Origin: Anseongella ginsenosidimutans
GTDB taxonomy: Bacteria; Bacteroidota; Bacteroidia; Sphingobacteriales; Sphingobacteriaceae
Direction of reading: 5' to 3'
DNA: 64,000 nt
Assembly: GCF_008033235.1 (NCBI RefSeq)
Contig: NZ_CP042432.1
Coordinates: forward strand, 1,426,001 to 1,490,000
Positions 1-64,000 of the stretch are shown in pieces (within the stretch, counting starts at the first letter, position 1; each line of letters begins with the position of its first letter). Made by a program: the position numbers and the translations under genes. The notes beneath the pieces were generated by a model. It ran no database searches and had not been told where the DNA came from. It worked only from the letters and a program-made list of their open reading frames with translations.

Positions 1-1
1 G

Positions 2-259
2 AACAGAATGGAAGCGAAAGACGGCAGCTTTGGTTTTGACTTTGAAGGCGTTTATGATAACGTGGAATTACACAAGGAAATATCCTACACCATGGGTGAT
101 GGAAGAAAGGTCACTACTTTGTTTACTGAACAGGATGGTAAAACCCATGTTGCGACCACATTCGATCCTGAAACAGAAAATGACCCTGAATTTCAGAAAC
201 AAGGATGGCAAGCGATCCTGGAAAACTTTGTAAAATACACCGAATCGGCCAATTCGTAA
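2..259 (+). CDS. AHSA1/SRPBCC-domain protein, C-terminal part
   Basis: This is the last 85 residues of a reading frame that is open at the left edge, so the start lies outside the window. The string AKDGSFGFDFEGVYD and the end QGWQAILENFVKYTES are typical of the C-terminal half of the AHSA1-like SRPBCC family, which binds ligands or chaperone partners through a helix-grip fold. Bacterial members of this subfamily have no settled function. It is followed 12 bases later by a DoxX-like gene on the same strand, so the first three genes probably form one transcription unit. Confidence 0.8.
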   Translation, partial: NRMEAKDGSFGFDFEGVYDNVELHKEISYTMGDGRKVTTLFTEQDGKTHVATTFDPETENDPEFQKQGWQAILENFVKYTESANS

Positions 260-271
260 ATAATTGAATTT

Positions 272-652
272 ATGAAGAAGAATAAAATAGTTTTTTGGGT
301 GGCAACGACCATCATCATACTTTGGGAGGGGGTAATGCCGCTTGGCACCCTCCTGTTTGCACCAGAGTATGTGAACGCGGGAACAAAACCTTTGGGTTAT
401 CCCGATTACTTTGCCTACACGCTGGTCATCTGTAAAGTACTCGGAGTATTTGCTATATCCTATCCTAAGACGCCAGGGAAGTTAAAGGAATGGGCATATG
501 CAGGGCTCACATTTAGTTTAATCTTTGCATTCATCAGCCATGCATGTGTAGATAAGAACATCGGGTTTATGCTGTTGCCTCTTGTGGTGCTGGGCATTCT
601 CGCAGTTTCTTATGTATATAACAATAGAATCCAAACCATTGGCGGAAAATGA
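272..652 (+). CDS. DoxX-like small membrane protein
   Basis: The 126-residue protein has four hydrophobic segments (about residues 6-28, 47-65, 72-90 and 97-114), the size and layout of DoxX-like inner-membrane proteins. The string KPLGYPDYFAY in the first loop and the ICKVLGVFAI start of the second segment match that group. Its stop overlaps the next ATG (ATGA), so it is translationally coupled to the VOC-family gene. No catalytic function can be assigned from sequence. Confidence 0.75.
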   Translation: MKKNKIVFWVATTIIILWEGVMPLGTLLFAPEYVNAGTKPLGYPDYFAYTLVICKVLGVFAISYPKTPGKLKEWAYAGLTFSLIFAFISHACVDKNIGFMLLPLVVLGILAVSYVYNNRIQTIGGK

Positions 653-1050
653 ATGACCCTAATCATGGTAAATTGGTGAGTGCAGTCTTCATTACCTTTT
701 CCGGTAATTGCAGGAAAGCACTCACCTATTACCAAACCTGCTTCGGCGGTACCTTGCATTTTGAAACTTTTGAACGGGAATTACAAGGTTACCCGGAAAC
801 TCCTGTCATTATCGGGTCGCTTTTTTCTGATCGTTTAACTATTCATGGTTCGGACCTGGTACACGACGAAGGAAGAACACTCGGCAATTACCTGTCTGTT
901 TTTCTTTATTGCACAAATATCGATGATCGAAAAGCGCTTATAGAAAAGCTGATGTGTACTAAAAAGGAGCCTCTTCCCAATCATGGCGACGACGAAAAAC
1001 TCATTGAAGTAACCGATGCTTTTGATGTAAGGTGGGTATTGGGAGTTTGA
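649..1050 (+). CDS. VOC-family (PhnB/glyoxalase-like) protein
   Basis: The 133-residue protein begins with the VOC pattern VFITFSGNCRKALTYYQTCFGG, in which a beta strand, an alpha helix and YYxxxFGG are characteristic of PhnB-like members of the vicinal oxygen chelate fold. Such proteins are often annotated as glyoxalase or bleomycin-resistance homologues, but the metal ligands are not clear here. The start codon overlaps the stop of the DoxX-like gene, which supports an AHSA1-DoxX-VOC operon, a grouping that is common in Bacteroidota. Confidence 0.8.
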   Translation: MNDPNHGKLVSAVFITFSGNCRKALTYYQTCFGGTLHFETFERELQGYPETPVIIGSLFSDRLTIHGSDLVHDEGRTLGNYLSVFLYCTNIDDRKALIEKLMCTKKEPLPNHGDDEKLIEVTDAFDVRWVLGV

Positions 1051-1118
1051 CAGTATTATGTCCAAATCGCCCCGAAAGAAAGTCCGTTTTTCACCCCATT
1101 AAAATAAAAAATAGACAA

Positions 1119-1126
1119 TACTTTTG
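1119..1126 (+). promoter_or_regulatory. Bacteroidota-type -7 box upstream of the GNAT gene
   Basis: TACTTTTG fits the TAnnTTTG consensus of the main Bacteroidota sigma factor and lies 23 bases before the acetyltransferase start codon. No clear TTTG -33 element is visible at the right distance, so this is a moderate call. Confidence 0.4.
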
Positions 1127-1149
1127 TTATAAATGAAAATGGACACGAT

Positions 1150-1725
1150 ATGGCAATTAAAATCGCTCAAGCATCGGATGAGGCCAGCGCCATCGATGCG
1201 TTGACATTGGCATTCAGTGTTGACCCCATGGTCCGTTGGTCCCTGCCGGATCCCGCAAAATATTTGGCAACTTTTCCTTCGTTAGCGCGGGCTTTCGGCG
1301 GAAGCGCGTTCCGTACGGGTACAGCCTATTTTGCCGATGGTTTCGCGGGTGTTGCCTTATGGTTGCCACCCGGTGTCAGATCTGATGAGGAATCCCTGAT
1401 GAGGCTGTTCGACGAAAACACCAGCGACGATGTAAAGGAAGATCTGCCAGGAATTTTTGAGCAGATGGAAAAGTTTCATCCCACCCAGCGGCATTGGTAT
1501 TTGCCCATGATAGGTGTCGACCCGGCGTATCAGGGTGCGGGCCTGGGCACCGCATTGATGACCGAGGCGCTAAAAGTGGTAGACCGTGATGGATTAATTG
1601 CCTATCTCGAATCTTCGAATCCTAAGAATATTTCGTTATATGAGCGTCACGGCTTCGAGGTTATCGGCGAGATTCAATCCGGCAGCTCACCTGTTTTACG
1701 CCCTATGCTGCGAAGAGCGCGATAA
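1150..1725 (+). CDS. GNAT-family N-acetyltransferase
   Basis: The 191-residue protein carries the GNAT acetyl-CoA binding signature: the strand WYLPMIGVDPAYQGAG followed by LGTALMTEAL (about residues 117-138), then AYLESSNPKNISLYERHGF (about 152-170), where the last part is the conserved beta6-alpha4 region. The amine substrate is unknown. The N-terminal half resembles the subgroup that is annotated as puromycin/streptothricin-like acetyltransferases in many genomes, but no specific resistance function is claimed. Confidence 0.85.
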   Translation: MAIKIAQASDEASAIDALTLAFSVDPMVRWSLPDPAKYLATFPSLARAFGGSAFRTGTAYFADGFAGVALWLPPGVRSDEESLMRLFDENTSDDVKEDLPGIFEQMEKFHPTQRHWYLPMIGVDPAYQGAGLGTALMTEALKVVDRDGLIAYLESSNPKNISLYERHGFEVIGEIQSGSSPVLRPMLRRAR

Positions 1726-1790
1726 ACAGGGGCGCTGGATTCAATATCAGCAACCTGATGAGCAGAAGCGTTGGGTTAGTGTCGTGTAAT

Positions 1791-2182
1791 TTAGCTCAAT
1801 GCTTCCATGAATTCCCTGAAACGTAATACTCGCGCACTATTGGCCCGGTTAAAGAGCAAGTGTTCAAAGTCTCGCTGCCTTATTTTCAGGTCTACTGTTT
1901 TGAGCCGCTCGGCTGTGGCCGATTTCAATTGTGCCAGTGTCCCGATACCACATCGTTTCTCAAGAAAATGATAGTCAGGTTTCGACTGCGCCACCGGTCG
2001 ATTCCCTTTACCAACCGGAGGTTCGTTCCGCCAATGAAAGTGATTTTCCGTACGTAAGGTGTAGTTGACAGAAAGTCCAGGACGGCCAGTTGCAGGTATT
2101 CCTTGAGCATGTGCTTGGCAAACCCTGCATTATCTCTTATCGTAGCGGGGAAATAATTCTTAATCTGTTCCAATTGTATCAT
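1791..2182 (-). pseudogene. AbiEii-like toxin nucleotidyltransferase, internally deleted
   Basis: The N-terminal part (from MIQLEQIKNYFPATIRDN to FIGGTNLRLVKGIDR) is typical of AbiEii/AbiGii toxins, including the GGTxLRxxKGIDR nucleotidyltransferase motif. In a different frame the sequence then jumps to a typical AbiEii C-terminus (RQRDFEHLLFN, RVLRFREF). The join lies near 1990-2000 and the central part of the protein, roughly two thirds of the expected length, is missing. The gene overlaps the stop of the broken antitoxin gene by four bases, the normal AbiE order. The toxin is certainly inactive. Confidence 0.75.
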
Positions 2183-2822
2183 AGGCCGTATGTTTTACGC
2201 ATTAAAACCAGGCGTCCCCATAGCGCTTTGCTTTGAAATCGTTTGCCGTATTGCATCAACAAATCGACATCGAGGTCTTCCGCTAAATAATCTTCATCCA
2301 GCCGTAGCTCTTCCATTTCCGCCTTGCTGTTATAAAACGGATAGAGGTAAAGCAGATCGAGCAGGGCCTTTTCCGGCTTGGCGAACCGGAGGTTTCGGTT
2401 GTCGCTCATCGGCTTCAGATCATAACCGAACATCAAGTGTTCTTTCACGTTGTGATAGGAATATTCTCCAAAATCGTTTGTGAACGACTGGGTCTTCAAT
2501 GTCGTGATGCTAGTGATCTGCACCACCGATTCAGGGATTATTCCGTAAAACGCCAGTGCAGTATGCAGGCTGATATAAGAAGGCTTGTAAATCCTGTTGG
2601 CGAAGTATAGGGAATAATCTTTTTTACTTTTGAATTCAGGAAAAGTGTAATACCCTGCCTAAGGCGAACAAGATAGCCCTTCCTGATCCACCGGGTCAGG
2701 TTATTCCGATCAAAGTCCGGTTGCCAGGCATATACTTGGTCGGTGCTAAAGCATGCCAGATCAAACAACTTTTCCTTAAATGTCAGAAAATCCAAGTCTA
2801 TTATATTTCTATTATGCAGCAA
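2179..2822 (-). pseudogene. AbiEi-like antitoxin, frameshifted
   Basis: The first frame gives a winged-helix N-terminus (LTRWIRKGYLVRLRQG) and the second frame gives the rest (YISLHTALAFYGIIPESVVQITSITT, then RNLRFAKPEKALLDLLYLYPF), which is the normal AbiEi architecture. The two frames join cleanly if one base is restored near 2651-2655, where the family expects Gly-Tyr-Tyr-Thr-Phe. The frameshift and the deletion in the neighbouring toxin show a decayed type IV toxin-antitoxin pair. A sequencing error could explain this frameshift but not the toxin deletion. Confidence 0.7.
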
Positions 2823-2871
2823 ATATAGTGCATTTTGGAAACAAAATGAAGCTGTCTAGTCCCATTCCTGC

Positions 2872-3240
2872 TCAACCTAATTTATTCAAAGCCACCCTCA
2901 GCGCTTCAATGTTTTTCTTTCCGCTTCCAATAAAAATTTGGCTTCCGATGATAACAACGGGCCTTTTCAGGAACGTGTCATGTTCAAGTATGAAATTTTT
3001 GTAATCCTCTTCGGTCAGTTTTTTATCCGTCAAACCCAGCTCTTTATATTTCAATGCCCGGCGACTGAAAAGCGCTTCGTAGCTACCCGCCAGCTTTTGC
3101 ATTTCATCGATTTGTTCCGGTGTAATTTTTTGTGTACGGATATCCTGCAGCTCAAATCCATTTTGCATATCGATATGTAGCTCCTTCATAATGCTTTCGC
3201 AGGTAGAGCAAGTAGCGAGATAATAGATCTTCTTTTTCAT
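2872..3240 (-). CDS. ArsC/Spx-family thioredoxin-fold protein
   Basis: The 122-residue protein begins with YLATCSTCESIMKEL, placing a CxxC pair at residues 11-14 in the position of the redox cysteines of ArsC/Spx proteins, and ends with the conserved cis-Pro region LKRPVVIIGSQIFIG. The family includes arsenate reductases and the Spx transcription regulators. The usual arsenate-binding arginines cannot be assigned confidently, so the general name is safer. It stands alone on the minus strand between the broken AbiE locus and a VOC gene. Confidence 0.8.
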   Translation of the reverse strand: MKKKIYYLATCSTCESIMKELHIDMQNGFELQDIRTQKITPEQIDEMQKLAGSYEALFSRRALKYKELGLTDKKLTEEDYKNFILEHDTFLKRPVVIIGSQIFIGSGKKNIEALRVALNKLG

Positions 3241-3283
3241 ACTCCCAAAGATAGTGGAGCAGATTATTATTTACACGTTTGGA

Positions 3284-3679
3284 TCACGCATAATCATGAT
3301 ATTCCGTTATTATGAGGTAGTAGCCATCCGGGTCCCTTAACGAAAACTGCATTTTCATCGAATTAGGGTTTTGGTGGATATCGGCTTCGACAGGGTGTCC
3401 CAATGCTTCGGCGTTTTGTCGTACTTTTTGGAGATTGTCCACCTTAAAGTAAAGAATCAGACCATTACCCGGCGTAATATTCCGGTTTAACATGGTGGGG
3501 TGTTCGTGTTCACCCCATTTATGCAGGCATAGCAGTACCTCGTTGTTCCCGGATTTCAAGACTGCAAATTCATCCCCTCCGTGAGCCCGGTGGCACCCGA
3601 ATATAGTCTGATACCATTCTGCGCTGGCATTCACATCTTTTACGGCAATTATCGGATCAATTTTAATCATTTGCGGCAT
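3284..3679 (-). CDS. VOC-family (glyoxalase/bleomycin-resistance-like) protein
   Basis: The 131-residue protein has the two beta-alpha-beta-beta-beta modules of the VOC fold: KIDPIIAVKDVNASAEWYQ at the N-terminus and MKMQFSLRDPDGYYLIITEY at the C-terminus, where RDPDGYxLxxxE supplies the usual second metal-ligand strand. This second module is well conserved, unlike in the VOC gene at 649-1050. The substrate is unknown. The gene is monocistronic as far as can be seen. Confidence 0.8.
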   Translation of the reverse strand: MPQMIKIDPIIAVKDVNASAEWYQTIFGCHRAHGGDEFAVLKSGNNEVLLCLHKWGEHEHPTMLNRNITPGNGLILYFKVDNLQKVRQNAEALGHPVEADIHQNPNSMKMQFSLRDPDGYYLIITEYHDYA

Positions 3680-3770
3680 GGTATCAAATATAGGACAAAA
3701 GCCGCATTAGATATCCATCAGGAATTCCACCAGCACACGTCGGATGAAAATTGCCGTTTCAATAAACCAA

Positions 3771-4220
3771 CTAATTGAACGAGTGAGTTTTGAAGATAGC
3801 TTTGTAGAACTCATCATTAGCCGGGTTCCTTACATAAAGCCTGGTCTTACCTTTCCCTTGAATATAGGCCGATAAGATGGTCCCGTTTTCAGCTTTTTCC
3901 TTGTGGATAACTGCCGGGTCGCCTTGGATAGTTAAACGTTCCAGGTAAATAGTATTTTCATCTTCGCTTATGTTGCCGGCATCGGACACATACGTGCCTT
4001 GATCGAAATGAATAGTCTTTTCTCCATCAGTGATGTAGCCCACATAACTGTCATATCCTTGTTCCTCTACCACATTCCACCCTGCAGGCGTTTTAATCGA
4101 AAAAAATTGCAGTTCCAGTTCATTGGATAACAAGAGCGTTTCGTCTTCTTTCTTACATCCCTGGAAAAGAACGATCAGTAAAGCAGTACAGGCGAAGGGA
4201 AGGAACTTTAGTGTAATCAT
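3771..4220 (-). CDS. Predicted lipoprotein of unknown function
   Basis: The 149-residue product starts with a hydrophobic signal (LPFACTALLIVLF) followed by QGC, a plausible lipobox with the lipidated cysteine at residue 22, then KKEDE, the acidic/charged stretch common after the cysteine in exported Bacteroidota lipoproteins. The mature part is beta-rich with no recognised domain. No neighbour suggests a role; it is simply an unknown envelope protein. Confidence 0.6.
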   Translation of the reverse strand: MITLKFLPFACTALLIVLFQGCKKEDETLLLSNELELQFFSIKTPAGWNVVEEQGYDSYVGYITDGEKTIHFDQGTYVSDAGNISEDENTIYLERLTIQGDPAVIHKEKAENGTILSAYIQGKGKTRLYVRNPANDEFYKAIFKTHSFN

Positions 4221-4334
4221 GCTTACACGGATTAGTAATATATTTTAGCTGAAACGCTATATTTACCGTAAACGCTACATGCAACCCTGGCAACGCTTGC
4301 ATGCAGCATAACCTTATACGCCAAACTTTAATGT

Positions 4335-4837
4335 ATGATAATACGCTTTACTAGTTGTCCCCTTATTTTCCTTGCTTTATTGTTGGGTTTGCCTCATTCC
4401 GGGTACTGCCATTTGTTAAAAAGAAAATTTGCCGGCTCGGAACTAATCGTTCTCGATTTTTATGATCCGGGAAAACATACTGAAGTGTCCATCAGGAAGG
4501 CAAGAGAGGTTTATCCGCCGTTTCCCGGCACCCTTAATGTGAATACGGGAAGTCTGCCGCTGGAGGATGAGCTGGCAAATAAGGTATTTGCTATTTTTTT
4601 GGCTCACGAGATACGGGATCATGTGGAAAGAATTGCTTTTTTCAAGGAAATGGGCAGAATCCTGGCGCCATTTCACTGGGGATCGGTGTTTTCTGGACAG
4701 CACGGCTGATCGTTCAATTCTTTGGTTACTCACCACGGATATGGCGGGGAAAGCCTTTCGAAACGGTTATGCACGTTTTGTTTTCCGTCTTCTGGATTTA
4801 TCTCAGTACGGTGTTTATTATAGTATATTTTGTATAG
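4335..4837 (+). pseudogene. Fused remnant: methyltransferase piece joined to a membrane-protein C-terminus
   Basis: Up to about position 4660 the frame encodes part of a class I SAM methyltransferase (LDFYDPGKHTEVSIRKAR, a post-motif PLEDELANKVFAIFLAHEIR and FFKEMGRIL). It then passes, without the expected methyltransferase C-terminus, into HWGSVF, and after a one-base frame change continues as WTARLIVQFFGYSPRIW and two hydrophobic stretches ending in FIIVYFV before a stop at 4835-4837. This looks like a deletion that fused two neighbouring genes plus a frameshift. No active product is expected. Confidence 0.5.
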
Positions 4838-4838
4838 T

Positions 4839-5858
4839 ATGAGCATCAAGTATATCTACGTTGCAGCATTTGTTTTCCTGTCCCAGGCGCTGTTGGCACA
4901 AATCCGCACCGCCGATTTGTACGGTACGTGGGTAGTCAGTAAGGTGACTTATAGAGACGGGAGCCCATTGCCAGATGAGCATATGCTGAAGTATATCTAC
5001 CTCAAGTACAGCTTTTCGCGGCCACACAAGCTAAATACGTCGGAGGTCTACTTTGAGCAAGGGACTGGCAAGTTGTTTGAAATAAACGATCGGGCCCTGT
5101 TGATCAGGATGCCCGAAGGCGCTGTTATTAACAGCTATCATATCGTCGCGTTAAGAGATACGTTAATATTGCTGCAAAAAGGGATGAACGGTTTTGAAGA
5201 CCCGGAAGCGTTGAAATTCTACTTTGTTCCTGAAGCGCTGTATCAGCGAAGTATCCCGCTGCAGGCAAGCGATATCTTTGCGATAAAAGGGCCGGATACC
5301 ATTTACAGGCAGAGCCGAAAGATCTATGCAAGGTATAAAGGGCAAAGTTTCCAAAGTTATGTTTACGAGGGTATCAGCAAACAGATCGATATGGATGATC
5401 GTGTCGGGCATTTCATAGCTACCTTTACGGTGTCTAAAACGGGTTTAGCGGAAGATATAAAGATACTGGAGGGCATAGATGAGGAATACAATAGCAGATT
5501 CCTGAAAGTTTTTCATCAAGCGAAAAAAGACTGGGAACCTGCCGTACTCAATGGCCAGCCGGTTCCTGTTCAGATGTTTGTCGAAGTGACTTATTTAACT
5601 TTATATACTTCGCTACCCGCTGTAGTTTTCTCCCAAAAGGGAAATCAAGCTTATAATAATAAAAATTACGAGTTAGCCATTTATTGTTATGACAAGGCGC
5701 TTGATAATAAACCAACCGATATAGAAAACCTATACAAACGTGGCATATGCAAGCTGCTTTTGAATAATAAAGATGCTGCGTGTGACGATTGGAGGCGCGC
5801 AAAGGCATTGGGGAGTAGCCTTGCGGTAGATACAATGATTGAAAAGCATTGTCAATGA
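4839..5858 (+). CDS. Secreted protein with TonB-C-like and TPR domains
   Basis: The ATG at 4839 gives a signal peptide (YIYVAAFVFLSQALLAQ). Around residues 175-250 lies a TonB C-terminal-like fold (VGHFIATFTVSKTGLAEDIKI, then WEPAVLNGQPVPVQM), a domain that in Bacteroidota is common in periplasmic proteins that are not true energy transducers. Residues about 262-335 form TPR-like helices (QKGNQAYNNKNYELAIYCYD and LYKRGICKLLL). There is no N-terminal TonB membrane anchor with a proline-rich spacer. The role is probably protein interaction in the envelope; the exact function is unknown. Confidence 0.65.
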   Translation: MSIKYIYVAAFVFLSQALLAQIRTADLYGTWVVSKVTYRDGSPLPDEHMLKYIYLKYSFSRPHKLNTSEVYFEQGTGKLFEINDRALLIRMPEGAVINSYHIVALRDTLILLQKGMNGFEDPEALKFYFVPEALYQRSIPLQASDIFAIKGPDTIYRQSRKIYARYKGQSFQSYVYEGISKQIDMDDRVGHFIATFTVSKTGLAEDIKILEGIDEEYNSRFLKVFHQAKKDWEPAVLNGQPVPVQMFVEVTYLTLYTSLPAVVFSQKGNQAYNNKNYELAIYCYDKALDNKPTDIENLYKRGICKLLLNNKDAACDDWRRAKALGSSLAVDTMIEKHCQ

Positions 5859-5875
5859 AAGCGCAGAGCCTTAAT

Positions 5876-7024
5876 TCATCGTTTTGGTTTCCACACAACG
5901 CTATCCCGGATCATATTTTCTTTTTTAATCCTGTCCCAGTCGAACCGAATGGATATGCCCTCGATCTCCGGCAGAATGATCTTGCCATTGCTGACGGACG
6001 GTTGAACTTTAAAATAAGGGTCCATGGGTTTGAGGTAGGGGATCAGGTATTCGCACATGGCATCTTCTCCGAGCGTTGCGATGAGTTGGGCGTTCACATT
6101 CGGAAAGGAGCCGCAACTCAGCATGAGGCCATGGCTGGCGGCCAGGTAGCATACCGCTTTGAATTCGGCGATCGAAATCATGCTGTTTGCAACAGGCTGA
6201 AAGTGTCTGATTCCTGCGTTAAGCATTAAATGGAATGGATGTGCCAGTCTTTCTGATTCGCCAAAGGAGAGACACATGTTCGTGGTTTCGGTCAGGGCAC
6301 TCATGCCTAATATATCAGCAGAGTGAATTGGTTCTTCAAGCCAATAAATATCAAGATCTGCGATTTGTTCGATAAAATCCCGTGCCTGGTCAACGGTTAA
6401 CGCCTGGTTTAGATCTACTGCCAGTTGAATGTTATTGCCCAGCGCTATTCTAACCTTTTCGATGCGTTTTACATCCTGCTGGAGATGGCTGGCAAAATCG
6501 CCCCCCGCTTTTATCTTGATAACAGAATAGCCTTTTTCCTTGTAGCTTAAGCATTCTTCAATCAGTTCGGTGTCGGAAAGAGCCGTGCTTCCTCCGGAGG
6601 CGTATACCATGGCCCAGCTTCTTTCAGCACCAAGGTATCGGTGCAGGGGTTTGCCGGCCCGTCGGGAGGCGATATCGTAAAATACTCTGTCCAGATAGCC
6701 CAGCGCCCTTGCCGCCTCTCCCCTGAAGCCCTCGTTGCGAATACGCCAGAACATTTTTTTGTAGATATCGGGATAGGAGGAATTGTGTGATTCGAGTAAT
6801 ACGGGAAGAAGGTATTTTTTGAAAAAGGGAAAGCATGACACCGGATACTCGATTTCACCCGTAAACCCGCTGTCGTCCACCAACGTAAGAACAGTGGTTT
6901 CATATGAGCTAAAAGGTCCCATGGTAGAATCGTAGAAAGGTTTCGGGAATACGATGGGTTTTAATATCCTGCAACTGATCTCTTTAATGGAAAAAGTTTC
7001 ACAAAGGATAGCTTCGGTATGCAT
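5876..7024 (-). CDS. Enolase-superfamily (mandelate racemase/muconate lactonizing) enzyme
   Basis: The 382-residue protein has the enolase-superfamily barrel signature: KIKAGG (KxK, about residues 171-175), the metal ligands in AVDLNQ, WLEEP and FGESE, and a SHGLMLSCGSF segment near the barrel end. Such enzymes abstract the alpha-proton of a carboxylate; in sugar loci they are usually acid-sugar dehydratases, though epimerases exist. It is the last gene of the minus-strand carbohydrate operon, two bases after the aldo/keto reductase stop. Dehydration of an aldonic acid produced by that reductase is a reasonable inference, but the substrate cannot be read from sequence. Confidence 0.8.
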   Translation of the reverse strand: MHTEAILCETFSIKEISCRILKPIVFPKPFYDSTMGPFSSYETTVLTLVDDSGFTGEIEYPVSCFPFFKKYLLPVLLESHNSSYPDIYKKMFWRIRNEGFRGEAARALGYLDRVFYDIASRRAGKPLHRYLGAERSWAMVYASGGSTALSDTELIEECLSYKEKGYSVIKIKAGGDFASHLQQDVKRIEKVRIALGNNIQLAVDLNQALTVDQARDFIEQIADLDIYWLEEPIHSADILGMSALTETTNMCLSFGESERLAHPFHLMLNAGIRHFQPVANSMISIAEFKAVCYLAASHGLMLSCGSFPNVNAQLIATLGEDAMCEYLIPYLKPMDPYFKVQPSVSNGKIILPEIEGISIRFDWDRIKKENMIRDSVVWKPKR

Positions 7025-7026
7025 GA

Positions 7027-7923
7027 TTATATATTAAGTGTTTTATCTATGTTTTCAAGCAAAGACTGATCAAGCGGTCCTTTCCTGATATCCTTTAAGG
7101 TGGTTTGCAGTTGAATAAGACTATCGGGGCCAATGACCATTCTGTCAATGTTTTCACTGAAGGCCAGGTAGCGGTGAGCCATAGCAGGCAATGTCATGTT
7201 AGCATCCCGGGCCAGTATTTTCAGTTTGTTCGCTTTCAGGATCGTTTTCACCGGCAGCCAGGGCGGAGGGGATATGGTGTACTGTTCCAGCCGGTCTCCT
7301 AACAGCCCCATCATGAGTGGACTGCCTTCATATATTTCCAGTTTATGCTGCCTGTAGTACGGAAAATCCGTTGTTAATGCTGTTCGTTCGGCTAAATTAT
7401 AGCCATTGAAATCCATCACCACCCTAAAATGGCCTTCTTCAATAACAGGGGCTAAAAAGGGCGGCGGTTTTCCACCCAGCCCAATGGCCTTGATGGTACC
7501 CTGTTCTTGACAGGCGTGTAAAATGTCCAATACGGCGTTCATTTTACCGGCCGGGAGCTGGTCCGGTTCGTGCAGGAATACGAGGTCAATGTACTCCCTG
7601 TTTAACCTTTCGAGACTCCTGCCAATGCTCGCCTTTACGGCATTCGTTCCGTAATCAGCAAGGTTCTCCTGGTTGGCAAGGCCTTTTCGTTTCCCTATTT
7701 TGGTACTTATGAAGGGAGTAGCACCCTTCCAGCGTTTCAGCGCTTTACCGACGATCACTTCCGCATCCATGTAAGCCGGCGCCGTATCCAGATGGGTAAT
7801 GCCTTCTTCCAAAGCATGGAGCAGGACATCGGCCGAATGCTCCGGATCGACTTCATGCCATGCCCCTCCCAGGCTCGCTGTGCCCAGTGTAATTCGGTTT
7901 ATTCCGGCCTGCCTGGTTTTCAT
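7027..7923 (-). CDS. Aldo/keto reductase, probable sugar dehydrogenase
   Basis: The 298-residue protein shows the AKR N-terminus (LGTASLGGAWHEV), the catalytic-tyrosine segment ITHLDTAPAYMDAE (Asp and Tyr of the tetrad), FISTKIGKRKG with the catalytic lysine, and VFLHEPD where the histidine sits. The group resembles D-threo-aldose/L-fucose dehydrogenases of the AKR superfamily. Together with a mutarotase-like lipoprotein and an enolase-superfamily enzyme in the same operon, oxidation of a deoxy-sugar or aldose to a lactone is likely. The cofactor (NAD or NADP) is not decided. Confidence 0.8.
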   Translation of the reverse strand: MKTRQAGINRITLGTASLGGAWHEVDPEHSADVLLHALEEGITHLDTAPAYMDAEVIVGKALKRWKGATPFISTKIGKRKGLANQENLADYGTNAVKASIGRSLERLNREYIDLVFLHEPDQLPAGKMNAVLDILHACQEQGTIKAIGLGGKPPPFLAPVIEEGHFRVVMDFNGYNLAERTALTTDFPYYRQHKLEIYEGSPLMMGLLGDRLEQYTISPPPWLPVKTILKANKLKILARDANMTLPAMAHRYLAFSENIDRMVIGPDSLIQLQTTLKDIRKGPLDQSLLENIDKTLNI

Positions 7924-7929
7924 CGGAAG

Positions 7930-8343
7930 TTACTTTGGGTTTTGGAATTCGTATAGCTTGTCCATCGCTACCCAGGTGCCTGCTCCGGGCAGTCCTTGCT
8001 GATAGGTAGCCATCAGTTTATTCCAGGCCTTTATTTTTTCGGTGTTCAATGCCTCGTTTGTAGCAATTTTACGGATGTCCGTGCCCCTTGGTACTTTTAT
8101 GACCATGGTGACGTAGTTTTCAAACCGGTACAGCCGTATCGAGGTGTAGCCGGCTTTTCTGAAACCGGCCTCCACCTCGGGCCAGACCGTTTTATGATGC
8201 GCTATGTATTCCTGTATTTTTATCGGATCGTTAACCAGCTGTATGGCAAATACATATTCGTCGAATTGAACTGTCTCCCGCTGGCATGCGTTTGAAATAA
8301 CTGCCGTCAGGCAGATGATGGTGAACTGTAGTATCCTTTTCAT
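7930..8343 (-). CDS. L-rhamnose mutarotase-like protein with lipoprotein signal
   Basis: The core (EYVFAIQLVNDP, EYIAHHKTVWPEVEAGFRKAG, IRLYRFENYVTMVIKVP, then WVAMDKLYEF) is the RhaM-type dimeric alpha/beta barrel that interconverts sugar anomers; the HxxxWPE region carries the active-site histidine. Unusually, the protein begins with a lipoprotein signal ending SNAC (Cys at 20), so it should sit in the periplasm or outer membrane, whereas known RhaM acts in the cytoplasm. It follows the symporter gene with a 9-base gap, so anomer conversion before uptake is a reasonable inference. Confidence 0.8.
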   Translation of the reverse strand: MKRILQFTIICLTAVISNACQRETVQFDEYVFAIQLVNDPIKIQEYIAHHKTVWPEVEAGFRKAGYTSIRLYRFENYVTMVIKVPRGTDIRKIATNEALNTEKIKAWNKLMATYQQGLPGAGTWVAMDKLYEFQNPK

Positions 8344-8352
8344 TGTGTGCTG

Positions 8353-9930
8353 TTAATTAAAAAATACATAGAGGGCGACCAGAACCAGGGCAATCAGCAT
8401 CCATATTCCAATGGATCCTGCCGGGAAAATGCCGAGCTGCCGGTAAACGGTACCGAGCGGAATGAATTTCCTTTTGTCCTCTTCTTTACCGGTTATCAAA
8501 GAAACACTCACCATAAAGGCGGAGAGGAAGGCAAACAGGTAGAATGACATCAATAAGTACGGTGGAATAAATCCTTTGTACGGGAACCCGCCCAGGTCCA
8601 GTATCGCCACAACGAAACAGAGTGCAAAGCCAAAGACGAGCGTGAGATTCGCCGCTTTGGAGGTTGCTTTTTTCCAGAGTACGCCGGTCAGGAATACGAC
8701 GGACATAGGCGGCGCCAGGTAACTGATGATCGACTGCAGCAGGCCAAACAGGTCCTTTTCTACTCGCTGCAGTAAAACTGCCATCAGGACAGCTAACACC
8801 GCTCCCAGCAACGTTACCCATTGTCCCAGTTTACGTTCGCTGATCTTATGCAGATGCGGATTGGTTTTTCTTTTGCAGACATCCAGGATGAATACGGTGC
8901 TTAAAGAGTTTAAACCCGAGTCGATGGTGCTGATCAGGGAAGCGAGAATGGCAATGACCGCCAATCCGAACAAGCCCGGAGGTAAGACCTCCATGGAAAG
9001 TGTTAAAAACGCCTCATCGGGATTGTTCAGATCCGGAAACAATAGGAAGCATATAATTCCCGGCATCACGAACAGAAAGGTATCCAGAATTTTGAGCCCG
9101 GCTGTAAACAGAACGCCTTTTTGTGCCTGCTGTATGCCTTTTGCGCCCAACGCCCTTTGCACAATCGTCTGATCGGTACACCAAAACCAAATGCCCAAAA
9201 CCGGATATCCAAGTATCAACGCGTACCAGGGATAGGTGTCATCAGACGCCGGCAACAGCAAATGCCAGTAATGCTCGGGGGCGGATGAATACACTTGTTC
9301 AAGGCCTCCTGCGGCGCTGACGCCCAATATCAGTAAGGCTAGTGAAATGATGATCAGCAATATCATCTGGAAGGCATCCGTATATGCTACTGCTGTCAGG
9401 CCACCGGTAATGGTGAAACTCATGCTGACGATCATCAGCAAACTAACGGAAAGCCAGAGCGGCCAGTCCAGCATCTGGCTGACAATAATTCCACCGGCAT
9501 AGAGGGTGCCTCCCAGCCAAAGAATGAGGATGGATACCAATGCATATATCGCCACGATATCACGGGTGGTTTGGTTAAAGCGAAAACTCAGATATTCGGG
9601 GGTCGTATGAATACGGGCATGCAGATATCGAGGGACAAAAATTTTTGACAGCATTAACAGGATGGGAAATGTCAGCCAGGAGAAGTTGCCTCCAACCAAT
9701 CCGGTTGAATAAGCCAGGCTTGCAGTAGCGATCAGCATGGAAGGCGATACATTCGTGCCCCACATTGATAATCCGACGGTATGCCATTTCAGCTGACGGC
9801 CGCCCAGAAACAGGTCGCCGCCCAGCTGATTTGATCTTCTGCTTGCCCAAAAGCCGATCGCCAGTAACAATATGAGATATACGATGATTACCGAGTAATC
9901 TGAAATGCCCAGGTGATCGACGATATTCAT
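8353..9930 (-). CDS. Sodium:solute symporter (SSS family)
   Basis: The start at 9930 (MNIVDHLGISDYSVII) was chosen because it gives a normal SSS N-terminus and avoids overlap with the upstream gene; a longer frame to 9996 exists. About 14 hydrophobic segments are visible, with the family motifs ASRRSNQLGGDLFLGGRQ, GFRFNQTTRD-like loop and the GLNSLSTVFILD region. SSS carriers import sugars, sugar acids or other small solutes with sodium. Its place between the hydrolase-like gene and the mutarotase-like gene makes a mono- or disaccharide or uronate the likely cargo. Confidence 0.85.
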   Translation of the reverse strand: MNIVDHLGISDYSVIIVYLILLLAIGFWASRRSNQLGGDLFLGGRQLKWHTVGLSMWGTNVSPSMLIATASLAYSTGLVGGNFSWLTFPILLMLSKIFVPRYLHARIHTTPEYLSFRFNQTTRDIVAIYALVSILILWLGGTLYAGGIIVSQMLDWPLWLSVSLLMIVSMSFTITGGLTAVAYTDAFQMILLIIISLALLILGVSAAGGLEQVYSSAPEHYWHLLLPASDDTYPWYALILGYPVLGIWFWCTDQTIVQRALGAKGIQQAQKGVLFTAGLKILDTFLFVMPGIICFLLFPDLNNPDEAFLTLSMEVLPPGLFGLAVIAILASLISTIDSGLNSLSTVFILDVCKRKTNPHLHKISERKLGQWVTLLGAVLAVLMAVLLQRVEKDLFGLLQSIISYLAPPMSVVFLTGVLWKKATSKAANLTLVFGFALCFVVAILDLGGFPYKGFIPPYLLMSFYLFAFLSAFMVSVSLITGKEEDKRKFIPLGTVYRQLGIFPAGSIGIWMLIALVLVALYVFFN

Positions 9931-9940
9931 GATGCTGCTT

Positions 9941-12235
9941 TTATCTTGGCGAACGGCTGCTTCCGTGCAGCTCATAGCTGGAGATCCGCTGGCCATTCCG
10001 CCATTCGTGTAACACCCAGGTGTCCTGGTCCGAGCCTTCTTTCAGGGTCCAGTTTTTTTCCGGTTTTGCAAGCAGCTTTTTGATCCAGCGGGGAAAGGCG
10101 TTCGCGGCACTGGCATCTTCCCAGGTTCTGATTACCTTAAAAATCGCTTCCTTTTGGGGGCAGCTTTCCACATCTTCCTGGCTCAGGTACAGGCTGTAGG
10201 TGGCGCCGATCCCTACCGAAATAGCCTGTATGTGTTCATACTGAGCCGCTGTGGAGGTGGCGGTTATCGGAAAATTGCTGCCCATGGTTGCCGGAAAATA
10301 GTTCGCGTACGTTACATCGCGAAGGTCCTTACCCTGGCTGGTGGCGCTCCCCCATTCACGTGTTTCGACATCGTACAGGTTTTTACCTCCCCCCACATTC
10401 CATATGCTTTGATAATGCCAGGAACCTTCCGACAGCGTGGCTCCTGTAAAGCGGATGGGAGGAATTTTATGATAGGCAGCCCGTTCGAACATTTTTCGAA
10501 AAAAACGCTTCACCGAATAGTAGCCATGGCCGTTGTTGAACAAAAATTCCAGTCCGTCAAAGTCGTAATAGCCTATGCCGTTAATATGGCATACGTCAGC
10601 ATAATATTTTGCGATTTCATCCTGCAGTTCCATATTGGGTATCAACCCGTCATAACCATAGTTAATGGTTACCTGCAGTTTGTAAACGGTGTCCATGGAG
10701 AAATGGGCAGAGGGCCGGGTGCCCCAGTAGCCCCGTTTTACGTTTAAGAGCCTGTATGGTTCCTGTTCTGATACCCCGAGATAATGAATCAGCTCTTTTC
10801 CGATCTTGATCATGTTCAAATTCTCAGCATGCCCTTCCCAACTGCCAATCTCGTCCATATACTTTGGATCATCAATAATGAGGATGGTATCGGTTGGGCT
10901 GATATTGTTCATCAGCAATCGTTTTTGCTGATAACATAAACTGTCGCTGGGAACGGGGCTGGCATCCCTGGTTCCGGGTGCCAAAGAAGTGGTTATGGGA
11001 GTTCTCCCGATGGTAATTCCGTAGCGTTCCGCCATCCCGGAAAACTCCTTATGGGATTTATTCCCCGATGAGAAGTGCAATGGTTTCTTATCGAATTCTT
11101 TTCCGTCAATATAGCCGGCATTTCCGCGGTCGGGTCGTATAAAACCCTGGTCGTAGAGACTGATCGCTTTAAAGCCCAGCCTGTGGGTATAGCTGATGAT
11201 GCTGTCATACAGCTGACCCCTTGTAATGGCATCAGGTACGTAGGCTGCAGGATCCTTTACCCATTTGCCGTCTATGGTTGGATAGGGAAGGCCTTCCGAC
11301 AATACGATGTTCTGCACAACATCCATCAGGGCCGTACTATCGGGACTGCCCCACAAGGCGACGGATGACCCGATATAGTCGACTCCAGGTATGGGTTGCA
11401 CCTCCAGGTGATTAGGGGTGTTGGCGGCCATATTGGGGATCAGGGAAAAGTAAATTTCCCTTTCCCTTGCCCTGTCCCTTGAATGGTAAGAAACGGAGAT
11501 CCTTCCTTTACTGTCAACCATCGCCGTATTGCCGTACATTATCCTGTAATACGGCTCTTTATGGGCGTAAAATGCCACATCGCTGATCCCGTTTCCGCCA
11601 AGGGTGAAAACCTGTCCCTCCCGGAGGCTGTCCGGTAAAGGATACCGCACCGTATCGGGGGTGTGAATGATGTACTGAAACGGCGCCGCATCACCGATGG
11701 TTTTGGAAGTGCCCCCCAATGTGTTGTCATCAAGGGCCAGCATGCCGATCGCATAATTGACAGTTTCACTCGTGTCCCGGGCTACGCCGATGATTTCGCC
11801 GAATAAATTGGTGATATTCGTATGGATAGCTCCCCATTGAATTCCTTCAATATCTTCCCGGTTACTCAATGAAAGGAGGGTGAACTTCAGGTATTTTTTC
11901 CTGCCTTCAATGCGGACTTCGGCTACTGAATTATTTGCATAGCTAAGCGTTAAGGCGCTTTTTGATGCGTTATAAGCTGCCGACTGCGGTTCCCATAAGG
12001 TGTCCCGCCTGCTGTCGAACAAACAAAGCAGGGAAGAGGGTTTGTCTGCGGGGCTGAACTCCCGGAAAGGTTGGCTGGTGATATTTTTTATGCTGGTTAT
12101 CCGGCCTTTATTGTTTATTGTAATATCCATGTAGGCCGTCCTGAAACTGGTCTGCGCCGAGGTGGTGCAGCTCATTGCAGCTATCAGAACCGCCATTAAA
12201 AACCACTTAAGTTTATGTATCGTAAAAGTCGTCAT
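9941..12235 (-). CDS. Secreted glycoside-hydrolase-like protein of unrecognised family
   Basis: The ATG at 12235 gives a signal peptide (WFLMAVLIAAMSCTTSAQ). The 764-residue protein has a beta-rich N-terminal half (about residues 30-300) and a C-terminal half that reads like a TIM barrel: FKAISLYDQGFIRP, YDGLIPNMELQDEIAKYY, GIGYYDFDGLEFLFNNGHGY and NGIG strands with acidic residues suitable for catalysis. This two-part layout resembles glycoside hydrolases of the GH-A/GH-D/GH31 type, but I do not recognise a CAZy family. Its place directly after susD supports an outer-surface or periplasmic carbohydrate enzyme. Confidence 0.6.
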   Translation of the reverse strand: MTTFTIHKLKWFLMAVLIAAMSCTTSAQTSFRTAYMDITINNKGRITSIKNITSQPFREFSPADKPSSLLCLFDSRRDTLWEPQSAAYNASKSALTLSYANNSVAEVRIEGRKKYLKFTLLSLSNREDIEGIQWGAIHTNITNLFGEIIGVARDTSETVNYAIGMLALDDNTLGGTSKTIGDAAPFQYIIHTPDTVRYPLPDSLREGQVFTLGGNGISDVAFYAHKEPYYRIMYGNTAMVDSKGRISVSYHSRDRAREREIYFSLIPNMAANTPNHLEVQPIPGVDYIGSSVALWGSPDSTALMDVVQNIVLSEGLPYPTIDGKWVKDPAAYVPDAITRGQLYDSIISYTHRLGFKAISLYDQGFIRPDRGNAGYIDGKEFDKKPLHFSSGNKSHKEFSGMAERYGITIGRTPITTSLAPGTRDASPVPSDSLCYQQKRLLMNNISPTDTILIIDDPKYMDEIGSWEGHAENLNMIKIGKELIHYLGVSEQEPYRLLNVKRGYWGTRPSAHFSMDTVYKLQVTINYGYDGLIPNMELQDEIAKYYADVCHINGIGYYDFDGLEFLFNNGHGYYSVKRFFRKMFERAAYHKIPPIRFTGATLSEGSWHYQSIWNVGGGKNLYDVETREWGSATSQGKDLRDVTYANYFPATMGSNFPITATSTAAQYEHIQAISVGIGATYSLYLSQEDVESCPQKEAIFKVIRTWEDASAANAFPRWIKKLLAKPEKNWTLKEGSDQDTWVLHEWRNGQRISSYELHGSSRSPR

Positions 12236-12301
12236 CTGTGTTATATAAGTCTTTGCCCGCAAAGTGAATAATAAGGGACCTTCAGGCCTCCATTCAAGCA
12301 G

Positions 12302-14023
12302 CTATTGTAACGGATCGAAGGTGCCGCCGTCCCATCCGACGGTCTGCTCCAGTTTTACGTCCTTTTGAATATAGGACTCCGGTATCCCGAAAAAATAATA
12401 GCTGTCAGGGATGTTGAAAACTTCGCCTGCTGCGGATTCGACATTAAAAACCTCCCATGTAAATTTATTCCACACGTTGTCAATATTGTCATAATTCTTC
12501 GGAGGCGTTTCACCAGCCTTGAGTGTAAACAGCAATCCCTTATGCACAACCTGCTCATTCAGAATATCAAATCTTCGCCACCTGCGCAGGTCATCCCAGC
12601 GTTTATTTTCAAAAGCAAACTCTACAAACCGCTCATTAATGTAGGCTTCCCGGATATCACTTTGGCTGCTTGCGGTGAGGCCATAATTTCCCGAAGGGCC
12701 TGCCGCTATTCCGGCACGTTCCCTGACATCTTTCAGTACCTGCATCGCTTCACCTGTTTTACCTGTTTCATTTGCGGCTTCGCCATAATTCATCAGCACT
12801 TCGGTAAACCGGATCTCGATCCAGTCGACATCGGCCTGATCGATGGCCGACGCATCAATGTCCTTGTCAACAGCTTTTAACCTGTAAAAGCCGGTATAAT
12901 TATTACCATGTCCTCCGTAAAGAATCAGTTCGGAATGATCCCCCGTCGGAAGGTCGTACATCCACAAATGCGATTGCATGTTAACCAGTTCTTTTATATT
13001 GTAGCGGGTGGTTCCATTATAAGCGATATTTGCATAAAAGCGATTGTCGCGATCCTTATAAAACTGACCGTAGCCGGCGGAGGGATCAAAAGCGGATCCG
13101 TCTGTCATCGGGAAGGCATTGACCAGCTTCAGGGAGGGGCGGTCAAAGCCGACATTATCCCGCGTGGCCCATATCGGCCGCAAAAGATTTTGGTTGTGGG
13201 TATGACCCGGATTAAAATACTGGTTGACCATAATCACTTCCTTGTTTCCCTCCTGGTACCAGATATCTTCGTAGTCACCCTGAAACAACCCTTTTCCCTT
13301 CGACTCCAAAAACTCTTTGGCTGCCTTGTTGGCATCGTAGGCGGCTGTCCACCTGGACATGTCCCCGGCGGGGTTAAATTGCGGGCTGGCAAAAAACAGC
13401 AATACCCTTCCTTTGAACGCCATAGCTGTGCCTTTGTCGATCCTGCCGTAATCGCTGCCGGTCCATTCCTCCGGCAACAAGCCGGCTGCCTCGTCAAGGT
13501 CACGGGCAATCTGTGCGAAACATTCCGCGGCGTTGCTTCGGGGCACGGACAATTCTTCTTCATCCAGACTTTGAGCATGCAGCACCAGCGGCACACCGCC
13601 ATAAAGTTTGGTCATTTCGAAATATGCCCAGGCCCGGAAGAACAATGCCTGCCCCTTTAAGCGGCCAAGGAACTCTCCGTCGAGCGGACTGGTTTCTATT
13701 TCCTGAAGCAAAATATTGATTTTCCTGATATTCGCATAGGGCCAGTAGTTAACGGTATTGACACTAGCCGCCCCTTTAAGGATACTCTGCATAGTAAGGC
13801 CGTCGCTATTTGGCGCCTCGTCGGATGCCCCGCCGTTGAAAGGCATGCCCGGCATAAACAGGCTATAAACATTATTGATATAAGCTTCGGCCAGCGCCTC
13901 ACTGCTCCATACGTCACCAGGATTTACGGCGTTGAGGTTTTCTTTATCGAATACCTTTTCACATGAACCTGAAACAAGTCCGAGCGCAGTAAAAATTACT
14001 GCTATATAATTAGTTCGTTTCAT
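12302..14023 (-). CDS. SusD/RagB-family nutrient-binding outer-membrane lipoprotein
   Basis: The 573-residue protein has a lipoprotein signal (FTALGLVSGSCEK, Cys at 20) and the SusD hallmarks: LNAVNPGDVWSSEALAEAYIN at the N-terminus, FFRAWAYFEMTKLYGGVPLV in the TPR-like core, and the C-terminal INERFVEFAFENKRWDDLRRW motif. SusD lipoproteins close over the extracellular face of the SusC transporter and hold glycans. It lies 12 bases after the susC stop, forming the standard pair. Confidence 0.95.
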   Translation of the reverse strand: MKRTNYIAVIFTALGLVSGSCEKVFDKENLNAVNPGDVWSSEALAEAYINNVYSLFMPGMPFNGGASDEAPNSDGLTMQSILKGAASVNTVNYWPYANIRKINILLQEIETSPLDGEFLGRLKGQALFFRAWAYFEMTKLYGGVPLVLHAQSLDEEELSVPRSNAAECFAQIARDLDEAAGLLPEEWTGSDYGRIDKGTAMAFKGRVLLFFASPQFNPAGDMSRWTAAYDANKAAKEFLESKGKGLFQGDYEDIWYQEGNKEVIMVNQYFNPGHTHNQNLLRPIWATRDNVGFDRPSLKLVNAFPMTDGSAFDPSAGYGQFYKDRDNRFYANIAYNGTTRYNIKELVNMQSHLWMYDLPTGDHSELILYGGHGNNYTGFYRLKAVDKDIDASAIDQADVDWIEIRFTEVLMNYGEAANETGKTGEAMQVLKDVRERAGIAAGPSGNYGLTASSQSDIREAYINERFVEFAFENKRWDDLRRWRRFDILNEQVVHKGLLFTLKAGETPPKNYDNIDNVWNKFTWEVFNVESAAGEVFNIPDSYYFFGIPESYIQKDVKLEQTVGWDGGTFDPLQ

Positions 14024-14035
14024 CTTTGTATTAAA

Positions 14036-17000
14036 TTATAAGGTTAGGCTTAAACCCAAGCTATAGCTCTTCATATTCGGATAGGAACCCGCACTGCTTA
14101 ATTCTACATCATATGCCTTGAATTCGGATATGTTGAATAGATTAGTGCCTGCGGCAAATAGTTTTACTCGTTCAATCCCGATGGAACTGAGTATTTTGGC
14201 AGGTAACTCGTACCCTATATTTAAATACCTTAACCTCAAATAGTCGGCGTTTTTAAGCCAGAAGGTGGAGGTCCATTGATTTGACCCGATATTCCAGTCC
14301 GGTTTTGGCATGGAGGCATCTGTATTGTCAGGTGTCCAGTGATCTTGCCAGATGCCGTATACACGTGTCCAGCCGTAAGGCGGCTGAACGCTGAGGATCT
14401 TCTTGTAACCGCCCGCGCCCTGGAAAAAGACATCAATGCTAAAGCCCTTGAAACTGCCACCTAGTTTAATGCCATAGGTGGACGTCGGCGCGGCATAGTT
14501 GGCGATGACTTTTTGGTCCCAGCTATCAATTTTGCCATCCGGGACACCGCCTGCGCCGTTTAAATCTATATAATTAAGCTGACCCAGCTGAGGAGCCCGG
14601 CCATCGATCGTATAGCCGGCGGGCAGCGCGTCGATATCTGCCTGTGTTCTCAGGATATCGTCGTATTCATATCCTACAATGTAATTCCATGACCGGCCAA
14701 TCCGGTTCTGGTAATCCCGGATGTTTTCACCCTGGGCAATTTTTACAACTTCATCCCTGGCATAGCCATAGTTGCCGCCAATATAATAGTTGAACCCGCC
14801 AATATTATTAGAATAATCCAGCTCCACTTCAAACCCGTTTGATTTCATCTCCCCATAATTCGTATTCGGCACGTCGCCGCCCACGGTAGAGGGGAGTTCA
14901 TCCAGCTGGGAACCCAGGATATCTTTCGTTCTTTTGTTCCAGATATCGACAACGATGCCGAGATTATTCGTCAGGTTTAATTCCAGGCCTAAATTCGCCG
15001 ACTCGGAAGTTTCCCAGGTCATGTAAGGATTGGTGATCCCGCCGTATTGGATCCCTTTGACTTCGCGAGGCGTGTCGCCAAAGTAAAAGCCGTTAGCAGC
15101 CACGTACTGTTCCTGCCAGCGCCAGGGGGCCACCTGGTCATTGCCGACAGTTCCGTAAGAAGCTCTTAGTTTAAGTCTTTCTATAAATCCTATGTCAAAA
15201 AAATCTTCCTCCGATATGACCCAGCCGGCTGAAACCGAAGGAAAAAATCCCCATCGCTCACTCGGTTTAAAAATGATTGACCCGTCGTATCTGAACGAAG
15301 CTGAAAAGAGGTATTTTGACTTAAAGTCATAGTTTACCCGTCCAACATAAGAAAGCCTTGCCGTTTCACTTTCCGACCCGCCGGCTCTCGAATCTTCCGC
15401 GGCGCCGCTTGTCTGGTTCCACTGGTCTCTGACTAAAATCGGAAAATCATATCGCTGACCGAAGAGGCCGTTACTGAACCCTTCGCTCTGTTCGTACACC
15501 AGTAATGCATCCAATGCATGGTCTCCGAATACCCTTTTGTAATTCAGCTGGGTGTTGAATTGATAAGATCTTGCTAAATTTGCAGATTCATATATGCCCT
15601 CCCTGGACGGACCGGAACTTAACACGGTGGTACCGGTCAATTGTACCTGAGAGAAATTGTGTTCAGTATATCCGGTGATATCGTACAGTTCGTGCTTCTT
15701 CTCAAAAATCTTTAAGTTGCTCGCCGATTTGTCGTAGGCGTAGGTGACCTTTGCCGATAATCCTTTGACTTTCGGAATCTCGTAGGTTAAGCTTAGTATG
15801 GCACTTTGATCTTGTATCCTGTTTCTCCAATAGCCGGAATTGTTGATCAGCTCACCCACGTTGCCCAGCCATCCTAAGTTAGGGGCCTTGCCATCTATTG
15901 AGATAGGCTGATAAAACTGCCAGGTTTGAAGCTTTTTCCATAAATCGGGCAACGCATCATCGCCATAATCATAAGCCCAATTGAACTTTTGCCGCTCGCT
16001 GTTGTTCAAGGCCAGGTTTACATTTGCCGTCAAATTCCTGCTCAGGTTGACTTCCAGGTTCGCTCGCAGGTTCTGTTTGTCAAATTTCAGCGGGTCAAGG
16101 AAGCCGGTTTGTCCGAAAATGGCTCCTCCCATATAATATCTGACATGCTCGTTTCCCCCGGAAATGCTCACGGCGTGGCGATTGCTTGCCGGGTCTTTAT
16201 ATACCTCTTTCAGATAGTCGTAGCCGTAACCATTATTCACCGTTTCCAGCCAGGCGACATCTTCTTCACTCCATGAAAACCATTCGGTTTCGCTGACGAC
16301 ATTGGCCAGGCGGGCAATATCAACGCCTGACATCATCTCCGGCAATTTGGTAGGCTCTTCCGTGTCAAAAGTTGCGGTATAAGTGATGATTGGCTTGCCC
16401 GTATGCCCTTTTTTGGTGTTTACCAGCACTACTCCGTTCGCGGCCCTGGATCCGTATATGGCAGCCGAGGCCGCGTCCTTTAACACGCTGACCTCCTCCA
16501 CTTCGTTAATGTCAAGCGCGTCAAAATCAGATTTCGATTTAACAATGCCGTCAATAACATACACGGGATCGGAATTATTCCATGTCCCCCTGCTCCTGAT
16601 CGTTAAATTAGATGCAACACCGGGGGTTCCCGTAGCGCTGCTGACGCGTACGCCGGAAAGCCGTCCGGCAAGTAACGATGTCAGATTAGAAGCCGAAAGC
16701 TCTGCGATCTCCGCTGCTTTTATGTTTGTTACCGACCCGGTTAAAGTGGCTTTACTTTGCGAACCATACCCTATGACAATGACTTCATCCAGACGATCGG
16801 TATCTTCTTCCATTGTCAGGTCAATGGTTTTATCTTCGCCCACGGCTATATTAACGGTTTTCATGCCCAGGTGTGAGAACACCAATGTATCGCCTGTGCG
16901 GGCCTCCAGGATATAGGCGCCATCCAAGTCCGACTGAGTCCCCCTATTGGTTCCCTGCACTACAATATTGACCCCGGGAAGGGGATTGCCTTCTGTGTCA

Positions 17001-17203
17001 AGGATGGTACCCCGGATCATTTCCTGTACATTCAAAGACATGGGCGGCCCGAAGGAAGGCTTGCTGGCTGGAGGCGAAGCTGTTGCTGAAAAGCCGACGA
17101 CCGCAAGGCTGAAGAATAAGAGGCATCTTATCCCTTGTTTTGAGCTAAAAGCGGAAACCGTTGTGTCCCTGGCAGCTTCCGCCCGATCGTAAATTTTTTT
17201 CAT
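14036..17203 (-). CDS. SusC/RagA-family TonB-linked outer-membrane transporter
   Basis: The 1055-residue protein starts with a signal sequence, followed by a carboxypeptidase-like regulatory beta domain (GTILDTEGNPLPGVNIVVQG, about residues 67-140), a TonB plug (DEVIVIGYGSQSK as TonB-box region; AAIYGSRAANGVVLVNTKKG) and a long beta barrel ending LGLSLTL. The SusC-specific DVLKDAASAAIYGSRAANG-type motif is present. It imports glycans handed over by SusD, using energy from TonB. It is the first gene of the minus-strand sugar operon and is divergent from an AraC regulator. Confidence 0.95.
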   Translation of the reverse strand: MKKIYDRAEAARDTTVSAFSSKQGIRCLLFFSLAVVGFSATASPPASKPSFGPPMSLNVQEMIRGTILDTEGNPLPGVNIVVQGTNRGTQSDLDGAYILEARTGDTLVFSHLGMKTVNIAVGEDKTIDLTMEEDTDRLDEVIVIGYGSQSKATLTGSVTNIKAAEIAELSASNLTSLLAGRLSGVRVSSATGTPGVASNLTIRSRGTWNNSDPVYVIDGIVKSKSDFDALDINEVEEVSVLKDAASAAIYGSRAANGVVLVNTKKGHTGKPIITYTATFDTEEPTKLPEMMSGVDIARLANVVSETEWFSWSEEDVAWLETVNNGYGYDYLKEVYKDPASNRHAVSISGGNEHVRYYMGGAIFGQTGFLDPLKFDKQNLRANLEVNLSRNLTANVNLALNNSERQKFNWAYDYGDDALPDLWKKLQTWQFYQPISIDGKAPNLGWLGNVGELINNSGYWRNRIQDQSAILSLTYEIPKVKGLSAKVTYAYDKSASNLKIFEKKHELYDITGYTEHNFSQVQLTGTTVLSSGPSREGIYESANLARSYQFNTQLNYKRVFGDHALDALLVYEQSEGFSNGLFGQRYDFPILVRDQWNQTSGAAEDSRAGGSESETARLSYVGRVNYDFKSKYLFSASFRYDGSIIFKPSERWGFFPSVSAGWVISEEDFFDIGFIERLKLRASYGTVGNDQVAPWRWQEQYVAANGFYFGDTPREVKGIQYGGITNPYMTWETSESANLGLELNLTNNLGIVVDIWNKRTKDILGSQLDELPSTVGGDVPNTNYGEMKSNGFEVELDYSNNIGGFNYYIGGNYGYARDEVVKIAQGENIRDYQNRIGRSWNYIVGYEYDDILRTQADIDALPAGYTIDGRAPQLGQLNYIDLNGAGGVPDGKIDSWDQKVIANYAAPTSTYGIKLGGSFKGFSIDVFFQGAGGYKKILSVQPPYGWTRVYGIWQDHWTPDNTDASMPKPDWNIGSNQWTSTFWLKNADYLRLRYLNIGYELPAKILSSIGIERVKLFAAGTNLFNISEFKAYDVELSSAGSYPNMKSYSLGLSLTL

Positions 17204-17257
17204 ATTACTGGTTCATTAAAATTAAAGCACCTTAGCTTAGGTTTGGAATTTTAATAC

Positions 17258-17265
17258 AAATGTAA
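17258..17265 (-). promoter_or_regulatory. Candidate -7 box of the susC operon
   Basis: On the minus strand TACATTTG matches the Bacteroidota TAnnTTTG element and lies 54 bases upstream of the susC start. A matching TTTG -33 element is not evident, which would fit a promoter that needs the divergent AraC-type activator. Confidence 0.4.
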
Positions 17266-17368
17266 CCCCGGGGAAAGCCCATTGAGATACGTGATTTGGT
17301 CAATAAAAAGCACTATTTGATCAATATTTTATTTATATTGGAGTTATAGGCATCAAAAAGATGATATC

Positions 17369-18220
17369 ATGGGGTCTATTCAAGTTGAGCAGTTTAATCC
17401 ATCCAGGGGCATCTCGTTCGATATTACCGTTTATAATTCCCTGGTAAGCGCCGGTCCGGCCGTGTTGAAGGTCCATGAAGATTATGAATTAACGGTACTT
17501 TACAATTGTTCGGGGAAAAGGATCGTGGGCAACAGTATCCATAATTTTTACGAAGAGGATATGTTTTTATTAGGGCCCGACCTGCCTCACTCGCTGATCG
17601 TAGATAATCCTGAAAGGAGCCGTGCGGTATGCATCCATTTCAGAGAAAATTCATTTGGACAGGATTTTTTTAATACCCCGCAAAACGCCAGCATTCGAAA
17701 GCTGCTTTCCAGAGCATCCCTGGGGTGTCACTTTGATGGTCCCCATGTGAATGAGATAAAGAAGAAAATAAAGCAGATAAGGATGCTGGATCCTTTTCAT
17801 CAGATGATGTGCTTTTTAGATATCCTGCATGCGCTGAGCAACGTGAAAGACTATACCATATTAAGCAGCCCGGGATACCAGCCTACGTCAAAACGAAAGG
17901 AAGTTAAAAGGATTTCCCTGGTTAACGACTATATCCTGGAGAACTTTAATAAAAAGATTACCCTTGAGGAGTTATCTGAGCTGATAAATGTATCGCCAGC
18001 TACTTTTTGCCGGCTCTTCAAAAAATCAATGAACAAGAATTTTTCTGAGTTCATTACTGAAGTTCGTATTGGTCATGCCTGCAAATTGCTGATGGATTCC
18101 GACATGTCTATCTCCGAGGTATGTTACTTATCGGGGTATAACCATTTAACTCATTTCAATCAAAAGTTCAGGCAGCTGGTAGGAATGACACCTAAGGCTT
18201 ACCGGCATAGCTTTTTATAG
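17369..18220 (+). CDS. AraC-family regulator of the sugar locus
   Basis: The 283-residue protein has an N-terminal cupin-like sensor (KVHEDYELTVLYNCSGKRI, DMFLLGPDLPHSL) and a C-terminal double helix-turn-helix (about 185-283) with ITLEELSELINVSPATFCRL, ISEVCYLSGYNHLTHFNQKF and the terminal GMTPKAYR. The cupin domain suggests that it binds a sugar ligand. It is transcribed away from susC across a 165-base intergenic region, the usual place for a dedicated activator of the operon at 5876-17203. Confidence 0.9.
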   Translation: MGSIQVEQFNPSRGISFDITVYNSLVSAGPAVLKVHEDYELTVLYNCSGKRIVGNSIHNFYEEDMFLLGPDLPHSLIVDNPERSRAVCIHFRENSFGQDFFNTPQNASIRKLLSRASLGCHFDGPHVNEIKKKIKQIRMLDPFHQMMCFLDILHALSNVKDYTILSSPGYQPTSKRKEVKRISLVNDYILENFNKKITLEELSELINVSPATFCRLFKKSMNKNFSEFITEVRIGHACKLLMDSDMSISEVCYLSGYNHLTHFNQKFRQLVGMTPKAYRHSFL

Positions 18221-18226
18221 CTTTTT

Positions 18227-18747
18227 CTATCTCGTATAATATAGCAAAACTGTGCCGCAAGGAAACGGGCTGGACTTCTTAAGTGTCAGCAATTGATTGT
18301 TCTCCAGGGGATTGAAGGCGCTTTTCCCGTTGCCAAGGGCCATGGGGTTCAAAAGGAGATAGAATTCGTCAATTAATCCATGTTGGACGAGCGATGATAC
18401 AAATGAATCGCCGCCGTAAACAATGATGTCCTTGCCGTCCTTCTTTTTCAGGTTCGTTATTTCTTCTGTGATATCGCCCCCGGCGATGGTTGCATTTTCC
18501 CATTTGCTGGCTTTAAGCTTATTGGAGAAAACAACCTTGGGGATACGCTTAAGAGTTTCCCGAGCGTGTAAAAATCGTCTTTGGGATTCTTTGCAACGTT
18601 GTCCCAATAGGGAATAAAATCTTCCGCCGTGTTTCTTCCCAGCAATATGTTGTCCACATTCACAAGGTTGTCCAGGCTAAGATTTGTCATTTCATCGTCC
18701 CATTTGTCGCCCAATGCCATGTTCATCTGTAATTTTAACTTTCTCAT
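18227..18747 (-). pseudogene. DHFR/RibD-C-like reductase, frameshifted and shortened
   Basis: Two minus-strand frames give one DHFR-like protein: the start MRKLKLQMNM with DNILLGRNTAEDFIPYW, and the second part from RIPKVVFSNKLKASKW through GKDIIVYGGDSFVSSLVQHG to the end FPCGTVLLYYTR. They join with one base restored near 18556. The usual SxDGF-x-G loop just after the first strand is also missing, so there is an internal deletion as well. Family members reduce small pterin-like or unknown substrates. This copy is very probably inactive. Confidence 0.7.
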
Positions 18748-18873
18748 GATGATCAGTTTTTAGTTTATCAATACTCCAAAGGTAGGTGCTTAAGAACAAC
18801 GGAAACGGGCCTTAAAGCGACATTGTAACGGTGCGAACACGACCTGATGCATGCGGCCGGTTATAAAAATGTT

Positions 18874-18881
18874 TATATTTG
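18874..18881 (+). promoter_or_regulatory. Bacteroidota -7 box ahead of a structured leader
   Basis: TATATTTG matches TAnnTTTG exactly. Transcription from here would start about 160-170 bases before the acetyltransferase start at 19054 and so would include a hairpin-rich leader. No convincing -33 element is seen. Confidence 0.45.
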
Positions 18882-18889
18882 CCCCACAT

Positions 18890-19053
18890 GGTATTTACTA
18901 ACTCTCCATATCGCCTTTCAGATAGTGTGATTGCTTAACATGCGGTACGCTCCTGAGCTTATCTGCATGCTTTCTGGTTAAGTACGAATCACAAACGCCG
19001 GGCATCCCCGGCGGCTAAAATCATTTTATATCAATATTCAATAAAGACAAAAA
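18890..19053 (+). promoter_or_regulatory. Structured 5' leader (possible cis-regulatory RNA)
   Basis: The leader contains a long broken stem in which 18927-18932 pairs with 18987-18992, 18934-18939 with 18977-18982, and 18939-18943 with 18965-18969. A separate GC-rich hairpin follows (18996-19002 with 19007-19013, loop CATC). The nested order of three paired segments is unlikely by chance. It does not match a riboswitch that I can name. The gene below is a GNAT acetyltransferase. The role as leader RNA is inference from the promoter and the pairing. Confidence 0.45.
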
Positions 19054-19590
19054 ATGTCAACACCACTTTATATCCGCCAGGAAACGCAGGAAGATAGATC
19101 TTATGTTTTTAAACTCATTGAAGCAGCATTTAAAAACATAGAGCATACGGACCACAAGGAACAATTTCTTGTGGAACGACTACGAAAGTCACAGGCGTTT
19201 ATTCCTGAATTGTCTCTGGTTGCCGAGCTTGAGAAAAAGATCGTAGGCTACATTCTGTTAAGCAAAATAAAGATCAGGAATGAAGCTGCAGAATTTGATT
19301 CCCTCGCAGTAGCGCCTGTTGCGGTGCTTCCTGAATATCAGAACCGCGGCATCGGAGGTCTTTTGTTAACAAAGTCGCATGAGAGGGCAAGAGCGCTTGA
19401 ATTTAAATCGGCCGTTTTATTAGGGCATGCTGACTATTATCCAAGATTCGGCTACAAAGAAGCAGCATCTTTCGATATTAAACTACCATTCGACGTTCCT
19501 TCAGAGAACTGCATGGCGATAGAATTAGTCGAACAAGGGCTTAGCGGGGTAACAGGTACTGTTCAATATCCGCAAGAATTCTTTGGATAA
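19054..19590 (+). CDS. GNAT-family N-acetyltransferase
   Basis: The 178-residue protein has the acetyl-CoA binding region LAVAPVAVLPEYQNRGIGGLL (about residues 88-108), where QNRGIGG is the Q/RxxGxG/A signature, followed by the pairing segment AVLLGHADYYPRFGYKEA. The layout matches the YhbS-like GNAT subgroup. The substrate is unknown. The gene has its own promoter and leader and ends at a strong intrinsic terminator, so it is a single-gene unit. Confidence 0.85.
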   Translation: MSTPLYIRQETQEDRSYVFKLIEAAFKNIEHTDHKEQFLVERLRKSQAFIPELSLVAELEKKIVGYILLSKIKIRNEAAEFDSLAVAPVAVLPEYQNRGIGGLLLTKSHERARALEFKSAVLLGHADYYPRFGYKEAASFDIKLPFDVPSENCMAIELVEQGLSGVTGTVQYPQEFFG

Positions 19591-19602
19591 ACAGAGGTTT
19601 TT

Positions 19603-19645
19603 GGGGTATGTAAAATAGCGAAAGCATTTTTACATACCCCTTAAT
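19603..19645 (+). terminator. Intrinsic terminator after the GNAT gene
   Basis: A perfect 13-bp stem pairs 19603-19615 with 19628-19640; inside the loop GC-GAAA-GC can extend it with a GNRA tetraloop. The stem begins 12 bases after the stop codon. The downstream T-tract is short because the T-rich strand is part of the stem. Confidence 0.6.
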
Positions 19646-19756
19646 CATTGTTTCATCACCTGCATGGGCATATCAGGACTCACCGCATACAGCCGGTGAA
19701 GAGCCAGGAAGGCGATCCAGGGCAAACAGGTAATAGTTACCATAATTTTTTTTCAT

Positions 19757-19800
19757 ACTTTGAAATACACAGTTCGCTGCTTAACTCTGTATTTCAAAGT
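19757..19800. repeat. Inverted repeat with 16-bp arms
   Basis: 19757-19769 is a perfect inverted copy of 19788-19800, and the arms extend to 16 bp with one mismatch. It lies 29 bases before the next start codon and close to an A/T-rich run. It could be a terminator remnant, an operator or a small mobile-repeat end; sequence alone does not decide. Confidence 0.5.
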
Positions 19801-19829
19801 CCTTTTACGACTGAAGTAAATTCGGCAAT

Positions 19830-20165
19830 ATGAAGACCTCAAGAACAAAATTTGTCGTGATTTTTCTTGCTTCCGCGTTTGTCTTTCAGTTTATCTCTAA
19901 TTCACTATTGGGCCCCGAAGCAGGGCTCTTTCCTGTAAATGCTGATTGGTTCCCGGGAACCGGATCACCAATAGCCTGGAAGAGTACCTTGGCTACTATT
20001 TTATACCCTGTCAAATTTGTTTTAATAGGCCCATTGTCCTTTTTAGCTAAAGATCCGGACCCGGCGCCCCCGGTTTTGGTTTTCGCGTTTGCTTGCTACT
20101 GGACAGCCATGGCATTAGTTCTTCATTATCTTCTCAATAAAATATTGGCTCGTATAAAGTCATGA
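19830..20165 (+). CDS. Small membrane protein of unknown function
   Basis: The 111-residue product has three hydrophobic segments (about 8-26, 50-72 and 80-103). The first could be a signal anchor. No family is recognised. Its stop overlaps the start of the following DoxX-like gene by four bases, so the two are translationally coupled and probably act together in the membrane. Confidence 0.6.
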   Translation: MKTSRTKFVVIFLASAFVFQFISNSLLGPEAGLFPVNADWFPGTGSPIAWKSTLATILYPVKFVLIGPLSFLAKDPDPAPPVLVFAFACYWTAMALVLHYLLNKILARIKS

Positions 20166-20863
20166 ACAAACTTGAAGAAATATATTATGAAGCAAAGTCT
20201 GACAAATGGTTTAAACGGTTTGCCACCTTTTGTCGCATCGCCCTGGCAGCAAGCTTTCTGCCTTCAGGCTTCGTAAAGATCATGGGCGAACGCTTCGCCA
20301 GTGGTTTGCCGTCCAATAATCCCTTAGGGCATTACTTCGATGCATTATATCTCACCGGGTATCACTACACCTTTATTGGAATTGTGCAAGTCTTAACAGC
20401 CATATTATTACTGATCCCAAGAACTTCCCTCCTTGGTATCCTGATGTATTTTCCGATCATCGTCAATATTTGTGTGCTGACTTATGCTACCCGCTTTAAC
20501 GGTACCCGGCTTAATACCATGATGGTATTGGCAAGCTTGTTTTTATTAATATGGAACTATGACCGGTTAAAACAGATTTTGCCATTTCAGCCCCAAACAG
20601 ATTCCCGTGTCTTAAAAAAACCATTAAATAAACGGATCCGACTCCTGTTTTTCGGAGGTTCGATCACCGTCTTAGCCTTTATCATTATTGGTACTTCCTA
20701 TTTATATGAGATTGTGCCGGGCAACTCCGAAGCCGAATGCAGAAATCAATATGCTTCAAGCCAAAACCCCGCGGCTTGCGAAGTTTTCTGTGACTGCATT
20801 TATAAACAAGGTAAATCGCTGGATAGTTGTTTAGCAGCTTTTGAAAAGGCAAAGGAAAAATAG
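20162..20863 (+). CDS. DoxX-like membrane protein
   Basis: The 233-residue protein has the DoxX-type core (LAASFLPSGFVKIMGERF, then YTFIGIVQVLTAILLLIPRTSLLGILMYFPI), with four membrane helices in the first two thirds and a fifth at about 163-180. The C-terminal tail has four cysteines (AECRNQ, AACEVFCDC), unusual for the family and suggesting disulfides or metal binding outside the cytoplasm. Function is unknown. It is coupled to the small membrane gene before it. Confidence 0.7.
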   Translation: MNKLEEIYYEAKSDKWFKRFATFCRIALAASFLPSGFVKIMGERFASGLPSNNPLGHYFDALYLTGYHYTFIGIVQVLTAILLLIPRTSLLGILMYFPIIVNICVLTYATRFNGTRLNTMMVLASLFLLIWNYDRLKQILPFQPQTDSRVLKKPLNKRIRLLFFGGSITVLAFIIIGTSYLYEIVPGNSEAECRNQYASSQNPAACEVFCDCIYKQGKSLDSCLAAFEKAKEK

Positions 20864-20910
20864 TTTTTGCGATACTTCCAAAGCGGATCACATTTGATGG
20901 TTACGGGACA

Positions 20911-21270
20911 ATGGTGGAGGTGGACAGTTTGGGGCGCATTCGTTTTTTGGGATCGTACTATTCCCATGAAGAAAAAGAGCTGAATGGCCGGTTAAACGCT
21001 AAACAGCTGGCGCGATTAGTAAGGCAGGTCCGGAGCCTTCCATTGGACGAGCTGAAACCGAGCTACGAGGCCGGCTGGTCGTGTGCCCAAGCTTGCGACA
21101 TTCATATTGAATACCAGGGCGGGGTCATTAAATCCTGCGCTTTCGGGTTTGATCGGGCACCAATCGCCTTGAGAATTCCTACTCTTATTACTAACGAAAA
21201 GTATTCGCCCATCATTAGGAAAGGCATTATGGTGCCCCGTGAAAGTCAGGGAGGTGCTGATATTTTTTGA
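20911..21270 (+). CDS. DUF6438-like protein, probably missing its N-terminus
   Basis: The protein resembles the DUF6438 pattern: a strand with a gly-asp-gly turn, then LNAKQLARLVRQVRSLPLDEL and an AQACDIHIEYQGGVIKS strand. The reading frame stays open upstream to 20864 with coding-like residues (RITFDGYGTM), but no signal sequence or good start codon is found there, so the ATG at 20911 may not be real and the gene may be a 5'-truncated remnant. Confidence in the family is modest. Confidence 0.4.
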   Translation: MVEVDSLGRIRFLGSYYSHEEKELNGRLNAKQLARLVRQVRSLPLDELKPSYEAGWSCAQACDIHIEYQGGVIKSCAFGFDRAPIALRIPTLITNEKYSPIIRKGIMVPRESQGGADIF

Positions 21271-21310
21271 GATTCAGGTATAGAATGTATCAATGTATAG
21301 GTTCCATTCA

Positions 21311-22780
21311 TCATTCTTTCTTTACCGCTTGAAGAGTTCTCCTTCCATTGGATAATTGTAAAATATTGATATGCTCCGAATCCCCTTTTAGAAAATCGTA
21401 GTCTAACTGGTTAGGCATTATAAAGAACTTTGTTTGAGAAACAGGATACATTTTCTCCCACCTTTTTTCTCCTTTGCCTTTTATCTCAAGATGGTTGCCT
21501 GTTTTTCTTACGATAACGCTTGAATTGCTATCAAAAAAATATTCGCCGCAGTAAGATAATAGTACAGAGTCGGTGAGCGAAGCCAGCTTTTTTATTTTCG
21601 GCTGGTAGAAATTCGGCCAGTCGTATACCCTTGCGACACTATTCACGATCTCATCAATAAGTAAATAATTCTCCGAGTTGATCATGACCACCACGCCTTT
21701 CCCTGAATCAAAACTCGCATAGGCATCACTGCTGAAACCTTCATTGCCGCCATCGTGCCGAAAAAATTTTTCTTCTCCCTTTTTCTGAACAAAAAATCCG
21801 AGTGCCGACTTAGTTGAATCCAGGTAGGGGGTTAGCATTCTTTCAGCAAGTGCGTAATTAAGGAAGCTTTCCCCTTTGGGATGCAGTGAGCCCTGTATGG
21901 CTAACAGAAGCTTTGCCAGATCGGTCGGGGTAGTCCACAATCCATCCGGGGCTAGTTCAGGGTAGATGTGCCATCGTCCTTTAATAGCATCACCATCACC
22001 AATGTAGGCGGTGGCAGCGTCCTTTTGCAGTTCCTTTGGTAACGGTTGGGCAAAAGTGCTGTTTCTCATTTCTAACGGAGTGAAAACTACTCTGTCCATC
22101 AGTGAAACATATTCTTTACTGATGTTATCTTCCAGGATCTTTCTGATAATAACCGTTCCACCGCCAGAATATTGATATTTAGTATTTGGATATAAAACAG
22201 GTTTTACCGCTTCATTATTGGCTGGCATGCTTCCATTCAGTATCTGATTGATATCGGGGAGGTCATCGCCCGCTTTATACCCATCGAACCCGTGAACGTT
22301 GAAGCCTCCCGTATGACTTAGCAAATTTTGCAAGGTAATTTTCTTGTTAGCTGTGAAATCATTATCCGGGAACTCCCATGTTTTTAAATAGGCTCTGATA
22401 TCCTGATCGAGCGATAATTTTCCTTCCTGTACAAGCCGCATTACGCCAACGGCATTAACAGATTTACTGATAGACGCGGCCTGAAAAAGAGTTTGTTCTG
22501 TGGCAGGCGTATTACTTTCGACATCAGCCAGGCCATAGGCTTTCGCCCATGCTATTTTGCCCCCATCGATAACGGCGACCGAAACAGCCGGCACATGATG
22601 ATATTTCATCCTGTCATAGATCGTATATTTGAGTTCGGCGCTATCCTGCAATTGCACCCACGGTAGTAAGCTGTTTTCTACCTGGGAAATTTTCGGGTCC
22701 CCCTGGCCGCTGGCTGCGTACCCGGCTAAAATAAAGCTGGCGGCAATTAAATGGCGCTTTATAGATATATTCATTTGCAT
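21311..22780 (-). CDS. Serine hydrolase, class C beta-lactamase-like
   Basis: The 489-residue protein has a signal peptide (HLIAASFILAGYAASGQ), the catalytic SxxK motif in QAASISKSVNAVG (about residues 101-104), a YSGGG loop in the place of YxN, and HDGGNEGF matching the HxG motif. This is the Beta-lactamase/EstB-like transpeptidase fold found in peptidases, esterases and penicillin-binding relatives. A short C-terminal beta domain (from about 390) follows, as in many Bacteroidota members. Antibiotic hydrolysis is not implied. It is divergent from an AraC gene, which may control it. Confidence 0.85.
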   Translation of the reverse strand: MQMNISIKRHLIAASFILAGYAASGQGDPKISQVENSLLPWVQLQDSAELKYTIYDRMKYHHVPAVSVAVIDGGKIAWAKAYGLADVESNTPATEQTLFQAASISKSVNAVGVMRLVQEGKLSLDQDIRAYLKTWEFPDNDFTANKKITLQNLLSHTGGFNVHGFDGYKAGDDLPDINQILNGSMPANNEAVKPVLYPNTKYQYSGGGTVIIRKILEDNISKEYVSLMDRVVFTPLEMRNSTFAQPLPKELQKDAATAYIGDGDAIKGRWHIYPELAPDGLWTTPTDLAKLLLAIQGSLHPKGESFLNYALAERMLTPYLDSTKSALGFFVQKKGEEKFFRHDGGNEGFSSDAYASFDSGKGVVVMINSENYLLIDEIVNSVARVYDWPNFYQPKIKKLASLTDSVLLSYCGEYFFDSNSSVIVRKTGNHLEIKGKGEKRWEKMYPVSQTKFFIMPNQLDYDFLKGDSEHINILQLSNGRRTLQAVKKE

Positions 22781-22846
22781 AAGCTGTCTTTAGAGCAAGA
22801 ATCGGTAAATTGGCTATTCTAAAATAGAATGAAATTAGCGTAAGCG

Positions 22847-23665
22847 ATGCACGATCTAATACCAGAATACAAGAACTTACTTGCGGGACAATACTCAGGC
22901 CAGGTCACGGATGAACTGAAAACAGAGGGGATCATAGCAGTTGCCGCCCGCTACTCCTCTGAAGAAAGCGATGCGCGCATGCACTCACATTGTAACGCCC
23001 ACATTAGTTTTGTCCTGAAAGGCGGGAGCAGGGAGAAGCGAAATCAAAGCGCCTATGAAAGACACCCGGGAAGTATTGCTTTTTATCACAGCGGAGAAGT
23101 CCATCAAACCATCCCTGTTCTACCCAGTACCCATATTAATGTAGAAGTTGAAGATTGCTTTTTAAAGAAATTTGATATTCCGGAACATCTTCTTCAAAAA
23201 GCGGTCGACACGCATGTTGACTTACCTATGATCATGCTCCAGATATACAGAGAGTTGCTCTCAAAGGATGCCTTTACTCATTCTACACTGGAAATGTTAT
23301 TGCTCGGTGTCCTCGGCAGCGTTCAAAAAAAAGAGAAGCAGAAAGTCCCATCGTGGATATTGATTGTAAATGAAATGATGAATGATCTTTGGGACAAGCA
23401 GCCAACGTTAAGTGATCTGTCTTCCGCAACAGGGGTACATCCCGTTACCATCTCAAAATATTTCCCTGTGTTTTATTCATCTACGTTTGGCGAATACATG
23501 CGTAAACTTAAAATAAACCGAAGCATTACGATGCTCGGACATTATTCACTTACAGAAATAGCCTATAAATGCGGATTTTCCGACCAAAGCCACTTTATAA
23601 GGAATTTTAAATTTTATTCGGGCTTTTTACCAAGTGAGCTGCAAAATAAAATAAGCAAGGATTAG
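22847..23665 (+). CDS. AraC-family transcription regulator
   Basis: The 272-residue protein has an N-terminal cupin-type sensor (HSHCNAHISFVLKGGSREKR, then GSIAFYHSGEVHQTIP) and a C-terminal AraC helix-turn-helix (about residues 175-270: PTLSDLSSATGVHPVTISKYF and SLTEIAYKCGFSDQSHFIRNF). It lies 66 bases from the divergent serine-hydrolase gene, a likely target. It is the last chromosomal gene before the island boundary. Confidence 0.85.
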   Translation: MHDLIPEYKNLLAGQYSGQVTDELKTEGIIAVAARYSSEESDARMHSHCNAHISFVLKGGSREKRNQSAYERHPGSIAFYHSGEVHQTIPVLPSTHINVEVEDCFLKKFDIPEHLLQKAVDTHVDLPMIMLQIYRELLSKDAFTHSTLEMLLLGVLGSVQKKEKQKVPSWILIVNEMMNDLWDKQPTLSDLSSATGVHPVTISKYFPVFYSSTFGEYMRKLKINRSITMLGHYSLTEIAYKCGFSDQSHFIRNFKFYSGFLPSELQNKISKD

Positions 23666-23842
23666 GATAATGCTGCGCTGCATATCTATAACACCAAATC
23701 CGCGATTAAAGGCAAATCAGCCATGAAATGGTTCGAGATCTGCATCTTTGGGACACCCCAAAGGATGTATTCCACGTGCTAATAGTTCCTAAATTGGAGC
23801 TTACGGATTTTCTTTCTGGGTTGCGCTTATTTCAAGGCTGCC

Positions 23843-23861
23843 GCGGTTCGGACGGGACTCG
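23843..23861 (+). repeat. Candidate attachment site, distal copy of the tRNA-Asp 3' end
   Basis: These 19 bases repeat 63963-63981, the 3' end of tRNA-Asp, in the same orientation with one mismatch (T at 23848, C at 63968). The match stops inside the T-loop region on one side and just past the discriminator base on the other. This is the expected product of tyrosine-integrase insertion into a tRNA 3' end, and gene content changes from chromosomal to accessory at this point. Confidence 0.7.
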
Positions 23862-23941
23862 GGAAAGTCGGTTGCTTGGGTGTTGGAGGTGGTTTTTGTT
23901 TGGGTGGGGGTGGTTTTTGGGGCGTTTTTTGATAGTCGATC

Positions 23942-24279
23942 TTATTCCTTATTCAACATAGCGTCAATCTGTTTCCCGAATACCGGTAGAATGTCCACCA
24001 CTACCGCCCATACCGCCCAAGGTCAACGCCGATATAATCGTGGATTAACTTGTCCCTCATACCCGCGATTTTCTTCCATTCGATATCCGGGTAACGGACT
24101 TAAAATCAGGAGAGATCTTCCTTGATGCTTCGCCGATGATCTCAAAATTTCGGATCACCGCATCGGATACCATCCGGCTTTTCAGAAACTGGTCTTCGGA
24201 AAGTGCATTTGTGCATTCAAAAGTCTTCTGAATACACTCCCTGGATATGCCGCACGTAGACAAGGTCGTCCTTCATCAT
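23942..24279 (-). pseudogene. HepT-like HEPN toxin, three frameshifts
   Basis: Reading three frames in turn recovers a complete DUF86/HepT protein: start MMKDDLVYVRHIQ, then ECTNALSEDQFLKSRMVSDAVIRNFEIIGEA, then [23 protein letters not shown], then [20 protein letters not shown] before the stop. The RNase motif RxxxxHxY is still present (RDKLIHDY). Breaks lie near 24240, 24110 and 24025. HepT toxins cut RNA and are silenced when MntA adds AMP to the motif tyrosine. The start overlaps the mntA stop, so this was a standard pair whose toxin has died. Confidence 0.75.
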
Positions 24280-24557
24280 AAAATACGAATTAGGTCCTTA
24301 TCCACATAAGGCTCGATGTGTGAAGATAGCGATCTTCGGGTAATCAGATCTACTTTTACGCCCAATATTTCAGACAATTCCTGTTCTAACCCGATCAGAT
24401 CCAACAGATTCACCACCGCCTTGAAATCCACCAGAATGTCCAAGTCGCTGTCTGTTGTGTTTTCATTTCGGGCAAACGACCCAAATATGCCCACCATCGC
24501 TGGCTTGTGAGGGGCTAGCGTATGCAGGATAACATCTTTTTGGCTCGCGGTGATCAT
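24276..24557 (-). CDS. mntA: MntA-like minimal nucleotidyltransferase antitoxin
   Basis: The 93-residue protein carries the minimal nucleotidyltransferase motif GIFGSFARNENTTDSDLDILVDF (GS at about 26-27, DxD at about 38-40) and a conserved basic C-terminus with KVDLITRRSL. In HepT/MntA modules this enzyme AMPylates the HEPN toxin and neutralises it. It is intact and its stop codon overlaps the ATG of the broken toxin gene downstream. Nothing remains for it to neutralise locally, though it could act on other HEPN proteins; that is speculation. Confidence 0.85.
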   Translation of the reverse strand: MITASQKDVILHTLAPHKPAMVGIFGSFARNENTTDSDLDILVDFKAVVNLLDLIGLEQELSEILGVKVDLITRRSLSSHIEPYVDKDLIRIL

Positions 24558-24824
24558 TTATCAAAATTACTCAAATATCGGTTAGATAACAATATCCGTT
24601 CCGTTTCCTTGGTTACGTTTTGGAAAGGCCATTTCATCCGTGCCTTATTATTATACAGGTCTGAAATGGCGTGCAGGCGAAAAATCGCCAGAAATACTTA
24701 TAAATGATGTCCCGGCCAGGCACGTACCGGAAGTAGTTCGTCTGGTTGAAGTCTATTACGTTACTTTCTAAAAAGAAATCGATGTGAATCCACTAGTAAC
24801 TCGGTTCCTATATATCGAAGAGAT
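24558..24824. other. Gap without a recognisable gene
   Basis: About 270 bases between mntA and a HEPN gene. One plus-strand frame reads KWRAGEKSPEILINDV and continues to a stop near 24770, which looks like the degraded tail of a protein, but I cannot name it. No RNA gene or repeat is visible. Confidence 0.3.
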
Positions 24825-26030
24825 TTACGATGGAGTGTGCCCAGTAGTCTTCGGTAGGTTTTCGATCAATAGAACCATATTCTTGAAAATTTCTTTGCAC
24901 GCTTCCAGCTCTTTATTCACAAACTCCTGTATCTTCTCAAATTTGTTGAATAACTCCTTTAACTCTTCTGCTTTATCTGAACTCTCGCGCCAAAGTCGGG
25001 AAAACGTAGCGACGTAAGTGCCGGTGATAAAAGGAGCGTCCGTCTGAAAATGAACTAATGAATGTCTGTAGGCTTGCAGCTCTTGATGTTCTTCGTATTT
25101 TCTTTTTAGAAACCACTTAAAGTGCTTTTCTTCAGTTATATGAGGAAATTTTTTCTCTAATCTTTCGATATTTTTTTCGCCAAAAAGGTTTGCAAATGAT
25201 GGCGGGTGATGCTTTCCCGTTGAAGGGTTAAGAAAATTGGACAAAAGATAAGTTACTTTTTCGTAGAAAGTATATAATTCTTCAATAGCATTCTCCATAA
25301 AGTACAGGTATCGGAAGTCGTTATTGCATAATTCTATTGGATGTTGTTTTTTCCCTTCAAAGTAATATGCGCTTTCTGAATAGTGAGATTTATACCTGCC
25401 CCACATATTCAAATTGCCCACGCTAAACAAGATATTTCGATGACACTCTACGATTTCTTGAAAGAAATCGTAGCCTGTGTCTTTGGTCATAACCGCCGAG
25501 GAGTTGTCGGTAGTTTTCCATATTCTAGTAAAGAAGCTGTAGGCATCATCGCCGTCATATCGATATTGAAATAATAACTTTCCGTTGATGCTATCTAGTT
25601 CTTTTTCATATTGCCGATGGTACAGAAGAAGCGCTTTTTGTTCTTCATTTAGGAGGGTAATTCGTTGATAGTCAAAAGAACCGAAATCTGTCCAAACAGG
25701 GACTTGTATTGTGAAGGCAAGACTAACAGGCTTTGAATGAAAATCGATCCCTTGCTCATTAAATTCCTTGATATCTCCGTTCACCTTCACATCTATAATG
25801 AATTCTACATACTTATACCCATCCCGGTTTTTGTCTAAATTAACGATGTAATGATCCGACCAGTTAATCGTTTCGTTATCGGGTTCAAAATATGCACGTT
25901 CCACATTTCCTACCATTTGCGAAATGAAATGATGGTTTTTTCTTTCTTTCAGAAGCCTATTGAATAAGCCCCCACCGTTGATACTAAAGCTCTCTTTGAG
26001 GAAATTTAAACACTCGAGTTCCGTTTTCAT
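24825..26030 (-). CDS. HEPN-domain protein, Cthe_2314-like (putative)
   Basis: The 401-residue protein has an unrecognised N-terminal beta-rich part and a helical C-terminal part (about residues 240-400). The latter contains YRHSLVHFQTDAPF, an R-x4-H motif as in HEPN ribonucleases, preceded by long helices with FKWFLKRKYEEHQELQ. This resembles the Cthe_2314-like HEPN group, whose members are suspected RNases in defence or toxin systems. The gene stands alone, with no neighbouring antitoxin candidate except mntA. The family call is tentative. Confidence 0.45.
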   Translation of the reverse strand: MKTELECLNFLKESFSINGGGLFNRLLKERKNHHFISQMVGNVERAYFEPDNETINWSDHYIVNLDKNRDGYKYVEFIIDVKVNGDIKEFNEQGIDFHSKPVSLAFTIQVPVWTDFGSFDYQRITLLNEEQKALLLYHRQYEKELDSINGKLLFQYRYDGDDAYSFFTRIWKTTDNSSAVMTKDTGYDFFQEIVECHRNILFSVGNLNMWGRYKSHYSESAYYFEGKKQHPIELCNNDFRYLYFMENAIEELYTFYEKVTYLLSNFLNPSTGKHHPPSFANLFGEKNIERLEKKFPHITEEKHFKWFLKRKYEEHQELQAYRHSLVHFQTDAPFITGTYVATFSRLWRESSDKAEELKELFNKFEKIQEFVNKELEACKEIFKNMVLLIENLPKTTGHTPS

Positions 26031-26263
26031 TATTCTGTATATTAGTTCTTTGACAAAGATACCTTAATATTAAAAGCGATTTTTACCTACGAATTACTTT
26101 CAATATGTTTTCGATTTTTTTCACCCCGTCTTAACCATCTTGTCAATCAATCCCAAGCGGCCCTCCCACCTTTGTTTCGGATACCTACTATCCCGTCGCT
26201 TTGGCCTGTCCCGTGACAGGGGCCGCGGAACTTGCCCCTGTTGGAAGGTGGAAAAAGGTTATT

Positions 26264-26316
26264 TAGGATGCCCCGAAAAAGCTCACGAATCCCCATCAGC
26301 TGCTCAACCGGCCCGT
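26264..26316 (+). pseudogene. 5' fragment of an IS-interrupted mobilisation gene
   Basis: The frame reads KKLTNPHQLLNRPVG up to the IS21 insertion and continues at 29008 on the other side if the element and one target copy are removed. Upstream, the frame soon meets a stop, so the start of the gene is lost. See the 3' fragment. Confidence 0.5.
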
Positions 26317-26342
26317 TGTAATCGGTAAATAGAAGTGCAGAG
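26317..26342 (+). repeat. Left terminal inverted repeat of the IS21 element
   Basis: Twenty-six bases starting TGTAATCGGTAA; 24 match the inverted right end at 28982-29007. It is preceded by the target copy CCCGT. Confidence 0.9.
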
Positions 26343-26428
26343 TTTTTGGCAATTTAGAATACACAGTTTCGGCAACAATGCATGCAGAGAAATGGCAACA
26401 ATGGTGCAGAACCGTGTGCAAATGTATA

Positions 26429-27190
26429 TTAGTCGTCTGAGTTATCAAAGAAGGATTTCCTATTTTTCATTCGGTAACTATCACCTGATAGCTTGACGAT
26501 CTCGCACCGGTACAGCATCCTGTCGAGCAAAGCGGTTGCAATAACTTCGTCATCAAGCATTTTGGCCCATTCCGCGGGCGCTTTGTTGGTGGTGATGATG
26601 ATGGAAGCGGATTCATAAACCTGGTTGATGAAGTTGAAGAAAGCGACAGCGGTTTCCTTGTTCAGCGGGAATAGCATGATATCATCGATGACGATCAGGT
26701 TGGCCTTCATGAGCCTTCGGTATTCGGTATTTTGGGAAGGTACGGCGTCCTTTGTCTGCAGGGTATGGACGATGTCCTGCATGGTCCTGAAATAGGCGCT
26801 GTACCCGGCTCGGACCGCATCCAGGCATAGTCCGGAAGCAATCCGTGTTTTCCCTACTCCGGATGGCCCCATTAGCACGATATTGAAGAGCTGGTCGACC
26901 CAGTTCAGCTCACGGAGCTGGCCCATTCTTTTGGGGGGAAACCCGATATCCACGGAGGTGTCGAAGTGGTCAAGGTCAACCCCTTTTGGCAGCCCGGCAG
27001 TTTTCAGGCGTTTGAGTTCATCGCGCTGGGTGCGGTGTGCCGCTTCGGCCTTTAGCAGCTGCAGGGTGAAGGTGGCGTAGCCCATGTTGTTTTTTTCTGC
27101 CGCCTGCACGGCCTGGTCCAATGCGGGATATAGGGCCCCGAGCCTGAACTGTTCGCATAACTGTTTGATTTCCTGTTTTACTGATTCCAT
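26429..27190 (-). CDS. istB: IstB transposition helper ATPase
   Basis: The 253-residue protein is a DnaA-like AAA ATPase with Walker A GPSGVGKT (about residues 108-115), Walker B NLIVIDDI and the TTNKAPAEW sensor region. IstB hexamerises on DNA, selects the target and activates IstA. It follows istA with an 80-base gap in the standard IS21 order, and its length is normal for the family. Confidence 0.95.
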   Translation of the reverse strand: MESVKQEIKQLCEQFRLGALYPALDQAVQAAEKNNMGYATFTLQLLKAEAAHRTQRDELKRLKTAGLPKGVDLDHFDTSVDIGFPPKRMGQLRELNWVDQLFNIVLMGPSGVGKTRIASGLCLDAVRAGYSAYFRTMQDIVHTLQTKDAVPSQNTEYRRLMKANLIVIDDIMLFPLNKETAVAFFNFINQVYESASIIITTNKAPAEWAKMLDDEVIATALLDRMLYRCEIVKLSGDSYRMKNRKSFFDNSDD

Positions 27191-27270
27191 TTTTGTGTTT
27201 TTGTGTTATTGATAATTGACATCCTGTTGGTTTGCCGGCCGGGGTCCCTTGCCCCAGCCGGAGGGGCTTT

Positions 27271-28827
27271 TCAGAATTTTTCCAGCAGGTCATCGTAGTC
27301 GGCGATATCGCTCCTGTCGGGCTGGATATCGGCCCCGGCGATCCTGCCACCGCCCAGGGGGTTCATCCGTATCACCTTGGTTTCACGCTTCTTCGATTGA
27401 CCCTGCAGTTTTGCCGACACGGCCTTGAAGTCGGCAGCGCCATTGATTCCGTGTGCCACGCAGTATTCCAGGGTAGCGGCAGTGACCTGCAGCTCTAGTG
27501 TACTTACCGTTTCTACCAAAGACTGGACCTGATCGCGGATGTACCGGGGTTTGCTGTCTTTGACTATTTTAATCCATGCCAGGGCCGCATCGTGGTCGGG
27601 CATCATGGCGGCAAAGCTTTCCATCATTTCTGCGATGGCCGTGCTTTTGTCGCGCTTGTGGTCGGTAAGGATGATTTTCTGTCCTTTCAGCGGGGAGATC
27701 CTATGCACACACAAGAGATTGCCCTGTACTCCCAGCACGGTGATCCCTTCAGCGGAGGGCTTTATGGTTACGGTAGTTCCGGGCCCCTTGTAGGTGCCCA
27801 GCGGGACACTGTACAGGTTGCTCTTCCAGCTGATGGTATTGTCGCGCCGTACGGCATGCACGGGATATTCCGGCGGTGGTATGGCCACCGGGTACCAGGG
27901 GGAGAGGAAGGCTTGTTCGGTATCCAGTTCTTCACGCGGTACTTTGCCCGTGGTGCCGTGTGGCAGGTTGTTGGCCGTGCGGTGCAGCCAGGCCACCGTC
28001 TGGTCATTCAATGTCTCCAGATCCCGATAATAGCGGTTATACAGGAAGTTACGTTTGACATACTTAACCACGTTCTCCACCTTACCCTTGCTCTCGGGAT
28101 CGGCCTTGCGGCAGGACCAGGTATTGATGCCCCGCTGGCGTACATAGGACCTGAACGCTCCGGTAAGAATGATATCCCCCAGGTTTTCTGAGACCATCAT
28201 CAGCCGGTCCTGATCGTAGACCACTTCCCGCGGAACACCGCCGGTGAACTTAAAAGCCCGCTCGTGGGCATACACCAGCAGTTCGCAGGTGAAAGGGGAG
28301 TCTGAGAATATTACATATTTGTGGCGCGAACGGGACAATACGAACGTGAAGAACTGGACTTTCTTTATTTTACCCGTGGTGGTCCGCATGTTGTAGAACC
28401 CGAAGTCGGCCTGCCCCTGCTGTCCGTAGGGAAGCTCCTCCACGGCCATGTACTCCCGCACCGGGTCGGTACGCGGGATGTTGTGTTTGTCCCGCACGTA
28501 CTGGACAAAATTAAAAACGGTTTTCTGGCTTACCCGCGGAAATCCGGCATGGTACTCCTTCGGCCAGTCGTGCAGCTGCGCGGCCGGTGTTTCCGGATGA
28601 AGTGACAGCTTTTCCCTGACGAAACCCTCGTAGGCATCAAGCACCTTCTCCCGCGTGCGGCCTCTCTCAAGCTCTTGGGTAAAGGCCCGCTCATCCATGG
28701 ACAGCATCCGCTTGACCGTACGCCAGTTCAGCCCCAGCTCCATTGAAATCCGGCTGATCGAATGGCCCTCACGGGACATCTTGTGAATGTGATGGTACAG
28801 CATAATTTTGCTCAGATAATAATTCAT
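27271..28827 (-). CDS. istA: IstA transposase
   Basis: The start MNYYLSKIML at 28827 fits the family; an in-frame upstream ATG at 28869 is less likely. The N-terminal helix-turn-helix reads GHSISRISMELGLNWRTVKRML, and the DDE catalytic triad is visible as GQADFGFYN (Asp), VYDQDRLM (Asp) and ESKGKVENVV (Glu). A beta-barrel domain and a C-terminal helical part follow. IstA cuts and joins the element ends. The full-length frame suggests it is active. Confidence 0.95.
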   Translation of the reverse strand: MNYYLSKIMLYHHIHKMSREGHSISRISMELGLNWRTVKRMLSMDERAFTQELERGRTREKVLDAYEGFVREKLSLHPETPAAQLHDWPKEYHAGFPRVSQKTVFNFVQYVRDKHNIPRTDPVREYMAVEELPYGQQGQADFGFYNMRTTTGKIKKVQFFTFVLSRSRHKYVIFSDSPFTCELLVYAHERAFKFTGGVPREVVYDQDRLMMVSENLGDIILTGAFRSYVRQRGINTWSCRKADPESKGKVENVVKYVKRNFLYNRYYRDLETLNDQTVAWLHRTANNLPHGTTGKVPREELDTEQAFLSPWYPVAIPPPEYPVHAVRRDNTISWKSNLYSVPLGTYKGPGTTVTIKPSAEGITVLGVQGNLLCVHRISPLKGQKIILTDHKRDKSTAIAEMMESFAAMMPDHDAALAWIKIVKDSKPRYIRDQVQSLVETVSTLELQVTAATLEYCVAHGINGAADFKAVSAKLQGQSKKRETKVIRMNPLGGGRIAGADIQPDRSDIADYDDLLEKF

Positions 28828-28981
28828 TGTTCGCTTTGCTTTTTTGAGAAGCAAAGTTGCTTTATTCAAACCGCGGCATCCTCCGGTTTGAATACTTATC
28901 CTTGAAATTATTCTGCACTCATTGTTACCGAACTTCTGTATTTATTGTTGCCGATTACTCTGCACTCTTATTTTCCATTTT

Positions 28982-29007
28982 CTCTGCACTTCTGCTTACC
29001 GATTACA
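28982..29007 (-). repeat. Right terminal inverted repeat of the IS21 element
   Basis: Inverted partner of 26317-26342 with two mismatches, followed by the second target copy CCCGT at 29008-29012. Confidence 0.9.
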
Positions 29008-29220
29008 CCCGTCGGTATCCGGGCAGATAAGGCCACCTTCAAGCATCTGGAAAAGCTCGCGCGAGAAAGTGATTATCAGTCCATCGGGGAGGTGGCCCGG
29101 AAAATACTGACCGGCAAACGGATCAACCTCTTTCACCGCGACATCACTATGCCGTCCCCATGGAAGAGCTCGCCCATTCGGCTTCCTTACTCCTTCAACG
29201 AAAGCCCGGTTCGCTGATAG
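29008..29220 (+). pseudogene. 3' fragment of a BfmA/MobC-like mobilisation protein
   Basis: The frame ATFKHLEKLARESDYQSI, EVARKILTGKRINLFHRDITM is a typical small Bacteroidota mobilisation accessory protein (ribbon-helix-helix-like DNA binding, part of the relaxosome). After ITMP the frame shifts; the expected MEELA appears one frame over and then degrades. The IS21 element split the gene between LLNRP and VGIRAD. An intact mobilisation set lies at 46123-48039, so this is a leftover of an earlier one. Confidence 0.65.
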
Positions 29221-29329
29221 GCGTGAATTTTGCAGGTTATGGGCGACTGAATTCCCGTTGTCGATCGTCACATATCGTAGTAAACTAGCCTGAAACCCCA
29301 AACAATGGAGGGGACCAGGAACAACGGTA

Positions 29330-30211
29330 TCACGTGAATCTTCTCTTAACTAGGGAAGTTTTTGTTTTGCTGATTTTAGCAACCCTACGATAATAATTGA
29401 TCATCCCAATCGCTTGCGGCGTCTCTTTATCTTCCAGAGCATCAATTTTTTCCATATACTTTCTGGAAAGACACAGGCCATTAGGCTTTAAAATAACGCC
29501 TGTAACGTTAGGGTTCCTGGTTTGGTAAAAAGTTTTATTATGGCTGATTCTAAAACCGTGTGAGGCGATGATCGAGAGAACGGTGGGGAGATGCTCTTTA
29601 AAATCCGTTTTTCCCGACAACGTAATATCGTCCACAAAGGTAGTGAAGGTTAGACCGAATTCATTGGCAAATGCTTCGATTTCCAGCCCGGCGTCGACGA
29701 AAGCAAGATTTGCCAAATAAGGAGAGGTGGGGGTTCCTTGCGGAAGCTGGCCTTTGTAAGTGGTCAACTTTGTTAATATACTGGCGGTTGCCGGAGCGAA
29801 CCCATTTTTTAGGAACATTTCAAATATCTGTTTATGGCCGACAGATGGATAGAAATTTCTAAGATCAGTATTGAAAAAATATTTGTTCCCCTGATGCATT
29901 TTCGCATTTAAGACGTTGTCACGAAATTCTATGCCACCAAAGGCGTAATTGGGTAGCTTGATCCTCTTCAGGATGATTTTGTGAATTCGGCTTTGGATCA
30001 CCTTCAAGAGTTTCACGCTGGGATAGAGGTTCCTCGTCCTTGCCCTGCCGTGCTTATCGTACAGCTGATTTCCAAATTTGTCCAGTTTGGGATTGCTTTT
30101 TAGGTAATAAAATCGGTCGATGTTGTTTACCAAAAAGTCCAGGTCCCTCTGTTTAATATATAGGGCCCGGCAAAGTTTAGGAACGTCAAGCATACTAAAA
30201 GAAGTTTTCAA
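29330..30211 (-). CDS. Retron-like reverse transcriptase
   Basis: The 293-residue protein has the reverse transcriptase motifs NAKMHQGNKYFFNTDLRNFYPSV (motif A with catalytic Asp), LPQGTPTSPYLANLAF (motif B) and TTFVDDITLSG (motif C, FVDD in place of the usual YADD). NVTGVILKPNGLCLSRKY near the C-terminus matches the VTG element of retron reverse transcriptases, and the N-x-x-H start of motif A also fits. No maturase or endonuclease domain is present. It overlaps the preceding XRE gene by 17 bases. A defence role through a non-coding RNA template is likely by family. Confidence 0.8.
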   Translation of the reverse strand: MKTSFSMLDVPKLCRALYIKQRDLDFLVNNIDRFYYLKSNPKLDKFGNQLYDKHGRARTRNLYPSVKLLKVIQSRIHKIILKRIKLPNYAFGGIEFRDNVLNAKMHQGNKYFFNTDLRNFYPSVGHKQIFEMFLKNGFAPATASILTKLTTYKGQLPQGTPTSPYLANLAFVDAGLEIEAFANEFGLTFTTFVDDITLSGKTDFKEHLPTVLSIIASHGFRISHNKTFYQTRNPNVTGVILKPNGLCLSRKYMEKIDALEDKETPQAIGMINYYRRVAKISKTKTSLVKRRFT

Positions 30212-30479
30212 CCATGCCTTTTATGGACGATTCTATCATCTGGTAGGCCTCTTTTTTCTTCGGATCGACGTCTTCCGCTGTCATGGATACAAAAAACAGG
30301 ATTGGCAAAGGAAGTTGTAGGGCCCCGGCAATGGTTTTTAAAACAGCTAATGTCGGCTCTTTCTGATTGTTTTCAATTTTGGAAAGATATGCCTGGGTTA
30401 AGCCGCATTTCTCAGCAAATTCATTTTGCTTATAGCCCTTCCTGACCCTATAATCCTTTATTGTCTTGCCTAAGTCCAT
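30195..30479 (-). CDS. XRE-family helix-turn-helix regulator
   Basis: The 94-residue protein has a classic XRE helix-turn-helix at residues 7-60 (IKDYRVRKGYKQNEFAEKCG, LTQAYLSKIENNQKEPTLAVL) and a short helical tail rich in charged residues. It overlaps the reverse transcriptase start, so the two are made together. One published class of retrons carries a small helix-turn-helix partner; this protein could be that accessory component or a simple repressor of the operon. Confidence 0.85.
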   Translation of the reverse strand: MDLGKTIKDYRVRKGYKQNEFAEKCGLTQAYLSKIENNQKEPTLAVLKTIAGALQLPLPILFFVSMTAEDVDPKKKEAYQMIESSIKGMVENFF

Positions 30480-30503
30480 AAGATAAAAGATAAAATAGGG
30501 ATG

Positions 30504-30746
30504 TCAATCGAATAAGTTCTTCAGGTGCCCGGCCGCTATAAAAATCTTGAGCAAAATCTCTACCACTTGTATTCCAACACCCATGCTCAACGGGCTCTTC
30601 TCATTCAGCTTGATAAATTCCAGCTTCCTGATACATGTTTCCAAAAGAACTTGCTCTTCAATTGAGAACGAGCAACGGTGCTTTGAAAGGATGCCACTTA
30701 TACCTTGTATAAGCTCATCGATGCTTTTAAAACTTTTTAAATGCAT
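30504..30746 (-). CDS. Small helical protein, first gene of the RT operon
   Basis: An 80-residue product with high helical potential, no signal and a partly hydrophobic C-terminal helix (VGIQVVEILLKIFIAAGHLKN). No family is recognised. It lies 24 bases upstream of the XRE gene on the same strand and downstream of a good Bacteroidota promoter, so it belongs to the reverse transcriptase operon. It could be the effector or an accessory part; nothing in the sequence decides. Confidence 0.6.
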   Translation of the reverse strand: MHLKSFKSIDELIQGISGILSKHRCSFSIEEQVLLETCIRKLEFIKLNEKSPLSMGVGIQVVEILLKIFIAAGHLKNLFD

Positions 30747-31030
30747 AATACAAAATTTAATTCGGCAAAATCGCCTTCCTAACCCGATTATGCTGTAATT
30801 AAATTCATACTCGTTGCTCGTTGCGCATCCCTATTAATTCCTGCCTTCCTAAACAAAAGAAGCAGGGGGATTGATCATTTTTCATTCATCTCCGGTTCAT
30901 CATCACTAGCCTGACAGACACACACAGACGTTGTGGCACAGCTTGGATCACCCAAAAACCTAAAAGGTTGTGTATTGCTACACTTAACGATTTGAACTCA
31001 TTACATTAGCTTTAAAAGCTTTTCAAAGAA
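30747..31030 (-). other. Hairpin-rich leader of the RT operon, candidate template RNA
   Basis: About 280 bases lie between the promoter and the first gene on the minus strand. Visible structures are GTGTA-GCAA-TACAC at about 30974-30987, AACCT-TTT-AGGTT just after it, a CCTGC/GCAGG hairpin at about 30840-30867, and a 9-bp pair AATTTAATT/AATTAAATT near 30798 and 30755. Retrons carry a template RNA in this position. I did not find the long end-to-end a1/a2 pairing that would prove an msr-msd region, so this is a candidate only. Confidence 0.35.
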
Positions 31031-31038
31031 CTATACAG

Positions 31039-31070
31039 CAAATATAAGTAAATATTCCTGATAGGACAAA
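31039..31070 (-). promoter_or_regulatory. Promoter of the RT operon
   Basis: On the minus strand TTTG (31067-31070) and TATATTTG (31039-31046) are separated by 20 bases, a good match to the Bacteroidota -33/-7 consensus. Transcription would begin near 31030, giving a leader of about 280 bases. Confidence 0.65.
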
Positions 31071-31278
31071 TATTGACATAAAAAATGTTCCGTAGGTTAT
31101 TTTATGTATGATAACTTATTGGTCGTCAGTAGAATATTTTTTCGCTTATAAGGCCCGAATAGAGAAAACGGAAGGGTACACAAACTACTATAGAAAAGTC
31201 AAGTTGTGAGTAGTTTCTGCGAGTCCTAGCTCACTTTCCTGTTAAATTTCCCTTTATTCGTTGTATCAATCAGCCCTT

Positions 31279-31560
31279 ATGTATGGATATCTAAACCATA
31301 CCGACGACCAATTAACGGTCTTACTCCGGGAGGAAGACCGGACGGCGTTTGCCGAAATTTACAAGCGATACTGAGTTGTGCTGCTCCGGTATGCTCTTTC
31401 CATACTGGGCGATGAAGAACCGGCGAAAGACGAACTGGCCCGAAAGATCGAAGCCGGGATCCGGGAGCTTCCCCCGAAAATGTGAAAGATGTTTGAGCTC
31501 AGCCGGATTGGGGAGTTTTCCTAACGGGAGATTGCTGAAAAGCGCTTTTCAGAACTTCCA
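31279..31560 (+). pseudogene. ECF sigma factor remnant
   Basis: The frame begins MYGYLNHTDDQLTVLLREED and continues RTAFAEIYKRY, the region 2 start of FecI-like Bacteroidota sigma factors, then has an in-frame stop, LLRYALSILGDEE, a jump to IEAGIRELPPKM, a second stop, MFELSRIGEFS, a third stop and REIAEKRF. At least three nonsense codons and a central deletion are present. Such sigma factors normally control a SusCD-type operon that is absent here, so it is a dead relic. Confidence 0.65.
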
Positions 31561-31686
31561 CACCAATCAGTACCACGATCCTTCCTATTCGCTCAAAAAG
31601 CCTATTCTACTCTTTTTGCCAGCCAAAAGCGTTATCTTAGCGAGAATGGAGAAGAATTTAAAAGGAATCTGATTTTTCGGAGAAGT

Positions 31687-33117
31687 ATGCAAAGGATCGT
31701 ATTTTACTCATGGCAGTCTGACCTTCCCAATGCCACAAACAGAGGCTTCATTCAAAAAGCCCTGGAGGGTGCGGCAGCAAAAATAGCAAAGGATCAAACC
31801 GTCGAAGTTACACCCGTTATTGATCGAGACACAAATGGAGTCTCGGGTTCTCCGGACATTGCAACAACAATCCTCGCTAAAATCGCCGCTGCAGATATCT
31901 TTGTGGCTGATATTTCAATTATAAACCGTGGATCTTCAGGACGCGAAACTCCTAATCCCAATGTCTTAATTGAACTTGGATATGCACTTCGAGTTTTAAA
32001 TTTTGAAAGAATAGTATTGACCTTTAACCTTGCCTATGGTAAGATTGGGAGTTTGCCATTTGATCTTCGAGGCAGGCGGGTTATGACATACACATTAACT
32101 GAGAACTCCAACGAAAGGTCTGAAGAGCGCAAAAGACTGGAGAAACATTTGGGAGGTGCCTTAAGAGCCGCAATAGAGCATATACCGGTACACGAGGAAG
32201 CTCCACTTGCCTTGCCTTCGATAAACGCCATCGAGCTGGATAAACCGAATAAGATCGTTCTATTGCGCCGGGATTTGAATAATTTGATTGATCGAATTCA
32301 TTCTCTTGCTCCAAAGAAATTTAGTGCTGGCGGTGATATAAATGACTTACTGGACGCAATTCATAATACGCAGGAACCGATCGCTGATTTTAGTAAAATC
32401 GTTGAAATGGTCGTAGTGATGGAAGATCGGCAGTGTCTTGATGAAGTTCATCGATGGTTCGGAAAAATTCTCGAAAAGTATCAATCTCCCGAGGGCTACC
32501 AGGGGTCTTACAGGGATGGGGATTATGATTACTATCGATTTCTTGGTCATGAAATGGTTGTTACTCTGTTTGCTTTTTTAGTTAAAGAGGGACAATGGAA
32601 GGTTATTTGGACTTTGCTTAAAAAGACAATTCCGCTTAGCTACTTGAGAAGTGAAAATGGACCCGCTGATGTAACCTATGTGTTTGCTTCTTCGCATCTA
32701 AGTGGCTTAGAAGAAGAAGAAAAAAATCGAAATAAGATAACATTGCACGGCTTTATATTAAACGAAAGACATAAAGACGGCGGACTTTCGGCGGTTATGC
32801 CCATTAATGATTTTGCCGCCGCTGATTTCTTTTTGTTCCTGTATAGCGAGATTTCAGAAAGAAAATCTCACCCCTACGCATACTGGACTGCTTGGAGTTT
32901 TATTTATCTTAGGACATCTCCCTTATATTTGAAACGAGCTGAGAAGAAAGATTTTGCGAAAACGCTCTGTGATATATTCGGACTGACGAGTTGGGAAGAA
33001 CTTAGAAATGAAATCCAAGATAGCATAACAAAGATAAGTGGGCGATTTCAAGGTGGTTCCTTTTGGGCATTTGACTTCAGGCCGGGAGATATAGCCCGAA
33101 TCGGAACTGTGGATTAA
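31687..33117 (+). CDS. TIR-like nucleotide-binding-domain protein
   Basis: The N-terminal domain (residues 1-155) begins FYSWQSDLPNATNRGFI and contains PVIDRDTNGVSGSPDIATTI, AADIFVADISII and NPNVLIELGYALRVL. This matches a family of predicted TIR-like Rossmann domains in which the Glu of the ELGYA motif (about residue 98) would be the NAD-cleaving residue. The remaining 320 residues have no recognised domain and could be the phage or ligand sensor. The frame directly follows a dead sigma-factor gene. No partner gene on the same strand is close, so it may act alone. Confidence 0.65.
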   Translation: MQRIVFYSWQSDLPNATNRGFIQKALEGAAAKIAKDQTVEVTPVIDRDTNGVSGSPDIATTILAKIAAADIFVADISIINRGSSGRETPNPNVLIELGYALRVLNFERIVLTFNLAYGKIGSLPFDLRGRRVMTYTLTENSNERSEERKRLEKHLGGALRAAIEHIPVHEEAPLALPSINAIELDKPNKIVLLRRDLNNLIDRIHSLAPKKFSAGGDINDLLDAIHNTQEPIADFSKIVEMVVVMEDRQCLDEVHRWFGKILEKYQSPEGYQGSYRDGDYDYYRFLGHEMVVTLFAFLVKEGQWKVIWTLLKKTIPLSYLRSENGPADVTYVFASSHLSGLEEEEKNRNKITLHGFILNERHKDGGLSAVMPINDFAAADFFLFLYSEISERKSHPYAYWTAWSFIYLRTSPLYLKRAEKKDFAKTLCDIFGLTSWEELRNEIQDSITKISGRFQGGSFWAFDFRPGDIARIGTVD

Positions 33118-33177
33118 AGTCAGCGCATTCTGCATTATCAGCCCATTCCTGCCCCAGCGTTAGGATTATTATCGACG

Positions 33178-33615
33178 TTAAATTAAATCGACCTTTACGC
33201 CGAGCGAACCAGCAATTCTGGAGAGGACGTCCAAGCCGACTGCATATCGTCCTTGTTCTATTCGACTGAGATTAGCCGCATCAATGTCTGCCAATTTGGC
33301 TAATGCCTTTGCTTCGATGCCTTTTTTTTCGCGTAGCTGACGAATTCTTGTGCCGATTCGCTCGCGTTCTTCACTGCGGTCACTTCCTCCCCATGCAAAT
33401 GAAAAACCTGTCTTGGCCATCATTTTCATTAAAACCCAATATCCCATGCTTGTTTTATCTTCGGAAAAGTTCTCATCAAAGTAGAACGCTAATAAGTCGG
33501 CTGTATCCTGTTGATTATCTTTTGGAACGGGCAGATGTGGTTTCAGGGTGAATATTTCTCCATCAAGAGCAACTACTTTGATTGTGTTGCAGTCCAAAAA
33601 AGTAACTTTGGTCAT
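33178..33615 (-). CDS. XRE-family regulator with N-terminal extension
   Basis: The 145-residue protein has a C-terminal helix-turn-helix (about 85-145: RIGTRIRQLREKKGIEAKAL, DIDAANLSRIEQGRYAVGLD, VLSRIAGSLGVKVDLI). The N-terminal 80 residues are unlike common XRE proteins, with TFLDCNTIKVVALDGEIFTL resembling a small beta-hairpin domain. This N-terminal layout is common in Bacteroidota single-gene regulators. Its target is unknown; it ends 61 bases after the convergent TIR-like gene. Confidence 0.75.
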   Translation of the reverse strand: MTKVTFLDCNTIKVVALDGEIFTLKPHLPVPKDNQQDTADLLAFYFDENFSEDKTSMGYWVLMKMMAKTGFSFAWGGSDRSEERERIGTRIRQLREKKGIEAKALAKLADIDAANLSRIEQGRYAVGLDVLSRIAGSLGVKVDLI

Positions 33616-33721
33616 AGTTGTTTTTGCCGCATTTATGGTGTAGCCGCCACCTCTAAGTTGTTATTTATACTCATTATGCATTTAACGGCTATAACTGTCG
33701 GTCGCCAATCGTTAATGGCAT

Positions 33722-34375
33722 CTATTTCCATCCGTACCGTTCTTTATTAGCCTCAATGAAAGCTTGTTTTAGTTTGCTAAATAGTGGCTTTTGGTTCTCA
33801 AACAGCATATCTTCGGATATGATGGTCTTGACAATGTGGATGTTGCCCTGGCGTTCACCGAAGCAGTAGCCTTCCGAAGATGCTGCTACAAAGCTGACTT
33901 TGTCGTCATCCTCAAAGCAATGGTAGACAGATTCAAAATCCTCGTTTACAACAGCACCCATAAAGCCCCAATCGTTTTTGAAGTAACATCTGATAAGATC
34001 GGTCGTTGAAATGGTTTCATCTTTTACGATGCGTTCTCGGTACCTCTTGAAGAAATGCGGAGGATAGATGGAGATCATATTCTGGTCTATGGTCAGAGGG
34101 GCGGCATAACTCCCTTCGGGGCGGGCATAAATGCCATATACGTCCAAAATAGGGCTTTCCCAATCGCTCCTTTTCATAGCTGTAAAAGTTGCTACGAATA
34201 GATTCTTCTTCCCCTTTGTCTTGCAGTCATAAGACCTTGTGAAAGGATAACGGCTGGCTTTCAAAACCTGTTTTCTGAACTCTTTATGGTAGTAATCAAG
34301 CTTATTACGAAGATTCTTTACATCCTCAAAAAGTTCTTTGTGGATCTCTTGTACGGTCATTGATGGTACGATCAT
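33722..34375 (-). CDS. Conserved-looking protein of unknown function
   Basis: A 217-residue soluble protein with an alternating strand/helix pattern; notable segments are SRYPFTRSYDCKTKGKKNLF, ISIYPPHFFKRYRERIVKDE and SSEGYCFGERQGNIHIVKT. The helix-rich N-terminus (EIHKELFEDVKNLRNKLDYY) may be a coiled coil. It does not resemble a family that I can name. It is divergent from the small gene at 34544 across a perfect 28-bp palindrome, which suggests shared control. Confidence 0.6.
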   Translation of the reverse strand: MIVPSMTVQEIHKELFEDVKNLRNKLDYYHKEFRKQVLKASRYPFTRSYDCKTKGKKNLFVATFTAMKRSDWESPILDVYGIYARPEGSYAAPLTIDQNMISIYPPHFFKRYRERIVKDETISTTDLIRCYFKNDWGFMGAVVNEDFESVYHCFEDDDKVSFVAASSEGYCFGERQGNIHIVKTIISEDMLFENQKPLFSKLKQAFIEANKERYGWK

Positions 34376-34423
34376 CGCCGGTATGCTATGAGGTGTCTGA
34401 CTTGAGCAAAATACGAATAAGAT

Positions 34424-34451
34424 TTAAAATTGGCAAATTTGCCAATTTTAA
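34424..34451. promoter_or_regulatory. Perfect 28-bp palindrome, probable operator
   Basis: 34424-34437 is an exact inverted copy of 34438-34451 (arms TTAAAATTGGCAAA). It lies 49 bases upstream of the minus-strand gene ending at 34375's start codon and 93 bases before the plus-strand ATG at 34544, in the divergent promoter region. A dimeric repressor site is the simplest reading. Confidence 0.6.
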
Positions 34452-34511
34452 TTGCTGGCCTATGGTCACCTGGGTGGGAATGGAGATCATATCTTTTTGT
34501 ATATGAATTTG

Positions 34512-34519
34512 TATATTTG
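34512..34519 (+). promoter_or_regulatory. -7 box for the small gene at 34544
   Basis: TATATTTG matches TAnnTTTG and lies 24 bases before the ATG. The -33 element is not clear. Confidence 0.4.
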
Positions 34520-34543
34520 TTATCAATACTAGGTCGAATCGGT

Positions 34544-34795
34544 ATGGACTATTCCTGTAAGCTTGTAAACCCAACCCTAGCAATTATTGAGATTATTCCC
34601 GAAACACCGGAAGAAGATACTTATTTAAAGACGCTTGATATAAATAACCCCGAGCATGAAATGACCTTTCATCATTACTTTGAAAAGGGTTTGCAAACTT
34701 GTAATGCGTCTGCTGTGTTGTTGGATATCGAAATGATCGATCCGCCAAAAAAGGCAAGAGTTTCTTTTGAGGTAGTGAGAGGGCTTGGACAGTAA
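34544..34795 (+). CDS. Small protein of unknown function
   Basis: The ATG at 34544 was chosen because it follows a -7 promoter box at a suitable distance; a longer frame from 34430 would run through the palindrome and promoter. The 83-residue product has a beta-beta-alpha start (CKLVNPTLAIIEIIPETPEE) and an acidic middle. No family is recognised. Its divergent partner and shared palindrome suggest a two-gene accessory unit. Confidence 0.5.
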   Translation: MDYSCKLVNPTLAIIEIIPETPEEDTYLKTLDINNPEHEMTFHHYFEKGLQTCNASAVLLDIEMIDPPKKARVSFEVVRGLGQ

Positions 34796-35031
34796 GTATT
34801 CTTACGATTGCCAGCTGCTGGGCGATTTATCCCAATTATCCTACCAATATTCTACAGCATAACTGCTCATTATATCGTGCCGAAAATGGTTCTCAGGAGC
34901 CTTCCTCCCACTCTTGCTCTGACTCTTGCCTAAAAAACAAAAATAAGATGTTGGTATGAATGTAAGTCACTGATAAACATAGCATCAATATTTATGACTC
35001 TTATCCTATATTAGAATCTATTTTCAATAAA

Positions 35032-35290
35032 GGGTAATATACTCGTAGCCTGAAGGTGTAATTCGATATTTCTGCAGCCGACTATTCGGCTTAGCAGGTA
35101 TAGTATATGCAATCAGGCCTAACTCCAAAGTTTTGATAGGGACCGTCTAAAGCCTCCGTTAGTTGCCTTAGTTCCCAAATGTCTGGCTATCTCCCGTACA
35201 TTCAACGTTTTATTTTCACATAGCTGAAGATCTTGACCTCAACCGAGCTAAAATCAAGCTCGCCTAATTTGTAAATGTGAGATGCTGGAT
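35032..35290 (-). pseudogene. Winged-helix DNA-binding fragment
   Basis: Two frames joined near 35140 give LNVREIARHLGTKATNGGFR, RSLSKL and then LGLIAYTIPAKPNSRLQKYR, ITPSGYEYI, which looks like a winged-helix domain with a terminal wing. The frame contains a stop in between. It is a degraded piece of a larger unknown gene; the rest of the 557-base gap between 34796 and 35352 holds nothing else that I can recognise. Confidence 0.45.
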
Positions 35291-35352
35291 GGCAGGCACT
35301 AGCTTAGCCAGGATAAGACCAATACTGAAACTGCTGACAAGCTACAAGAGCT

Positions 35353-36222
35353 TCACGCCTTACCTCCGAAAACAAGCAGCTTCTTGTTCGTCGGGATTTT
35401 GCCAAAAGTATTTACTGTGGGTTGGCGTAGAATAAAGTCCGTATGCGGCAATTCAACACCTGCCTTTTTCAAGCAACACTTTTTGTACTTTAGCTTTGAG
35501 CCGCAGGGACATTTATCATTTCTTCCCGCTGTATACAGTGCATGGTTTTCTAGTATTTTCGATTCGCGAGTATCCCATTCATTAAAAGGATGATCAATAA
35601 TAGAGAGCAAGTAATCAATTAAGGGATAACAGTATGGGTCGTTATCTTTGCCGGTGACATTGGCAACTGAGTACTTATTAAAAGGCTTTTCAACGATAGC
35701 AATAGCCAATATTTCCGCGTTGGTGATTAAGTGTGAGCAATGTTCACCTTTGTAAAATTCCCCCTTCCGATGACCACATCGATTGCGTAAGGAGATAATG
35801 TTGTTACAGATGCTACATCGTACTTCCTTCTTAACGAATTCTGAACTGGCAAATAGTTTGTAGGGAAACAGTCTCTGAAGCTTAGTGACGTATTCCTGAA
35901 TAAAGAGGATTTTATATTCGTCGTCTATAAAGGTATAGTGCCGAAGAATTGTTTTAATTGCGATTTCGATCCTCTCAAGAACACACCAGGCAACATAATA
36001 ATCCTTGTCAGCCAACAGCTTGAATACTCTCAAATAATTATTCTGTGCTGTATAAATCATTTCCAGTAATGCCCAACGCTTCGCACCAGTTTCATTGTCG
36101 CTTTCGGCACAATTTAACTTGTTCGCGGTCATGAATATTTTGACCGGATCATTGTCGTCATTTACTGGAACTCTCGTTTGTGGACTTCGTAGTATCTGTT
36201 CTATGTTCACGGCTGTTTCCAT
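35353..36222 (-). CDS. SEC-C zinc-binding domain protein
   Basis: The C-terminal part contains GRNDKCPCGSKLKYKKCC (about residues 236-253 from the start METAVN at 36222), the SEC-C metal-binding motif CxC-x8-CC. The N-terminal 220 residues are helical with a CSICNNIISLRNRCGHRKG segment that may bind a second metal. SEC-C motifs occur in SecA and in many mobile-element proteins of unknown role. It overlaps the preceding gene by 65 bases in another frame, so the two are made together. Confidence 0.65.
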   Translation of the reverse strand: METAVNIEQILRSPQTRVPVNDDNDPVKIFMTANKLNCAESDNETGAKRWALLEMIYTAQNNYLRVFKLLADKDYYVAWCVLERIEIAIKTILRHYTFIDDEYKILFIQEYVTKLQRLFPYKLFASSEFVKKEVRCSICNNIISLRNRCGHRKGEFYKGEHCSHLITNAEILAIAIVEKPFNKYSVANVTGKDNDPYCYPLIDYLLSIIDHPFNEWDTRESKILENHALYTAGRNDKCPCGSKLKYKKCCLKKAGVELPHTDFILRQPTVNTFGKIPTNKKLLVFGGKA

Positions 36223-36697
36223 TATAAGCAATCTCTTTAATCTTTGTTGCAACCTGATTAAAGCCGATTATAGGTCCCTGGTACTTTACAGATGTTGATT
36301 TACCCGGATTATGTTGAATGATCACTTCGATTTCGACTTCATCATCAAGGTCCTGTTTTAGCAGTTCTGAAATTAGATTAGAAACCACTCCAACGAATAT
36401 CGGAATTGCGATTGCATGAACGATTGTCTTGCCGTAACGGTGCATTCTGCTATTCAGAGATACCTCGCGATAGTCTTCCTCATTAATAGCTGCCTCAACC
36501 TTCAGGTGCGCTTTTAAGATATCGTAAAAAACCATTAAGTTGCTCGGAAAAAGCGGAATCTCGTAATCCCTAAAATTTTCTTGGGGAACGATCATCGCAT
36601 CAACTCCGGTAAGAAGTTTTCTTGTCTCTTCATTCAGATACGGTTTCGCAAGCCATGATGCCATGGTTTCACTAGTATCGGTAATAATCAATTCCAT
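36158..36697 (-). CDS. Membrane-associated protein of unknown function
   Basis: The 179-residue protein has a single hydrophobic segment (HAIAIPIFVGVVSNLISELL, about 92-111), with an N-terminal alpha/beta part (ETMASWLAKPYLNEETRKLL) and a polar, Ser/Thr/Lys-rich tail. No family is recognised. It overlaps the SEC-C gene downstream on the same strand, suggesting a two-gene accessory unit with one membrane and one zinc-binding partner; a defence role is possible but not shown. Confidence 0.55.
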   Translation of the reverse strand: MELIITDTSETMASWLAKPYLNEETRKLLTGVDAMIVPQENFRDYEIPLFPSNLMVFYDILKAHLKVEAAINEEDYREVSLNSRMHRYGKTIVHAIAIPIFVGVVSNLISELLKQDLDDEVEIEVIIQHNPGKSTSVKYQGPIIGFNQVATKIKEIAYNGNSREHRTDTTKSTNESSSK

Positions 36698-36785
36698 TCG
36701 CTTTTTTGGTATTGTATTTCCCCAAACTTACTAAAAATATTAGTTATTTTTTTAAATTCGTTTTCAGGCGAAAAAAGCCCCCAAC

Positions 36786-36944
36786 CTAGCTGAAAAAGTC
36801 CTTGTGCTGATCCATCGCGGCAAAGGGAACTACGTCCCCAGCCAGCAGCAGGACATCGCCTTCCGGTTTTAAGGGATTGGTTTTTAAAAGTTCCCGGTTT
36901 TGCTGGAATTCGAGATGAAGGTCGGATGCGTATTGGATTGTCAT
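36786..36944 (-). pseudogene. N-terminal fragment of a metallophosphoesterase
   Basis: From the ATG at 36944 the frame reads [13 protein letters not shown] and [18 protein letters not shown], the first two metal-binding motifs of calcineurin-like phosphoesterases (DxH and GDxx). It stops after 52 residues, whereas the full enzyme has about 250. The remainder is missing, so this is a truncated remnant. Confidence 0.6.
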
Positions 36945-37045
36945 TTATCAAGAAGGTTAATATTTATTGCGCTAAATAGCCGTCTTGTTTCCTTAAGATG
37001 CAATTATGAAGCAATCGTGATGCAATTGATGCAATTATGAAGCAA

Positions 37046-38380
37046 TTATCGAATTGACCGCAGCGTATAAAAAGAGCCTGCACCTTTATCCCCTGAGCTG
37101 CTAAGAAAATTCTTTTCAACTAGATTGGATAAATCACGTGTTGCAGTAATGCGCGAGATGCCGAATAGTTTCTGGTATTCCTTGTTCGTGATCTTGCCTG
37201 TCTTCTTTGTATACAGAATGGCATTCACCTGCCGCTCATTTAGATCGAGCATTCGTAAATACTCTTCGGTATAAATATCTTTCAAAAACGTTACCCTGAT
37301 CCCGCCCTGGTCTTCCTCGATCAGCGGTTCGGGCAGTCCGGCTTCCAGGGTGGCTTCAATGATCTTGTTGGTGCCCCGGCCCCAATTTTCAATGTAACCG
37401 GCCAGGAAGAAGACGCTGGCGATATGTTCGTTGCGAGGATGGGAGGAATGATCGGTTTTCAGTTGCTCAATCGTTAGTTCCTCCGGCAACGGGCCGGGAT
37501 TCCAAAGGGTTAAACGGTCATCTCGCACACGGAGGTAGATCCAGGTGCCAGCGGAGTATTCTTTGTGGATGATCGCGTTCAAGATGGCTTCCCTGAGCGC
37601 TGGTTCGGGATATTCAAGGGGTTCCATTCGTTCCAGGCCCTTGTAGGAGATTGGTCGGATAAGGTATTTGCCTTTCAGGGTTTCCATGACCTTGTCCGGC
37701 ATCTCGAAGAGATTGGTTTCTACGATATCCTGAAACAGAAGGTCGTGGCTTGCTTTTCCGAATCTTCCTATTCTGAAGGTCGCCGTGAGGGAAACCTCTC
37801 TCGGTGATTTTCCGAACAATAAAACGGCGGCATGGGTAAGATATCCCTCCGGGGTGACGAGGCCCAATCGCTTCAACAAACTTTTGGGAGGCTCCTTTGC
37901 TGCGCTAGCTGGTATGCGATCTTTTTCTATGGCTTTGCGGACAAACGAGCGGATCGTATTCTTATTGAGGTCATCCATCGTGATGTCTGTCAACGGTAAA
38001 TTCTCCCAGTGTTTGCCGATCTTTTTAAGCAGCAGACGCTGCAGCGCCGCACCCTTCAACTCCTGTTTGGTGCTGCCGCTGCGATAATAGTATTTGCCGT
38101 CAAAAGAGGAGACCACTTCACTGGCTGGCACATCTATTTCCAGGTAATGATTTCCGTCTTTCTTGTGTAGGTTCACGTCAACGACCAGCCCTAAGTGATT
38201 GACGACTTTATTAGGAATGTCGTCCATTAGCTTCTTGTAATCCTTCACCACCGCCACATTCCCCTTGTCATCAATGCCGATGAAGATTTTTCCACCTTTG
38301 GCGTTGGCGAACCCGCATACCCATTTCAGGTACTCGTCTCGCCAGGAGGTTTTGTATTCTATGTTTTGAGATTCAGGCAT
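37046..38380 (-). CDS. AlbA_2/Schlafen-type ATP-binding regulator
   Basis: The start at 38380 (MPESQNIEYKTSWRDEYLKW) begins with the AlbA_2 DNA/RNA-binding domain: VCGFANAKGGKIFIGIDDKG is its signature. An ATP-binding GHKL-like region follows at about 245-360 (REAILNAIIHKEYSAGTWIY, LWNPGPLPEELT, RNEHIASVFFLAGYIENWGRG) and a winged helix ends the protein (ITNKEYQKLFGISRITATRDL). Such proteins are common accessory regulators in Bacteroidota islands. The 444-residue length is normal. A target cannot be named. Confidence 0.8.
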   Translation of the reverse strand: MPESQNIEYKTSWRDEYLKWVCGFANAKGGKIFIGIDDKGNVAVVKDYKKLMDDIPNKVVNHLGLVVDVNLHKKDGNHYLEIDVPASEVVSSFDGKYYYRSGSTKQELKGAALQRLLLKKIGKHWENLPLTDITMDDLNKNTIRSFVRKAIEKDRIPASAAKEPPKSLLKRLGLVTPEGYLTHAAVLLFGKSPREVSLTATFRIGRFGKASHDLLFQDIVETNLFEMPDKVMETLKGKYLIRPISYKGLERMEPLEYPEPALREAILNAIIHKEYSAGTWIYLRVRDDRLTLWNPGPLPEELTIEQLKTDHSSHPRNEHIASVFFLAGYIENWGRGTNKIIEATLEAGLPEPLIEEDQGGIRVTFLKDIYTEEYLRMLDLNERQVNAILYTKKTGKITNKEYQKLFGISRITATRDLSNLVEKNFLSSSGDKGAGSFYTLRSIR

Positions 38381-38521
38381 AGGTTGTGTCAAATATAGGA
38401 ACAAAAGTTGCGTTCGATCGGATTTTCGGGAGAAACGTTAAAACGAAAACGTCTACCTGCTGAAAATACATGCCCGGGAGGCCGCCCGCCGCGCAGGCGA
38501 AAAGATAATCAGACATTAGTT

Positions 38522-38917
38522 TCATATCGGTTTTACCTCCGCTCCGGAGCTGTGCCTGGCCATTTCTGTTGAATGGCAACTGCTACTCTCTTTCACCGCC
38601 AGTGCCCATTGCCGTAGTATCTTCCGGCAGGCAACCTCGCGCTGCTCCCCGTCCCTGATCGGCACGACCGTTTCGGCGAGCTTATCCAGGTAATGATCGT
38701 GGACGTCGGCGGGTTGCCCTTTTTCCGACAGCAGCTGATCGGCGTAGTCCATGAAGAAGCTGGTTGCACATTCATACCCATTCCCCTCGCCAGCACGGTG
38801 CCGGGGCAGGGATACCTGGTTCACGAATTCCTGCAACACGTCTTGCGCGTTACAGTCATAGATCTCGCAATGCAGGCGAAAATCTTCCGGAATTTCCAAA
38901 ATGGCGGTAATCTTCAT
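38522..38917 (-). CDS. Small protein of unknown function
   Basis: A 131-residue soluble protein: ILEIPEDFRLHCEIYDCNAQ, then a helical stretch with DVLQEFVNQVSLPRH and YECATSFFMDYADQLL. No family recognised. It resembles the short proteins that accompany Bacteroidota conjugative elements in spacing and size only. It is followed upstream, on the same strand, by the broken HEPN gene. Confidence 0.5.
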   Translation of the reverse strand: MKITAILEIPEDFRLHCEIYDCNAQDVLQEFVNQVSLPRHRAGEGNGYECATSFFMDYADQLLSEKGQPADVHDHYLDKLAETVVPIRDGEQREVACRKILRQWALAVKESSSCHSTEMARHSSGAEVKPI

Positions 38918-38995
38918 AACAGTTTTACAGGGTTAAAGAAGGCGGGCACCCGGAAGATCCCCGGAGGGAAACCCAGGCTGCCGCCCACTTTAGGT

Positions 38996-39831
38996 TTATT
39001 GATTAGTGTCATTGATTGGGATTGCCTGGCCCCGTTCCCTCGCGACCGCCTTGGCTAATTGGATCATCGCCGCTACCTCCCTCGGGGCAATAGCGATCAT
39101 TTCCGAGGCGCGCGCAAGGGCTTCCCGGAAATCTTCTTCGGAGATTACGTACTGATCGCGGTAACGCGCGTTCACATAAGCATCGTTTAACAGCTGAAGC
39201 AGCGCATCGTCTGCTTCCGACTGGAGCGGAAATGCGGCGCACATCCTGGGCAGCATTGGCTTACACGGAACGAAATGCGTCCGCAACAGGTGGCAACGTT
39301 CTTCGCCTGCACGCAGGGCAAGCTCCGCCCCCTGAAAAGAAGCTCTATCGATTGCTGGAGCATGAAAGCGGCCATGGGCAGGTCCTCCCGATGCTCATAA
39401 AAACGTGCCCCGTCCAGAAAAGCGGCAACGCGCATCATGCAGGCGGATAAATCAATTTCCGCTTTCAGAAGCACCTGCCGCAACCGGTCGGATGAGGACA
39501 AAATAAGTTTCTCGTGCCCTTTTGCATATACAAGGTGCTTCCGCTGGCAGACCAGTGAATAGAATAGCTGCCCAGCGTTAAGCGCCGTGGCAAGCGTGTT
39601 CCATTTCTGAAAACAAAACAGGTAGCCGTATCCTTCCAGGCCCGCTTCTTCCGCACGCGCCTGCAACTGGCATAACGGCTCTTGCCGTTCATCCTCGATG
39701 ACCACTAGCAGGGTCCGGTAGGATTTGTATCCGCATCCCTGGAAGGAAGGATGGGGGAATGCATAGATCCGTTTGGGATTAAATTCTTCGGTGACGTACG
39801 GCAGCATCAGGTCACTTAAAATGTCAGCCAT
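38996..39831 (-). pseudogene. HEPN-domain protein with one frameshift
   Basis: The first frame holds an N-terminal region (LSDLMLPYVTEEFNPKRIYA, a nucleotidyltransferase-like start) and the first HEPN helix (FLDGARFYEHREDLPMAAFM, LQQSIELLFRG). The second frame continues HEPN (ALLQLLNDAYVNARYRDQYV). They join if one base is restored in the C-run at 39328-39332. The combination resembles the nucleotidyltransferase-HEPN proteins common in Bacteroidota. A sequencing error in the homopolymer would make this an intact gene of about 278 residues. Confidence 0.65.
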
Positions 39832-39886
39832 TAGTCCGGTATTTTAATTAATTACTTTGTTCACTATCCCCTGGGTTGTTTCTTTG

Positions 39887-40162
39887 CTAGATTTCAGCTT
39901 TGTTATTCATGTGGATGACGAAGGCAGCCTCTATAAGCTCTTTCAGATGTTCATGAAAGAGGAGCATTTCTTCAATATCATCGGTGATCCCAGCCTCCGC
40001 TTCCTTGAATACCCAGCTTTTAAACAGCTCCCAGAGGCGACTACGTGCCTCATGCGGCTGGTGGTTACAGAAAAAGTTACCGAAGCAATCTTCCGGGTGC
40101 TCAATATCTTTTATCAGCAGCGCGCAGGGCTGATAGTTCAGCTGTTCGTATCGTTTGTCCAT
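39887..40162 (-). CDS. Small protein, C-terminus related to the gene at 40831
   Basis: A 91-residue protein whose tail (LFHEHLKELIEAAFVIHMNN) resembles the tail of the protein encoded at 40831-41484 (LYADMDRLVEAAFIINE), so the two may be paralogues or bind the same partner. The first half has FGNFFCNHQPHEARSRLWEL. No known family. It lies 10 bases after the 40173-40838 gene on the same strand, making a three-gene unit. Confidence 0.5.
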   Translation of the reverse strand: MDKRYEQLNYQPCALLIKDIEHPEDCFGNFFCNHQPHEARSRLWELFKSWVFKEAEAGITDDIEEMLLFHEHLKELIEAAFVIHMNNKAEI

Positions 40163-40172
40163 GGCCGTATGG

Positions 40173-40838
40173 TTAGTTAATCCGCTTATGATATCGCCAC
40201 TTCCCGTTTGAATTCCGATAGCAGCAAAGCTTTCTACTTAACAGGAAATGACTGATTTCCCATTTCAAGGCTACCGGGCGCATTTTAAAGGCCAGCACCC
40301 CTTGAATGGTGGTAAAGATTTCTAACGCGGATCTTGACGATAAAAAGTAATTCCCTTCAAGCAGCTCGGTCACTATATCGAAAGCTGCACCATGATCCCT
40401 GACCGGGACGTTTTCATATTCTTCCCATATGGTCTCTTCCGCTTTTATCTCCAGCTTCCCGGTTTCATCTGTTTCAAGCGCTGCCTGATAAAACAGGGTG
40501 CTGTCCTTTTCTTTTTTTGTTCCCGAAACCTCCCAGTCCAGCAGATCGTCCCCCTGCGGCGGGAAAAGTATGGACAGATCCTCTCCGAGTAGCTCCGAGA
40601 GTGCCTGGATGTCCTCGCCATCCGGCCGGATTCCACCGGACATTTCCTCGTAGTCCTCGATGAATAGCTTATTTCTTCCGATAAGGAACGATACCTCTTC
40701 CGCAGAAAAGCCGCGAGCAATTCGTTTATGAATGAATTCTCCCCGCCTTAAAAACTCGGACTTTGTTACAAAGCCGGAAAAGCGTTGGGGATCATGTTTT
40801 TGGCCTTTCGGCCGATAGTATAGCAATAAGTTACTCAT
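40173..40838 (-). CDS. HTH-containing protein of unknown function
   Basis: The 221-residue protein has an N-terminal region that may be a degenerate XRE-type helix-turn-helix (IHKRIARGFSAEEVSFLIG, RNKLFIEDYEEMSGGIRPDG) and a C-terminal beta/alpha part (FTTIQGVLAFKMRPVALKWE). No family recognised. It starts within the stop of the preceding gene (four-base overlap) and is followed 10 bases later by the small gene at 39887, so these three are an operon. Confidence 0.5.
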   Translation of the reverse strand: MSNLLLYYRPKGQKHDPQRFSGFVTKSEFLRRGEFIHKRIARGFSAEEVSFLIGRNKLFIEDYEEMSGGIRPDGEDIQALSELLGEDLSILFPPQGDDLLDWEVSGTKKEKDSTLFYQAALETDETGKLEIKAEETIWEEYENVPVRDHGAAFDIVTELLEGNYFLSSRSALEIFTTIQGVLAFKMRPVALKWEISHFLLSRKLCCYRNSNGKWRYHKRIN

Positions 40839-41484
40839 CTTCCTGCTCCTCCCTGAGCAGCTGAACCTCGTTAATAATAAAAGCCGCCTCCACTAAACGG
40901 TCCATGTCTGCATACAGCGCCGCCATTTCCACTTTATCCATCGCAGCGTAATTCCAGGGATCGGTCATGGCAGTGTCTCTCCAGTGAAGAAGCATGTGGT
41001 TGATCTCCTTCAACGGGTTCCTGTCAAATATTTCCCGCGTAACCAAAAATGGATTGTTCTCTTCCTCGCGGCTTAGCTCAAGCGTATAAAAATCGACTTC
41101 GTCGTAGCACTTGAACCTGATATTTCTGAATACCTGCGAAGAAAATTTGATTTCAGAGGCCTTCCCGTTGTCCCGAATAATAATATCCTCTCCCGTATAG
41201 TTGATCCCTGCTTTGTATAATACCCATAAGGCACTGATGAGCTCCATCAGAAACTCCATCTTATAGATCAGATCCACGGTGTGTTCGTGCTTCCACTGGT
41301 GCTGATCTTCAATCCCGGCCAGGAGCCACTGATGCAGGAGTTTTTTCATTAGGGGTAAGTCGATTAGGGAAAAGAATTCCCGGATTTGTGAGTAGGCGGC
41401 TATGATTCTTCGAGAAGCTTTCCTGGATGACCCATTGTTTCTACCTTGCCCTGCAGGATTGCCAGAAGCGGGTTTCGTACTCAT
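40831..41484 (-). CDS. Protein of unknown function, first gene of a three-gene unit
   Basis: A 217-residue mostly helical protein with basic N-terminus (GQGRNNGSSRKASRRI) and segments MKKLLHQWLLAGIEDQHQWK and DLIYKMEFLMELISALWVLY. Its end (MDRLVEAAFIINEVQLLREE) resembles the end of the 39887-40162 protein. It faces the divergent XRE gene at 41620. The set of three with paired tails and a divergent regulator looks like an undescribed accessory module; function is unknown. Confidence 0.5.
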   Translation of the reverse strand: MSTKPASGNPAGQGRNNGSSRKASRRIIAAYSQIREFFSLIDLPLMKKLLHQWLLAGIEDQHQWKHEHTVDLIYKMEFLMELISALWVLYKAGINYTGEDIIIRDNGKASEIKFSSQVFRNIRFKCYDEVDFYTLELSREEENNPFLVTREIFDRNPLKEINHMLLHWRDTAMTDPWNYAAMDKVEMAALYADMDRLVEAAFIINEVQLLREEQEDE

Positions 41485-41619
41485 GATCCAATGTTTTGGT
41501 GAAAACCCAAAACAATACTATCTTTATAATCTATCCTATTCCGTTGGGGGATGTTTTATCGGGATTCAGGAATAAGTTATTCCGGCGCGATATCTTCCAT
41601 TACATTTTATATTTGCGTT

Positions 41620-42048
41620 ATGACAACAGATATGCCGAAAAAAATTCATCAGGGAAGAAACGTGAAGCGTTTCAGGGAAATGCTGGGCATTAAGCAAGAA
41701 GCATTAGCAACTGAGCTTGGGGAAGACTGGTCACAGAAGAAAATATCGCTTTTGGAACAAAAGGAGACCATTGAACCGAGCCTATTAGAACAAGTGGCGA
41801 AAATTTTGAAGGTTCCTGCCGAAGCTATTAGAAATTTTGATGAAGAAGCAGCAATTCATAATATCCAGAACAATTATGACAACGCTGTTATTAACGCCGG
41901 ACCAAGCATAAACTATCGTTGTACTTTTAACCCGATTGATAAGATCGTTCAGCTATACGATGAGAAAGTTGCCTTGATTGAGCGTTTGCTAGAAAGCGAG
42001 CGGGAGAAGGTGGAGATGCTGAAAGGGAAAGAAGGAAAACAAATGTGA
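41620..42048 (+). CDS. XRE-family regulator with C-terminal helix
   Basis: The ATG at 41620 gives a 142-residue protein with an N-terminal XRE domain (RFREMLGIKQEALATELGED, WSQKKISLLEQKETIEPSLL) and a C-terminal coiled coil (YDEKVALIERLLESEREKVE). The linker is polar and Asn-rich. It is divergent from the 39887-41484 operon, its likely target, and lies 63 bases before the subtilase gene, which it could also control. Confidence 0.8.
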   Translation: MTTDMPKKIHQGRNVKRFREMLGIKQEALATELGEDWSQKKISLLEQKETIEPSLLEQVAKILKVPAEAIRNFDEEAAIHNIQNNYDNAVINAGPSINYRCTFNPIDKIVQLYDEKVALIERLLESEREKVEMLKGKEGKQM

Positions 42049-42111
42049 TTTCACAGAAAAAATACAGGAGACTCCAAAAAATCCGCAGAGATATCCTTTA
42101 TCCAATGTTAA

Positions 42112-44810
42112 ATGCCTATGCGTAAAAAATTACCTCATTTGTTTTTACGAAATCCGCAGGGTTTTTCTCGCAAATTTGACACATCGCGTAACGTGAATAG
42201 CGAAAGCGTAGAGGAGAAGTCGCCTGAAATTTATCGTGCACAGAAAGATAGGCTAGATAATTCTTATCAAATTTTTGATGCCAAACGGCGTGAACGTATC
42301 AACCGCCGGACACTTGATGTTCCCGCGAAAATCGATTATATTGAAATTCGTTTCTATATTATATTCAGTGATACTCAATTTAATATCAAAAGCAGATTCG
42401 AAAATCAGTTTGGCTTATCGCCGGTAAGGTACAGCAACTTCAATAAAACTGTATTACTCGCTGTATCAGATACGAGGAAGTTTAAGGACTTCGTGAATTT
42501 ACTCTATATGTTTGTGCGTAGTTCTGATGATATCCCCCAAAAGGACAGAAGTATGCGATAATTACCACTATACATGATTTTGAATTTCTTAGCAGGGAGA
42601 AGGTTTTAGGCTATTCACGAAACCACCTGGTTCTAGATCTGGTTAATGTCCAGCAAAAGATATCAAGTGGTCTTGATCAGATAAAAGCACGTCTTTTTCC
42701 CTATCTCCAACGTCTAACGGAAGAGAGAAGAATCATAAGTTTCCAATCTGATGAAGATACGTGCATCGAAATTCATGGTATTGGCGATGAAGAATTATTT
42801 ACAATAGCTGACAACTTTGATATCCTTTGTGCGGCACATAGCTTGCGTACACCCCGAATTAGACCTGATGCCTTTAACATTGAGAATCTCACTTGGGCAA
42901 TCACTATCCATCGTAATCCCAGCGGCCACCTTATCGGAGTGTTAGATAACGGTGTCCGTCCCATTACTCCTCTAAGCGATATCGTTGCACCACATGGCAT
43001 AGATATAATTACTGGGATACCTTCTAATGCCATGCAACCAAGCCATCCTCATGGTACAATTGTAGCATCCTTGGCTGCCATAGGACTTCAATTCTTTAAA
43101 ACAGAACTGAACGAGTTTGTTGCTGATGCTAACATTTTGCCGATCAGGATTTTGGAAAGCTTTGATGGCATGTTTCAGGTGTTCGGTCTCATTAACGCTA
43201 TTAAAACAGCAGTTCGAGAGCATGGCGTCAGAATATTCAACCTTTCTGTTTGCGCGCAATCTAAAATGTACAATGAACCTCCATCGGTATTAGCTTATCA
43301 GTTAGATCGTTTGGCCTATGACCTGGATATTCTTATTTTTATTGCCACGGGTAATCTGGACGAAGCCGATATACAGATTATGCATTCCCCAGAGTGGTCA
43401 AATAATGAATTTCATCGATATCCCTTCCATTTCTACGATCCGGAAGCAAGTACAGACTGTCATGTATGTGAAGCTACAAACATTTGTGTTCCTGCTGAAA
43501 GTCTAAACAATGTAACAGTTGGTGCTACAGCGGATAATTTAAGAGACAATACTACGGATCTTACCCTATCTAGAGAACTCCCAGCTTATTATACCCGTAA
43601 GAACCATTACGATTACAGTAGATCTGTGAATGGTACCTCTATCCGTCAAGGTCAGATTAACCGAAATATTTCGAAACCTGACATCGTGATGCCTGGAGGT
43701 GACCGTATGGCCCCTTCCGCAGGTATGCAGGTATTCGGATTTGGTGATCAAGGGAACGATTTTTACACATTTGATTCAGGTACAAGTTTAGCTACACCTT
43801 TAGCATCAAACCTTGCCGCTAAAATTTTGAACCGGTATCCAGACCTGAACATGCAAACTGTCAAAGCATTAATCATCAATTCGGCTGAAAGACAACTAGA
43901 TGCTTCATTTTTAGACAAAGTAGAAAAGAAAATAAAGGACAAGGTTAGTCGAGCAAAATTTGGCGTCGATTTCAGCAGCTTATCTAAAGGGCAGAAAGCC
44001 CAAATTAGTAAAGGATTCAACAAGCAAAATTTATATCGTAATCTTGTAGGATATGGACAACCGGATGATGACAACGTCTTGTATTCAACTGATAAATCCG
44101 TCACGTTAGTATTAGAAGATTCGATAGCCAATCGCACTCACCGTGTTATCCCTATTACGATTCCTCCATATCTTTTAGAACGAGAACAGTCCAAACGGCT
44201 GTACATCAAAGCCACCCTTTGCTTCAAGACTTATCCCAACTGGGGTAATCATTTAGATTATAATTCATTGCACATCTCGTTCAATTTTGCAAGGCAAGTA
44301 GATGGTGCTTTAAATCACGCTGCTAATGTCATTGCTGATCGTACTGACAGCTTCTTTGACCAATTTTATCAAACAGAGGCGATACTTACAGAAACTGACC
44401 ACGACAAAGTTCAAGCGCTGAAAGCTGCAGAGCGCAAAAAGGCAATGGGTATAAAAGGAGAACTTAAAGGTTGGTCAGAAGATTATTTTCCACTGGTAAA
44501 CAAGCCATGCTCCAACACACAACAATTGGATATCCATATTCAAAAAGATGAGATAGCTAAGGTGTCTGGTCGGATTGTATTGGTGTTACGTTGCGCGCTA
44601 AAGGACAACCTTTCTCCAGCGCTGGACGCCTGGGCACAAGCTCAAGCAAGCCATCCCTTTTCCATTGTACTTTCGATAAATGACGAGACCAAATTGTTCG
44701 ATGATTTTAGTTTATATGATGAGTTAGTGGCAATTAATAATCTTGCACCAATTGCTTATTTGGAAGGGGAGGCAGGGGCAGCCGAAGTCGAAGTAGAAAC
44801 CCAAGTTTAA
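42112..44810 (+). CDS. S8-family subtilase (Y4bN-like), one frameshift
   Basis: The catalytic triad is intact: Asp in LIGVLDNGVRP (codon at 42945), His in SHPHGTIVASL (43050) and Ser in FDSGTSLATPLAS (about 43780); the oxyanion Asn is in FIATGNLDEADI. An N-terminal domain starts at 42112 and runs in one frame to 42561; the rest is open from about 42546 in another frame. One base added to the C5A4 run near 42535 joins them as SSDDIPPKGQKYAII. The C-terminal third is beta-rich. Such subtilases are known next to AAA ATPases in suspected defence loci. If the frameshift is real the protease domain may still be made from an internal start near 42843. Confidence 0.7.
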
Positions 44811-45841
44811 GCTAAAGTGGTTTGCAATGCCTCTTTTTCTTCTTGCACCAGTTGCCGCCAGATGGTGGTATTGATCTTGGGTTTAAGGTTGCGACTATTG
44901 CCCTCTTGGGTAAAAAGGCTACGCTTGATGGTGTTGAGCAAGGTTTTCTGGATGCTGTAGTAAGAGAGCCCCTCTGCCAGTTTGATGATACCGGATACAG
45001 CAGCTTTATTGTCAAAAGTAAAATCTCCATTCCGGAGGGTCAATGTAATCAATTCCTTAATTTTTTCCATGCTGGGGAGGGGGAAACCAATGCTCATATC
45101 AAAACGCCGCATTATCGCCTCATCCAGCATATCTTTTTGGTTTGTAGCGGCGATGGCAATGCTGCTTTGAGGGAGGTAGTCAAATAACTGTAGGATCGTG
45201 TTTACCACACGTTTCATTTCCCCATGATCTTGGTTATAGTCACGTACCTTGCCCAGTGAATCAAACTCATCAAGGAAGATGATACAATCTTCAGTAGCTG
45301 CCCGACGAAAGAGTTTAGCCAAGTTCTTGCTTGTCTCTCCCAGTTTAGCAGATACAATGGCTCCAAGGTTGACCACGATCATCATTTTTTTTAGCTCACC
45401 GGCTATGACATATGAAGCAAGTGTTTTCCCACAACCCGATGGGCCATGTAACAGCAGTTTATTGGATATAGGGAGTTGGTACCTATTCAATAATTCTATT
45501 GATTGGTGTTCCTGCAGGAAGTGTAGTAGCTTACCACGCACCATATCACTACATACAAGGTTTTCTAGACTATAGTCTGAAGTGAGTTTCTCCAGTATCA
45601 ATTCATCCGTCTCTCTATCCTGCAATTGCTGATAGTGTGAGGGTGAGCCTACTTTGGTCATACCACTCACCTCTTGCCGACGCAACGATTCCTTGATAAT
45701 AGATTGTAGTTGCAGAGCAAAATTTACCTTTTTGGTACTTTTGGAATGCTCAATCAACTCATTCAGACTATCTAATAACTTCTCCCGGTCGTTTTCTAGC
45801 CCGAAGCGTGCAATATCCTTAATATAGTCCGCCTGACTCAT
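44807..45841 (-). CDS. AAA+ ATPase partner of the subtilase
   Basis: The start MSQADYIKDIARFG (45841) gives 344 residues: a helical N-terminus and an AAA+ core with Walker A GPSGCGKT (about residues 135-142), Walker B IIFLDEFDSL, sensor 1 AIAATNQKDML and an arginine finger in MRRFDMSIGFPLP. It is of the FtsH/spastin-like group. Its stop codon overlaps that of the subtilase gene in a TTAA (44807-44810), so the genes are tail to tail. ATPase-subtilase pairs are usually co-directional, so this layout is odd. Confidence 0.85.
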   Translation of the reverse strand: MSQADYIKDIARFGLENDREKLLDSLNELIEHSKSTKKVNFALQLQSIIKESLRRQEVSGMTKVGSPSHYQQLQDRETDELILEKLTSDYSLENLVCSDMVRGKLLHFLQEHQSIELLNRYQLPISNKLLLHGPSGCGKTLASYVIAGELKKMMIVVNLGAIVSAKLGETSKNLAKLFRRAATEDCIIFLDEFDSLGKVRDYNQDHGEMKRVVNTILQLFDYLPQSSIAIAATNQKDMLDEAIMRRFDMSIGFPLPSMEKIKELITLTLRNGDFTFDNKAAVSGIIKLAEGLSYYSIQKTLLNTIKRSLFTQEGNSRNLKPKINTTIWRQLVQEEKEALQTTLA

Positions 45842-46122
45842 CGTTAGCAATTTCTGGCAAATATACCTTTTGAAATATTAGTTAGCATCAAAAATGTGGC
45901 CAATAGCAATTCTTTACTCCGCTTGTCTTTACACCCCTATTTATATCATACCTTGCTATGATGAAAAGTAAAAGAAAAAAAGAACAAAACAAAGGTTTAA
46001 ATAGACTTTTTAATATAGCCCCCGCAACTCCTTTTGTCTTAGGTCAATACAGAAGATCGTGCCTTCGTACCGATTGATAAGCAGAAACTAGTATTAACAG
46101 GGATTTGAAGGACCGAGGCTAA
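45842..46122. other. Gap without a recognisable gene
   Basis: About 280 bases between the AAA ATPase start and the end of the mobilisation cluster. It holds A-rich sequence (45960-46000) and no ORF, repeat or RNA that I can support. The ATPase promoter is expected at its left end. Confidence 0.3.
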
Positions 46123-46716
46123 TTAATTGTCCTTTAAACTTTTTAGTTTCTCCCGAGCTTCCGTAGCCTCTTCCTTTTTCCGCCTCGCCTCCGCTTCCGC
46201 CTGCAAAATAGCCAGCTCCTCCTTTTCCAGCTCACGTGTCGCCCGCCGAGCAGCCTTCGGATCCTTCCGATAGATATCCTCCGCCCACTGGCTCGCCTTC
46301 GGATGTTCGAACCGGATCATCCGGTATTTCAGGTCGTTTTCTTTCAGGCTTCTGTTAGTCCACCACAAATGCGCTCCTAAGCCGATGGCCATCGCGCTAC
46401 TCATAATCAGGATCAGCGCGGTGATCACGAACCCTCTGGAGCGGGTTTCAACATGGTGATGGTGCCGCATCGGGATTTCCCGGGGGATGGCGTCGATCTT
46501 CCGAATCAGGTTTTCGATCAATCGGCTCACGGTTTCCGCGGAATTGTGCCGCTCAAGGACTTTTAGCCGCTGGTGGATTTGCTGCAGGTAGGCGCTATAG
46601 TCCGGTACCTTGATCTCGGGGAATTTGATCGCCCGGCCGGCCAGTTCTTCGAATTTGCGGATCAGCAATTGCAGCGTTTCTTCGATGCTGTCGAGTTGTT
46701 CTTCGGTCTTGTTCAT
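46123..46716 (-). CDS. Membrane protein of the mobilisation operon
   Basis: The 197-residue protein has an N-terminal coiled coil (EEQLDSIEETLQLLIRKFEE), a single transmembrane helix at about 101-120 (FVITALILIMSSAMAIGLGA) and a C-terminal charged coiled coil (RKKEEATEAREKLKSL). Proteins of this form follow relaxase genes in many Bacteroidota mobilisable elements. Its start overlaps the relaxase stop by four bases. It could link the relaxosome to the membrane. Confidence 0.65.
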   Translation of the reverse strand: MNKTEEQLDSIEETLQLLIRKFEELAGRAIKFPEIKVPDYSAYLQQIHQRLKVLERHNSAETVSRLIENLIRKIDAIPREIPMRHHHHVETRSRGFVITALILIMSSAMAIGLGAHLWWTNRSLKENDLKYRMIRFEHPKASQWAEDIYRKDPKAARRATRELEKEELAILQAEAEARRKKEEATEAREKLKSLKDN

Positions 46717-47672
46717 AAGTGTATTCCTCTATGTTGATTTTTACGTTTTTTCTTGCGTTTGCGTTCTATTTCGGCCGGGTCAGGCTCCGGGCCGGCCGGT
46801 TCGGGTTTTAACAGGATGCCTAGCAGGCTTTCAGTTCGCCGGCTGCCGGGAAGCGTGAAGGTTGGTTTAGCTGTTTTCTGTATTCGTTCCGGTTTAAGGG
46901 CGGAAGCCAGGTACGGGTGCTGCGACCGCTCTAATACTGCCCGCAGCAGGTTGCTTTTCAAGAGCTCGCCGAGCTTCCCGTAGCTGAATCCCCGGTCAAC
47001 GGCGGAACCTTTGAACGTCATGCCGTCTTTACTGAAGGAGATCCCTTGAACCTCGCTGGTCCCGCTGCGATATTTATATTGGATGCCGACGCCTTCCTGC
47101 CGGAGGGTTTTCTCCAGTTCCTTCCAGTTGATGGCCGTCCCGACGGCCCGGCGGATCGCGTCATGAAGCTCATACCGGATCTTGTCCGCTCCTTTCAGCC
47201 GCCAGCGGTTCACGTGCTGCTTTCCTTCCGCCAGGTGATAGCCGTATTTTTGGGTCATCGCTCGGCATACCCGGACGTTTAGCTGCCGCTGAAAACGGTC
47301 GGACAGGGTTTTGCCTTCGTTGTTCACCCGGTTATAGAGTATATGGATATGCGGATGCTCCCGGTCGGTATGCTGCACAACGAGGTACTGCGTATTCCGG
47401 ATGCGCATTTTCTCCAGGTATTCCCGGGCGCATTCGGTCATGATTGCCTGGCTCAGCTTGGGCCGGTCCTCCTTGCTCCAGCTCAATATCAGGTGCCCCG
47501 CAGCTTTGCCCAACCCCGGGTTCATTTTTCGCTGCAGGTTGAAATCGATGGTGGCGGCGCGGGCGCTGTCCATCCGAACCCCTTCCGCGTCGAGGACGGT
47601 GGCTTCCGGCCGGTTCATCAGGTACCGCATGCAGCCACCGAAACTTTTACCGGTGATCACTTTCCCGATCAT
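46713..47672 (-). CDS. Relaxase/mobilisation nuclease (MobB-like)
   Basis: The 319-residue protein begins MIGKVITGKSFGGCMRYLMN, the N-terminus of MobP/MobV-like Bacteroidota relaxases, and carries the metal-binding HxH motif in HPHIHILYNRVN (about 129-140). It nicks one strand at oriT and leads it into the recipient cell. It overlaps the MobC-like gene by 26 bases. A full C-terminal region follows the nuclease domain, so it is probably functional, with conjugation machinery supplied by another element. Confidence 0.9.
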   Translation of the reverse strand: MIGKVITGKSFGGCMRYLMNRPEATVLDAEGVRMDSARAATIDFNLQRKMNPGLGKAAGHLILSWSKEDRPKLSQAIMTECAREYLEKMRIRNTQYLVVQHTDREHPHIHILYNRVNNEGKTLSDRFQRQLNVRVCRAMTQKYGYHLAEGKQHVNRWRLKGADKIRYELHDAIRRAVGTAINWKELEKTLRQEGVGIQYKYRSGTSEVQGISFSKDGMTFKGSAVDRGFSYGKLGELLKSNLLRAVLERSQHPYLASALKPERIQKTAKPTFTLPGSRRTESLLGILLKPEPAGPEPDPAEIERKRKKKRKNQHRGIHL

Positions 47673-48039
47673 CGTTCAGATTGGTTAATTGTTCATCGAT
47701 CTTTCGCAGGATCTCCCGGCATCTTTTCTGGACGGTCAGCAGGCCGTCGGTATGCGTCAGGCGGACAAGCTGGTTAAGGTTATTTGCCAGTCCGGCCAGC
47801 ATCCGCAGTTGCCGCTGATCTTCCGGGGAGATCCGGGCCATGACGCTGGCCCGCTTGGCCGCCCCGCGGAACCATTCACTGGGCCGCATACCGGCCCGGC
47901 GGGCTTTGTCCCCGATCAGAAAACGTTCGGTGTCGGTCAGCCGGACGGTCATTACGTATTGCCGCTTCACTTTCTTCGGCGGGCGGCCGCCCTTGCCACG
48001 TCTCGAACGCTGGTTTCTTTTATGATCGGTGTTCGTCAT
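47647..48039 (-). CDS. MobC-like relaxosome accessory protein
   Basis: The 130-residue protein is basic at its N-terminus (KRNQRSRRGKGGRPPKKVKR) followed by a ribbon-helix-helix-like segment (YVMTVRLTDTERFLIGDKA) and the MobC tail NNLNQLVRLTHTDGLL. It binds oriT DNA and helps the relaxase nick. It lies directly below the palindrome-rich oriT candidate and overlaps the relaxase gene start, the normal layout of Bacteroidota mobilisation cassettes. Confidence 0.85.
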   Translation of the reverse strand: MTNTDHKRNQRSRRGKGGRPPKKVKRQYVMTVRLTDTERFLIGDKARRAGMRPSEWFRGAAKRASVMARISPEDQRQLRMLAGLANNLNQLVRLTHTDGLLTVQKRCREILRKIDEQLTNLNDDRESDHR

Positions 48040-48072
48040 TGCTCGTTAAAACCTATCTGCCGTCAGGCAGCC

Positions 48073-48156
48073 CCTGATGCGACCACCGGGAGCATCAGGC
48101 AAGTTTGCTTCCGGCCCCGCCGGAAGAGTTTTTGTATGACAAAAACACAAACTTGC
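48073..48156. other. Candidate origin of transfer (oriT), nested inverted repeats
   Basis: Four perfect inverted repeats are packed in 84 bases: 48073-48080 with 48092-48099; 48099-48107 with 48148-48156; inside that, 48108-48115 with 48119-48126 and 48129-48135 with 48139-48145. The second pair closes a three-way junction containing the last two hairpins. It lies 34 bases upstream of the mobC start, exactly where oriT is found in related elements. The nick site itself is not assigned. Confidence 0.6.
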
Positions 48157-48233
48157 TCCTTCTAAAAATGAGTGGGTGGTCCCGGCGGCGAAGTCCCTGC
48201 TTTTATCCGGTTAAGTCGCTTCCCGGGCTGTGC

Positions 48234-48536
48234 TTACTTCAAGGCTAATGCCTGTTCCCCGGCCTTCTCCTTCGTTACTGCTTCGCGGACCGCCTCCATA
48301 GTATAAAGCACCCGTCGCCCGATCCGCTCCGGTTTGAGAATACCCGCCTTCTCCCAAAGGTGAAGCGTAGCCAGCGAGACGCCCAGCAACTCAGCTGTCT
48401 CTTTCCGCGTAAGAAAAGGCTTTTCAGGATGATTGGCAGGCTGCGTAACCATCAGCGGCTTCACCGCCGTCCGCACCTGTTCTGTAATGAGCTCCCGAAG
48501 CTCCCGCTCCGTGAGCGATGTAAAGATCTGTGTCAT
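48234..48536 (-). CDS. Helix-turn-helix protein, excisionase/MerR-like
   Basis: The start at 48536 (MTQIFTSLTERELREL) gives 100 residues; another ATG lies at 48557. The core FLTRKETAELLGVSLATLHLWEKAGI and the following RIGRRVLYTMEAV are the HTH_17 winged helix of Bacteroidota excisionase-like proteins. It probably controls mobilisation or excision of the island. It lies upstream of the oriT and mob genes on the same strand. Confidence 0.8.
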   Translation of the reverse strand: MTQIFTSLTERELRELITEQVRTAVKPLMVTQPANHPEKPFLTRKETAELLGVSLATLHLWEKAGILKPERIGRRVLYTMEAVREAVTKEKAGEQALALK

Positions 48537-48671
48537 CGTTATTGTATTTGATGACACAAAACAAAGGTAGATTTAATGAGGGATCGCTCCCTTTTTTGAT
48601 CCCTTTGGGTATGTTTAGTTGGAAGTGATGGCGTTTTCTTGAACTTGGGCTAAAGCTAAGGCAGCTGTCAC

Positions 48672-49512
48672 TTGCTTGAAGGGCAGCTCGTGGCGGGCAA
48701 GATCGCGATGGCTCACCTGTCATCGCCTAATTTGTATTACGTGTTAAGCGGCTTGGATTTTACCTTGGATATCAATAATCCGGAAGCGCCGAAGATCTTT
48801 TGCATAGGGAATAATCCCATGAAATTGCAGACCTACGGTGAGGTGATTTCGCTGTATGTCAACCGCCTGCTGAAGGTCATCAACCAGAAAGAAAAGGAGC
48901 CTTGCGGAGTGATCTGTGACGAATTTCCCAGCTTGGTCGCAGACGTCATTCCTACAATCACTCAGGGCAGAAGCCAGAAAATTTTTGTGTGCCTGGGCAT
49001 CCAGGATCTGAGTCAGTTGCCGAAAGAATACGGGCAAAGATGCGGCGGATGTGATCATCAATACGACCGGCAATATTATTTCCGGGCAGGTACTGGGCGA
49101 TTCAGCAAAGTTGATGTCGGACCGGATCGGGCGCATTATGCAGGATCGTCAGAGCCTTTCGATTAACAGCACCGATACCTCCGTCAGTAAAAGCAAACAG
49201 CTGGAAGCGGCCCTGCCATCCGCCCGTATTGCGGATTGAGCAGCGGAGAATTCGTGGGATCGGTGGCCGATACACCCGATCAGCCTATCGAGCGAAAGGT
49301 GTTCCATTCCCGGTTTGAGCTGGATCAGGTCGCCTTGAATGCGGAGGAAGATAGCTATCAGCCCTTACCTGTTATCCGAAAGGTCGATCCGGCGATGGTG
49401 CAGCGGAATTATGAGGAGGTGAAAAAAGATGTTCAGAATATCGTCTACACCGAACTCCAGCGCATGATGAACGACCCGCAGCTGGAAGGCCTAGTAGTCA
49501 GGAAGGAAGGAC
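48672..49512 (+). pseudogene. TraG/BfmC-like coupling protein, C-terminal fragment with two frameshifts
   Basis: The fragment begins LVAGKIAMAHLSSPNLYYVL and keeps EPCGVICDEFPSLVADVI, the Walker B region of Bacteroidota coupling proteins, and SQKIFVCLGIQDLSQL. Frame two resumes at IISGQVLGDSAKLMSDRIGR (near 49040) and frame three at LSSGEFVGSVADTPDQPIER (near 49239). The first half of the protein, with the Walker A motif, is missing. It once fed DNA from a relaxosome into a conjugation pore. Its 5' end is lost in the region beside the excisionase-like gene, which points to a rearrangement. Confidence 0.75.
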
Positions 49513-49568
49513 AGTCTTTTTGTCGACCGTTAATTCCAATACGAACGATAGAAAACCGGTGTTTTAGA

Positions 49569-49598
49569 TTGGAATTTCACCGGACTTTGTTATTTTTG
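49569..49598 (+). promoter_or_regulatory. Promoter of a DUF1508 remnant
   Basis: TTG at 49569-49571, a 19-base spacer and TATTTTTG at 49591-49598 form a good Bacteroidota -33/-7 pair, 22 bases before the ATG at 49621. The second DUF1508 remnant (56993-57167) keeps the same TATTTTTG ahead of its start. Confidence 0.5.
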
Positions 49599-49620
49599 AT
49601 TATAGCTAATCACAAAATTA

Positions 49621-49943
49621 TGGGAAAATTTACTACTAAAACCGCCCAAAATGGGCAATTTTACTTCAATCTTAAAGCTGGTAATGGAGAGATCATTCTC
49701 ACCAGTGAAATGTATACTACTCGATCCGCTCGGGATAACGGCATTGAATCGTTAGAGAGAATGCACCGAAGGATGAACGCTATGAGAAAAAATGGCTTCT
49801 AGCGGCAAATACCACTTCGTCCTTAAAGCTGCTAATCACCAAGTGATCGGAAAAAGCGAAATGTATCAGAGCAGTTCCGGCCGCGACAACGGTATTGATC
49901 TGTGAAGAAAAATGCGCCGAAAGCGGAGGTTGTAGCGGGATAG
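49621..49943 (+). pseudogene. DUF1508 (YegP-like) gene, frameshifted
   Basis: Two YegP repeats are visible: FYFNLKAGNGEIILTSEMYT with TRSARDNGIES, and GKYHFVLKAANHQVIGKSEM with SSGRDNGIDL. The linker NAP-x-DERYEKK and the tail KKNAPKAEVVAG are in other frames, so at least three frame changes occur. DUF1508 proteins are small cytoplasmic repeats of unknown role. A second, inverted remnant of the same family lies at 56993-57167. Confidence 0.75.
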
Positions 49944-50086
49944 TTTTACGCTCCCAGTATATTGGGGACCTAATCTTGCTCAAGTCATGAGGCACTTCCT
50001 AAAGATCATATCTTCTTCACCTGGCTTGGGGCAAATGTAGTGTCTTCAAATGTGATCCAAATCTGCTTGGGTGATCACGGGGATTA

Positions 50087-50109
50087 ATAGTCTCCAAATT
50101 GGAGACTAT
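50087..50109. promoter_or_regulatory. 23-bp palindrome upstream of the Shedu gene
   Basis: ATAGTCTCCAA and its exact inverse flank a single A (50087-50109). It lies 52 bases before the start at 50162, within the expected promoter region. It is probably an operator for a dimeric repressor, perhaps one of the XRE proteins of the island. Confidence 0.55.
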
Positions 50110-50161
50110 ATAATAGCATACGATTTTATCCATTGCATCCTTTCATTATAAAGTATAGATC

Positions 50162-51421
50162 ATGCCCAACGTTAAGGAAGAACGAATGGTCAAAGAGACA
50201 ACAACTTTGACACACTATGATTATATAGATTCTGAACTTGGAATAAAGCAGAGATCCAAGACTATCTATAAGAAGAAGGATTTAGTGATACATTATCCAA
50301 GAGGATTTGAAGGTGGACAGAAATACAAGACCATAAAGAAATTCTCGTTTTTGGGTTTCAAAAATAGGCTTCCCGTTGGGGTTAATAAATCAGTAAAAAA
50401 TGGCTATGGGTTTACAAAACGGCTTAATCCATTCTCAAAATACCTTGATGCATCCTTCGATTTTAAAGAAGTATTCATTGAAAAGGATGGAGAAATCAAA
50501 ATGGATATTTTAGCCAAGGTATTATACCTAAATCAAGAGAGCCTTAAAAAGTTAAATGATAGTTTGGATAGTGTTTTTAAGAAGAACAAGGATGAAGTTA
50601 ATACCGTTTTGATAAATGTGTTATCTAGCTTGTTCCCATTGGATATAGAAAAGCCAGAGGCTAGTTATATTCCCAATACAATAGCGACATCACTTCTGAG
50701 CTGGGGGAAGTCTTTAGATGAGTTCTCAAGTAGAGACAAAGATGCCATAATTGAACTTTTTAAGACCTTATCTTTAAAAACGGATTTTCTGACAGTGGAG
50801 TCCCTAGCAAAAACAAAGGAACTAGTCGACAATAAATATATCCAAGGAACTTTAAAAGAATATAAAGAGCTAATGAAGCTTTCTACTGATGGAAGTTCAT
50901 TAGAAAAAAAGTGGCAAAATTTTCTCAAACTACATAATTGGATATTTTCATCAATTTTCGCACAGCCAGTAATTTTATATAGAGATGAAGCATATGTCGG
51001 GGGCAAAACTTTAGACAATAAGAATGGAAAACATAATGACTTCTTAATTAAAAATAGTTTAAGTGATAACGTGTCTTTTTTGGAGATTAAGACCCATAGA
51101 ACCAAACTCCTTGAAAAATCCGCCTACCGTGGGGACGATGTTTTTAGTGCGACAAAGGATGTAACAGGCAGCATAAATCAGGTCTTAAACCAGCGAGATA
51201 GTTTTCAGAAGGAGTTTTATTCGATCAAAGTCAAAACGAAACAGGAATTTGAAACTTTCAATTCTAAGTGTGTTGTCCTTATTGGTTGTATACAAGAACT
51301 GTCAGAAAAACAACGGTATTCGTTTGAGTTATATAGAAGCAATAGCCGTGATGTGGAGATAATTACTTTCGACGAATTGCAGACGAAAATCGAAAGTTTA
51401 CAGGCTTTGATGAAAAAGTAA
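50162..51421 (+). CDS. sduA: Shedu-family nuclease (DUF4263)
   Basis: The C-terminal domain (about residues 235-405) has the DUF4263 start SSLEKKWQNFLKLHNWIFSS and the PD-(D/E)XK nuclease core GKHNDFLIKN with VSFLEIKTHRTKLL (Asp near 296, ExK near 308-310), then a conserved helix VTGSINQVLNQRDSF. The N-terminal 230 residues are the variable region of Shedu proteins. Shedu is a single-gene anti-phage system that nicks or cleaves DNA. The gene is A+T-rich and followed 77 bases later by another nuclease system in the same direction. Confidence 0.85.
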   Translation: MPNVKEERMVKETTTLTHYDYIDSELGIKQRSKTIYKKKDLVIHYPRGFEGGQKYKTIKKFSFLGFKNRLPVGVNKSVKNGYGFTKRLNPFSKYLDASFDFKEVFIEKDGEIKMDILAKVLYLNQESLKKLNDSLDSVFKKNKDEVNTVLINVLSSLFPLDIEKPEASYIPNTIATSLLSWGKSLDEFSSRDKDAIIELFKTLSLKTDFLTVESLAKTKELVDNKYIQGTLKEYKELMKLSTDGSSLEKKWQNFLKLHNWIFSSIFAQPVILYRDEAYVGGKTLDNKNGKHNDFLIKNSLSDNVSFLEIKTHRTKLLEKSAYRGDDVFSATKDVTGSINQVLNQRDSFQKEFYSIKVKTKQEFETFNSKCVVLIGCIQELSEKQRYSFELYRSNSRDVEIITFDELQTKIESLQALMKK

Positions 51422-51498
51422 AATGGAGCATTGCGTGATTATAAGTATGCCCGCTTCAAATAAAATAGTCTAACTTATCAAGTGGAATACATTAAATA

Positions 51499-52608
51499 AT
51501 GAATAGCAGCAATCAAGAAGTAAATGCAGGGGTTCATGCCAACATAGGGATGGACTTTCAGAAAAACTGCGCTATTTATTTGTTTCTGGAGAGTTACAAC
51601 GATTTAAAAGACCAACGCTATTTTATTATTATAGAACATTTAGAGGATATCATATTCGGATTTTTGAATAACGAAGCCGAACTATCCAGAATCCAAACCT
51701 ACCAAGCTAAGAAGTCCTCGTCAAAATGGGCAACAAACGCCCTTCTTAAGATTATTCATAAAATCACGGAAACTGGTCAATCTATATTAGACGATCCTCA
51801 TCCTAAAGCAGGTGATTTTTTTCAGGATAATCATTTTGCGACCAACAATTCAATCGAGTTTAAATGCAGGGTTAACAGCCAAAGTTTTACTTGTACGGTT
51901 AATGAATCTTCGGTAACACAAAGATATGTTGATCTTGATCAAAACATTAAGGACAAGCTATTAAGAGGCAACAGAGAGGTAACCTTTACCCAACAAAGTA
52001 TAGCTAATTTAGACACTATAGTCTTTAAGTTTATTGATTTAGGGAGAACGCCGAAGGCGCAGAGGGAGCAATTAGAAGGAATGTTTCGTACGGTGTTTGG
52101 TAATCGTATTGAAGATCACAAAGCTGCATATGAGACACTATATTATGCCCTTGCAGAAATTGAACGAAAATTCAACCAAGGAGGTGTAGCGAAGCTAGCT
52201 GATAACAGAAAAAGAATAGAATCAACTACAATCGAGCCCATAATCGGTATTCTTACAAAGAAAAAGCTTGCATTTAATTTTTGGAGGGAAAAAGGACAGG
52301 GAATACGTGAAGAATTAAATGTCAGTCTATATGATAGTCCAGCATTTGATCTTCATTATCAAAATAGCTTTGACAAATTTAAAGATATTAACGAGAGTGA
52401 GCATAAAAAAATCTTTGCCTTTGTTGCGGAAAATAAGGACCTTCTAAGAGAACACACTACTGATAGGGCTTGTATAATAGGTTTTCTGCGAAAATTTAAT
52501 GATGAGAAATCATCTACCCTTTCTGACTTACAATTAAAGGCAGCGATCGCAGCAGCTTTCGTAGAAGTTAAAAATACAGAATATGAAGACGACACTTTAT
52601 ATCAATAG
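51499..52608 (+). CDS. DUF4297-like nuclease, Lamassu/Cap4-type effector
   Basis: The N-terminal domain (residues 8-95) follows the DUF4297 pattern: NIGMDFQKNCAIYLFLES, then FIIIEHLEDIIFGF with the metal-binding Glu/Asp, and RIQTYQAKKSSSKWATNALL, where QAK is the QxK of this PD-(D/E)XK group. The remaining 270 residues are helical and may sense the phage or bind the partner. It overlaps the SMC-like ATPase gene by 26 bases. In Lamassu-Cap4 systems a DUF4297 nuclease of this kind is held and released by an SMC-like ATPase. Confidence 0.75.
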   Translation: MNSSNQEVNAGVHANIGMDFQKNCAIYLFLESYNDLKDQRYFIIIEHLEDIIFGFLNNEAELSRIQTYQAKKSSSKWATNALLKIIHKITETGQSILDDPHPKAGDFFQDNHFATNNSIEFKCRVNSQSFTCTVNESSVTQRYVDLDQNIKDKLLRGNREVTFTQQSIANLDTIVFKFIDLGRTPKAQREQLEGMFRTVFGNRIEDHKAAYETLYYALAEIERKFNQGGVAKLADNRKRIESTTIEPIIGILTKKKLAFNFWREKGQGIREELNVSLYDSPAFDLHYQNSFDKFKDINESEHKKIFAFVAENKDLLREHTTDRACIIGFLRKFNDEKSSTLSDLQLKAAIAAAFVEVKNTEYEDDTLYQ

Positions 52609-54313
52609 CGTATTAGTATATAGCGAACGAAACAACAAATTCTTTTATACAAAATTTAAAGACAGGCTAAATGTGATTTATGGCAAAAACACGTCAGGAA
52701 AGAGTACTTTAATTCAGCTATTGCTTTTTGCGTTTGGTATTAATGATAATAAAATAAAGCTGGCAGAGATTCTCTCTGAAGAGATCTTTGTAAGATTAGA
52801 TTGTACCGTCACCAGAGAACGAGGTTGTGAACCCTATGTGTTTCTTAGGCAAGATGAAACTTTATTTATCAGGGAAAAGGGCAGAAAAGTTTTAAGATTT
52901 AATGGGATTAGCGGCGACAGCTCAGCAGAGCATATAAAGTTAAAGAAGTATTTCAGTAAACTTTTCAACTTCGGCCTGCAACTAGAATCAAATAGTGGAG
53001 TGTCTGAAGCACCCATAGAAACTATATTTCTACCATATTATATCTCCCAGGAAGTTGGGTGGGTTTATCTTAGGAAGTCATTTACTAATCTCAATTTTTA
53101 CAAAAATTTCAAAGAAGATTTCCTTGACTACTATTTGGGAATTGAAAGCGCATTGGATAGAGAAGAAAAAAGGAAGATTGAAAGAAATATTAGTAGGTTA
53201 AACAGCCAGATAAAATTCTTTACTGAAGTAGAAAGAGATAGCCCCGATTTTAAACTAGCGAATGCTGTTACCAAAGCGCTCAATGGCAAGGCAAACCAAC
53301 TACTTGTAGAAATAACAGGAAATAAAGAAAAATTAATGGATCTGGAAAATGATTACGTAGACAATTCAAATAAGCTTACTTTCTACAGTAAAAGGCTCGC
53401 TGTGGTTTCTAAGGTTAAAAGAAACCATCAAAACCAAGAACCTGGAAAAGATAATTGCCCCACTTGTAATCAGATTTTGCCTTCAGGTATTGAGAATGCC
53501 TATGCCTTTTTTCAAGAGGGAAACGATACTATTGCGTTAAAGAAAGATTTAAAAGAAAAGATCAAGCAAACGCAATCGACGCTTAACGCGCTTTCAAAAA
53601 AGATTGAAATCAAGCGAAGTGATATGAGTGCTTCTTTTAAAATTTTTAATAGATATTCCGAGGAAGACGTAACGCTGGAAAAGTATATTGATCACCGAGT
53701 AAATATACAGCTTCTTGAAAATCTAAATAAGCAGATAGGACAGCTGACACTGGAATTGGAAACTGAAAGGGAACGACTAAAGGACTACAAAACTGAAGAT
53801 GAAATTTTGTTCGAGAGAGAGAAGAAAAACAAGGTTTTTAAAGACATATATTCTAGGTACATTAGTGATTTAGGTTTGCCTAACGTCTCGGAAGATAGAT
53901 TTAGCAAACTTTATGATATTTCGTCCTTTCCATTTCAGGGGGTACACCTACACCTCGCCGTTATGAGTTATCATTTTGCTTTTAATTATCTAATAACTGA
54001 TACAGTCACTATTCATAGGTTACCCTTTATTCTCGATAGCATATTTAAAGAGGATGTCGAGGGCGGCAATAGAATTAAAATCCTGAATTTCATAAATGCA
54101 AATTTTCCCCGAGATACCCAAACTATATTATCTATAGCCGATGATAGTAATATAGATTCTCGTATTGGCCAGTATAAAGCGGATATATTTAAAGATAACG
54201 CGCATATGATATGTATTGGAAATGGAACAGAGGAACGTGCGTTGTTAAAAAGCAACGACGATTCTCAAAAAGCACTGATAGAAGATAGTTTTGAAATACT
54301 TGAAGCTATTTGA
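52583..54313 (+). CDS. Rad50/SMC-like ATPase, Lamassu-type (LmuB-like)
   Basis: The 576-residue protein has Walker A YGKNTSGKST (residues 33-42), two coiled-coil arms (about 170-260 and 320-420) that meet at a zinc-hook-like CPTC (residues 291-294), and a C-terminal lobe with LPFILDSIFKEDVEGG (about 480-495) in the Walker B position. The residue after the Asp is Ser instead of the catalytic Glu, which is unusual. The ABC signature is not obvious. It follows the DUF4297 gene with a 26-base overlap, as expected for a two-gene Lamassu-like unit. Confidence 0.75.
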   Translation: MKTTLYINSVLVYSERNNKFFYTKFKDRLNVIYGKNTSGKSTLIQLLLFAFGINDNKIKLAEILSEEIFVRLDCTVTRERGCEPYVFLRQDETLFIREKGRKVLRFNGISGDSSAEHIKLKKYFSKLFNFGLQLESNSGVSEAPIETIFLPYYISQEVGWVYLRKSFTNLNFYKNFKEDFLDYYLGIESALDREEKRKIERNISRLNSQIKFFTEVERDSPDFKLANAVTKALNGKANQLLVEITGNKEKLMDLENDYVDNSNKLTFYSKRLAVVSKVKRNHQNQEPGKDNCPTCNQILPSGIENAYAFFQEGNDTIALKKDLKEKIKQTQSTLNALSKKIEIKRSDMSASFKIFNRYSEEDVTLEKYIDHRVNIQLLENLNKQIGQLTLELETERERLKDYKTEDEILFEREKKNKVFKDIYSRYISDLGLPNVSEDRFSKLYDISSFPFQGVHLHLAVMSYHFAFNYLITDTVTIHRLPFILDSIFKEDVEGGNRIKILNFINANFPRDTQTILSIADDSNIDSRIGQYKADIFKDNAHMICIGNGTEERALLKSNDDSQKALIEDSFEILEAI

Positions 54314-54474
54314 AGCAGATGTGAAGGGATTAGCTAAAGATTTTATTTAATAATAGTCCTGATTTATGTTTTTAGTCTTGATTGATACTTCGGCTCTTCT
54401 ATATCTTCCGTTTTAAAGTTAAAGAGTGGTAATCTTATTCTCATATCGTCATTATTGATCCATAAGGCACTTTC

Positions 54475-55071
54475 TTAGGTGTTGTTAAGCAATTTTTTTT
54501 TCAATTTAATTTCTCCTGTTGTTTCCCGGTCTGTCCAATACTGCCCTTCCATTTCATTGACTTTAAATCCTTCAAATGTCAATAAGGTTGAACCATAATG
54601 AATTTCGCTTCTTTCTCTAACACTTGGCTTTGGTGTGTTTATGTAAGAGTATATCAATTGTTCTAATCCCCGTTCCTTATCAATGTCGAAGGACGCTCCG
54701 ATACTGTGACTTCTACTTTCTTTGGTTTTTATTTTCACTTGAACATTGAAAAAAGTCTGTGATATTTTTATTTCAGTTGGGATTGGGTCCAGCGATTTTT
54801 CCTTCCAATTAGATTTTAGTTCCCCTTCCCATTCGCCTGATAGATTTGGGAAAGGTACGAGCCAAGGATAAAATAGCTTCCATTTCCAACCCCACCTTAT
54901 AAATAAAGTCCAAAGAACCACATTAATTGAAATTGTCGTAGAAATATGGGTCAAAGCCTTATTAAAATCAATGCTCACCAAGTTTTGGGTTGAAAGAAAA
55001 ATTATTATGTAGGTCAAAAATGCCAACCCTAAAATAGTAAACCCAAAAACTCTAATATTGTATGTTACCAT
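54475..55071 (-). CDS. cap15: Cap15-like CBASS effector, two membrane helices and beta-barrel
   Basis: The ATG at 55071, two bases after the CD-NTase stop, gives 198 residues; a longer frame from 55134 would overlap that gene. Two hydrophobic helices (VFGFTILGLAFLTYIIIFL and a second around ISTTISINVVLWTLFI) are followed by a beta-barrel domain beginning NLSGEWEGELKSNW, the LxGxWxGxLxSxW mark of Cap15. This family oligomerises in the inner membrane when its barrel binds a CBASS nucleotide and disrupts the membrane, killing the infected cell. Its place after the CD-NTase fits a type I CBASS system. Confidence 0.8.
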   Translation of the reverse strand: MVTYNIRVFGFTILGLAFLTYIIIFLSTQNLVSIDFNKALTHISTTISINVVLWTLFIRWGWKWKLFYPWLVPFPNLSGEWEGELKSNWKEKSLDPIPTEIKISQTFFNVQVKIKTKESRSHSIGASFDIDKERGLEQLIYSYINTPKPSVRERSEIHYGSTLLTFEGFKVNEMEGQYWTDRETTGEIKLKKKLLNNT

Positions 55072-55073
55072 AT

Positions 55074-55961
55074 CTAAAATTCTAAATGATTCCAAAGAAG
55101 CAACATGTAGGAATTCACATCTTGATATGTCCACTTGCGACTGCTATGAAACAAGTAAAATAATTCTGAAACTTCACCCCACTCTTTACAGTTCTCGTGT
55201 TCCTTAGTTTCATTGTATATAAAGATGATCGATTGTTTTAACCTTTCAGTCCAACTGTAGTAATTATTTATTTTGTCATTTGGGACATTCCAAACAAGGC
55301 ATTCAAGAAGGAATGAGGTAATATTATCACTGACATTCTCACCATCGTCAATCATTTTGTACCTTAATTTTCTGTGAAGTCGAGTTAGTCTTTTAAATCT
55401 CCTAGCGGTGTTATTGTTTTTCCTGATACCATTATCAATGTGTTGTTTCGGGAAGTTCTCTATCCAAATTCCTTTATCAGCCATAAATTTTGCGCCAAGT
55501 ACGAAATTGCCATCCGCTGAATACCTTCGATAATTCCAAGTTGGAACCACATCAGTTTCAATTCTATAACTATTCTCTTTGATTGTTATGCACTTATCAT
55601 TTCTTATTACATCAGTTCTACCGAATTTATTTACAAGAGCATTTTCCACATCATCTTTAAATTCTGCGAAAGTATATGAGGTTGGCGTAATGCCGAAATC
55701 TTCTTTCGTCTTTTCTTTTGGAAGGTCATAGTAAAATCCACCTGTATATCTAACATTGATGTCAATATCACTATTAAGTCTTACATTTGTATTATTCGCA
55801 TATGAGCCTTGTCCGAACGTTTCAGTTGATTTCTTTTTTAGCTTTTCGTCAGAATTTATAGCGTCTCGCACCATGCGCTCAGAGTTTTCAAGTTTTGTCT
55901 GCTCAGAATCACTTGGTGGTTTTGTCCAATTGGTCAATTGGTCTTCAGTATATTTTGCCAT
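55074..55961 (-). CDS. CD-NTase (cGAS/DncV-like cyclic nucleotide synthase) of CBASS
   Basis: The 295-residue protein has the nucleotidyltransferase signature GQGSYANNTNVRLNSDIDIN (GS at 52-53, catalytic Asp 65 and 67) and the third acidic residue in YRIETDVVP (Asp 137), followed by a helical C-terminal lobe (NTARRFKRLTRLHRKLRYKM). On phage infection it makes a cyclic oligonucleotide that activates the downstream Cap15 effector. No Cap2/Cap3 ubiquitin-like genes are present. The clade and product cannot be fixed from sequence alone. It lies four bases after a GGDEF gene, so the three genes are one operon. Confidence 0.9.
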   Translation of the reverse strand: MAKYTEDQLTNWTKPPSDSEQTKLENSERMVRDAINSDEKLKKKSTETFGQGSYANNTNVRLNSDIDINVRYTGGFYYDLPKEKTKEDFGITPTSYTFAEFKDDVENALVNKFGRTDVIRNDKCITIKENSYRIETDVVPTWNYRRYSADGNFVLGAKFMADKGIWIENFPKQHIDNGIRKNNNTARRFKRLTRLHRKLRYKMIDDGENVSDNITSFLLECLVWNVPNDKINNYYSWTERLKQSIIFIYNETKEHENCKEWGEVSELFYLFHSSRKWTYQDVNSYMLLLWNHLEF

Positions 55962-55965
55962 ATTA

Positions 55966-56724
55966 TCAAACTATTATTTCAGTGCAATTTTTGTTTGGTT
56001 TCTTTTTTGCGTTTTGCAATGCTTGATTAACTCTTTCTAATACGTCGGTTTTTAATTCACCTTTATTAAATTCAGTTACTCCGCAGCAAACTGTTAGTTT
56101 GAAGCTTTCTCCGTCAATATTAAATGCAGTGTCTGCAATCAATTTTCGTTTTCTTTCTGCAGCAATTTGAGCATTGGATATTGAGGTCTGTCTGGCTATG
56201 ATTAGAAATTCATCACCACGCATAAAGTATCTATACGTTTCGTCAGTTATTCTACTGTCTTTAAATAACATCTTGCCCAATTTTGTAAGAAGTCTGTCAG
56301 CTACTTCATAGTTGTGGTCTTCATTGAATTTTTTAAAATTATCTATATCAAATAAAATTATAGAAATTGGTTCATCTCTTGAAACCCAACTATTATTCAA
56401 GTCATCCAAATCTAATTCTAGTGCTTTGTAATTTTTTAATCCCGTTAATTCATCAATCCTATTTTGAGATTGTAGTTTCTGAAACCTACTGTTAAATAGA
56501 AAGAAAGAGATTGAGAAGCTAATTCCAATTAAAAACAGAGAACAAAGCATTGTTACCCAAATAGAAATTGAAAAATCTAACTCAAGCTTTTCCTTAGCAA
56601 TTGGGATGAATTTTAAGATAAGTACCAAAATGAATGAAATAAATAAATATTTCATTAAGTCATAAAAGACGTTCGAAAGGACATCTTTTTTAAATTTTGA
56701 AAACGAATCTTTTATATATTTCAT
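55966..56724 (-). CDS. Two-TM GGDEF-domain protein in the CBASS operon
   Basis: The 252-residue protein has two membrane helices (about 25-42 and 54-76) and a C-terminal GGDEF domain with DELTGLKN (91-98), FDIDNFKKFN (125-134) and RGDEF (169-173), so the first Gly of GGDEF is Arg. The usual NDxxGHxxGD is changed to NEDHNYEVAD. The metal-binding Asp 126 and 128 and Asp/Glu 171-172 remain, and there is no RxxD inhibition site. It could be a divergent diguanylate or other cyclase. It is the first gene of the operon, four bases before the CD-NTase, so a role in CBASS control or guarding is likely. Confidence 0.8.
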   Translation of the reverse strand: MKYIKDSFSKFKKDVLSNVFYDLMKYLFISFILVLILKFIPIAKEKLELDFSISIWVTMLCSLFLIGISFSISFFLFNSRFQKLQSQNRIDELTGLKNYKALELDLDDLNNSWVSRDEPISIILFDIDNFKKFNEDHNYEVADRLLTKLGKMLFKDSRITDETYRYFMRGDEFLIIARQTSISNAQIAAERKRKLIADTAFNIDGESFKLTVCCGVTEFNKGELKTDVLERVNQALQNAKKKPNKNCTEIIV

Positions 56725-56992
56725 TGACTCTTTAAATGTTGCCTATTTGCGTATCATAGCTAATATGCTTATTTATCCTTTTCAATTCCGGGATAATAAC
56801 ACTCTTTGTCCCCTTTAAACAGTCTCTATTGCATTTATTGCTCTTCATGAAAATTATTGGGAATATAATATATGGGAACAGGTATAAATCCGTGAGCAAA
56901 TAGCGATTGCATTTGGCAATGCCAGAAAAGGCATAGCATTGACTCTTACTTTGTAAAGGGGTCTTGATCTCCGAAATACTGGTAAAGTAATA
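56725..56992. other. Gap upstream of the CBASS operon
   Basis: About 270 A+T-rich bases between the GGDEF start and the DUF1508 remnant. The CBASS promoter should lie here, but no clean TTTG/TAnnTTTG pair is visible on the minus strand. No gene or RNA is recognised. Confidence 0.3.
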
Positions 56993-57167
56993 CTATTCCT
57001 CTACTACCTCCGCATTTGGGGCATTCTCTCTTAGGGATTCAATACCATTATCCCGGGCAGACCGGGTGGTATACATTTCGCTGGATAGGATGATCTCCCC
57101 ATTTCCTGCTTTGAGGTTGAAATAAAAAATGCCCGTTTTGAGCCGTTTTCGTAACGAATTTTCCCAT
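56993..57167 (-). pseudogene. DUF1508 remnant, inverted relative to 49621
   Basis: From the ATG at 57167 the sequence reads MGKFVTKTAQNG, then after a frame change in the A-rich run near 57130 it gives FNLKAGNGEIILSSEMYTTR, SARDNGIESLRENAPNAEVV and a stop. Only one DUF1508 repeat remains. It is clearly related to the 49621-49943 remnant but in the opposite direction, and the two bracket the Shedu-to-CBASS block. Confidence 0.7.
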
Positions 57168-57468
57168 GGTTTTTATGGTTAGTTCCCTCAAAAATAACAA
57201 AAGCCATTAAAAACTCCTATATTTCGTAAGAGATTGTTTTACAGGCAGCTCCGGGGCAATTATGGGGTAATGAAGAAAAAAGGAGTCGATAGATAGCGCG
57301 CTAGTAAGACGCGCTAATTTTTCCAACCCTTCTAGAAATCGCTTCGATTTGTACCATGGGGGATCGAGGTAATCAAAAAAATCCTTTAGCCTTTAAAGAA
57401 ATAGACATCTACTTTAACGCCTGAACAAAATCAATTGTGATCATCCCTCGTTTTTTTAAGGTAGTTTT
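57168..57468. other. Gap with no recognised gene
   Basis: About 300 bases between the DUF1508 remnant and the truncated AbiEii gene. It includes a TATTTTTG box upstream of the remnant (minus strand, near 57193) and otherwise A/T-rich sequence. Nothing else can be supported. Confidence 0.3.
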
Positions 57469-57660
57469 TTATTTGTAATATTCTTCATGGCTGCCTACCA
57501 GGATGGTGTAATCGACATCGGCCGTTGCCCTAATCGAAATTCCGGCTTTTCCATACCAAATCTGCCTTGCCATGACGCCAATGAGGTAATAATCGATACT
57601 CAGGGTGGCAAATGTGTTCTCGATTGTGTCGAGTACGGGTTTTAGGTCTGTTGGTTTCAT
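57469..57660 (-). pseudogene. AbiEii-like toxin, N-terminal fragment
   Basis: The 63-residue product has YYLIGVMARQIWYGKAG and IRATADVDYTILVGSHEEYY, the nucleotidyltransferase N-terminus of an AbiEii-type toxin with its TxDxD motif (Asp pair in ADVDY). It stops directly after SHEEYYK, whereas full toxins have about 250 residues. Its ATG overlaps the antitoxin stop (57657-57660), so the gene order is normal but the toxin is truncated. Confidence 0.65.
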
Positions 57661-58667
57661 TGATGTGTTAAATACTGTAAATGCTCATTTTTTATGGTAG
57701 CGGCAACCTCGATACACCTTGAGTCACCTGTTATCAGCAGATCCGCGTATGTGAGCAAGGGAGGGGTCATTTGAACTTCAGGCTCCGTATCTGCCCAGAA
57801 TCTCTGGTATATCTTTATATTGCCACCAGCATCCGGCATCAGTCTCAGGGTTTTCATTAACTCATTTTTTGGCAGCTGTGTATAAACCGTAAGTATTTCG
57901 GGGTTCAAATTTCTGGTTAAAAGGTTTGCTGCTGGCTCACCGCCCCAAATAACCCCATCGGGTAATCGAAGCTCCTTCCAGTCGGCGATGTTATTTATCA
58001 TGCGGAAATTCCCCAAATGCAGGGCTGGTTTCAGCGTTTCCCGGTATCCGGCTATCCATCTTTCAAGCAATTCTTCTTCGTTTTGCAATGCAACGTTTTT
58101 TTTATCCAATTGAAGGAGGAATCCACCGTCTCTTAAACCTGCAAATACCAAATTTATATTCCCCAAAGCAACGCCGGCACCATCCGCAATATCTCGATAG
58201 GTCATGTTAAGCCGTTCAGGATCATTGAGGAAAAAAAACAAGACTTTGAGGCCCGCCTTGGTAAAAGCCCTGTTTGGCGGTTTCTTCTGCCCGGCAGGCG
58301 GCTTATTGCCTTCAATCCATGCCAGTTGTCCCTTATGGTTCACGTATAAGTTGCCGGCTCCATCAAGGTAGGCTATGCCATGTTCACGTAGCTGTCTTTT
58401 GATATCCGGGAAAATCCGGTTCGCTATAAGCATGAACGGCTCATTTTTACCCGCGAGGGCAATTAGCTTTTCTAGCTGGTAATGACGCACCTCGTGTTTG
58501 ATTTCAGCGTTAAAATGTATCTTTACGTTTTGGAAATCAAGCAAAAGCCTTCCATCTATCTCCGCATCCTTTTGTCGGATCGCGGGTTCCCAGTTGGCGT
58601 TGACACCGTTTATGAGCTGTAATTTATCCAAAGCCTGCCTGAGAACATCTTCTTCTTTTGCATCCAT
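57657..58667 (-). CDS. AbiEi-family type IV antitoxin
   Basis: The 336-residue protein has an N-terminal nuclease-like fold (FNAEIKHEVRHYQLEKLIAL, then RIFPDIKRQLREHGIAYLDG), a winged helix (TYRDIADGAGVALGNINLVF, AGLRDGGFLLQ) and a C-terminal domain ending ATIKNEHLQYL. This is the long AbiEi-like antitoxin group common in Bacteroidota. It is likely to repress its own promoter through the palindrome at 58685-58703. The gene is intact although the toxin is truncated. Confidence 0.75.
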   Translation of the reverse strand: MDAKEEDVLRQALDKLQLINGVNANWEPAIRQKDAEIDGRLLLDFQNVKIHFNAEIKHEVRHYQLEKLIALAGKNEPFMLIANRIFPDIKRQLREHGIAYLDGAGNLYVNHKGQLAWIEGNKPPAGQKKPPNRAFTKAGLKVLFFFLNDPERLNMTYRDIADGAGVALGNINLVFAGLRDGGFLLQLDKKNVALQNEEELLERWIAGYRETLKPALHLGNFRMINNIADWKELRLPDGVIWGGEPAANLLTRNLNPEILTVYTQLPKNELMKTLRLMPDAGGNIKIYQRFWADTEPEVQMTPPLLTYADLLITGDSRCIEVAATIKNEHLQYLTHQ

Positions 58668-58684
58668 TGTTCACTTTTTTAATA

Positions 58685-58737
58685 TGTTCACGTAACGTGA
58701 ACACTCAAAAATAATGAACATATTTGATATGATCAAA
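58685..58737 (-). promoter_or_regulatory. AbiEi promoter with overlapping operator
   Basis: On the minus strand TTTG (58734-58737), a 20-base spacer and TATTTTTG (58706-58713) form a good Bacteroidota promoter. Directly after the -7 box lies TGTTCACG-TAA-CGTGAACA (58685-58703), a perfect 8-bp inverted repeat over the start point. Further GTTCAC/TGAAC half-sites lie at about 58669, 58714 and 58744. AbiEi antitoxins are known to repress their own operon by binding inverted repeats, so this is the likely site. Confidence 0.65.
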
Positions 58738-58753
58738 CATGTTTGTTCACTTT

Positions 58754-59395
58754 TCACAACGAATTGATCTTCGAAAGGAATTCGTTTTTTCGGTTCGGTT
58801 TAAAATAGATATTAATAAGGAAATCATTCACCTTTGCCGGGGCAAGTTTAATGTCCTCCAGAAGATTTTCAGGTGTTTCTTTTTCAAGTAACTGCTTGAT
58901 TCGGGTTTTCATTTCCGAGGAAATTTTTTCGAGATCCATTTCCTCCAGCGCCTGGATCAACAAACTGCTGATTTGCCCTGTCATCGCAAATTTTTTTGGT
59001 GTTGTGGGCTTGAACCTAATGCTGCCTTTTCCGATTTTAATTTGCCGGGGTTGTCCATCGGTAATGTAAACCAATTGTGTAGGAACCTGTGTAGACAGGC
59101 CTAACTTATTGGCCGCATATGCGCCGGCTGGACGTATGCGTACCCGTTCACGTTCAGCAATTGCATAGGCGACCTCTTCAAGCGAGGGCAATAATTTGCC
59201 TACTACCGGATGGCTTTTAGGTAAATAGTAAATACCATGGGCTAATCGTTCTAACTGACCTTCTTTCGCCATTCGATACAGAGCCGTCTTAATAGCATCT
59301 TCAGTACCGATACCCCTGAAATCCGTAGGGAATACGATAGCGCCTGCTTTAAGCGTGCCTACCCGGTCAAAAATCTCTTTGTGCACCGATTTCAT
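58754..59395 (-). CDS. DUF6088-family protein
   Basis: The start MKSVHKEIF at 59395 is preferred; an upstream ATG lies at 59410. The 213-residue protein shows the DUF6088 pattern: an N-terminal winged helix (GIGTEDAIKTALYRMAKEGQ, LERLAHGIYYLPK) and the middle motif VRIRPAGAYAANKLGLSTQV, PTQLVYITDG. DUF6088 proteins resemble AbiEi antitoxins and are usually paired with an AbiEii-type toxin, but no intact toxin follows here; the next gene downstream is the AbiEi gene itself. Confidence 0.75.
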   Translation of the reverse strand: MKSVHKEIFDRVGTLKAGAIVFPTDFRGIGTEDAIKTALYRMAKEGQLERLAHGIYYLPKSHPVVGKLLPSLEEVAYAIAERERVRIRPAGAYAANKLGLSTQVPTQLVYITDGQPRQIKIGKGSIRFKPTTPKKFAMTGQISSLLIQALEEMDLEKISSEMKTRIKQLLEKETPENLLEDIKLAPAKVNDFLINIYFKPNRKNEFLSKINSL

Positions 59396-59536
59396 GTTAC
59401 AAGTATGCATAAAAGGGTAACATAATTATTTTGCTTACCTAGAAATCAACGTTTGGCAAATCGGCTTAACTTTTGCCAAAAGTTGAAAAGTATTTTAACG
59501 TTAAAGGTACTGATACAAAGAAGGATAAATGCTTTA

Positions 59537-60487
59537 TCACTTTCTTCGATAACACTCCTTCAAAAACTCCTCCACTCGAGGACCGTATTTTTCTTCGATC
59601 TTCTGTCCGTCATAGTCCTGGTTCACCAGTCCTTTGAGATACCGCTTTATGGTTGACATTTTTGCCGGTGCCTGGGGGCTGCCGAGTATTGCAGCTAATA
59701 CATTGCTGATCTGTTCCTGGGTAGCGTTTTCGGGCCACCGGTTTTTGTCGAGGAAGCCTAAACGGTGCAGCAGGACCATTCGATAGACCAGGTTGTGGCC
59801 GGAGCCGTCTTCGCTCGCCTGATCTTCTTGCGCTGACTCGTCGTTAGGTGAGCCAGGCTGTTGCTTCTTTAGCGCCTCAATCTCGTTTTTCAGCCGTTCG
59901 ACTTCCTTTTCCAGGTGCTCAGGCTTATGTTTCAATTCGGGATCAGGCCGTGGTGGCGCCAATGCGTTTAGCGTTTCCAACAGGTCTGTATAAACAGCCA
60001 GCAAATGATCCTTATAAAATCGATTATCAGCCGAAATGATCACAAGCGAATTGTCCGAGTTCCGCTCATTCCAGGGCGCATTATAGATAATATCCTTATC
60101 AAATAGCGTATCAAGTTTGTCCTGATACTGCTTCACGAAAGCCGGAGTAACGGGCAATCGTTCCCACTTCATTTTTTGCTGTGGGGTATCACTCGGCGGA
60201 GGTGGAATATCAAAAGCAGTAACCGCTTCAATCAGGCCGGAAACCTCCTTCAAAAGCATCGTTTTATCGTACGCTTCGAGGCGGAAGTCGCCTAAATGCT
60301 TGCAACACTCTTCGAACCGACCATGGATCAGTCCCCAATAATAATCGAACCAGGGTGCGATACGAAGCCCGGAGAGCCCTTTTGCCCCGTCCCAGGCGGT
60401 ACCTCCCTTCGACGCAAGAAAAGCTTTGCCGAACCAAAGCGCCTCCTTCCTGACTGATTCAAATGCTTTTCGTTCTTTAAGATCCAT
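59537..60487 (-). CDS. Protein of unknown function coupled to the integrase
   Basis: The 316-residue protein has an N-terminal helical part (ESVRKEALWFGKAFLASKGG), a central coiled coil (HLEKEVERLKNEIEALKKQQ, about 190-209), an acidic linker and a C-terminal helical domain (HRLGFLDKNRWPENATQEQI, then TIKRYLKGLVNQDYDG). Its start overlaps the integrase stop by 11 bases. Proteins in this position may help integration or excision, but the family is not recognised. Confidence 0.6.
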   Translation of the reverse strand: MDLKERKAFESVRKEALWFGKAFLASKGGTAWDGAKGLSGLRIAPWFDYYWGLIHGRFEECCKHLGDFRLEAYDKTMLLKEVSGLIEAVTAFDIPPPPSDTPQQKMKWERLPVTPAFVKQYQDKLDTLFDKDIIYNAPWNERNSDNSLVIISADNRFYKDHLLAVYTDLLETLNALAPPRPDPELKHKPEHLEKEVERLKNEIEALKKQQPGSPNDESAQEDQASEDGSGHNLVYRMVLLHRLGFLDKNRWPENATQEQISNVLAAILGSPQAPAKMSTIKRYLKGLVNQDYDGQKIEEKYGPRVEEFLKECYRRK

Positions 60488-61856
60488 GTATGGTACTCCT
60501 TTCTGCTTTGGCCGCTTCTTTCTTCATCACGGCCTCTAGGATCATCCGGGCGTTTTCTTCCGGGGTGATGCGGATGTATTTGAAGAAGACGGCTTCGCTT
60601 TTATGGCCGGTTACTTTCATAATGGTGGAAGGGCGCAGCCCATAAGTCCGGTACATATTGGTGGCGAAAGACCGGCGGGCGGTGTGCGTGGTGATGAGCT
60701 GGTAAAAGGGAACGGTAACCGTTTTCCGCTCCCCGGCTACAGGTTTGGTGATCTCGACGGGCTGGTCGAAGCCGGCCATTTTCCCGGCTTCCTTAATATA
60801 AGCGTTCAGCTTCTGGTTCGAAATGGGATGGGGCAGGGAGCTTTCGGTCTGGCCCTGGTACCGGCTGATGATCTCCTTCAGCGCAGGCAATACAGGAATA
60901 GCCACCGTCGCGCCGGTTTTCTGAGTTTTGATATGAATGAAGTCGCTGCCGACTACGTCCTGCTTGCTGAGCTGGGACAGGTCGGAGAATCGCAGGCCGG
61001 TCCAGCAACCGATCAGGAACAGGTCGCGGGCGTTCTCAAGCGCTGCGGATCGGGAGAGGTCCAGTCGGAGCAAGGCATCGAGCTGGTCCGTATTCAGGTA
61101 TATGGCGTCGGTTTCCTCCTGGGGCTTTACGAATCGGCTGGATTTATAAGCTTCGTTTTTGTGATAACCGAGCTCCTGCGCTTCTCGCATAAACGCCTTA
61201 ATGCTTTTGACGATTTTGCCGAAATAGTTCAGGGAATATCCCATATCGCCGTACATGTATTCCTGCAGCTTGCGGTAGAAATTCAGGGTGATGTCGTCAA
61301 AGGTGAGGTCGGTCTTTTTCTCCGCGGCACAGAATCGCTGCAGCAGGTTCAGTACGACGGTATAATCCCGGATGGTATCGGGAGCGAACCGGGTGCCCCT
61401 GCGCGATCCGGATATTTTGATGCGGGTTCCGGATTTAGCGGCCAGGATTTGTCCGGAAATAAAATTAAGCAGGGAAGGGTCATTGGTCTTTTCGGCCTCT
61501 CCGGGCCTTGGTTCGCCGCGCAGCTCCCGCATGACAGTTTCCTTAAATACAGGTTTGGCAGGATAGATATGATGCTTTAATACGTATTCCCGGAAACGTG
61601 TTTGAATAGTAAGCTTAATGCGCGAAAGAGTAGTGTTGATTGCATAGGCGTCCCCGGCTTGCAAATTGCGCAACCCGGATTTTGCTTCCTGCTTCCGGTC
61701 GGACCAGTCGGCAGGTTTAACTTTTACGCCGGTAGGTATCTTAACGACTGGCTTAGCGTCGTATTCGACGATGCAAATAATTGGAGTGGATTTGGCGGCG
61801 TTAGGTTCCCGCAGACGAAAGCGAATGCCGCAATCGAGTTTGATTGCTCTTTTCAT
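60477..61856 (-). CDS. int: Tyrosine-type site-specific integrase
   Basis: The start MKRAIKLDCGIRFRLR at 61856 fits Bacteroidota integrases; an ATG at 61904 is less likely. The 459-residue protein has an arm-binding domain, a SAM-like core-binding domain (GTRFAPDTIRDYTVVLNLLQ, FYRKLQEYMYGDMGYSLNYF) and a catalytic domain with Arg in TGLRFSDLSQL, Lys in IKTQKTGATVAIP, HTARRSFATN, GHKSEAVFFKYIRI (His and Tyr). It points away from tRNA-Asp and is nearest to it, as expected for integration into the tRNA 3' end. Confidence 0.9.
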   Translation of the reverse strand: MKRAIKLDCGIRFRLREPNAAKSTPIICIVEYDAKPVVKIPTGVKVKPADWSDRKQEAKSGLRNLQAGDAYAINTTLSRIKLTIQTRFREYVLKHHIYPAKPVFKETVMRELRGEPRPGEAEKTNDPSLLNFISGQILAAKSGTRIKISGSRRGTRFAPDTIRDYTVVLNLLQRFCAAEKKTDLTFDDITLNFYRKLQEYMYGDMGYSLNYFGKIVKSIKAFMREAQELGYHKNEAYKSSRFVKPQEETDAIYLNTDQLDALLRLDLSRSAALENARDLFLIGCWTGLRFSDLSQLSKQDVVGSDFIHIKTQKTGATVAIPVLPALKEIISRYQGQTESSLPHPISNQKLNAYIKEAGKMAGFDQPVEITKPVAGERKTVTVPFYQLITTHTARRSFATNMYRTYGLRPSTIMKVTGHKSEAVFFKYIRITPEENARMILEAVMKKEAAKAERSTIHGS

Positions 61857-61989
61857 GATCGGTTCAGTTGATTGGTTGGTTTCCCTAAGGTAGAGAAAAA
61901 GCACCCCCGATCCAAATTTTTAGGGGTTCTTTTTTGCAAATCTCCTTAAATCGCCCCAAACCCCTCTAAACCAAAAATCGCCCTCAGGA

Positions 61990-63910
61990 ATTGAGTAGGA
62001 GGCGAAATTGTTAGATTTCGCCGTCCTCTCACACCACCGGACGTACGGTTCCGTATCCGGCGGTTCCAGTGCCTACTGTTTTCTTGTAAATCAAATATCT
62101 GTCCAGCAGGCTTTCTAAGCCAAGGTGTCGGAAATACTTCTTAGGAAAGGCTTGATTCATGTGGCTGGCCCCGGAATTCCACCATGGGCCGCGGTCGTTG
62201 AACGAAGACTGAACAGCTCGCTCCTCCGACAGCCCTGCGGCCATCAGACGCAGGCGTCTTGTCCACCTTCGTTTCCATTGCCGCCACTTGATCAGTCGTA
62301 ACCGCCTGCGGATCCATTCATCCAGCTCCTCCGCAATCCCTTTCATGTCCGCTATACGGTAATAATTCAGCCAGCCCCTGAGATGAGGGTTGAGCTGTTC
62401 AGTGATAAACCTTCCTATGTTTCTCCCTCTACCTTGCCTGAATAGCCTCTTGAGTTCCTGCCGGAGACGTCTCAGGCTCTCGGGGGATACCCGGATCCCC
62501 ACCCCGCCTTTCTTCCAGTAGAAGCTGAAGCCCAGGAATTTTCGTTTTCCCAGACGATCTGCCTTGCTCTTTTCCTTGTTCACTTTCAGCCGCATCTTCC
62601 CTTCCAAAAAGCGTGTTAATGAGGCATATACCCGTTCCCCGGATTGCCTGGTTTTCACGTACACGTTGCAGTCATCAGCATATCGGACAAACTTATGGCC
62701 CCGCTTCTCCAACTCTTTGTCCAGTTCGTCTAATACGATATTGGACAACAGCGGCGATAGCGGTGACCCTTGAGGAGTGCCTTTACTGCGTGGTTCCAGC
62801 ACCCCGCCCTCCATTATACCTGCTTTCAGGCAACGGTCTATCAGGCGGTGCAGCTGCCATTCTCCCCGGGTCTTTTCCATAATCCGGCTCATCAGTCTTC
62901 GGTGGTTGACCTCGTCAAAAAAGTTTGACAAGTCCATATCCACTACGTATTTGTAGCCCTGCTCCTGATAAGTCTTTGCTTGTTCAACTGCGGATGATGC
63001 CCTGCGCCCTGCACGGAAACCGTAGCTCTGATCTGAGAACGTGGGTTCCCAGATCGGACTCAATACTTGCTGGATAGCTTGTTGGATCAGCCGGTCGGTG
63101 ACCGTGGGGATACCCAGCATTCGCTGGCCTCCTCCCGGCTTCGGTATGGTTACCTTCTTTACCGGCTGGGGGCAGTAGATGCCCCCTTCCAACTCTTCTT
63201 TGATTCGTTGCCAGTGTGTTTGGAGATACGGCCGCAGCTGGCTGACTTCCATCCCGTCTATCCCCGCCGAGCCTTTGTTGCCCACTACCTTTCGGTAGGC
63301 AAGCTCCATGTTCTCCTTACTAACAATTTCCTCTATCAGATACTTCTTTACTGGGGTCGGATTTTCTACCGCGGGTATAGAAGTATCCGCACCAGGTGCT
63401 TTCCCGACCACTTCCGGTAGTCGTCCTTCACCCCTGGCCAAATGGCTTCCACCATTCGCTTCTGCTTCTTGCTTCTGTAACATGATAGCTCCTTCCCGTA
63501 ATCATTGGTTCGGCCCTTCGTTCCGGATAGTAGAACTACTATGGCCTCTGCTGACTCCTGATCGCTCAGCCGGATGTCTTCATCCGGGTTGTTCCTTACA
63601 GGGATACCGCACGTCCCCTCCGCTAACTTTCCGATCAGGTCTCCCCGGGTAATGCACAGCTCCTTCACGCTTATACCTGCCGCATCTACATCCATGCCTT
63701 CCGGATAAGTACAGGACTTTAGAGATGATGGCCTCCTTGTCCGGCATGTATGCCTTATATGCGATTCCTGTTCGTCAGGCCAACGCTTTGCCTTCGGCTT
63801 CCTTCAGATTCCACCTCGCGATGGACACCCTTGCCGCTCGGCTAACAGTTCCCCTTACCGGGCCTGTAGAGGACTTTCACCTCCGAGAGGCTGTGCCCTG
63901 CCGGGCACAC
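61990..63910 (-). mobile_element. Group II intron (class C-like)
   Basis: The 5' end is taken at GTGTGCCCGGC (63910 down) and the 3' end after the domain V/VI structure at 62055-61990: a GCCGGATACGG stem with an ACGTCCGGT partner (domain V), GTGTGAGAGG and a stem GGCGAAAT/ATTTCGCC followed by TCCTACTC. Domain I-like conserved GGTGAAAGTCCTC lies near 63880. It encodes a reverse transcriptase/maturase. It sits 3 bases after the U-tract of an intrinsic terminator, the target preference of class C introns. End coordinates are estimates within a few bases. Confidence 0.8.
62029..63483 (-). CDS. ltrA: Group II intron reverse transcriptase/maturase
   Basis: The 484-residue protein has reverse transcriptase motifs YVVDMDLSNFFDEVNHRRL (catalytic Asp), GTPQGSPLSPLLSNIVLDE and FVRYADDCNVYVK (YADD), then the maturase domain (LNPHLRGWLNYYRIADMKGI). 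No endonuclease domain follows, in line with class C introns. It splices the intron RNA and copies it at the target. The frame is complete and probably functional. The start overlaps structured intron RNA, so an internal start is possible. Confidence 0.9.
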   Translation of the reverse strand: MLQKQEAEANGGSHLARGEGRLPEVVGKAPGADTSIPAVENPTPVKKYLIEEIVSKENMELAYRKVVGNKGSAGIDGMEVSQLRPYLQTHWQRIKEELEGGIYCPQPVKKVTIPKPGGGQRMLGIPTVTDRLIQQAIQQVLSPIWEPTFSDQSYGFRAGRRASSAVEQAKTYQEQGYKYVVDMDLSNFFDEVNHRRLMSRIMEKTRGEWQLHRLIDRCLKAGIMEGGVLEPRSKGTPQGSPLSPLLSNIVLDELDKELEKRGHKFVRYADDCNVYVKTRQSGERVYASLTRFLEGKMRLKVNKEKSKADRLGKRKFLGFSFYWKKGGVGIRVSPESLRRLRQELKRLFRQGRGRNIGRFITEQLNPHLRGWLNYYRIADMKGIAEELDEWIRRRLRLIKWRQWKRRWTRRLRLMAAGLSEERAVQSSFNDRGPWWNSGASHMNQAFPKKYFRHLGLESLLDRYLIYKKTVGTGTAGYGTVRPVV

Positions 63911-63913
63911 CAC

Positions 63914-63940
63914 AAAAAAAGCAGGTTTTTCAACCTGCTT
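63914..63940 (-). terminator. Intrinsic terminator after tRNA-Asp
   Basis: On the minus strand AAGCAGGTT pairs with AACCTGCTT (63932-63940 and 63919-63927), with a four-base loop and a run of seven T (63914-63920). It lies 23 bases after the tRNA 3' end and immediately before the group II intron. Confidence 0.85.
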
Positions 63941-63962
63941 CAATCAATCTAATCTCTGAAAA

Positions 63963-63981
63963 GCGGTCCGGACGGGACTCG
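63963..63981 (+). repeat. Attachment site copy inside the tRNA-Asp 3' end
   Basis: Direct-repeat partner of 23843-23861 with one mismatch. It covers the discriminator base, the acceptor 3' strand and part of the T-arm of tRNA-Asp. Distance between the copies is about 40.1 kb. Confidence 0.7.
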
Positions 63982-64000
63982 AACCCGCGACCCCATGCGT
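63964..64000 (-). tRNA. tRNA-Asp, 3' part, cut by the window edge
   Basis: Read on the minus strand the edge sequence gives the anticodon-stem end ACGCATGGGG, the variable loop, a T-arm GCGGGTTCGAGTCCCGT and the acceptor strand CCGGACC with discriminator G; CCA is not encoded. This matches bacterial tRNA-Asp 3' halves, with the GTC anticodon expected just outside the window. The amino-acid call is by sequence likeness because the anticodon is not visible. Confidence 0.75.

Follow-up and report, generated by a model that had tools for sequence, protein, structure and literature searches.

A 64,000-nucleotide stretch of the Anseongella ginsenosidimutans genome (the window) contains a branched arrangement of inverted repeats that is most probably the origin of transfer (oriT) of a mobilizable element with a MOB_P-type relaxase. 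This reading is based on the fold itself, on covariation within its stems, on its usual place just upstream of a mobC-relaxase gene pair, and on its presence in integrated elements that carry no relaxase. We interpret the site as a real, conserved and covarying oriT that has a new layout within a known kind, and the fold is very probably a start site for passing elements between bacteria.

These results yield a signature, combining sequence and structure, by which mobilization origins can be recognised in Bacteroidota. They also make relaxase-less elements findable by oriT alone, as with the 12 intact copies lacking a detected relaxase in 399 genomes, which include tRNA-integrated elements of about 3 kb. 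Finally, they pose the testable question of whether a relaxase reads a multi-branched DNA fold.

Structure and gene context of the site

The site at positions 48073-48156 can be read directly in the window sequence as a three-way junction plus an 8-bp hairpin (Table 1). The initial annotation had proposed an oriT candidate in which a 9-bp stem encloses hairpins of 8 and 7 bp; the stem stands, but both hairpins are 8 bp long. The further 8-bp hairpin that it placed before the junction is indeed present (48073-48099), with G48099 common to this nic-type hairpin and the outer stem. The proposed junction also agrees with predicted folding: junction and hairpin together form the best DNA structure of positions 48040-48180 on either strand. 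The fold energies of the two strands are -35.7 and -35.8 kcal/mol, compared with -17.4 (sd 3.2) and -18.2 (sd 2.9) kcal/mol for dinucleotide shuffles (z of -5.7 and -6.0), and none of 200 shuffles was as good. A multiloop alone is not rare, being present in the best fold of 166 of 1000 base-shuffled window cores. The exceptional features of the window fold are its energy and conservation, not the multiloop itself. Its most conserved part is the 11-nt loop, as read on the minus strand. Positions 48040-48200 are present as a single copy in their own genome.

Table 1. Features of the predicted oriT and of the adjoining genes in the window
Feature	Position	Strand	Description	Evidence or remark
197-aa gene	46123..46716	-	overlaps the end of the relaxase gene	no family
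Relaxase	46713..47672	-	MOB_P-type, 319 aa	Pfam Relaxase 4.8e-34
mobC / NikA-like accessory protein	47647..48039	-	130 aa	Pfam NikA-like 1.9e-14, MobC 1.8e-7
Nic-type hairpin	48073..48099		CCTGATGC-GACCACCGGGA-GCATCAGG	8 bp around 11-nt loop
Conserved loop	48081..48091	-	TCCCGGTGGTC	class [T/G]CC[C/T]GN[C/T][G/A]GT[C/T]; putative place of the nick
Outer stem	48099..48107 with 48148..48156	+	GCAAGTTTG paired with CAAACTTGC, 9 bp	sequence, DNA fold
Hairpin B	48108..48126		CTTCCGGC-CCC-GCCGGAAG, 8 bp, 3-nt loop	letters vary, pairing kept; absent from one subtype
Hairpin A	48128..48146		GTTTTTGT-ATG-ACAAAAAC, 8 bp, T-rich arm	also in single-hairpin subtype
Helix-turn-helix / excisionase-like protein	48234..48557	-	upstream of the oriT	Pfam HTH_17 2.5e-8; TIGR01764 below cut-off

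As the initial annotation noted, the site is upstream of mobC and relaxase genes, both of which follow directly on the minus strand. MOB_P-type relaxases have an N-terminal Tyr and an HxDxxHxHxH..N cluster. The window relaxase has both, and its Tyr17 and H101-D103-H106-H108-H110-N114 are invariant among 23 aligned sequences. The site likewise has the organization of a MOB_P oriT, with inverted repeats by a conserved nic-like region that is kept across homologous mob loci.

Other features of this neighbourhood are of interest in their own right. A broken remnant of a MobC/TraG-type coupling protein (48672-49166 and 49236-49487; NCBIfam Bacteroid_MobC, 2.1e-50 and 2.7e-25) is located on the strand opposite the mob operon, and the reading frame at 49236-49487 extends into a DUF1508 domain. 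An IS21-type pair (an IstB-type helper and a transposase-like gene) and a nearby reverse transcriptase gene occupy 26429-28869 and 29330-30211. Phage-defence genes, identified by using PADLOC and Pfam, flank the mob cassette (42843-45850 and 50162-59410). They comprise five kinds of systems, namely IetS/IetA, Shedu SduA, Lamassu LmuA/LmuB, a CBASS cyclase with a Cap15-type effector, and AbiEi. Because the window oriT sits between these genes, it may be a route by which the defence island moves.

Conservation, covariation and layout variants

In a whole-genome protein search, matches to the window relaxase at E <= 1e-20 were found in 74 of 301 genomes of the same family, its own included, and degenerate relaxase peptides had no match in genome and viral contigs. 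As homologous loci, we used 89 (L003-L091) of the 97 other relaxase matches listed, and four more (L293-L296) were added later. The loop class given in Table 1 is present on the sense strand upstream of the relaxase gene in all 89 loci (970-nt stretches), whereas searches of the opposite strand and of the reversed stretches found it in 1 of 89 and 3 of 89, respectively. Conservation beside homologous mob genes, the test named in the initial annotation, is therefore observed, and together with the stem covariation described later it supports the oriT reading proposed there. In 86 of these loci, the loop has the form [T/G]CCCGN[C/T]GGT[C/T]. The remaining three have GCCTGTTAGTT (L040, L051) or TCCTGATAGTC (L084), and loop positions 4 and 8 changed jointly from C-G to T-A both in L040/L051 and in L084. 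Because these positions change together, a two-base-pair mini-stem, CC-GNY-GG, is supported as a predicted element within the loop. No mobC was detected by BLAST in six of the 89 loci (L017 and L085-L089).

The structure can also be recovered without reference to proteins. The pattern TTTTTGN{3,5}CAAAAAN{20,50}CTCCCGNTGGTC was scanned against 84,980 genomes and matched 82 stretches, of which 80 were listed as loci; this set overlaps the relaxase-locus set. By title, all 80 are from Bacteroidota (Sphingobacteriaceae, Chitinophagaceae, Pontibacter and relatives, and Bacteroidales), and the pattern had no match in viral contigs. Genes for mobC and the relaxase are directly downstream on the same strand in 72 of the 80. 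Five of the other eight reach an end (four after mobC, and L140 with 150 bases left), and three (L160, L172 and L193) have neither gene. L160 is an oriT adjoining a tyrosine integrase. L172 and L193 match the pattern but fold differently, lie near tra-like ORFs, and were treated as other or chance matches. A shorter pattern, CCCGNYGGTYRCAAAA, was too loose; it gave 4 real oriTs among 30 loci read of 41 matches.

Covariation was assessed on 48 oriTs of the window layout (set A2) by using a 25-pair structure, from which hairpin B was omitted because its length varies. In this alignment, 95.0% of cells are paired, compared with at most 61.4% when the structure is slid by 1 to 3 columns. Both sides changed in 8 of the 25 pairs, and such changes account for 46 cells versus 13.2 (sd 5.3) in shuffles (0 of 500). 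In the outer stem, columns 5-11 pair with 67-73 in 48 of 48 oriTs; the innermost two pairs are weaker and are open in 9 and 14 oriTs. Hairpin A has 100% of its cells paired, with three compensated pairs, and two weak pairs of the nic hairpin are unpaired in 15 and 8 oriTs. For hairpin B, the pairs drawn by RNAalifold (columns 37-39 with 62-64) exhibit many both-side changes. Among 117 distinct oriTs, the best DNA fold of the core has a three-way junction in 87, and also in 87 on the other strand. The nic hairpin retains at least 6 of 8 Watson-Crick pairs in 57 of the 117 and all 8 in 26.

These patterns bear on an alternative that we regard as unlikely, although not negligible: the inverted repeats might be duplex binding sites for dimers of the relaxase or of MobC/NikA-like proteins, in which case the site would be an oriT with no need to fold. 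Protein binding to duplex repeats could explain the outer stem and hairpin A, because their letters vary so little as to be nearly invariant, and a NikA-like protein is encoded next door. However, such binding does not account for hairpin B, in which letters change and pairing stays, for the 15 Watson-Crick pair-type changes (4+1+4+6) that parsimony on the relaxase tree assigns to the nic hairpin, or for the compensated swap within the loop.

The three-way junction is not universal, because single-hairpin and other layouts occur beside related relaxases. Layout A is the window arrangement. In layout B (the Mucilaginibacter/Pedobacter type), the outer stem, GGAGCGAGTT/AACTCGCTCC, enters the loop motif and a separate nic hairpin is absent. 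Layout D (12 of the 89 loci) has hairpin A only, with GGGAGC..GCTCCC, and mostly ends a few bases before mobC. In layout E (L005 and some Bacteroidales loci), hairpin A is alone within the outer stem and is followed by B. Hairpin A and the loop motif are constant across these four layouts, and the distant loci L085-L089 keep the loop motif with different hairpins. The exact three-way shape is not essential family-wide, since 12 of the 89 loci have no hairpin B and others differ in the position of the outer stem.

Two further variants were observed. Past the nic hairpin, members of the Sphingobacterium/Olivibacter group have a matching right arm (9 of 66 sequences). This arm would perhaps create a four-way junction; it decays in close relatives, and we do not claim this structure. 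In three Chitinophagaceae loci (L137, L140 and L147), two A-rich copies lie downstream of the 5' arm GTGTTTTTG and each could serve as its pairing partner, an arrangement that looks like a bistable switch.

The first and last letters of the loop are coupled. Across the 89 loci, 71 have T..C, 18 have G..T, and none is mixed. Sixty more relaxase-bearing model hits, a set that overlaps the 89 and leaves out three further loci, gave 39, 21 and 0, respectively. When this label was placed on a relaxase tree (134 rows, quick method), nine changes were counted, at least seven of them on starred branches; rows that came from the pattern scan are T..C by selection. Near-identical oriTs can have opposite loop types (L045 and L046), and no single relaxase or MobC residue tracks the switch. 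Exchange of a C-terminal relaxase module fails as an explanation, because trees of the N and C parts of the relaxase in the mixed clade need 5 and 4 switches. We infer that the coupled ends represent a relaxosome specificity class. A Parabacteroides distasonis plasmid record (L094) has tandem nic-type motifs, GCCCGGCGGTT and TCCCGCCGGTC, one per class, 30 nt apart upstream of mobC.

Non-standard pairs provide a hint about which strand folds. In the 45 A2 rows whose relaxase is in the tree, A.C pairs on the mobC-sense strand arose 12 times, all in the nic hairpin, and G.T pairs arose three times. If the folded strand tolerates G.T, this excess hints that the strand opposite mobC (window +) is the folded one. 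A constraint on the sequence of one arm would give the same mismatch pattern. The usual order in an oriT is hairpin, then nick; folding of the strand opposite mobC would place the junction 3' of the loop, unlike this order, which is a point against the oriT reading.

The same hint would fit a role mainly after transfer, in which the site would start synthesis of the complementary strand in the recipient, either as a single-strand initiation site or as a single-strand promoter, and branched hairpins would suit that role. This possibility leaves both the conserved 11-nt loop and the coupling of its ends beside relaxase genes unexplained, and we consider it very unlikely.

Copies without a relaxase and minimal elements

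A covariance model (R1) built from set A2 gave 131 matches in 93 of 399 genomes of the same family, and 113 of the 131 are beside a relaxase. Eighty-one hits are in genomes covered by the relaxase search, 70 of them with a relaxase match within 2.5 kb; 43 of the other 50 have a relaxase by tblastn. Among 85 relaxase matches compared, 15 have no R1 hit nearby. Twelve of these are layout D loci, and one is a second copy in a genome having layout D.

Eighteen R1 hits have no intact relaxase nearby. Two of these have fragments of mob genes (L243, L247), one is at a contig end (L244), and three have a decayed fold or loop (L246, L269, L284). The other 12 keep the junction (L242, L245, L248, L249, L250, L251, L252, L255, L257, L259, L265 and L272), and no mobC or relaxase of the window family was detected in the stretches around them. 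The loops of L248 and L249 have uncompensated changes, which count against the oriT reading.

The 12 intact copies are difficult to reconcile with a structured RNA, that is, a leader of the mobC-relaxase messenger that regulates translation. Such a leader would be expected just upstream of mobC and on its strand, where the site is found in the window and most relatives, and would fold strongly, as the site does on both strands. In these copies, no mobC or relaxase of this family was detected behind the fold. In addition, mismatches on the sense strand are A.C rather than G.T, and Rfam has no match up to an E value of 1 in positions 47500-49500. We therefore regard an RNA leader as highly improbable.

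Tyrosine recombinases are encoded within about 4 kb of 10 of the 12 intact copies. In six copies, a member of one shared tyrosine integrase family is encoded within 3 kb; in four others, tyrosine recombinases occur as a pair within about 4 kb. This proximity might suggest that the fold is, as in integron attC, a single-stranded site at which a tyrosine recombinase acts, but the attachment repeats of three such elements are elsewhere, at tRNA-Ser 3' ends, most copies of the fold are beside a relaxase, and no tyrosine recombinase was found among the subset of window ORFs scanned with Pfam between 24825 and 58667, which makes this role extremely improbable.

In L242, L251, L255 and L248, the copies adjoin a tyrosine recombinase pair and a CHC2-Toprim primase gene; for L251, both the tyrosine recombinase domains and the primase were confirmed. 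By eye, ORFs flanking the copies in L249, L251 and L255 on the opposite side look like RHS-type gene ends; Pfam gave no family for the one tested.

Counting fragments, the integrase shared by the six copies has 41 matches in six genomes of about 35 Mb together, so the chance of finding one in a 6-kb window is about 0.7%. Five further integrase loci were inspected. By these tests, both oriT and relaxase are absent from three; a relaxase fragment is all that was detected in L298, and the integrase of L301 is about 10 kb away from a relaxase-bearing oriT. The association is thus weaker when read from the integrase side than from the oriT side. The R1 model also detects no oriT at L297, where the integrase is a close copy (95%), which is another point against the oriT reading.

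Three of the intact copies define compact elements. L257, L265 and L272 share an oriT block of 324-471 nt that is 90-92% identical in pairs and an integrase block that is 84-89% identical, and the cargo between these blocks differs. Direct repeats of 17 bp (GCGGAGAGAGAGGGATT or GCGGAGAGCTAGGGATT) mark the boundaries of each, with one repeat copy at the 3' end of a tRNA-Ser gene. The elements are 2920, 4202 and 3636 bp, respectively, and carry integrase and cargo without a relaxase. The smallest (L257) encodes a 168-aa protein of no family and an integrase with Arm, SAM-like and catalytic domains, and its remaining reading frames are all too short to encode a relaxase. Candidate 15-bp repeats were found for two other copies: L252 (about 6.7 kb, tRNA-Ser) and L259 (about 2.6 kb, tRNA-Pro, with PIN-domain cargo). 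L257, L265 and L272, as well as L244 at its contig end, have a T..T loop, a mixed form unseen in the relaxase-bearing loci read.

Proposed mechanism and comparison with known systems

According to the oriT reading, one strand, made single through supercoiling or by the relaxosome, would extrude the junction. Hairpin A and the outer GCAAG/CTTGC stem would be the features recognised by the relaxase and MobC, the conserved 11-nt loop would be kept open by the neighbouring hairpin, and the relaxase would cut within this loop via Tyr17. A hypothetical helper conjugative element would supply the coupling protein and the secretion channel by which the cut strand exits, and, once transfer ends, the same single-strand fold would mark where the strand is cut again and rejoined. 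Hairpin B is probably a spacer that shapes the junction, because its letters vary while its pairing is kept. Elements that have this fold but no relaxase probably depend on the relaxases of other elements to move.

A broader proposal is tentative, and we think it more doubtful than not. A branched single-strand DNA fold, rather than a linear sequence, might be the mobilization passport in much of Bacteroidota, such that elements of 2.6-2.9 kb, with an integrase, one cargo gene and the fold, spread by showing this fold to the relaxases of others. The T..C and G..T ends would then be compatibility groups that have switched repeatedly, and the T..T hybrid, which occurs only in copies without a detected relaxase, could be served by helpers from either group.

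No description of this fold (its loop letters, an oriT three-way junction or an oriT cloverleaf) was found in the literature searched, although other journals may have one. A sequence search of solved structures gave five WD-40 matches that we judged spurious. PMC5704250 states that, among canonical IMEs of Bacteroidetes and Firmicutes, the oriT and precise nick positions are known in only some cases.

The RP4-type nic region has an ATCCTG core. The window oriT differs from this type; neither ATCCTG nor CAGGAT is present in positions 48040-48200.

At the oriT of pMV158, several inverted repeats surround the nick, one of which is predicted to put the nick in a hairpin loop, and hairpin extrusion has been demonstrated by footprinting (PMC5863519). 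We take pMV158 as a precedent for hairpin extrusion at an oriT. In contrast to the window site, its relaxase (MobM, of MOB_V) is of an unrelated family, its hairpins are mutually exclusive rather than arranged in a junction, and the hairpin that would place the nick in a loop was not detected in the footprinting described there (PMC5863519).

The term iOriT is applied to relaxase-less integrated mobilizable elements in PMC11389934. L257, L265 and L272 have the corresponding gene content (integrase, attachment repeats, oriT, and no relaxase within the element), and they may be moved by a relaxase acting in trans. They differ from the elements given that name in being built on the branched oriT of Bacteroidota.

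Mobilizable elements of Bacteroides, Parabacteroides and Phocaeicola from the human gut (L092-L097 and L099) have a mobC-relaxase pair, as in the window. The TCCCGNYGGTC loop is upstream in six of the seven Bacteroidales loci read, the exception being L097. Their mobC is 31-35% identical, and the layout of the junction differs, for example with the outer stem around hairpin A only.

A more distant likeness is provided by the Bacteroid_MobB-like loci L293-L296, where, as in the window, a GCAAG..CTTGC-type stem around a GTTT..AAAC hairpin precedes the mob genes. Their relaxases are of the same superfamily as that of the window, to which they are 27-29% identical, and have Bacteroid_MobB (NF041325) as best match. 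The window relaxase scores 93.7 bits against NF041325, compared with a cut-off of 400, and is thus outside Bacteroid_MobB (CTnDOT-type) by this measure; the stretches from L293-L296 (238-249 aa) score 108-129, also below that cut-off. Unlike the window, these loci have no second hairpin inside the stem (L293 has one after it), and CACTTCG, which is absent from window positions 48040-48200, is downstream of their stem, in contrast to the TCCCGNYGGTC loop of the window. Because the stem plan is shared, the loop is different and the window relaxase is far below the cut-off, we assign the window site to a branch other than that of the MobB-like loci, with which it shares a predicted ground plan.
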